Positions 1 through 21,325 of a DNA stretch of 21,325 bases are shown in pieces. The stretch is from a virus, in the IMG/VR virus record IMGVR_UViG_3300046804_000362, positions 1 through 21,325 of that record. One strand, 5' to 3'. The position numbers and the translations under genes are program-made. Each line of letters opens with the position of its first letter. The stretch's first letter is position 1. The notes under the pieces were generated by a model. That model was not told the origin of the DNA. It worked only from the letters and a program-made list of their open reading frames with translations, and did not search any database.

Positions 1-10
1 TACGCGACAT
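1..10 (-). CDS. Start of a further gene running off the left edge
   Basis: Only the first three codons (Met-Ser-Arg) are in the window. The ATG follows the stop codon of the 606-residue protein with a 6-base gap (TAAGAACCCATG), which fits the spacing used throughout this gene string. In short-tailed phages the next gene after such a cluster is often another internal-virion protein, but nothing in three codons shows that. The call rests on position and spacing only. Confidence 0.35.
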
Positions 11-16
11 GGGTTC

Positions 17-1837
17 TTACCAATTTTGGACGGTGACGTTGGAGTTTCCTGCCGCAGATGGTGACATGTCTTCGTGTGGAGTACTAGTCGGAGGAGCCCC
101 TCCCGGGGCAGCGGCAGTGGGGGCAGTGGGAGCAGCCCCATACCGCTGTGCTATTTCATCCAGAACTTGGTCAGCTGCCAGATCCTTAGCCGTTTCGGCC
201 TCCTTGACCGCACGGTACCGCTCCAGCCAGAGCGCGTGGAGCACCGGATTGTTCGGGTCATCCGGAATCATGGCGAGGTCCTGTCGGAGCTTGGTAAGGC
301 CCCTGACATCCATCTGAGCAATGGACAGACGGGTGATGCTCTGGAGCCGCGCCTTGGCCCGGTCAGCCTCAATCTTGGACAGCGTGTTGAACCCAGAAGT
401 CGTGCTACCGATAGCGGCCTGCTGCTGCTGACGGAGGGTCTGCTCGACATCAGAGATAGCCGCCAGCTCGCGAGCGCGTTCAGCCGGATCCTTGATCTGG
501 TTCGCTGCCATACGACGACGCTCAAGGGCTTCCAGAGGTGCAACGTACTGCAGACCCGGGTTGGTCATAGCCGCTGCCTGCAAGCGACCCAGCTGGGAAG
601 TTGCATTGGCTCGAACAGTCGCCGCCGCCTCAGATGCGATAGAGCGGTCAAGCTCATCCACACGCTGCTGCGCCTGATTCCGGATCGTGTACAGGTCCTT
701 GAAGCGGTTGTCGGTAAGCGTGATGAGTCCCTGATTGTTCTTGTCGATAGCCGACTCAAGGTCATAGTTGGCTTTGTCGAGGTCCCGCTTGGCCCCCATG
801 TACTCTTTCTGGGCATCGTGCATGTAGCGACCGTAGCCACCCATACCGACGATAGCCGCAGCCAACGCTTGATGCGCTCCGCCACCCAGACGGTAGTCGC
901 TACCAAACCGGAGAACGTCAGCGCCAGCGCTGAGCAGGCCATAGCCCTTTTGCTTGGCATTCCAAGCATCAAGGTCAGCACGTTGCTTGATGAGGTCTGC
1001 AAGACCCTTGGTCTCAGCGCGGTTCAAGCCAAGCTCTTGCGCCTCACCTTTGATCTCATTGAATATCGTCTTCCGTTCGGGTACGGGCATTCCCGCCAAA
1101 ACCGCCGCAGCAGCTTTCCGGTCTGCGAGAACGGGGGCCATCTCCCTAGTTGTGTCCACGCGACCAACCCCGGAGGCCATGATCATCCTCGGGTCAAACT
1201 GAGACGGAGTCTTGCGGACCTCATCATAGAGTGCCGCTACGCGAGCAGGGTCTGCCTGCTCAGCCTCCTGTTCCTTAGCAGCCTGAGCCATCATGTTTTG
1301 GTAAGGAGCATCTGGCTGATTCAAGTCATAGCCTTGAGCCAGAAGCTCAGAGAAGCTCAGCGGCTGGTCACTAGCGCGCTTCTTTACAAGGCTTGGACCC
1401 TCACCAGCGAAGGCTACGATGCCACCGCGAGCAAAGCCCTGCGGAGCGGGAGGCGCACCTTCACCCTGCGGAGCTTGCTCCCCAGTGCCACCACCCATCG
1501 ACGGTTCAGGCAGGCTCTGGAACATATTGTCTGGCATGGGCAGGCTGGTCAGACCTTCTGGCCTGCGGGCATGGTTAGCTGCACTGCTCTGGATGGCACG
1601 GTCCACTTCTTCTGCGACCGTCTGCTGGCTGACAGGGCTATTGTTGCCACTAGCCGCAGCATCCTTGAGGAGCTTGGCCTTCAGGATGAGCGAGGCAGTA
1701 CGAGCATCCAGACCTGCAGAGAGCAGCGCATCGACCTGCTTGTCGAGCGGCATACCCTCGATCTCTTTAGCCTTCATGGCATAGCGAGGGTCTAGGGCAG
1801 CAATACCCGTGATGTCGTTTGGGGTGATGTTATCCAT
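17..1837 (-). CDS. Putative internal virion (ejection) protein, 606 aa
   Basis: A soluble-looking, mostly helical protein rich in Ala, Gln, Arg and Asp. Residues 1-75 are helical with an SLILKAKLLKDAAA stretch. Residues 90-145 are Pro/Gly-rich and disordered and end in FARGGIVAFAGEG, a motif I associate with virion proteins of uncultured aquatic phages. Residues about 345-560 look like long coiled-coil helices (AKRDLDKANYDLESAID, QAQQRVDELDRSIASEAAA). The C-terminus is a low-complexity Pro/Thr/Ala tail. No enzyme motif is visible. Its place downstream of two other ejection-type genes, its length and its helical nature suggest a protein packaged in the capsid and delivered with DNA, like P22 gp16/gp20 or T7 gp15/gp16 in role, not demonstrable homology. 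The ATG lies 2 bases after the previous stop, with AGGGG upstream. Confidence 0.7.
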   Translation of the reverse strand: MDNITPNDITGIAALDPRYAMKAKEIEGMPLDKQVDALLSAGLDARTASLILKAKLLKDAAASGNNSPVSQQTVAEEVDRAIQSSAANHARRPEGLTSLPMPDNMFQSLPEPSMGGGTGEQAPQGEGAPPAPQGFARGGIVAFAGEGPSLVKKRASDQPLSFSELLAQGYDLNQPDAPYQNMMAQAAKEQEAEQADPARVAALYDEVRKTPSQFDPRMIMASGVGRVDTTREMAPVLADRKAAAAVLAGMPVPERKTIFNEIKGEAQELGLNRAETKGLADLIKQRADLDAWNAKQKGYGLLSAGADVLRFGSDYRLGGGAHQALAAAIVGMGGYGRYMHDAQKEYMGAKRDLDKANYDLESAIDKNNQGLITLTDNRFKDLYTIRNQAQQRVDELDRSIASEAAATVRANATSQLGRLQAAAMTNPGLQYVAPLEALERRRMAANQIKDPAERARELAAISDVEQTLRQQQQAAIGSTTSGFNTLSKIEADRAKARLQSITRLSIAQMDVRGLTKLRQDLAMIPDDPNNPVLHALWLERYRAVKEAETAKDLAADQVLDEIAQRYGAAPTAPTAAAPGGAPPTSTPHEDMSPSAAGNSNVTVQNW

Positions 1838-1839
1838 GA

Positions 1840-2748
1840 TTAGCCCCTGCCCGCGACTTGGTTACCGAGCGACCCGAGACCCGCAGCGCTCAAGCCTGCA
1901 CCAACCAGCAGGTTAGAATTGCTGATGGGAGCCTGATACTGCTGGTACTGATACGACGAACCGAGCGAAGCAGGGGACGTGCCACGGATGAGCCCAGACA
2001 AGTACGAGAGCTGCGCGTACGGGTAGTTGATGTTGTTCTGGTAGTTCTGATACTGCTGGTTGTAGACGTTCTGCATGAGCCCTTGCTCTTGCGCACCACC
2101 AGCCATCTGAGCCTGATTGATACCCATCCGCTGGGCGTAGTCCTGATTGCCCATACCACCAAGCTGCTGCGCGGCGGCTAGCATGTTCTGGTTGGTCGTG
2201 TTGAACTGCTGCTGAGCATTCTGGAAAGCGTTCTGATATCCGCTAGCCTCGATGTCAGCCATCTTGTCGTAGAGACCGCGCTGAGCTTCAGCCTGAGCAA
2301 GAGCCTGACGAGAGCCGCCGAGGGCACCGTACTTCTGTGCAGCACTGGCCAAACCCGGCAGCTGGCGACCGTAATCACGGATAGCGCCCTGAGTCTGACG
2401 GTTGACTACACCTTCAATGTAGGGGGACATGAACTGATTCACGTTCTCCCCGGTGAACTGGTTGGTGCCTGCCATGCCAGCAAGGCCCGCCGCTTGGTCA
2501 GTGTATGCAGAGGGCTGCATATTCCCGAGGTTGCCAAGCGCCTGCATTTGCAGGGGACTGAACCCTGCAATCTGGGTACCGCCTACACCCTGACCCTGAA
2601 ATGGTCGGTACGGGTTCTTGTTGATGTCGGTGAGCGCTTCGCCCATGCCGACCATTCGCTGTACTGGTCCCTGCAAATATTCAGGGATGTTCGAGTTATA
2701 GACCTGCGAGGTCGAATTCTGTTGTCCGCTACCGCCGCCGCTACCCAT
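1840..2748 (-). CDS. Gln/Asn/Gly-rich putative ejection protein, 302 aa
   Basis: Strongly enriched in Gln, Asn, Tyr, Gly and Ala. The N-terminus is a short Gly/Ser/Gln linker. Residues about 95-200 form a helical region with the signature FMSPYIEGVVNRQTQ, then YGALGGSRQALAQAEAQRGL and ASGYQNAFQNAQQQFN, which recurs in a conserved family near the end of podovirus-like structural clusters, usually annotated as a DNA-transfer or internal protein. The C-terminus (about 270-302) is a Gly/Ala/Leu hydrophobic patch that could meet a membrane. The SD (GAGGTG) is embedded in the stop codon of the preceding GNAT-like gene (TGAGGTGAAACATG), so the two are probably translated together. The ejection role is inferred from composition and neighbours. 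Confidence 0.72.
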   Translation of the reverse strand: MGSGGGSGQQNSTSQVYNSNIPEYLQGPVQRMVGMGEALTDINKNPYRPFQGQGVGGTQIAGFSPLQMQALGNLGNMQPSAYTDQAAGLAGMAGTNQFTGENVNQFMSPYIEGVVNRQTQGAIRDYGRQLPGLASAAQKYGALGGSRQALAQAEAQRGLYDKMADIEASGYQNAFQNAQQQFNTTNQNMLAAAQQLGGMGNQDYAQRMGINQAQMAGGAQEQGLMQNVYNQQYQNYQNNINYPYAQLSYLSGLIRGTSPASLGSSYQYQQYQAPISNSNLLVGAGLSAAGLGSLGNQVAGRG

Positions 2749-2756
2749 GTTTCACC

Positions 2757-3185
2757 TCAGTCGAAAAACTTTTCGTACATGACCGTTTGAGAATTGAAGC
2801 CGAACCGTTTGGCCTCGCGCTTCCATCCCGGCCTACCGAATACCTCCAGACCATTGCATCCAGTGTCCTTGGCGAAGCGTTCAATGGTCTCGAAGACCAG
2901 ATCGTTCGTAGCTTCAAGGACACCGTAGTCTCCGGCCCCGTATTGCCATACCAGCATTTTGCTTTGCGGGTATTGCTTGATCTCGGTGACCACATACCCG
3001 ATTGGTTTCTCTTCCTCGTCAAAGATTACCCACAACTGCATCTGCCCGGTGTAGATAAACTTGACGATATCATCAACGCTTGAGCGCCCCTTGCTCCAGT
3101 ACTCCGACCGCTCGAAGTGATGGGCAAGGGCTGGGATGAACCTATAGATCAACCCGTGAGGGATGATCGAGAACACATAATTCAT
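2757..3185 (-). CDS. GNAT-fold (acetyltransferase-like) phage protein, 142 aa
   Basis: Length and pattern match a single GNAT domain. An N-terminal helical region (FIPALAHHFERSEYW) leads to the strand pair QLWVIFDEEEKPIGYVVTEIKQYP, a helix with NDLVFETIERFAKDTGC, and the closing strand-helix GLEVFGRPGWKREAKRFGF ending in YEKFFD. That order (beta4-beta5, helix, late KRFGF motif) is typical of GNATs. The classical Q/RxxGxG/A acetyl-CoA loop is not clear, so catalysis is doubtful. Small GNAT-fold proteins are known in virion clusters of T7-like (gp13) and P22-like phages, where they help assemble internal proteins. Here it sits between two ejection-type genes. Its ATG overlaps the stop of the 579-residue gene (ATGA), so it is translationally coupled. 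Confidence 0.72.
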   Translation of the reverse strand: MNYVFSIIPHGLIYRFIPALAHHFERSEYWSKGRSSVDDIVKFIYTGQMQLWVIFDEEEKPIGYVVTEIKQYPQSKMLVWQYGAGDYGVLEATNDLVFETIERFAKDTGCNGLEVFGRPGWKREAKRFGFNSQTVMYEKFFD

Positions 3186-4921
3186 GCAGGGAGGAACTTG
3201 TGCGCCTTCACTGCCGGAGCTTGCTTCTTGCGGCCAGTACGCGCCTTGCGTACCCGGTCCATCATCGCGTAGAGCCTACGCCCACCCGCTTCCGTCGAAC
3301 CGTTTCCGAGATGTGAGACGACATCCGCAGGAACCACAAATTCGCCATCCGCAAGTGCAGCGCGTTGTGGCTTCTTGCCTCGAATAACAGCCGGAATCGA
3401 GTCGGACATTCCATCGCCACCACCCCGCAGGAGCTTGCCACTAGCAGCATAGCTGCCACCAAGGTCAGCCAGACCACCCTTGGCAAAACGGAAATTGGCT
3501 ACCTGACGCATGAAATCGGGGCTCATACCACCACCGAAAGACTGCGTAGCTGGGTCATAGGAGTACGAATAATCATTCCCGAACGGATGGAACCCGCTAC
3601 CACCGCCGCCATCAGGATTACCAACAACCGGAACGGTAGGAGCCATATCAGCCGAAGTCTGTGCAGGCATGAAGTTGGGATTGAAAGGGGTCGCTGCCAG
3701 AGAAGATAGGTACGCGCTGTGGTCAGCCCCGCCGCTAGTCGGAGCTGGGGGTTTGGGGACCATCAGGTTACGGTAGTAGTTGTTCATGTCAGCCAGCCCA
3801 CTACCCGTACCACCTGTGGCACCGCCAGCATCGAAGTTAACCTGACCGCCTGCCTTCATACCGATCGGGGCAGAGCCACCAAACGGATTGTCGAACGAAC
3901 CAAGTGTGCTGTCAGAGGCAAGCTGCCCCTTGCCAAGTGACGGCATGAGGTTCGACCCATACAGGTAATCCTTCGACCAAGTACCCGGGCCGTAGCTGTC
4001 GAGGTACATCGACTCACCCGGCTTGCCGTAGTTCGGATTGATACGACGATTGAACGTCGTGTTGTAGTGCGGCGTCGGCTTGACGAGCGGTGCACCGGGG
4101 GCAGTATCTTCCGCTGCGAGCATAGGTGCTGCAGACATCAGCAGCGGGACCTTATTTGCGGCCAAGAACCCAGAAGCTTCAGGGGCACCCGTAAGTACCT
4201 TGGCAACGCCGTTACCTACACCAGTAAAGGTGGGGGTGACAGAATTAGCAAGGGCAACCGGAGAATAAGCCGTACTAGCACCCAGTGCAGTAGACGCAGC
4301 GGGGGCTGCTGCACCGATTCCTGCATCAGCTACCATATTACTGAAAGCGTTGGCCATCTGACCAGTAGTACCTAGCGCACCAGCACCCGTACTCGTTGCC
4401 AAAGGAGCCGTAAGGTCCGTAGCTAGCGCACCTTCAATACCTCCAGCAGCACTAGTAGGAGCAGCTGTGAGTGCTGTCATACCGGGAGCACTAGCTGCAT
4501 TGGCGGTAGCTGCATTAGTTAGACCACTAGCTGCACCACTACCGAGCCCGCTAAATGCATTGGCAAGGCCACCACCACCAATACCACCAAGGCCACTAGC
4601 AAGGAGCCCGAGACCCCTCTTACCCGTTGCAGCGCCAGCCGCCATGCCAGCACCAGCCTGAATCATCATGGCCTGCCACGCTGGAAGCGCCGCACCACCC
4701 GTGAAAATGGTAGCCAAACCACCAGCGATCATCGGCAGGAAGTCTTTCAGGAAGCCTGCTTCGGGGAGCCCGGTGTGCGGGTTGATGGTCAGCGACCCAC
4801 CCTTCAACTCAGCCATCTTCTGGAGGCTAGCAACTTCGCCCGGAGACATATGCACAAGCATCGAATCGCCGTGACGACCAAGCGAGGCCAAGCCATGAGC
4901 AGTGTGGTGTAGTTTGTGCAT
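3182..4921 (-). CDS. Ala/Gly-rich putative internal virion protein, 579 aa
   Basis: Residues 1-60 contain GDSMLVHMSPGEVASLQKM and SLTINPHTGLPEAGFLKDFL, a conserved opening in large proteins of uncultured phages. Residues 58-135 are hydrophobic Gly/Ala-rich (LPMIAGGLATIFTGGAALPA) and could insert into or cross a membrane. The middle is low-complexity Ala/Thr/Gly, then Pro/Gly-rich with MKAGGQVNFDAGG. The C-terminus has FAKGGLADLGG, then the conserved block LADGEFVVPADVVSHLGNGS, MMDRVRKARTGRKKQAP and a basic tail. I recognise the family but not a proven function. The membrane-prone segment together with the neighbouring genes suggests a protein ejected into the cell envelope. The start is preceded by GGAGG within the 36-base gap after the 424-residue gene. 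Confidence 0.72.
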   Translation of the reverse strand: MHKLHHTAHGLASLGRHGDSMLVHMSPGEVASLQKMAELKGGSLTINPHTGLPEAGFLKDFLPMIAGGLATIFTGGAALPAWQAMMIQAGAGMAAGAATGKRGLGLLASGLGGIGGGGLANAFSGLGSGAASGLTNAATANAASAPGMTALTAAPTSAAGGIEGALATDLTAPLATSTGAGALGTTGQMANAFSNMVADAGIGAAAPAASTALGASTAYSPVALANSVTPTFTGVGNGVAKVLTGAPEASGFLAANKVPLLMSAAPMLAAEDTAPGAPLVKPTPHYNTTFNRRINPNYGKPGESMYLDSYGPGTWSKDYLYGSNLMPSLGKGQLASDSTLGSFDNPFGGSAPIGMKAGGQVNFDAGGATGGTGSGLADMNNYYRNLMVPKPPAPTSGGADHSAYLSSLAATPFNPNFMPAQTSADMAPTVPVVGNPDGGGGSGFHPFGNDYSYSYDPATQSFGGGMSPDFMRQVANFRFAKGGLADLGGSYAASGKLLRGGGDGMSDSIPAVIRGKKPQRAALADGEFVVPADVVSHLGNGSTEAGGRRLYAMMDRVRKARTGRKKQAPAVKAHKFLPA

Positions 4922-4957
4922 AGTGGCGTTACGCCTCCGTCATTTTCTTGAAGGGTA

Positions 4958-6232
4958 TCATACAGTCAGGTTGTAGAACGTAATAGCCCCGTAACCCGTA
5001 TTTGTAGCAGTCATGGACCTTGCGCCGATCGTGTAAGTGTCGCTGGATGCGAACCCATTACCCGTCAAAGAGGCGGTATAACCCAGCTGCAGTTCCCAGT
5101 TGTATCCGGTCGGGACGATGGCGCTCGACGAGCCCTGATTGGTTCCAGTGGCGTAGGCGACCTGAGTGATGCTGTCACCCGAGGGCTGGGTACCGAAGGC
5201 CGTAGCTGCCGTATCCACGTCAATCTGCCCATTGCAGAGCGTAGAAGCCCACGTCGCGCCCGTCAGGGAGGCATTCTTGACCGCCACAATCTCGAAGTTG
5301 GCGTTGCTGGTAGGCAGGAATGTGATGAGTGCTGGCAACACAATTGCGCCGTAATACCCCGAATTCACGCGAATTGAAGCGATCGGGTAGAACGTATTGG
5401 CCGAGCTGAAGGACACTTGGTTCGGGTTACGCGCCACGAACGGCTGGGAGGTCTGCTCGTACCCACCCTCGGACATGACCGTAGAACAGATCTGTTGCAG
5501 GACCGCAGCGCCAGAGGTCGTGCCCGTGGTGAGGATTTCATACCGCAGGGGGAGGATAGCCGTCTGCATATAGACGGATGTACCTATGTTGGCGTTCTGG
5601 AAGATGTGGGCGGTGCGGAACACGCCATTGATGACGAACCCGCAGATGATGTTGCCGACGCCCAGCCACTCGAAGTTGAGGAACAGAATCTGGGTCTTGG
5701 TCAGGTCCAGCGTCACACCACTCGGCCCGGTCCCATCAAACTTGTCCACATTCCAACTGGACTGCACGACGAAGCGGCTGTTGTCCACCGTGCCGCTGGT
5801 GTAGGACCGCACGACGAACGAAACCTGACTGCCCGCCTGCTCCAGATAAACACCGTTATAGGCGCTATAGTAGCCAACGCGCTGAGTCAGGTTGGTCAGG
5901 GCCGTGTTCATGGAGAAGGTCTGCAGAGTGAGCAGACTCTTGCCCGGTTGATAGGGGAAAACCCTATACGTCTGCGCCACCACAGTAGAACCAGAAGTCG
6001 TCGTGACGTTGAGGTTCACGGAGCTTTTGTTCGTGTTGTAGGAGGTCGTACCACCTGTGGCAGTGGCGTAGCTGAAGGTGCTGTCCGCTGCAAACCGAGC
6101 CTGACTGTCGTAGAGCGTGTATGGGTTCGATACGCGCAGGCGACCGAACGAGTCAACCGTATTCCCACCAAACTGGACGTAGCTGGCGTTGGAAGACGAA
6201 GAACTGATAGGCGGGAATACCGTAATCGTCAT
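4958..6232 (-). CDS. Phage virion structural protein with DSFGRLRVSNP motif, 424 aa
   Basis: A beta-rich protein with almost no charged runs. The N-terminal segment has VDSFGRLRVSNPYTLYDSQ, the hallmark of a widespread phage structural family. The following 350 residues alternate strands and Gly/Asn/Thr turns, with no coiled coil, signal peptide or catalytic motif. Such proteins are usually annotated simply as structural; a tail or appendage role is likely because it follows the nozzle-like protein and two small virion proteins, and precedes the ejection genes. The ATG overlaps the upstream stop (ATGA). A 36-base gap follows the gene, the second largest in the window. Confidence 0.78.
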   Translation of the reverse strand: MTITVFPPISSSSSNASYVQFGGNTVDSFGRLRVSNPYTLYDSQARFAADSTFSYATATGGTTSYNTNKSSVNLNVTTTSGSTVVAQTYRVFPYQPGKSLLTLQTFSMNTALTNLTQRVGYYSAYNGVYLEQAGSQVSFVVRSYTSGTVDNSRFVVQSSWNVDKFDGTGPSGVTLDLTKTQILFLNFEWLGVGNIICGFVINGVFRTAHIFQNANIGTSVYMQTAILPLRYEILTTGTTSGAAVLQQICSTVMSEGGYEQTSQPFVARNPNQVSFSSANTFYPIASIRVNSGYYGAIVLPALITFLPTSNANFEIVAVKNASLTGATWASTLCNGQIDVDTAATAFGTQPSGDSITQVAYATGTNQGSSSAIVPTGYNWELQLGYTASLTGNGFASSDTYTIGARSMTATNTGYGAITFYNLTV

Positions 6233-6603
6233 ACCGCTTCTCCGCCTGAGATGGTGACAGTGCAGCCAGTAGCGCTGGCCTTGACCTGAACCGTGTCACC
6301 AGCGTTCGTGCCAGCCACAGGGCCATTGATGATCTGGGAGCCAGTCCACTGCACCGTGCTGTTGGCCGGGATGCTTGCGTTGTACATCAGGGCATTCGCA
6401 GTTCCTGCCGTACCAACCGTGTTGGTGGAGGTATACGGCACCAGACAGATGCAGACCGTGATGGCACTACCTGTCGTATTGCAGATGTCGATGTCCTTGA
6501 TGTACGCACGGGCGTCCACCGGAGCCGTGTAGACGGTCTTGAAGGAGGTGGTGATTTCCGCCTGCCCAAGCCGCTTGCCGACGATGTTCTGGAAATTGGC
6601 CAT
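6229..6603 (-). CDS. Small beta-rich virion protein, 124 aa
   Basis: Start chosen at the ATG that overlaps the stop of the preceding 63-residue gene (TGATG); a TTG nine bases upstream would add three residues but lacks support. The protein begins MANFQNIVGKRLGQAE, then forms a predicted beta-sandwich: VYTAPVDARAYIKDIDICNT, ITVCICLVP, a Gly/Thr/Ala loop, IPANSTVQWTG, and the closing GDTVQVKASATGCTVTISG. This pattern (TAP..A..I..I.I.N....V......P....) is common in small phage decoration or tail-accessory proteins. Exact role unknown. It is tightly coupled at both ends to structural genes (ATGA with the 424-residue gene). Confidence 0.72.
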   Translation of the reverse strand: MANFQNIVGKRLGQAEITTSFKTVYTAPVDARAYIKDIDICNTTGSAITVCICLVPYTSTNTVGTAGTANALMYNASIPANSTVQWTGSQIINGPVAGTNAGDTVQVKASATGCTVTISGGEAV

Positions 6604-6794
6604 CAGTAGCAACCTGCATCAAGCCAGCTCTGCACCTGAGAGCTATTGGCTGTATCGATCAACTGCTGGGTAGCGTTGTCGATCGAGGTGAAGTACAGAC
6701 GCAGCACGTTGCTCAACTGCTGGTTGTAGTCCAGCGTGTAGGTTGAAGACGGCTGCGGAAGGTTCGGGCCCTTGGTTGTGGCAATGTCAGCCAT
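6603..6794 (-). CDS. Small conserved phage protein, 63 aa
   Basis: A short helical protein: a disordered N-terminus (MADIATTKGPNLPQPSS), then YTLDYNQQLSNVLRLYFTSIDNATQQL-like heptads split around a Asp-Asn pair, and a short tail ending in AGCY. The spacing of Leu/Ile (QQLSNVLRLYFTSID) suggests one amphipathic helix, perhaps an oligomerising helix within the tail. I recognise the DYNQQL...LRLYF pattern from small genes beside nozzle-like genes in uncultured phages, without a known function. Its ATG overlaps the stop of the 878-residue gene (TGATG), and its own stop overlaps the next ATG in the same way, so the three are coupled. Confidence 0.7.
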   Translation of the reverse strand: MADIATTKGPNLPQPSSTYTLDYNQQLSNVLRLYFTSIDNATQQLIDTANSSQVQSWLDAGCY

Positions 6795-9430
6795 CAGCGT
6801 CTCCCGTCAGGGGAAATGTCGAACCGCATGGCACCCATCTGCCACTGGACGCCCAACCCGGTGGACTCGATCCGCATGGCCATCTGGCGTCCACGGACCC
6901 GGGTAAAGACCTCACCAGTGTACTGCTCGACAGGGTAGGTGTACGTCGGAGCAGCTGGCAGGGCAGTGTTTGTCACCGTCATGGTATCCACACCGATGGC
7001 GTAGGCCGTACCAGAGTTCTGCCGGGGCTCGATGGTCAGCGTAACCGAGGGGTTCGTAGCCGTCGAGTTGGTGAACGTCAGGTCAGGTAGGACACGCCAG
7101 ACATACGAGAAGTTGTGCCCGTCCGCGATAGCCATGTCAGCTGTCTCAATATAGGCACTGATGGGGAGAGGTGACGTAAGCGAGATACTTGCGTCATCCA
7201 GTCCATACTCATGGAACAGAACCTGATTCGGTACGAGGTAGCTAACCGGGGCATAGATGCTATGCGAGGCGGCGGTTGTGCCGTTGGCACCGCGAGTCAG
7301 ACCAGAGAACGTGTTGTTGTTCTGGTCGTTCGGTCCTACCGTGTAAATGATCTGTTCCGAGTCGATAGTGATCGTGCCCGTAGAAGGGTACGAGTTACCG
7401 TTGATGACCGTGATGCTGGGGCTCGTATCCGTAATAGTCTGACTGATGTAGGTCTTCTGAAGACTGAACATGGACAGGGGATAGGTTTCCAGCGGAGTAC
7501 CATTCCAAGCCGTACGGTTGATAGTCCCGTAGTACCACAGGTCATCCAAGTAGTTGTAGATGATGTAGCTGTCGTTGACCTGACTAGTAGCAGATGGGTA
7601 GAACCACCAGATCTCGTTGAAGCCTTCGTTGTACCCGGCAATAATTTGATTCAGCTGGCTCTTGTTGAGATTGCTGTAGACAAAGCGCCGCAGGGTGCAG
7701 GGGAGGCTCTTCACGCTACCGTCGTAAACGTAGAATCGGTCAACGCCCATGAAGTAGGTAGCGTTGTTGGTCGAGATGGCAGCGTTCGGAGAGATGATCG
7801 AGATGTTGTCCTGCAGCAGGTTGAAGCTGAAGACATACGGAGCGCCGACGTACTGCATCGAGTACATGGCGGAGTCCGACCACACCACGATTTCCTGACG
7901 GGTATTAACCGCCGTGACGAGGTACGAGCCGTTCGACAAGAGCTGCTCGCCAGCCTGATTTTGCTGCTGCGGGACCCACTCATACAGGTTGGACTGATCA
8001 GTCCACCTCACCAGCATGGGATTGAAGGCCGAGGCCGTCAGCAACGTCGGGTCGTAAGAGTTTGCCCCCAGTGCAATGGTGAACTGGTAGGTGCTGGCCG
8101 AGATGATGCGGTTGGTCTGGGTCGGGACCGCGTCTCCAGAGTAGCTGAAGTTCAGTACGTCGCCCGCCGAGAGGGTGACGCCAGCGCTCAACGTGACCGT
8201 GAAGCCATTGTTGTACGCCGTGGTGACCTTCGTACCAGTCGGGATAGACGAGCCACCGGAGCCAGACGAGATAGTTACCGTAGCGCCTTGCGTGATGTAG
8301 TAGTTGTTGTCCACCACAATGCTGGTAACGCCAGTACCGCCAGTTGTTACGACTGCTCTACCCTTGACCTGAGTAGCCGTGTAGGCACTGAGGAGGACAC
8401 CGCGAGAGGAGAAGGTAGGGTCAAACACCCAGTAGTAGATTGAGCCCTGCACCGTCGAGAAGACGAGGTCCTGATTGAAGTTGCACTGAGACCAAAGCCG
8501 CAGCGCCTGAGTGATGGTGCTGGTACCACCACTCTGCCCCCAACCGCCAGTACCAGCGTTGGTAGTCATAGCCACAGGAGCAGCAGGAGTGCCAACCAAT
8601 ACTGCCGAACCACTAACAGTCCACGATAGACCACCACCAGCAGTGATAGTAGTACCAGAAAGAGCCGTGGTGTAATTTACCGGAGTAACCTGCGCACAGC
8701 TGATGGTGTTCGTGGCAGTGATTGTGCCAGTACCAAGTGCCGTAACAGTAAGCGTATTACCCGCAACTGAAGAACCCGAACCTGCCGAGATATAGCCAGT
8801 AAAGCTAGCAACCGACGTGCCACCCCAAGGGCCGTTACCCCAGCCAAGCGCCGAGGATACGACGTTGTTACCCGCGTTGATCTGGTAGGCAATGTATACG
8901 TTTGCGCCACCGCCCGTAGCAGCCGTGGGTATAGTCGGGTAGCAGCTGATAGTGAAGGAGTCACCGTCCGGGGTCGTGATGACCTCGTACTCACCGCTGA
9001 CCGTATAGCCACCTACCGCCGTAGCTCCAGTGATAGTGACAAACGTACCTGCCGAAACGCCGTGCCCAACCGCATTGATGGTGATGAGGCTATTGGTGCC
9101 ATTAGTCACAATCGGATTGCTGAGGGGTCCAGCCGTCGTGCGTAGCGGGGTGATGTCATAGTAGACGTTACCGTACTCGACGTAGTACTTCTGGTTGGTA
9201 CCAAACGCTAGGACAACGTAGCCGTAAGGGCTGTACGAAGACCAGCTGAGCATCGTACGCGCAACGCCAGAGAAGGTATTGTTGTACGAGTAGTTGATCC
9301 ATCCACCGATCTTCTCAACGAAGCCTGAACGGAACCGGATCTTGTCGCAGTTGTAGAAACCCCCCGACACAGCGTAGGAGGTTATCTCTTTGTTGACACC
9401 GGGTTTGAACGGGATCTTCGTTACTGGCAT
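6794..9430 (-). CDS. Large nozzle-like tail protein with inserted beta-modules, 878 aa
   Basis: The N-terminus (PFKPGVNKEITSYAVSGGFY, then IRFRSGFVEKIGGW) is characteristic of a podovirus structural family related in role to P22 gp10 or T7 gp12, the beta-propeller nozzle. The core also shows propeller-like blades: SNLYEWVPQQQNQAGEQLL, IVVWSDSAMYSMQYVG, YFMGVDRFYVYDGSVKSLP, NEIWWFYPS and YNYLDDLWYYG. Four stretches look inserted: residues about 108-180 (NSLITINAVGHGVSAG), 208-290 (a module with GGGLSWTVSGS), 357-430, and 668-728 (GTITIDSEQIIYT, then FSGLTRGANGTTAASH). The last 150 residues are strands ending in MAMRIESTGLGVQWQMGAMR. The nozzle role is an inference from pattern and context. It starts 2 bases after the endolysin stop. 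Confidence 0.78.
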   Translation of the reverse strand: MPVTKIPFKPGVNKEITSYAVSGGFYNCDKIRFRSGFVEKIGGWINYSYNNTFSGVARTMLSWSSYSPYGYVVLAFGTNQKYYVEYGNVYYDITPLRTTAGPLSNPIVTNGTNSLITINAVGHGVSAGTFVTITGATAVGGYTVSGEYEVITTPDGDSFTISCYPTIPTAATGGGANVYIAYQINAGNNVVSSALGWGNGPWGGTSVASFTGYISAGSGSSVAGNTLTVTALGTGTITATNTISCAQVTPVNYTTALSGTTITAGGGLSWTVSGSAVLVGTPAAPVAMTTNAGTGGWGQSGGTSTITQALRLWSQCNFNQDLVFSTVQGSIYYWVFDPTFSSRGVLLSAYTATQVKGRAVVTTGGTGVTSIVVDNNYYITQGATVTISSGSGGSSIPTGTKVTTAYNNGFTVTLSAGVTLSAGDVLNFSYSGDAVPTQTNRIISASTYQFTIALGANSYDPTLLTASAFNPMLVRWTDQSNLYEWVPQQQNQAGEQLLSNGSYLVTAVNTRQEIVVWSDSAMYSMQYVGAPYVFSFNLLQDNISIISPNAAISTNNATYFMGVDRFYVYDGSVKSLPCTLRRFVYSNLNKSQLNQIIAGYNEGFNEIWWFYPSATSQVNDSYIIYNYLDDLWYYGTINRTAWNGTPLETYPLSMFSLQKTYISQTITDTSPSITVINGNSYPSTGTITIDSEQIIYTVGPNDQNNNTFSGLTRGANGTTAASHSIYAPVSYLVPNQVLFHEYGLDDASISLTSPLPISAYIETADMAIADGHNFSYVWRVLPDLTFTNSTATNPSVTLTIEPRQNSGTAYAIGVDTMTVTNTALPAAPTYTYPVEQYTGEVFTRVRGRQMAMRIESTGLGVQWQMGAMRFDISPDGRR
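8561..8809 (-). repeat. Related beta-module inserted in the nozzle-like protein
   Basis: Residues about 208-290 of the 878-residue protein: FTGYISAGSGSSVAGNTLTV followed by a degenerate centre and AGGGLSWTVSGS. The opening resembles FNGYISSGAGLTAAGTTLTV at the start of the giant repeat protein. The middle looks rearranged, so homology is likely but not certain. Confidence 0.55.
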
Positions 9431-9432
9431 GG

Positions 9433-9771
9433 TTACACCCGTCGCTCAAAGTGTGGAAGATCCTTGAAGGAGTTCCAGTTGCCGCCCCAAGAGTTCTTCT
9501 TGCTCAGGCTTTCCCAATAGTCACCGACTATCTGCAGCTCAACCTTGTCATAAACGAGCTTGCCATCAAGGAAGAAATTCAAGTCAACCGCACAACGCTT
9601 CAAGTGGTTACTGTTCAGCGTTTTCGACCTGCCAGTCTTGACGTAAATCTCTTGCTGCTCCGGAGTACGGAACAGCTCGCCGCCAGTCACGACAAAACCG
9701 CTCTTGGTGGCGAACATCACAAGACGGCACATATCTAGCAAGAACGCCTGCTGCTCTGCTACTAGGCTCAT
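9433..9771 (-). CDS. Endolysin, M15-family D,D/L,D peptidase, 112 aa
   Basis: A compact zinc peptidase of the VanY/M15 type that would cut peptidoglycan cross-linking peptides. The zinc ligands are visible: His56 and Asp63 in SNHLKRCAVDLNFF (HxxxxxxD) and His107 in DLPHFE, with Trp residues in WGGNW just before, as in phage L-alanyl-D-glutamate endopeptidases. TGGELFRTPEQQ gives the usual RTxxxQ substrate-side loop. The length is that of a single catalytic domain; there is no cell-wall binding domain and no signal peptide or SAR helix, so export depends on a holin. The holin is the gene immediately before it, and the two overlap by ATGA. A strong family call. Confidence 0.92.
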   Translation of the reverse strand: MSLVAEQQAFLLDMCRLVMFATKSGFVVTGGELFRTPEQQEIYVKTGRSKTLNSNHLKRCAVDLNFFLDGKLVYDKVELQIVGDYWESLSKKNSWGGNWNSFKDLPHFERRV

Positions 9772-10295
9772 TTCAGCACCTTATCCAGTTGAGCAGACTT
9801 ATCCTTGCTGCCAATCGAACTACCGAAGTAGTACGAGATGACCTGCGTCGAGATGGCGGTCAAAGCGCCAAGGACGTACACCAAGATGTCCTTGCGGCTG
9901 GATTCCACCGGGGAGTTGTCAAACATCAAGAAGCCAAACAGGATGAACGTGAGAGCCGTGATGAAGAGTGCCAGCACCGGAGTGACAATCTTGTTGATGA
10001 TTGGCGCTTTATCCGAAGTGGCAATATCCGTCTCACGTTTGCGGGCACTGTCGGTGTCCTTGAGGCGTAGGTCAAGCTCCTGAAGATCTAGCTTGTTGTC
10101 TTCGAGCTGGAGCTTCAAAAGTTCTTCCTCATGCTCCATCTCAGCGATCTTGAGCTTGGCATAGTCCTCGCTGGTCATATCAGGCTTGAGTTCAACGCCC
10201 AGCTTCTTCTCGACCCAGTCCTTGCCCTTCGCCGCTACGGCGTTGGCAACAAGGTTGAGACCCTTACCCAGCAATGCAGCGACGATAGGAATCAC
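9768..10295 (-). CDS. Holin, 3-TM gene-transfer-release type, 175 aa
   Basis: Residues 1-20 are a weakly hydrophobic helix (IPIVAALLGKGLNLVANAV). Residues about 42-90 form a charged coiled coil (EMEHEEELLKLQLEDNKLDL). Two clear membrane helices follow, KIVTPVLALFITALTFILFG and DILVYVLGALTAISTQVIS, then the tail YYFGSSIGSKDKS, a signature I associate with the holin family described for gene-transfer-agent release. It would open the inner membrane for the endolysin encoded next. Start: I choose GTG at base 10295, which overlaps the nuclease stop (GTGA) and has GGGAG 9 bases upstream. Starts further upstream (TTG 10304, GTG 10301) lack a placed SD. Confidence 0.88.
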   Translation of the reverse strand: MIPIVAALLGKGLNLVANAVAAKGKDWVEKKLGVELKPDMTSEDYAKLKIAEMEHEEELLKLQLEDNKLDLQELDLRLKDTDSARKRETDIATSDKAPIINKIVTPVLALFITALTFILFGFLMFDNSPVESSRKDILVYVLGALTAISTQVISYYFGSSIGSKDKSAQLDKVLK

Positions 10296-10648
10296 GGACA
10301 CCAACTCCCACGGGCCCCGCCCGTGTACTGCCTAGCTAGTCCATCAGCAACCAGAATGCCAGCGACTTCCTGACCGTTGGCGACAACAATGGCATCGACG
10401 CGCCCAGCAAACTTGTCCGGGGTGATGTCGGATATGACAATCGAACCCGTCAGTAGCTCTGCCAAACGCGCCTTGGCCTTCAATGCAAGGGCCTTCTCAG
10501 CCGCGCACTTCCCCTTCAGCTCAGGGGTATCGATACCCTTGAGGCGTACAGCCGTGACAATCTCCACCCCATCCCACACCGGGACTCGGGCTTTGAACGT
10601 ATCTCCATCAGTGACGGAGATGAGCATGGCGAGGAAGGAACCGATCAT
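10292..10648 (-). CDS. Staphylococcal-nuclease-like (SNase) nuclease, 118 aa
   Basis: The complete SNase core is visible: VTDGDTFKARV (first Asp ligand pair), VRLKGIDTPELKGKCAAE (the Arg35-Asp40-Glu43 set, by chance with the same numbering as the mature Staphylococcus enzyme), and AGRVDAIV, whose Arg83 matches catalytic Arg87. The end (GQEVAGILVADGLARQY) is the conserved third helix region. The reaction would be calcium-dependent, unspecific cleavage of DNA or RNA. The N-terminus is short and mildly hydrophobic (MIGSFLAMLIS), not a convincing signal peptide. The gene sits directly before the holin and overlaps it, so it is expressed with lysis functions. A role in degrading host DNA or lowering lysate viscosity is an inference. 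Confidence 0.88.
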   Translation of the reverse strand: MIGSFLAMLISVTDGDTFKARVPVWDGVEIVTAVRLKGIDTPELKGKCAAEKALALKAKARLAELLTGSIVISDITPDKFAGRVDAIVVANGQEVAGILVADGLARQYTGGARGSWCP

Positions 10649-10650
10649 GG

Positions 10651-10791
10651 TCAGTTCTTGTTCGGATGGTCGCGGTTATCATCAGGCTTGATGCCACCAC
10701 CGCCCGTACCCGTCTTGTTGGGCTTGGACAGGTCACGATAGATGAGGTAGACAAAAGCCGCGAGGGCGATAAGACCAAGAGTGATAGACAT
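10651..10791 (-). CDS. One-helix membrane peptide, 46 aa
   Basis: A small gene with a good SD (AAGGAG) that overlaps the stop codon of the glycine-rich gene and is followed by the nuclease ATG two bases after its own stop. The product starts with a single membrane helix (SITLGLIALAAFVYLIY), then a basic turn RDLSKPNKTG, a glycine run and a hydrophilic tail ending in DDNRDHPNKN. With no charges in the first 17 residues it is likely N-out, C-in. Its place at the head of the lysis cassette suggests an auxiliary holin, pinholin or antiholin, but a structural role is equally possible. There is no lipobox, so it is not an outer-membrane spanin. Confidence 0.72.
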   Translation of the reverse strand: MSITLGLIALAAFVYLIYRDLSKPNKTGTGGGGIKPDDNRDHPNKN

Positions 10792-10800
10792 GATTGCTCC

Positions 10801-11460
10801 TTAAGTGAACGAGATAACGACTTTGGCGTCACCGCCAATAGTTGGATTTTGGGTAGTAGGAGTACCTTTACCGCCAACACCACCAGTACCACCCGTGACA
10901 CCGCTAAGACCTGTAACAGGAGCACCAGCAGTACCGGGACCAGAACCGCCATCACCTGCGGGAGTATTGGTCGTATTAACATCACCACCTGTTGGCAAAC
11001 CGCCACCAGCACCGCCCGTACCATCCGCGCCAGAGCTACCTTGTACACCGCCGCTACCACCGGGAACAGATAGCGTGAACGAACCAGAAGAAAGAGCGAC
11101 TGGAGTACTTGCACCAGAAGCAGACCCGTTACCGCCAGCAGTGGGTGTAGCACTATTAGCACCAGCGGTGCCACGGGTACCAAGGGTATAGTTGATCGCC
11201 TTACCGATATCCGTACCATTATTCAGCGAACGAGTGATACGCGAGTAAGCACCACCACCACCGCTACCGCCAAGACTTTCATTGGGTGAAACGGTATAAC
11301 CGCCAGCACCGCCGCCACCCGGACCCCACACCTGCACAACAACCTGTGTCGCGCCAGCAGGGACAGTAACACTGCCCGTACCCGGAACAGTATTGGTGAA
11401 CGTATTGGTGACAGGCGAGAACGCCGCCGCACCAGCAAACACGTTGAGAATTGCGCCCAT
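10801..11460 (-). CDS. Glycine-rich tail/adhesin-like protein, 219 aa
   Basis: The N-terminal 70 residues carry a short beta domain with FTNTVPGTGSVTVPAGATQ and VVVQVWGPGGGGAGGY, the typical entry to phage glycine-rich domains (the kind Pfam calls Gly_rich_2). About 110 residues of Gly/Ser/Thr/Ala-rich sequence follow, with poly-Gly clusters (GGSGGGGAY, GGTGGVGGKG). The end (IGGDAKVVISFT) closes the sandwich. Glycine-rich domains of this type occur in receptor-binding proteins, where polyglycine-II helices pack as a bundle. The start was set at the ATG overlapping the previous stop (TAATG); the 30 upstream codons read as out-of-family sequence. The receptor-binding role is likely but unproven. 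Confidence 0.75.
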   Translation of the reverse strand: MGAILNVFAGAAAFSPVTNTFTNTVPGTGSVTVPAGATQVVVQVWGPGGGGAGGYTVSPNESLGGSGGGGAYSRITRSLNNGTDIGKAINYTLGTRGTAGANSATPTAGGNGSASGASTPVALSSGSFTLSVPGGSGGVQGSSGADGTGGAGGGLPTGGDVNTTNTPAGDGGSGPGTAGAPVTGLSGVTGGTGGVGGKGTPTTQNPTIGGDAKVVISFT

Positions 11461-12002
11461 TAGCCTATCACCACAGTTTTGACCGCGCCTCCGGTCGTGC
11501 CAAAGAGAGTCGCAGCGGGAGCTGCGAGTGTAAACATGTACTGAGTACACGGGCGACTAGTGCCACTACCAATAAGGCTACCCGATCTGTACTGCGGTGT
11601 AGCCCGCACGGTAGACCCACCAGAGACCGTTGTACCATCAACGACCAACGTAGTGGCGAAGTTGGGAGCCGTCACAGTAGTATCTCCGTCAGTCAGAATG
11701 ACGTAGTAGCTAGCGTTGCCAGATGACCCACCAGCAGAATAAATGCCAAGGACAGTTACACCAAGCACGGGAGCCGTAGCTGACCCTACTGGGCATTGAG
11801 TGTTGTCAATGAACTGGGTATTGAATACTGGACCACTACCCGGCGTATACCCAACAATAGACCAGCCATAAGCCCAGTTAGTTTGAGTACCGCCACCAGT
11901 TGCATTAGTACCTAGCCCAACAATGACAGTGAACGTACCACCGCTAGATGGGTTGGCAACGCCTGCTGCACTAGCCGCCAACAGACTAAGCGCCCCACTC
12001 AT
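11460..12002 (-). CDS. Beta-rich protein of the tail-fibre group, 180 aa
   Basis: Start chosen at the ATG overlapping the stop of the fibre-like gene (TGATG); ten extra upstream codons read VHQRYGAHL and look like shadow. The protein begins MSGALSLLAASAAGVANP, a mildly hydrophobic stretch that could pass for a weak signal peptide but is more likely a fibre-assembly segment, since no secretion context exists. The rest is Gly/Thr/Ser/Val-rich strands (FTVIVGLGTNATGGG, SYYVILTDGDTTVTAP, TQYMFTLAAPAATL) with two Cys residues. I do not recognise a family. It lies between a fibre-like protein and a glycine-rich adhesin-like protein, so a tail-tip or fibre-accessory role is reasonable. Confidence 0.65.
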   Translation of the reverse strand: MSGALSLLAASAAGVANPSSGGTFTVIVGLGTNATGGGTQTNWAYGWSIVGYTPGSGPVFNTQFIDNTQCPVGSATAPVLGVTVLGIYSAGGSSGNASYYVILTDGDTTVTAPNFATTLVVDGTTVSGGSTVRATPQYRSGSLIGSGTSRPCTQYMFTLAAPAATLFGTTGGAVKTVVIG

Positions 12003-13813
12003 CAGATGAGCCCCGTACCGCTGATGAACCACCGGGTAGAGGTTACCTTGGTGGCAGTAGCAAACGCATAGCGTGGCAGGATGCGAGTACCCGTGGTCGG
12101 CGTAGACGTACCCGCCCAGACCATGGTGTCCGTGGTGATGGCGATACCCGCCGTGACTGCCGAGCTAGCGTCATTGAAGAACGTCAGCACCGTGCCGATC
12201 GGGTATGGCACAGCAGTGTTTGCCGGGATGGTCAGGACCGGGCCTGCAGTGAGAGCACCAGATACTGCACCAGAATTATTGACACTCATGGTCAGCGTAA
12301 ATGTGGGAGTCGTACCCGTCACGTTGGTGATGACCGCGTTGGTACCGACGCCCGTACCAGTCAATGGCTGGCCGATAGTAAACGTACCCGTAATCGTGCC
12401 CGAGGTCGTGATGGTATTGGTGCTGATAGTGCCAGAGGAGCCAGAAGCCGTCGCGCCACTACCACCCGTGTAGTAGATGTGCTTGCCAGAGTCCGAGAAG
12501 ATAGCAGTGTAGTTCGTAGAGACAGAAGTCTGCGGGACTTCGAGGAACCCAGTGTTGTAGTTGGTTCCGGTAGCGTCAGCGATCCTATGGGAATGCAGAC
12601 CAGCAATGCCGTTTACCGTCTGGGTAGCACCCTGAGTAATAATCGTACTGTTATTGCTATACGGGCCATAGAACGACATCGTCGTAGAAGCCACAGTCTG
12701 GCTGATATTGACCGTCCAAGATGTACCACTACCACCAGTAATATAGGTACCTTGTGCAACACCCGTACCCGTAACCAACTGACCAGCAGCGACAGCAGTA
12801 TTGGTAGCACCAAGCGTCAGTCCTGTACCGGAGATAGTGCAGCTAGTCTGGGTCGTCACCGTAGTGGGGGCAACGTAGTTCCATACGCCGCTACCCGTCA
12901 CCGTAGCGCGTTGTACCGTGTTGGTAGCAAAGCCAAGCGTGTTGGTGCTCGGCAGATAGATGCCGTTGGCAGGGATGGTTGTGCCGTTGACCGTCAGGGT
13001 GGTCGCAGTCAGCGGGCCAGTGAAGTACCAAGCCGCCGTTGCAATGTCCATCCACGTCAGCATCGGAGTGCCAGTGACGGCTATCGGACCAGTAACAGCC
13101 TGACTGATATTGACGGTGTAGGGGCTAGCCGTACCTGCCGTGATGACCGTACCGTCAGCAACGCCCGTACCCGTGATGTACTGCCCGACAGCGAACGTAC
13201 CCGTGACCGTACCGCCAACCGTGAGCGACGTACCCGAGATGCTGCAGGAAGACCCAGTAGCTACCGTAGCCGTGCTCATCACGGCAAACGGGGTACCCGA
13301 CGAGCCAAGCGTCAGCTTGAGAACGTCAGTGTCGATGACTCCGGTATTGGTGATACCAGTCGTTGTGATGGCCGAGGTGAACGCTGTTTGCGAGATGAAG
13401 TCGATAGCATCGACGACGCTAGAGCCGTCGCAGAACAACACCATGCGCTTGCCAGCAGGGACAGTGATGCCGGGGCCCGAAGGCACTGCGCCAGTACCCG
13501 GGCGGATCGTTACCGACCCAGCAGATACGGTAGTGTTGTTGTAAATGAAGTAGAGCTTGACGTTGGTCGGGACAACCAAGGTACCACCACCAGCATTGTA
13601 GAGGCGGAGGTACATATTTCGGGCGTTGGCAGGAGCACCGGGCGACATCGACCCAAGCGCGTCCGTACCACCAGTACAGGATATAGAGGCATAGCCGCTG
13701 ATGGCCTGTTCAAACAGATCGAAATTCGTGTTGGTGGTATTACCCCATGTACCAGCTTGGTCGCCAGTACCGATTTTCTGAATCTGCAAGTTTGTAGTGT
13801 ATGTACTAGCCAT
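12002..13813 (-). CDS. Tail-fibre-like protein with three beta-modules, 603 aa
   Basis: The N-terminus STYTTNLQIQKIGTGDQAGT, followed by WGNTTNTNFDLFEQAISGY, is a very common phage motif that starts fibre or appendage proteins and probably anchors them to the particle. Residues about 60-170 form a beta domain with VTIRPGTGAVPSGPGITVPA. Three copies of a roughly 60-70-residue module follow (about 188-248, 323-383, 452-522), each with a SISGT/TISGTxLT start, a GQxxTGTGV centre and a TVNISQ-type end. An HSH triplet (407-409) recalls iron-binding HxH motifs of other fibres, but one copy is weak evidence. The C-terminus is strands ending WFISGTGLI. The SD (AAAGGTG) overlaps the stop of the giant repeat gene. 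Receptor binding is inferred. Confidence 0.75.
   Translation of the reverse strand: MASTYTTNLQIQKIGTGDQAGTWGNTTNTNFDLFEQAISGYASISCTGGTDALGSMSPGAPANARNMYLRLYNAGGGTLVVPTNVKLYFIYNNTTVSAGSVTIRPGTGAVPSGPGITVPAGKRMVLFCDGSSVVDAIDFISQTAFTSAITTTGITNTGVIDTDVLKLTLGSSGTPFAVMSTATVATGSSCSISGTSLTVGGTVTGTFAVGQYITGTGVADGTVITAGTASPYTVNISQAVTGPIAVTGTPMLTWMDIATAAWYFTGPLTATTLTVNGTTIPANGIYLPSTNTLGFATNTVQRATVTGSGVWNYVAPTTVTTQTSCTISGTGLTLGATNTAVAAGQLVTGTGVAQGTYITGGSGTSWTVNISQTVASTTMSFYGPYSNNSTIITQGATQTVNGIAGLHSHRIADATGTNYNTGFLEVPQTSVSTNYTAIFSDSGKHIYYTGGSGATASGSSGTISTNTITTSGTITGTFTIGQPLTGTGVGTNAVITNVTGTTPTFTLTMSVNNSGAVSGALTAGPVLTIPANTAVPYPIGTVLTFFNDASSAVTAGIAITTDTMVWAGTSTPTTGTRILPRYAFATATKVTSTRWFISGTGLI
12248..12460 (-). 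repeat. Beta-module copy 3 in the fibre-like protein
   Basis: The most divergent copy of the GT-rich beta-module (residues about 452-522): TISTNTITTSGTITGTFTIG, then QPLTGTGVGTNAVITNVTG, then TFTLTMSV. It keeps the GxFxxGQ-xTGTGV core but lacks the GGSGTSWTV loop of copy 2. Confidence 0.6.
12665..12847 (-). repeat. Beta-module copy 2 in the fibre-like protein
   Basis: Residues about 323-383. Contains TISGTGLTLG, GQLVTGTGVAQGTYI and TGGSGTSWTVNISQTV. It is closest to the module opening the 1,080-residue protein: the ten residues ITGGSGTSWT occur in both, and the DNA matches at 22 of 23 bases over 12711-12733 and 16884-16906. Confidence 0.75.
13070..13252 (-). repeat. Beta-module copy 1 in the fibre-like protein
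   Basis: Residues about 188-248. Contains SISGTSLTVG, GQYITGTGVADGTVI and YTVNISQAV. It has the same strand order as copies 2 and 3 and as the N-terminus of the giant repeat protein. Confidence 0.7.
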
Positions 13814-13822
13814 TGAGCACCT

Positions 13823-16800
13823 TTATGTCCATCCGGGGTCTTGGGAGTCGTCTACTGGAGTCCACGGAGCCCCCTGAGATTCGTCAACAGAAGTCCAGCC
13901 TGCGGACTGTGTATCGTTTACATCCGTCCATCCGGGGTTCTGAGAATTGCCGACAGAGGCCCAGTTTGATGTCTGAGTATCGTCAATCGCAACCCATCCG
14001 GATACCTGCGAATTGCTGACCGACGCCCAAGCCGTGGTCTCGGATACATCGACGGACACCCAGTTGGATGTCTGCGAATCAACGACATCTGCCCAAGACG
14101 GGTTCTGAGAGCCGCTGATCGAGGTCCAGTTGGGATTCTGCGAGTCTGGGATGTCCGTCCAGTCAGGAGTCTGACCGTCATCGACCGGATTCCAAAGCTC
14201 GACAATTTCAACTGTGACTTGCCCGATTGTACCAAAACCGGAGACGCCTGTGACATATACCGAAATGGCGTTCGGTATCCGATTGGTCAGGTCGAACTGC
14301 TGCGCCGCAATACGGGTTACCGGGTTCGGCCAGTCGGTCTGACGGAACGGATTCAGCGAAACCTGCCGGATCGTCGTATTCGGTATCAGGTACTGCTGAG
14401 CCGAGACACGGATGACCGGGTTCTGCCAGTCGTACTGGTTGAACGGCAGGACGACAACAGGCGGAGCCACCAACCGCAGGAGGGTATTCGGCACCTGCTC
14501 CGGATGCGCGAACCGCTTGGGTGGCGGAGTCGGCCAGTCAGTCTGGAAGAACGGAGCCGACAGGTTCAGTTGACGGAGGTTGTCCTCCATCGACTGGGAC
14601 GGGGCCTTCTTGGGTACGGGGTTCGGCCAGTTGGTCTGCTGGAACGGGAACCCTGCGAGCGGGGGCGGGACCTGAAGAAGGGTGTTGTTCCCTATCAGCT
14701 CCTGACGAGCCGCAATGCGAGTGACGGGGTTCTGCCAATCCGTCTGAGAGAACGGCTTGATAGACAGGAGCCCAGCAATCGCGGTGTTCTGGAGGATCTC
14801 CTGACGTACAGCAATGCGGGTAACCGGGTTCTGCCAGTCACTCTGGAAGAACGGAGCCGCCAAATTCAACTGACGTAGGCTGTCCTCCCACGTCGGGGTC
14901 GGGGGTTTCTTGAGAGTCGGGTTCGGCCAGTCCGTCTGATGGAACGGGAATCCTGCGACGGGCGGGGGAGCCTGCAGGAGAGTGTTGTTCCCGAGGATTT
15001 CCTGACGAGCCGCAATGCGGGTGACCGGGTTCTGCCAGTCCGTCTGAGAGAACGGCTTGATAGACAGGAGCCTATCAATCGCAGTGTTCTCAAGGATTTC
15101 CTGACGCGCCGCAATGCGGGTGACCGGGTTCTGCCAGTCAGACTGCTTGAACGGGTCAGGGACAACCAGCTGCCGGAGCTCATCGTCCCACGTCGGGGTC
15201 GGGGGCTTCTTGAGCGTCGGGTTCGGCCAGTCCTTCGGACCAAACGTCCACGCCGACTTCTGGTTCAGCAGGTTGTTCTGGACTACATCAGGCTGTGGGA
15301 ACCTACGAGTAGTCGGGTTCGGCCAGTCCTCCTGACCAAACGGGAACCCTGCAACAGGTGGGGGAGCCTGAAGCAGCGTATTGTTCTGGACGACATCAGG
15401 CTGCGGGAACCGCTTGGGCGGAGGCGTGAGCCAATCAGTCTGCTTGAACGGATCAGGGACAACTATCTGGCGAAGCTCGTCGTCCCACGTCGGGGTCGGA
15501 GGCTTCTTGAGGGCAGGGTTGGTCCAGTCATGTACGCGGAACGGGAAAGCACCGGGAGGCGGTGCGATCTGGTAGAGCGTCGTGTTCGGGGCGACAACAG
15601 GCTGAGCATGTTTGTACGCTGGGGGCGTGACCCAGTCGGACTGGAAGAACGGCGGAGGCGGAGCCACCTGACGAAGTACAGTGTTCTGTACGACATCAGG
15701 CTGGGCGTACCGCTTGGGTGGAGGCGTGGGCCAGTCAGTCTGAGCAAATGGTTGGACAGAGAGCAAGCGACCAATGCTGGTGTTTTCCACCACATCGGGC
15801 TGCGGGAACTTGCGGGTGACCGGGTTCTGCCAGTCAGACTGCTTGAACGGGTCAGGGATGACCAGCTGCCGTAGCTCGTCATCCCACGTCGGGGTCGGGG
15901 GCTTCTTGAGCGTCGGGTTCGGCCAGTCCTTCGGACCAAACGCCCACGCCGACTTCTGGTTCAGCAGGTTGTTCTGGACTACATCAGGCTGTGGGAACCT
16001 GCGGGTAGTCGGGTTCGGCCAGTCCTCCTGACCAAACGTCCACGCCGACTTCTGGTTCAGCAGGTTGTTCTGGACTACATCAGGCTGAGCGTACCGCTTA
16101 GGTGGCGGGGTGGGCCAATCCTCCTGACCAAACGGGAACCCTGCAACAGGCGGGGGAGCCTGAAGCAGCGTATTGTTCTGGACGACATCAGGCTGCGGGA
16201 ACCGCTTGGGCGGAGGCGTGACCCACTCATCCTGCTGGAATGGGTCTGGGATGACCAGCTGCCGTAGCTCATCGTCCCACGTCGGGGTCGGAGGCTTCTT
16301 GAGGGTCGGGTTCGGCCAGTCCTTGTTATGGAAGGGCCATGCCGACTTCTGGTTCAGCAGGTTGTTCTGGACTACATCTGGTTGGGCGTACCGCTTGGGT
16401 GGCGGAGTCGGCCAGTCATCCTGAGCAAATGTAGGAACAGATACCTGATTCAACAGGTTGTTCTGAACTACATCGGGCTGGGGGAACCTGCGGGTAGTCG
16501 GGTTCGGCCAGTCCTCCTGCACCAGAGGAGCAGCAGATAGTAGCCGCGTGTTGACTGATACTTGGTCAGTCTGGACGTTCGCCTTGCGGACAGCCGGGTT
16601 TGAAAGATCGTCAGGTACGATCGGCGGGTTAGACGATACGAGCAGGCCGAGCGCAAGAACAGACCCCGTGAACGTGTGTATCCACGACGGGGGCTTACGA
16701 GGTATAGGATTGGGCCAATCAGTTTGCCGAGTAGGCTCTTTGATGGCTAGCTGACGAAGCTCATCATCCCAAGGCTGCGAAGGCGGCTTCTTGGGTACCG

Positions 16801-17065
16801 GATTAGGGAAGTCGTTCGTTCTGAACGGGACTTCGCCAGTCATTGCGATGCCAGCAGTGGCACCTACAGACTGGGATACGCTAACCGTCCACGATGTACC
16901 ACTACCCCCTGTGATGCGGGTAGTAGCATTGACGCCAACGCCTTTTACGTTCTGCCCAATGGCAATCGTGCCATCGGTAACAGACAAAACGGTGAGGGTT
17001 GTACCAGCGGCAGTTAGTCCAGCGCCGCTCGAAATGTAACCATTAAACCGAGCATTAATGGTCAC
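13823..17065 (-). CDS. Giant Trp/Pro repeat protein, probably a virion appendage, 1,080 aa
   Basis: Starts at GTG with GAGGG six bases upstream. Domain order: residues 8-75 a beta-module shared with the fibre-like protein; 81-925 about 26 imperfect repeats of 31, 32, 33 or 36 residues, each opening with DWPNP, DWPTP or DWQNP and closing near PF; 926-964 a linker with YVTGVSGFGTIGQVTVE; 965-1080 eleven 11-residue repeats with an invariant Trp, the last one cut short. Unit classes include KKPPTPTWDDELRQL, KRFPQPDVVQNNTLLQ and TRIAARQEIL. There are no Cys, signal peptide or enzyme motifs. The protein is Pro/Gln/Asn-rich and probably extended. It lies just before the tail-fibre gene, so I infer a fibre, spike or fibre-linker, but no function is established. 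The SD of the next gene overlaps its stop. Confidence 0.8.
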   Translation of the reverse strand: MTINARFNGYISSGAGLTAAGTTLTVLSVTDGTIAIGQNVKGVGVNATTRITGGSGTSWTVSVSQSVGATAGIAMTGEVPFRTNDFPNPVPKKPPSQPWDDELRQLAIKEPTRQTDWPNPIPRKPPSWIHTFTGSVLALGLLVSSNPPIVPDDLSNPAVRKANVQTDQVSVNTRLLSAAPLVQEDWPNPTTRRFPQPDVVQNNLLNQVSVPTFAQDDWPTPPPKRYAQPDVVQNNLLNQKSAWPFHNKDWPNPTLKKPPTPTWDDELRQLVIPDPFQQDEWVTPPPKRFPQPDVVQNNTLLQAPPPVAGFPFGQEDWPTPPPKRYAQPDVVQNNLLNQKSAWTFGQEDWPNPTTRRFPQPDVVQNNLLNQKSAWAFGPKDWPNPTLKKPPTPTWDDELRQLVIPDPFKQSDWQNPVTRKFPQPDVVENTSIGRLLSVQPFAQTDWPTPPPKRYAQPDVVQNTVLRQVAPPPPFFQSDWVTPPAYKHAQPVVAPNTTLYQIAPPPGAFPFRVHDWTNPALKKPPTPTWDDELRQIVVPDPFKQTDWLTPPPKRFPQPDVVQNNTLLQAPPPVAGFPFGQEDWPNPTTRRFPQPDVVQNNLLNQKSAWTFGPKDWPNPTLKKPPTPTWDDELRQLVVPDPFKQSDWQNPVTRIAARQEILENTAIDRLLSIKPFSQTDWQNPVTRIAARQEILGNNTLLQAPPPVAGFPFHQTDWPNPTLKKPPTPTWEDSLRQLNLAAPFFQSDWQNPVTRIAVRQEILQNTAIAGLLSIKPFSQTDWQNPVTRIAARQELIGNNTLLQVPPPLAGFPFQQTNWPNPVPKKAPSQSMEDNLRQLNLSAPFFQTDWPTPPPKRFAHPEQVPNTLLRLVAPPVVVLPFNQYDWQNPVIRVSAQQYLIPNTTIRQVSLNPFRQTDWPNPVTRIAAQQFDLTNRIPNAISVYVTGVSGFGTIGQVTVEIVELWNPVDDGQTPDWTDIPDSQNPNWTSISGSQNPSWADVVDSQTSNWVSVDVSETTAWASVSNSQVSGWVAIDDTQTSNWASVGNSQNPGWTDVNDTQSAGWTSVDESQGAPWTPVDDSQDPGWT
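13826..14173 (-). repeat. C-terminal 11-residue Trp repeats
   Basis: Ten and a half units with consensus SQNPxWTSVDD, for example SQNPNWTSISG, SQTSNWVSVDV, TQTSNWASVGN and SQNPGWTDVND, so a Trp codon recurs every 33 bases. The protein ends inside the last unit at GWT. Similar S-Q-x-x-x-W repeats close other phage structural proteins that I remember; no function is known to me. Confidence 0.9.
14546..15145 (-). repeat. Tandem 300-bp super-repeat inside the array
   Basis: Residues 641-740 and 741-840 are two adjacent 100-residue blocks, each made of a 33-, a 36- and a 31-residue unit in the same order (QSDWQNPVTRIA..., QTDWQNPVTRIAARQE..., then ...LRQLNL.APFF). They differ at scattered positions, as expected for an older tandem duplication. 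Confidence 0.85.
15116..15429 (-). repeat. Near-identical repeat block, short version
   Basis: This block matches 15812-16221 almost base for base. Up to about 15336 the offset is 696 bases; after it the offset is 792 bases. The difference, 96 bases, is one 32-residue unit that this copy lacks. Confidence 0.85.
15812..16221 (-). repeat. Near-identical repeat block, long version with one extra unit
   Basis: Partner of 15116-15429. The additional unit is about 16031-16126 (residues 314-345, QEDWPTPPPKRYAQPDVV...). Over the last roughly 100 bases of the block only one mismatch to the short copy was seen by eye. Confidence 0.85.
16841..17044 (-). repeat. N-terminal beta-module of the giant repeat protein
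   Basis: Residues about 8-75: NGYISSGAGLTAAGTTLTVL, GTIAIGQNVKGVGVNATT, then TGGSGTSWTVSVSQSVG. It is the only non-repetitive globular domain at the N-terminus of this protein and is shared with the neighbouring fibre-like protein. Confidence 0.7.
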
Positions 17066-17077
17066 AATAGGCCCTCA

Positions 17078-17102
17078 AGTGGGCTACGTTAAGTAGCCCA
17101 CT
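17078..17102. promoter_or_regulatory. Perfect 10-bp hairpin upstream of the giant repeat gene
   Basis: The arms AGTGGGCTAC and GTAGCCCACT are perfectly complementary around a 5-base loop. It lies in the only gap larger than 40 bases, 14 bases after the stop of the upstream gene and directly before the TTGAGGG that carries the SD of the GTG-started repeat gene. There is no T-run on either side, so it is not a canonical intrinsic terminator. A translational control element, RNA-processing site or weak attenuator are possible readings. Confidence 0.5.
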
Positions 17103-17116
17103 ATCGTTGCATCGTC

Positions 17117-17617
17117 TTAGACGACCTCGTACAGGAAGTGCCCCGAAGTCACAGGAGCCGTCGCGGCAGTGATTGCCGAGATGGAAATCTCGCTGTTCGG
17201 AGCAGTCGCGGTCGCAGCCGTAATGGCTTGGTCAGGCGAAGCAACCCAACGCACGATGCCGCCGTAGGCATTGAACGACAGGTGCAACAGATGCGCCGTA
17301 GCCGAACGCTGTCCATTGGTCGTCGCCTGAGTGAAGCCGATAGGCGCGTTGGCAGCGGCACTACCCATTGCGTCAGTCAGGGTCGTACGAACACCCGTAC
17401 CAGACGGGGTCGAACCGTTGGTCGAGTCACGCGCAACAACGATGGTCGCCGGGGTGGAAGTCGAAGCGGATTCACCACCGATGTAGACTTCAGAAATCTT
17501 CAGCATGGAAGCGGCGTTGCTGCTACCGATGGCGCAGAACACGCTGTTACCGAAGGTGGTGGTGTCAGCCGTAGCCGTCATGGTGAGCGAAGTCCAGCTC
17601 GTCGAATACTTAGCCAT
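17117..17617 (-). CDS. Small beta-rich virion protein, 166 aa
   Basis: Starts MAKYSTSWTSLTMTATADTT with a strong SD (AAGGAG) that overlaps the stop of the zinc-ribbon gene before it. Thr/Ala/Ser-rich strands follow, with two recognisable turns: MLKISEVYIGGESASTSTP then TIVVARDSTNGS, and GIVRWVASPDQAI near the end, closing GHFLYEVV. The order resembles small phage structural proteins of about 150-170 residues that I have seen without assigned function, possibly decoration or appendage proteins. It is the last gene before the hairpin, so it may end a translational unit. Confidence 0.68.
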   Translation of the reverse strand: MAKYSTSWTSLTMTATADTTTFGNSVFCAIGSSNAASMLKISEVYIGGESASTSTPATIVVARDSTNGSTPSGTGVRTTLTDAMGSAAANAPIGFTQATTNGQRSATAHLLHLSFNAYGGIVRWVASPDQAITAATATAPNSEISISAITAATAPVTSGHFLYEVV

Positions 17618-17629
17618 GAAAATGTCTCC

Positions 17630-17971
17630 TTACGGAATAATCAAAGAGGTACCGCGAATAGCGGCGTTGATTTGTTCATCTACAATCTGTGCGTAAGTCT
17701 TGCAGGGGGCACCCTGTTTCTTAAGGAGACCACAGCCATCACAGATATAGCTGTCGCATCCACGGCAATATTCACGCTCTCGGGTACGTTGTGGATTCAT
17801 CACAACAATGTACTGACAATGTGAACAAGTATAAGTCGATGTCTCAAACAGTCCCTTACCAGCCCCAACGGGCATATGAGAGGCTCGGAGCATCTCTTCC
17901 GGAACAGGCATGTATGCCGCCCGGTTGTCAACCATCAAGTAGCCTTCTTTGGAACGCTTACTGTTCGACAT
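17630..17971 (-). CDS. Zinc-ribbon-like phage protein, 113 aa
   Basis: Seven Cys: Cys49/Cys52 (CSHC), Cys69/Cys72 (CRGC), Cys77/Cys80 (CDGC) and Cys90. The first two pairs, 17 residues apart, make a zinc ribbon; the third pair with Cys90 could bind a second ion. The N-terminal third is basic and polar (SNSKRSKEGYLMVDNRAAYM). The C-terminus is a short helix (YAQIVDEQINAAIRG). Comparable zinc-ribbon proteins appear within virion gene strings of uncultured phages; whether they are virion parts, assembly factors or nucleic-acid binders is unknown. The start has AAGAGG close upstream and lies 8 bases after the previous stop. Confidence 0.72.
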   Translation of the reverse strand: MSNSKRSKEGYLMVDNRAAYMPVPEEMLRASHMPVGAGKGLFETSTYTCSHCQYIVVMNPQRTREREYCRGCDSYICDGCGLLKKQGAPCKTYAQIVDEQINAAIRGTSLIIP

Positions 17972-17979
17972 AAAGCCTC

Positions 17980-18444
17980 TTACTGGATTTGTACGATCGC
18001 TGCCCCCGACCCTGCGGTCGGGAATACCACCGTAAATGTACCAGTCGTCACGGTCTTTGTGCCACCGAAATTGAGTACTGCTACCGACTTATTACCGTTG
18101 CTGCTGTTATAGATCAGGGCCCCGTCAGCACTGAAGGCGGCACTAGTCCAAGCAACATTTGCGAAATTGATGTATGCGGTCGTGGTAGGGATACCACTAC
18201 TCGTTGGCGTCTGACTGATAGTCAGCGTTTTGCCACCTGCAGTGTACCCGGTCCCCGAAATTTCTCCGGTGGTCGTGTACGCGGTGGTCGTAGCATCCAG
18301 AGTCGCCCCACCCGCAACGGAGTAGAGGGCGATCTTGAACACATCCTGCCCAGTGATGGTCCGAGCAGCTGTGCTGAAATTCATGTTACCACTCAAGACA
18401 TCCGTCTTGAAAGAGGTCGTCATGCATTGGGTGATTCCGGTCAT
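17980..18444 (-). CDS. Small beta-rich structural protein, 154 aa
   Basis: Contains TTSFKTDVLSGNMNFSTA, then FKIALYSVAGGATLDATTTA and YTTTGEISGTGYTAGGKTL, a conserved series in a phage structural family that I recognise from adaptor-neighbouring genes, without a named function. The end (ALIYNSSNGNKSVAVLNFGG, FTVVFPTAG) forms closing strands. I keep the first ATG because it overlaps the stop of the preceding gene (ATGA) and has AAGG five bases upstream; an ATG seven codons later would match the usual start of family members. Likely part of the head-tail region or a decoration protein, from gene order only. Confidence 0.7.
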   Translation of the reverse strand: MTGITQCMTTSFKTDVLSGNMNFSTAARTITGQDVFKIALYSVAGGATLDATTTAYTTTGEISGTGYTAGGKTLTISQTPTSSGIPTTTAYINFANVAWTSAAFSADGALIYNSSNGNKSVAVLNFGGTKTVTTGTFTVVFPTAGSGAAIVQIQ

Positions 18445-19118
18445 TGTACCTTAACCCGCACTTGGCCAGACCTGTAAGCGTCCTGACGATCCTTGCCATC
18501 ACCCAGCTGCTTGAGCAGGATCATGCCTTCGTCGTACATCTTATTGTACCGATCCGCGAGGTCATTTTCACCCTTCAGGTACAGATAGCCTTCCCGCACG
18601 GCACCATACAGCAGGACCTCCCCGAAGTTGTTCCCCAGCCACGAAGTACCAGCGGACACGATGGAGGTCGGGTAGCCGAAGTAGTGAAGCTCCACCGCGT
18701 ACGAAACGTCAGGCGTCGGCCCCAGAATCAGGGTCGTGGAGTCGAAATCGGCGTAGTGCTGCGGAGTGCCTTGGTACGTCGGGTCCGGGTAGGTCTCCCG
18801 GATGAAGTTCACATCCTTGTCGATGAGGAACTTCTGGTCCGTCGCCCCTAACGTATTCTCAGGGTTTATCACCGCTACCGAGAATATAGACAGCCAGTCG
18901 GTCGGCAGGGTCAGGTACTTGTTCCCTGCGGTCATCGTACCAGTCACGTTCTTGCGGATAGCAGGAAGCTGAACGGAGTTGTAAATCCGCTCTTCCGCAA
19001 GCTGTACGAAGTTCGGAATCTGCGCCACAAACGACGTTTCGGTCGTAGCACAGTAGTCCTGAACCATCGTGTACAGATTGTTCGCCGCCGTCGAGGTCGT
19101 GCTGTAGATGACCTGCAT
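18441..19118 (-). CDS. Second adaptor-fold head-tail protein, 225 aa
   Basis: N-terminal helices (TAANNLYTMVQDYCATTETS, FVQLAEERIYNSVQLPAIRK) are followed by the strand pair NVTGTMTAGNKYLTLPTDWL, a loop, DSTTLILGPTPDVSYAVELH and a C-terminal helical bundle with GAVREGYLYLKGENDLADRY. This order, with AGxxYxTLPxD and LxLxPxP in the middle, is that of podovirus adaptor proteins (P22 gp4, T7 gp11 or SU10-type adaptor). It would form a ring below the portal. The gene 827 bases upstream has the same layout, so there may be two adaptor-like layers, or one adaptor and one closure protein. The SD is AAGGA. Confidence 0.75.
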   Translation of the reverse strand: MQVIYSTTSTAANNLYTMVQDYCATTETSFVAQIPNFVQLAEERIYNSVQLPAIRKNVTGTMTAGNKYLTLPTDWLSIFSVAVINPENTLGATDQKFLIDKDVNFIRETYPDPTYQGTPQHYADFDSTTLILGPTPDVSYAVELHYFGYPTSIVSAGTSWLGNNFGEVLLYGAVREGYLYLKGENDLADRYNKMYDEGMILLKQLGDGKDRQDAYRSGQVRVKVQ

Positions 19119-19121
19119 GGG

Positions 19122-19424
19122 TTAGTCCTTCGAGCTGACCTGCTTCCGACCGCTGGTCTTCATAGGCGTGTAGTCGATGTCATCGACAAAGAACTGACGC
19201 CCACGCTCTGCGGCACCGTAGCCGCGCATGTCCATACGCTGCTTCTTCTTGCCATAGGGCTCAATCCAACGACCGCGAGACTTAGTACCCGTCAGGTTCA
19301 TCTCGTCATCGGGGTATCCACCGCCTCGGCCCGCACGGGGGTTCGGCTTGGGCTGGGTGTACTTTCCGATCGGGTTCGGGTCACCCGCATCGAAATAGTC
19401 GAAATCCTTCCACTTGTTAGTCAT
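19122..19424 (-). CDS. Small basic Gly/Asp-rich phage protein, 100 aa
   Basis: The ATG shares one base with the stop of the 42-residue gene (TAATG). A hydrophilic, probably disordered protein: DFDYFDAGDPNPIGKYTQPK, PRAGRGGGYPDDEMN, RGRWIEPYGKKKQRMDMRGYG, then AAERGRQFFVDDIDYTPMKT. There are no hydrophobic segments, Cys or known domain. It sits between the zinc-ribbon/basic-peptide pair and the second adaptor-like gene. Because of its charge and position it may be a small virion or head-maturation protein; I do not recognise a function. Confidence 0.68.
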   Translation of the reverse strand: MTNKWKDFDYFDAGDPNPIGKYTQPKPNPRAGRGGGYPDDEMNLTGTKSRGRWIEPYGKKKQRMDMRGYGAAERGRQFFVDDIDYTPMKTSGRKQVSSKD

Positions 19425-19552
19425 TACCGACCCCTTGCGCTTCCGCGCTGATTGGCAGCACGGGACATATTACGTCCCATCTTCTTGCGGTCCATCGAAG
19501 TCGGACCACCAGCCTTCATGCCCTTCTTGCCACCAGAACATCCCTTAGCCAT
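19424..19552 (-). CDS. 42-residue basic peptide with GMKAGG motif
   Basis: Begins MAKGCSGGKKGMKAGGPTSM and continues DRKKMGRNMSRAANQRGSAR to GR. Its SD (AGGAG) overlaps the stop of the zinc-ribbon gene and its own stop overlaps the next ATG. About a quarter of the residues are Lys or Arg. The motif GMKAGG also occurs in the 579-residue protein, and GMKRGG in the partial protein at the right edge. Peptides of this style are frequent in the structural region of uncultured phages, of unknown role; DNA binding in the capsid is one possibility. Confidence 0.75.
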   Translation of the reverse strand: MAKGCSGGKKGMKAGGPTSMDRKKMGRNMSRAANQRGSARGR

Positions 19553-19562
19553 TTCTACTCTC

Positions 19563-19940
19563 CTAAACCGTTACTGTAACCGTACCAACGCTGCCGATGC
19601 CCGCAAGGTCATTCTGTAGACCATAGGATTCAGTATTGTTGAACCCTACGGGGTTCCAACCCCATTGCGTAACACGGCTACCACCATCACCGCCACTCGC
19701 ACCCGTTGGGGTGTAGTAGCTCGTATCCGGGCGCGGGTCCCGCACTGCCTGCGGGTCGTTGACCGGGTACATCCCCAGCTGCAACTGCGGATGGTCGGGG
19801 TCCCAGCACATCTGGCAAACCTTGATGTTGGTGTTTTTGGTCTTGATGACCAACACCTTCAGCTCCGTCAGTTTGTACCGGAACCCACATCGATCACACT
19901 CCGCAATCGCAAATTTGCCAGATGCAAACCGACTGGCCAT
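19563..19940 (-). CDS. Zinc-ribbon-like phage protein, 125 aa
   Basis: Two CxxC knuckles: Cys15/Cys18 in AECDRCGFRYK and Cys42/Cys45 in VCQMCWDPDHPQ. The pattern CDRCGFxYKLxxL(x)nCxxCWDxxHPQ is widespread among phage proteins next to adaptor genes, with no proven function. The second half is Gly/Pro/Asn-rich (DPRPDTSYYTPTG, WGWNPVGFNNTES) and ends GIGSVGTVTVTV, a short strand repeat reminiscent of the linker before the Trp repeats of the giant protein. The gene starts four bases after the adaptor stop, with GAGGT upstream. Confidence 0.75.
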   Translation of the reverse strand: MASRFASGKFAIAECDRCGFRYKLTELKVLVIKTKNTNIKVCQMCWDPDHPQLQLGMYPVNDPQAVRDPRPDTSYYTPTGASGGDGGSRVTQWGWNPVGFNNTESYGLQNDLAGIGSVGTVTVTV

Positions 19941-19944
19941 CAGA

Positions 19945-20673
19945 TTACCTCAAGAAGGACTGCCGTGGCACAAAACGCACAGGAGCCTTCTCCCGATCCT
20001 CATCCGCAGCTAGCTGAAATGCCTCGTCGTAAACCTGCTTCAGGACAGGCATACGCTCCATGGCCCCCGGAATCTTGAACGAGAGCTGGTAAGCCAGCCC
20101 TGCGACCATAGCCGGGAGAAAGCGGAACGGCACGTCCTGAGTGTTGTACCCATTACCCACATCGTACATCCGACGCAGTCGGGTGTAGTGGAAGGTATAG
20201 CTGGACCCAGTCTCAGGTACAGGCCAGATCGTAATCTTGGGGGACTGTACCGTCAGGTCTGCATTGGTCTCGCCCGACAAGCGCTGAATCCAAACCTGAA
20301 TCGGTCGGCCAGTAGCGTTCTTGTTCGGGATGGACTCATAGGTAGACGAGGAGATCCGGCTGATATTGATATCCAGCTGGTTAGAACCTGACCCGGTGCG
20401 GATAACGTGGTCTAGCAAGTCAACTGTGTCTAATGGAAGGGTGTAAGTTGATGTACCAGCAACCAGCGTTATCTGCCCGGTGTCCAGTGTCCACAAGTTG
20501 ATCCCACGGTTCGCCCACTCCATGAACAGGAGATTGAGCGACCGCTTGGCGGTACGCATGTCGTAGCCGCTACGGGATTCAGCACCACAGCGTTCAAAAG
20601 CCTCTTCGACCGTCGTTACGAGGTCGAGGTTGAACGTGTTGGTGTTCGTTGTGGTTTGCGTAGGAGTGGGCAT
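19945..20673 (-). CDS. Head-tail adaptor-like protein (P22 gp4/T7 gp11 type role), 242 aa
   Basis: After a Thr/Asn-rich N-terminus, residues 18-60 are helices with VEEAFERCGAESRSGYDMRT and LLFMEWANRGINLW. The strand pair ITLVAGTSTYTLPLDTVDLL, then RPIQVWIQRLSG, ITIWPVPETGSSYTFHYTRL and a helical C-terminus (FLPAMVAGLAYQLSFKIPGA, VYDEAFQLAADEDREKAP) complete the usual adaptor layout. Such proteins bind the portal and connect it to the nozzle, keeping packaged DNA in. The order adaptor, accessory genes, nozzle supports this. Its start shares one base with the previous stop (TAATG). The family call is good; the closest relative cannot be decided by reading. Confidence 0.82.
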   Translation of the reverse strand: MPTPTQTTTNTNTFNLDLVTTVEEAFERCGAESRSGYDMRTAKRSLNLLFMEWANRGINLWTLDTGQITLVAGTSTYTLPLDTVDLLDHVIRTGSGSNQLDINISRISSSTYESIPNKNATGRPIQVWIQRLSGETNADLTVQSPKITIWPVPETGSSYTFHYTRLRRMYDVGNGYNTQDVPFRFLPAMVAGLAYQLSFKIPGAMERMPVLKQVYDEAFQLAADEDREKAPVRFVPRQSFLR

Positions 20674-20924
20674 TACTTCTTCGCTGTTTTAGCAGACCGT
20701 TTGAAAGCTGCAGCAGTGGGGGCACCCGGGGTACCGGGCTTCCTCATCTTCTCCCCGCTACCCGCAGCAATGCGCTTGCGCTTACGGTTGATGTTCTCAT
20801 ACAACCCCCCCGCTGCCATACCCCCGCCACAATACAACTTGACGGGGACATCAGCATCACGGCGCATAATCTTTTTGGGAACCTTTTCCCGGGAGATCGC
20901 ACCCATGCCGCGAGAGGGTATCAT
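20673..20924 (-). CDS. Small basic phage protein, 83 aa
   Basis: I start at the ATG one base after the stop of the upstream gene; the 28 codons before it overlap that gene and read as shadow. Contains MRRDADVPVKLYCGGGM, a GG-rich turn, NRKRKR, then AGSGEKMRKPGTPGAPTAAA and a tail FKRSAKTAKK. It is strongly basic, with no membrane segment. The DVPVKLYCGG...AGSGEKMRKPG..GAPTA order is a conserved small family I recognise next to adaptor genes in uncultured phages, of unknown function; DNA binding or scaffold function would fit the charge. Confidence 0.72.
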   Translation of the reverse strand: MIPSRGMGAISREKVPKKIMRRDADVPVKLYCGGGMAAGGLYENINRKRKRIAAGSGEKMRKPGTPGAPTAAAFKRSAKTAKK

Positions 20925-20925
20925 G

Positions 20926-21324
20926 TTAGCAGTACCTGCAACGGGTCTTGCCCTTGGACTCAATGCCACCGCCGCGAGCATGGGTTTTACCACCAGAAGA
21001 CATGCCACCTCGCTTCATGCCGACGCTGCCTCCCTTGGCAAACATTTTCAGGAACTTTGCATCGGCTTGGTCTGGCGTAGTGCCTTCCGGAAAGTCTACG
21101 TCAGTACGCTTCCCGGACTTGTCCGTGTAGCTATACTTGGTAGTACGAGCAGGGGCAGGTGAACCGCGATTGATGGTACCGCTGCTGGAGTTACCAGTAG
21201 AGGGCCTCGGAGCAGGGGCAGCGGGCTTCGGAGCGGGCTTGGTCTCCGCCTTGGGAGCGGGGGCAGGAGCAGCGGGCTTCGGAGCTTCGAGCTGCTTTGC
21301 TTTTTCACTGGGCGATAAATTTGG
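20926..21324 (-). CDS. C-terminal part of a Pro/Ala-rich phage protein (start outside the window)
   Basis: The visible 132 residues begin with PNLSPSEKAKQLEAPK and a long Pro/Ala/Lys linker (PAAPAPAPKAETKPAPK), then a small domain TKYSYTDKSGKRTDVDFPEG with TPDQADAKFLKMF, and the tail AKGGSVGMKRGGMSSGGKTH and ARGGGIESKGKTRCRYC. The AKGG/GMKRGG/GGGI motifs resemble those of the 42-residue and 579-residue proteins. The reading frame stays open to the right edge. The main part of the protein is unseen, so its role is open; gene order puts it in the head-to-tail region. Confidence 0.72.
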   Translation of the reverse strand, partial: PNLSPSEKAKQLEAPKPAAPAPAPKAETKPAPKPAAPAPRPSTGNSSSGTINRGSPAPARTTKYSYTDKSGKRTDVDFPEGTTPDQADAKFLKMFAKGGSVGMKRGGMSSGGKTHARGGGIESKGKTRCRYC

Positions 21325-21325
21325 A

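Follow-up and report, generated by a model that had tools for sequence, protein, structure and literature searches.

Staphylococcal-Nuclease-Type Proteins without Signal Peptides in Phage Lysis Cassettes: a Candidate Nuclease Timed to Host Lysis

Phage lysis is usually described through holins, endolysins, and spanins. Staphylococcal-nuclease-type (SNase-type) enzymes are Ca2+ dependent, and free Ca2+ is low in the cytosol. In the nuclease of Staphylococcus aureus (SNase, PF00565; structures 1snd and 1snc, the latter a Ca2+ complex among the structures listed for fold comparison), D19, D21, R35, D40, E43, R87, and T41 are the catalytic residues. Here we describe a gene for a minimal enzyme of this type that appears to have become an accessory protein of a phage lysis cassette. 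We judge it somewhat probable that its product is a nuclease timed to lysis, one that leaves the cell by means of the lysis proteins rather than Sec and attacks nucleic acid at the time of lysis or later.

The window analyzed is the entire virus record IMGVR_UViG_3300046804_000362 (21,325 bases), in which all open reading frames (ORFs) with phage-family matches lie on the minus strand. Family matches identified a DNA ejection protein and a stabilization-type protein besides virion structural proteins among its products, so that the source is likely a short-tailed, P22-like phage. Four cassette genes (TM46, SNase, HOL, and M15) run from 10791 to 9433 on the minus strand (Table 1), with 2 bases between TM46 and SNase, 4-base overlaps at the SNase/HOL and HOL/M15 junctions, and 2 bases between M15 and the next structural gene. 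ORFs and junctions thus match the order given by the initial annotation, a membrane peptide, SNase, a gene in the holin position, and an M15 endolysin with tight spacing. TM46 matched neither the PHROGs nor Pfam at E 0.001. M15, the second gene downstream of SNase, matched PF13539 with 40.4 bits (cut-off 25) and an endolysin family of the PHROGs. The structural gene that follows is annotated as a stabilization protein in 3 of 10 matched phage records, and its counterpart comes after M15 in L004 and other relatives. Rfam gave 0 matches within the window, and promoter and terminator scans found 3 and 4 candidates, respectively, against shuffle means of 5.0 and 5.0. Elsewhere on the minus strand, ORFs of 1080 aa (13823-17065) and 606 aa (17-1837) had no PHROG match at E 0.001.

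Table 1. Features of the window cassette and cassette backgrounds of signal-less SNases in related contigs
Feature	Position or contigs	Strand	Basis or remark
TM46, 46-aa single-TM peptide, opens cassette	10651..10791	-	ORF; one hydrophobic segment, KD 1.79
SNase, 118 aa, SNase fold, no signal peptide, ends GSWCP	10292..10648	-	PF00565, phrog_452, AlphaFold model, PDB fold match
GTGA overlap, SNase stop and likely HOL start	10292..10295	-	Junction sequence
HOL, holin-like protein, 175 aa from GTG	9768..10295	-	phrog_1544 (unknown function), hydropathy
HOL alternative, 178 aa from upstream TTG	9768..10304	-	ORF; GTG start judged likelier
ATGA overlap, HOL stop and M15 start	9768..9771	-	Junction sequence
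M15 peptidase endolysin, 112 aa	9433..9771	-	PF13539, phrog_465
Phage stabilization-type structural gene, flanks cassette after M15	6794..9430	-	phrog_3287 virion structural protein
Glycine-rich tail-type gene, flanks cassette on TM46 side	10801..11550	-	phrog_754 minor tail protein, PF21722
Background (a): TM77, SNase, GH108, GTA-type holin	L002, L029, L032, L033, L034, L035
Variant of (a)	L035		156-aa ORF of unknown family separates SNase from GH108
Background (b): tail-tip-like gene, TM ORF, SNase, M15	L003, L030, L038		TM ORF is TM77 in L030 and L038
Background (c): SNase, M15, GTA-type holin	L058, L059, L060		Stabilization-type gene then in L058
Background (d): SNase, HOL, M15, stabilization protein	window, L004
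Background (e): SNase, M15, spanin-like ORF	L055		Spanin-like by eye
Background (e): SNase, HOL, M15, GTA-type holin	L062

HOL had been called a holin. Its position and its hydrophobic segments (one strong, starting at residue 107, and two weaker, starting at residues 4 and 137) agree with that label, but no holin family was matched: the only matches were phrog_1544 and phrog_9990, both of unknown function, with none to a Pfam holin family and none to PF11351 up to E 1. Identity with the GTA holin (GTA_holin_3TM), which three related cassettes (L029, L058, and L062) contain, was not supported, given the absent PF11351 match and an hhalign alignment (probability 64.6, 60 columns) that covered a mostly soluble stretch and not the TM part. 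The 175- or 178-aa product is a plausible holin; the label, for which hydropathy and position are the grounds, is weaker than first claimed. The same ATG or GTG start before IPIV or IPLV is found in the HOL genes of four cassettes lacking SNase (L005, L006, L008, and L009).

The SNase product matched PF00565 with 33.4 bits (cut-off 21) and phrog_452. An AlphaFold model, computed from an alignment of the window SNase with 47 of 69 listed locus sequences, had a mean pLDDT of 92.4 and a pTM of 0.84, and its closest fold match was 1snd_A (Z 15.3, rmsd 3.1, 105 residues aligned, 30% identity). The fold itself is ordinary. The model contains the OB-fold core of the S. aureus nuclease, and residues D14, D16, R35, D40, E43, and R83, kept in 79 to 80 of 80 aligned SNases, together with T41 (75 of 80), align with the seven S. 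aureus residues named above. The initial annotation had claimed that every catalytic residue is present and had named their loss in relatives as grounds for abandoning the idea. Alignment recovered the full set, and the relatives retain both the residues and the placement described below, so that these grounds did not materialize. Unlike the S. aureus enzyme, the window protein lies in a phage lysis cassette and lacks a signal peptide, and its final modeled helix spans residues 95 to 101, with residues 102 to 118 helix-free, so that the C-terminal helix is missing.

Only 13 residues precede the DGDT motif of the window SNase, and since the model places residues 5 to 12 in strand beta-1, a signal peptide would not fit there; no TM-like segment was found by hydropathy. 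A role for the hydrophobic N terminus as a signal or anchor was ruled out, as this stretch is strand beta-1 in the model and does not reach a TM-like level. Lead length, model, and hydropathy thus agree that the signal peptide of secreted thermonucleases is absent from the window SNase. Whether leads in other proteins are signal-like was graded by eye throughout.

Relatives were sought in viral contigs with the window SNase, two SNase alignments, HOL, and the GH108 endolysin as queries, and the best 80 of 92 SNase relatives and the best 80 of 583 GH108 relatives were retained. Among these signal-less relatives, every contig whose downstream side is visible (16 of 16, each contig counted once, including the window and the interrupted copy L038) carries an M15 or GH108 endolysin next to SNase or one gene on; the relatives thus keep the placement with lysis genes. 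Several loci are the same contig (L004, L007, L036, and L072; L002, L031, and L057; L029 and L054; L032 and L056; L034 and L053; L040 and L061). The contig of L061 ends within SNase and has TM77 upstream. The signal-less SNases occur in five cassette backgrounds with differing neighbors (Table 1), whose families were confirmed by Pfam and PHROGs for the window, L003, L029, L030, L055, L058, and L062 (the L062 M15 matched phrog_465 and scored 23.7 bits, slightly below the Pfam cut-off of 25) and were assigned in the remaining contigs with profiles that we built from seeds partly drawn from these loci. Leads before DGDT are 13 to 17 aa long in this group, with the L003 start set to the ATG 13 residues before DGDT (the automatic call gave a lead of 51). 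The first possible start of the next frame lies inside the SNase gene for 11 of 15 intact signal-less cassette SNases, and in nine contigs the end of TM77 and the SNase start share 4 bases; both overlaps, TM77/SNase and SNase/GH108, were read in the L054 and L033 sequences. That the closest signal-less relatives found here occupy the same kind of place suggests that SNase works as the host cell bursts.

Three of these contigs have features of their own. The 156-aa ORF of L035 (3897-4367) has an overlapping start and no PHROG match. The SNase of L034 (4250-4609; also L053) looks chimeric, with an N-terminal part like that of L003 and a C-terminal part near-identical to that of L029, a pattern that suggests recombination within the gene. 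In L038, a contig closely resembling L030, the SNase frame is interrupted (2065-2214).

A tree of the SNases (80 rows, 102 columns, few columns for so many rows) has a weak backbone and one branch with 99/87 support that unites 15 intact lysis-cassette SNases with L066 and L071 (17 of 80 rows), the last two having signal-like leads and no recognized lysis gene nearby. The tree does not include L038, L061 and L126 (cut by contig ends), L127 (short open frame), seven identical rows, the cyanophage SNases, or L200. With L028 included, the lysis label requires 4 changes on the tree, and shuffled labels require 14.8 on average; this demonstrates clustering of lysis-cassette SNases and nothing more. 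The 15 branch members may stem from one acquisition and therefore are not 15 independent tests.

Five close cassettes without SNase (L130 to L133 and L135) have GH108 directly after TM77. When compared with five SNase-bearing cassettes, all 25 alignments contained a single insertion of more than 50 bases, 353 or 356 bases long, that corresponds to the SNase gene minus its overlaps, between flanks that are 75 to 89% identical. The gene is optional: of the 80 GH108 loci (the best 80 of 583 relatives), 5 carry it, and among 21 HOL loci it is present at 1. This rarity would fit an insertion-tolerant slot before the holin and endolysin genes in which SNase rides along as a moron, whether selfish or neutral, with its own overlapping start and stop and no lysis role. 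The content of the slot does vary: L005 has a 55-aa TM-like peptide there, L006 has ORFs of 49 and 82 aa, L008 and L009 have only tail-type genes directly before HOL, L035 has its further ORF at the same place, and L038 has lost an intact SNase frame. However, dN/dS is well below 1 in all 10 SNase pairs compared (0.06 to 0.17, some near synonymous saturation), as expected under purifying selection, the branch remains with lysis genes even though the downstream neighbor varies, and other SNases too are found in lysis cassettes. We therefore consider a passenger without a role in lysis unlikely.

Three of these other SNases, L028, L067, and L083, have signal-like leads and fall outside the 17-row branch; the gene immediately after L028 encodes an endolysin (phrog_181), L067 is preceded by GH108 and a TM-like ORF of 61 aa, and L083 lies 680 bases beyond an M15 gene. 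Release by lysis is thus not the sole route out of the cell for SNases of lysis cassettes. A fourth, the signal-less SNase of L200, sits between two Rz-like spanin genes (phrog_739 and phrog_812) and GH108, about 200 bases from the latter (locus region 800-1932); having been found through its endolysin, it is a biased draw.

Beyond the signal-less lysis group, lysis neighbors were also sought in 47 records, with GH19 and Phage_lysozyme searched throughout and M15 and GH108 searched in the locus flanks. Three of them had an endolysin within 700 bases of SNase: L067, L083, and L080, where it is on the opposite strand. GH19 was matched in 2 of the 47 records, both times below cut-off, and Phage_lysozyme in 6. 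The nearest of these matches were 76 bases (L080, whose lysozyme match contains a stop) and 1343 bases (L111) away, both on the opposite strand, and the rest were 2.2 to 8.9 kb away. Most SNases outside the group are therefore away from the endolysin families searched (GH19, Phage_lysozyme, M15, and GH108), and they may have lysis neighbors of other endolysin families. Among named phages, SNase is not beside lysis genes in Arthrobacter phage Kovu and Sulfurimonas phage SNW-1, lysin A is about 4 kb upstream of it in Arthrobacter phage Sonali, and it does not adjoin lysis genes in Rhizobium phages RHph_Y65 and RHph_I1_23, the latter with an endolysin about 2.3 kb off on the other strand. Signal-less SNases occur outside lysis genes as well (L073, L075, L088, L089, L099, L110, L115, L116, and L124). 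Those of L073 (2002-2376) and L075 (2189-2575) overlap the upstream gene in a myovirus baseplate-like operon, and a different role is possible for them.

Such signal-less SNases in nonlysis operons, and the RHph_Y65 SNase beside nucleotide-metabolism genes, would suit a late enzyme that acts in the cytosol, breaking down host DNA or RNA for nucleotides before lysis or cutting superinfecting DNA, as would the missing signal peptide of the window protein. Set against this are the late lysis-gene position, the Ca2+ requirement of SNase-type enzymes where Ca2+ is scarce, and the risk that such an enzyme would also pose to unpackaged phage DNA, and we regard a cytosolic role as distinctly unlikely.

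By a strict column test, 67 of 80 SNases have cysteines at both positions 48 and 117, 12 have neither, and 1 is discordant; all 80 agree once the Cys48 search range is widened. The tree leaves 1 independent pair if supported branches are counted and 3 if all are (sign test, P = 1), so the sequences give only a hint of a Cys48-Cys117 disulfide. Such a pair would suit an oxidizing place, and SNase might reach the periplasm by way of holin lesions just before the cell lyses, there destroying the incoming DNA of competing phages. Holin-type or TM neighbors fit this idea, and the signal-like SNases of other lysis cassettes would reach the periplasm, but L200, a signal-less lysis-cassette SNase, lacks the cysteine pair, and we rate action at this stage as very improbable. 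Packaging into the virion for delivery to the next cell, as its place among structural late genes and the baseplate-like operons of L073 and L075 might suggest, deserves hardly any credence, as lysis genes bracket SNase across different phages, the phage genome would be in danger if an active nuclease shared its capsid, and no packaging feature was seen.

Under the lysis-timed reading that we prefer, SNase would be cotranslated with the lysis proteins through the overlapping stop and start codons and, lacking an export signal, would stay in the cytoplasm. As a member of a Ca2+-dependent family, it would be expected to be nearly idle there and to switch on in the outside medium once the holin and endolysin had opened the cell and let it out. 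The released enzyme would cut freed host DNA and RNA, with progeny genomes shielded in capsids. Candidate benefits include freer diffusion of virions, less sticky debris, release of nucleotides, and removal of competing DNA. If this is true, some phages manage the nucleic acid that lysis frees, and doing so would influence the diffusion of virions as well as extracellular DNA, transformation, and nutrient release.

Bacterial relatives bear on where such a nuclease may have come from. Of 289 genomes sampled from the class of a Kiloniellaceae MAG (an alphaproteobacterial lineage), 136 had an SNase match at E 0.001, many of them weak, and plasmid SNases numbered 43 records. These thermonuclease-type proteins share the domain and, in most of 30 inspected loci, a W-C ending with the window SNase. 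They differ in that all 30 inspected chromosomal loci, one from the Kiloniellaceae MAG itself, have leads of 31 to 90 aa from the first possible start that are signal-like by eye (for several, an alternative start would shorten the lead, at the extreme to 13 residues or fewer) and no M15, GH108, or holin profile match within about 1.5 kb. Long leads without lysis neighbors fit an origin of the phage branch among exported nucleases of bacteria, with later loss of the signal peptide, but do not amount to proof of it. More tentatively still, we propose a class of "lysis nucleases": secreted-type nucleases that lost the signal peptide on joining phage lysis operons, are idle at low Ca2+ (perhaps with Cys48 and Cys117 reduced) and activated by lysis, and move as a one-gene module among unrelated cassettes, an arrangement at which several SNase lineages would have arrived independently.

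Among the open-licence PMC papers listed for this subject, most of which lack the SNase term, no title or abstract opening concerned an SNase within a lysis cassette, and PMC12596118 has 0 occurrences of nuclease, DNase, lysis cassette, or gene neighborhood. Within those titles, abstract openings, and that paper, no description was found of a signal-less SNase branch that is associated with lysis operons across different endolysins and varies by one-gene presence or absence. Cyanophages, Rhizobium jumbo phages, and phage SNW-1 likewise carry an SNase domain in their genomes, but these proteins are less than 40% identical to the queries, and the RHph_Y65 and SNW-1 neighborhoods, when opened, contained no annotated lysis gene. 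The nuclease-like protein of Caudoviricetes sp. ct7L0027 (MW202675; L028) resembles the window SNase in that its gene directly precedes an endolysin gene, annotated there as chitinase A, and has a phage stabilization protein as the third gene after it; its signal-like lead and its position outside the branch of the window set it apart. With holin/endolysin/spanin cassettes, the window cassette shares gene order and overlaps, and to these it adds a nuclease gene.

Follow-up and report, generated by a model that had tools for sequence, protein, structure and literature searches.

A phage fragment carries a gene for a giant protein that, judged by its sequence, is a fusion of two repeat families found separately elsewhere: long units built around a WPNP motif, and 11-residue tryptophan units (Trp 11-mers). 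The WPNP unit, the two genes linked to it (g16 and g17) and their spread across phage types appear to be new. Our leading interpretation, which we regard as evenly poised between right and wrong, is that the repeat protein is a long, extended, multivalent virion accessory at the head-neck or adsorption region of a Pam1/SU10-type podovirus. This interpretation starts from the anatomy of the protein, a conserved cassette of g17, g16 and the repeat gene, synteny, unit gain and loss, cassette divergence and purifying selection. From these we infer a virion location, an extended state, multivalent binding and a role at the host surface.

Results

The window, by which we mean the whole stretch of DNA analysed, is an entire IMG/VR record: a linear phage fragment of 21,325 bases whose predicted genes lie on the minus strand (Table 1). 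The repeat gene starts with GTG, 6 nt downstream of a Shine-Dalgarno-like GAGGG. The N-terminal module of its product (residues 1-84) recurs in two further proteins of the same phage (matches at 12680-12847, 13067-13267 and 8564-8809), and other N-termini stand in its place in relatives.

Table 1. Positions of the repeat gene, its parts and its neighbours in the window
Feature	Position	Strand	Basis or remark
Tail-fibre-like gene (phrog_31104)	12002..13813	-	Downstream of the repeat gene in related podoviruses too
Repeat protein P0001, 1080 aa	13823..17065	-	ORF translation; homologues of 869-1371 aa in L005, L006 and L028
Eleven 11-residue Trp units, aa 959-1080	13826..14191	-	Family common to relatives without WPNP units
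Junction, aa 934-958, VTGVSGFGTIGQ	14192..14266	-	Strands predicted at aa 935-942 and 949-955
26 DWPNP-type unit openings, aa 85 to ~933	14267..16813	-	25 whole units and a truncated last one
N-terminal module, aa 1-84, TLTVLSVTDGTIAIGQ...	16814..17065	-	Sequence matches within the same phage
RNA hairpin, 10 bp perfect, from g16 stop to repeat-gene start	17078..17102	-	z -4.2
g16, 166 aa, predicted jelly roll	17117..17617	-	Linkage to WPNP proteins
g17, 113 aa, Cys-rich CxHC...CxxC...CxxC	17630..17971	-	Conserved in the cassette
Upstream neck block: g18 (phrog_644), g19, g22 (SU10_adaptor)	17980..20673	-	Family matches

A preliminary description of this DNA had counted about 26 long units opening with DW(P/Q)(N/T)P, followed by eleven 11-residue tryptophan units, and both counts held. 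There are 26 openings of the looser form [DEN][WFL]x[NT]P, 19 of them strict, far above the maxima of 5 loose and 1 strict reached when the protein was shuffled 5000 times. The units are 31, 32, 33, 36 and once 37 residues long, and they fall into three subtypes, partly ordered as a super-repeat of 300 nt (about 100 aa). Values of dS (0.66-0.97) and dN/dS (0.24-0.32) between units mark them as ancient copies that purifying selection has preserved. The C-terminus consists of eleven exact 11-mers, running from NPVDDGQTPDW to TPVDDSQDPGW, nine of which match [ST]QxxxW strictly (shuffle maximum 5). The junction between the two arrays, whose two-strand segment reads VTGVSGFGTIGQVTVEI, is almost invariant among close homologues. 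Overall the protein is 17% Pro and has a net charge near zero.

We modelled residues 712-1080 with AlphaFold from 27 aligned rows, leaving out-of-register alignments aside. The mean pLDDT of 46 can stem from disorder, from the shallowness of the alignment, or from a fold adopted only with a partner or in an oligomer. At this low confidence the seven modelled units contain essentially no helix or strand; the junction forms two strands, the only ones predicted, and the 11-mers are undefined. The model fits an extended or partner-dependent chain, and the charge-hydropathy value of the protein lies almost at the boundary between order and disorder. The WPNP unit is close in length to PPR and TAL repeats (near 31-36 residues), but we reject a two-helix repeat of that type, as the preliminary description had done, because the units are Pro-rich, lack predicted helices (a low-confidence result) and have no Pfam match.

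The preliminary description knew no named domain for the long unit, and our searches agree. Neither the units nor g16 or g17 correspond to a family in Pfam, PHROGs or NCBIfam; sequence searches of the PDB, some of them with profiles, found no relative; and Rfam gave no match. With the repeat protein, g16, g17 and distant homologues as queries, tblastn produced 0 matches in 50,697 GenBank phage records. A literature search for the motif found no description, its single match being a paper on the metagenome-assembled phage DSL-LC04. The C-terminus showed some likeness to siphophage tape measures, which we put down to composition bias (about 20% matches, E 0.03 or worse).

The whole protein as query found a single homologue, L005, which has the same plan over 1077 residues, its reading frame running off the end of the contig. 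When the C-terminus and the units served as queries, the relatives fell into three groups. The close group (a) contains L006 and L028, which have the N-terminal module, WPNP units, hairpin and 11-mers; L005, with a different N-terminus; and the partial L007, L025, L026, L030 and L031. Group (b), found among L008-L024, has the same C-terminus with a middle made of VTGVxATG repeats or IIETASAIDLPS repeats. The distant group (c) comprises the WPNP proteins L032-L036, which are without 11-mers, and its contigs share with the window only the cassette genes and nothing further. WPNP units and Trp 11-mers thus each occur without the other in related loci, so that the window protein joins two families, and this distribution supports the earlier statement that they are unrelated. 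A side product of the scans is IMGVR_UViG_3300032236_000245 (L007, L046), a 62.7-kb contig with part of a WPNP gene at each end; it therefore probably represents a relative that is complete and circular, and it would serve well as a reference genome.

Across IMG/VR contigs, 313 distinct units from 35 proteins define a superfamily core, P-F-x-Q-[TS]-D-W-P-N-P-x-x-[RK], in which the positions from D to P belonged to the search pattern and the preceding P-F and Q and the following R/K did not. Members, taken as proteins with at least three [W/F/Q..]xNP motifs spaced 28-40 residues apart, have 3-33 motifs each; of 278 spacings, 72% fall at 28-40 and more than half at 31-33. The window protein belongs to them with 26 motifs at spacings of 31-37. 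In two further members (L082, L094) a segment YLLLENGNRIQLENxSGDITLEG is inserted between two Trp 11-mers of the C-terminus. The L035, L050 and L098 proteins begin with a similar motif, and the segment may be a mobile structural-protein module.

The repeat gene occupies the tail-fibre slot in its phage group. The window order is adaptor g22, g21, g20, g19, g18, g17, g16, the repeat gene, tail-fibre-like g14 and so on to nozzle-like g8. The same slot, before a g14-type fibre gene, is filled elsewhere by VTGVxATG-repeat/SQTPNW proteins (L008-L013, L019-L024, and WJZ48131 of DSL-LC04). These share with the window protein a C-terminal GxxG hairpin motif and, after it, WxPVxDSQ 11-mers; they differ in having short beta-type repeats, no WPNP units and only 2-3 Trp 11-mers, and neither g16 nor g17 was detected at their loci. 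The window protein has the hairpin motif, the WxxVxxSQ 11-mers and the adjacent g14-type fibre gene that mark the slot; it lacks VTGVxATG middle repeats, having a single GxxG hairpin and a middle of WPNP units. Nor does it carry an S74 C-terminal chaperone: Pfam gave no match, and its C-terminus is made of Trp 11-mers. VTGV-type relatives have fibre-like genes of 918-1099 aa between g18 and the slot, with C-termini that look S74-like by eye. Large fibre-like genes with S74-like ends lie in this slot region at 2976-5960 (L009) and 4038-7334 (L024), and the L013 slot region contains, at 7140-7727, a 196-aa gene of a different kind, sulfotransferase-like by eye.

The two small genes accompany the WPNP proteins closely. 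All 12 contigs found with WPNP queries that have visible upstream sequence, two of which carry the same virus, have g17 and g16 directly upstream of the repeat gene, as does the window. A scan with g16 gave 105 candidates. We retained 80 loci, and removal of near-identical loci and of everything found with WPNP or full-length queries left 43. In 36 of these g17 is adjacent. A protein with at least three motifs lies downstream of g16 in 14 of the 33 loci with enough sequence, a lower bound since in several of the 19 negatives (L060, L066, L102) one or two motifs can be made out by eye, and upstream in none of 38. No g16 relative was found in bacterial genomes, where g17 had a single partial match, in a MAG contig. 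The AlphaFold model of g16 is all-beta (pLDDT 70). Its matches in the PDB are weak (best E 0.02), most of them to jelly-roll capsid or TNF proteins; the best viral matches are uncharacterised phage proteins (E 2e-5). The hairpin that follows g16 has no T-run in the window. In relatives it is strong and kept in position with a changed sequence (z -1.7 to -5.1). It may set the level of g16 expression, either by stabilising the mRNA or by attenuation.

The cassette diverges abruptly between close relatives. Between the window and L025, nucleotide identity is 93-98% over most of g18-g22; g17 and g16 retain 62-76% and the units about 57-64%, and a short stretch where the repeat gene begins reaches 81%. 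This step suggests exchange of a block, and part of the drop could be fast divergence instead. The units themselves come and go: the proteins of two metagenome contigs, L082 and L085, show 99.6% identity, yet one has precisely one 31-aa unit more than the other, in frame, and L094 has the same ends with a different string of units. The length of the protein is not fixed, which argues against a ruler role, and we reject a tape measure for tail length on the gain or loss of one unit at 99.6% identity and on the range of 3-33 motifs across relatives.

Discussion

How might such a protein work? If it is a multivalent virion accessory, the spaced PFxQTDWPNP motifs would provide many equivalent binding sites, held about 31-36 residues apart by variable linkers. 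The junction and the Trp 11-mers would most likely serve attachment or a shared slot function, because they are common to the slot proteins of related phages. The repeat middle, swapped, lengthened and shortened between strains, would suit a region whose partner, for example the host surface, itself changes. That phages have repeat-containing, exchangeable surface proteins is a general idea already known.

The cassette is found in podovirus-, myovirus- and siphovirus-like contigs, and what its locations have in common is that they fall in the head/neck part of the structural block. It lies near the portal in L033, near the terminase in L035, L066 and L081 (L035 and L066 by eye) and near an adaptor-like protein in L120; in L070 a capsid-E protein is upstream, and in L093 a tail terminator and a sheath gene are downstream. 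In some myo- and siphovirus-like contigs it adjoins capsid and head-completion genes, not fibres. The preliminary description had suggested, as possibilities, an extended, Trp-studded rod linking fibre to tail or a surface-binding comb; the linked genes g16 and g17 and the divergence of this block had escaped it. The extended chain is compatible with the structure prediction, but the link from fibre to tail is too narrow, because relatives adjoin portal, terminase, major capsid, tail terminator and sheath genes.

These same neighbours could suit a different, purely structural role, as a staple: a chain running along the head or neck surface, each motif clamping one capsid or neck subunit, with no host binding. 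The positions of the L093 and L070 relatives, between major capsid and tail terminator or sheath genes, and of the L033, L035 and L081 relatives, beside portal or terminase, speak for it. A stoichiometric part, however, would hardly vary from 3 to 33 motifs and change in count between near-identical phages, nor would it be expected to diverge as sharply as the cassette does between close relatives. We consider a staple unlikely.

A second alternative makes the repeat protein a scaffold for g16. Each WPNP motif would dock one g16 copy or trimer, producing a beaded appendage that is scaffoldin-like in principle. Cellulosome scaffoldins bear many equivalent docking sites on one chain. The WPNP chain likewise has repeated sites and a linked gene for a small partner, an analogy that implies no homology; unlike in scaffoldins, the unit is a short motif rather than a folded domain, and the partner is putative. 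Several observations favour docking: g16 adjoins the repeat gene across otherwise unrelated phages, it was undetected in same-slot relatives without WPNP units, it is a predicted jelly roll, and the strong hairpin that follows it in most relatives could favour an excess of g16. Against this, a mirror-tree test found no co-variation of repeat and g16, unit similarity failing to track g16 similarity (Spearman -0.09, 36 pairs), which weakens the docking model. Moreover, at 19 of 33 loci a clear WPNP protein is missing downstream of g16, which must therefore have another role or partner there. We judge this scaffold distinctly unlikely. Its boldest form is more of a long shot still: the WPNP repeat would be a new, unfolded, array-forming docking chain, and the cassette a mobile three-gene module that assembles about 3 to 33 g16 copies into a strain-tunable, beaded adhesive appendage in phages of different build.

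That the protein is not part of the virion at all, but is for instance released at lysis to act on the surface of the host or a competitor, is highly improbable: it has no known domain and we infer its virion location, yet in the lineages covered here its gene is embedded in the structural block and the L035 relative carries a C-terminal Gp77 (fibre-tail adaptor) domain. Gp77 (PF23148) is the fibre-tail adaptor of Ralstonia podophage GP4, known here from its Pfam name only. It is fused to the end of the distant L035 WPNP protein (Pfam, E 5e-7), and the next gene encodes another Gp77 (E 5e-10); a second WPNP member has a match below threshold, and the window protein has none in Pfam.

We return, then, to a virion accessory at the head-neck or adsorption region. 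A repeat family and a gene pair that recur across podo-, myo- and siphovirus-like contigs are absent from the libraries and GenBank phage records searched, at the sensitivity used. If they form an adsorption or surface module, they would add a type of phage appendage that, unlike a trimeric folded fibre, is extended and built on motifs. Such an appendage, if real, would have its length and its set of motifs altered by the gain and loss of units.

Elsewhere in the window, at 10292-10648 on the minus strand, a gene whose small product carries a staphylococcal-nuclease-like domain (Pfam SNase, E 6e-8) adjoins a possible holin gene and a candidate M15 peptidase endolysin.
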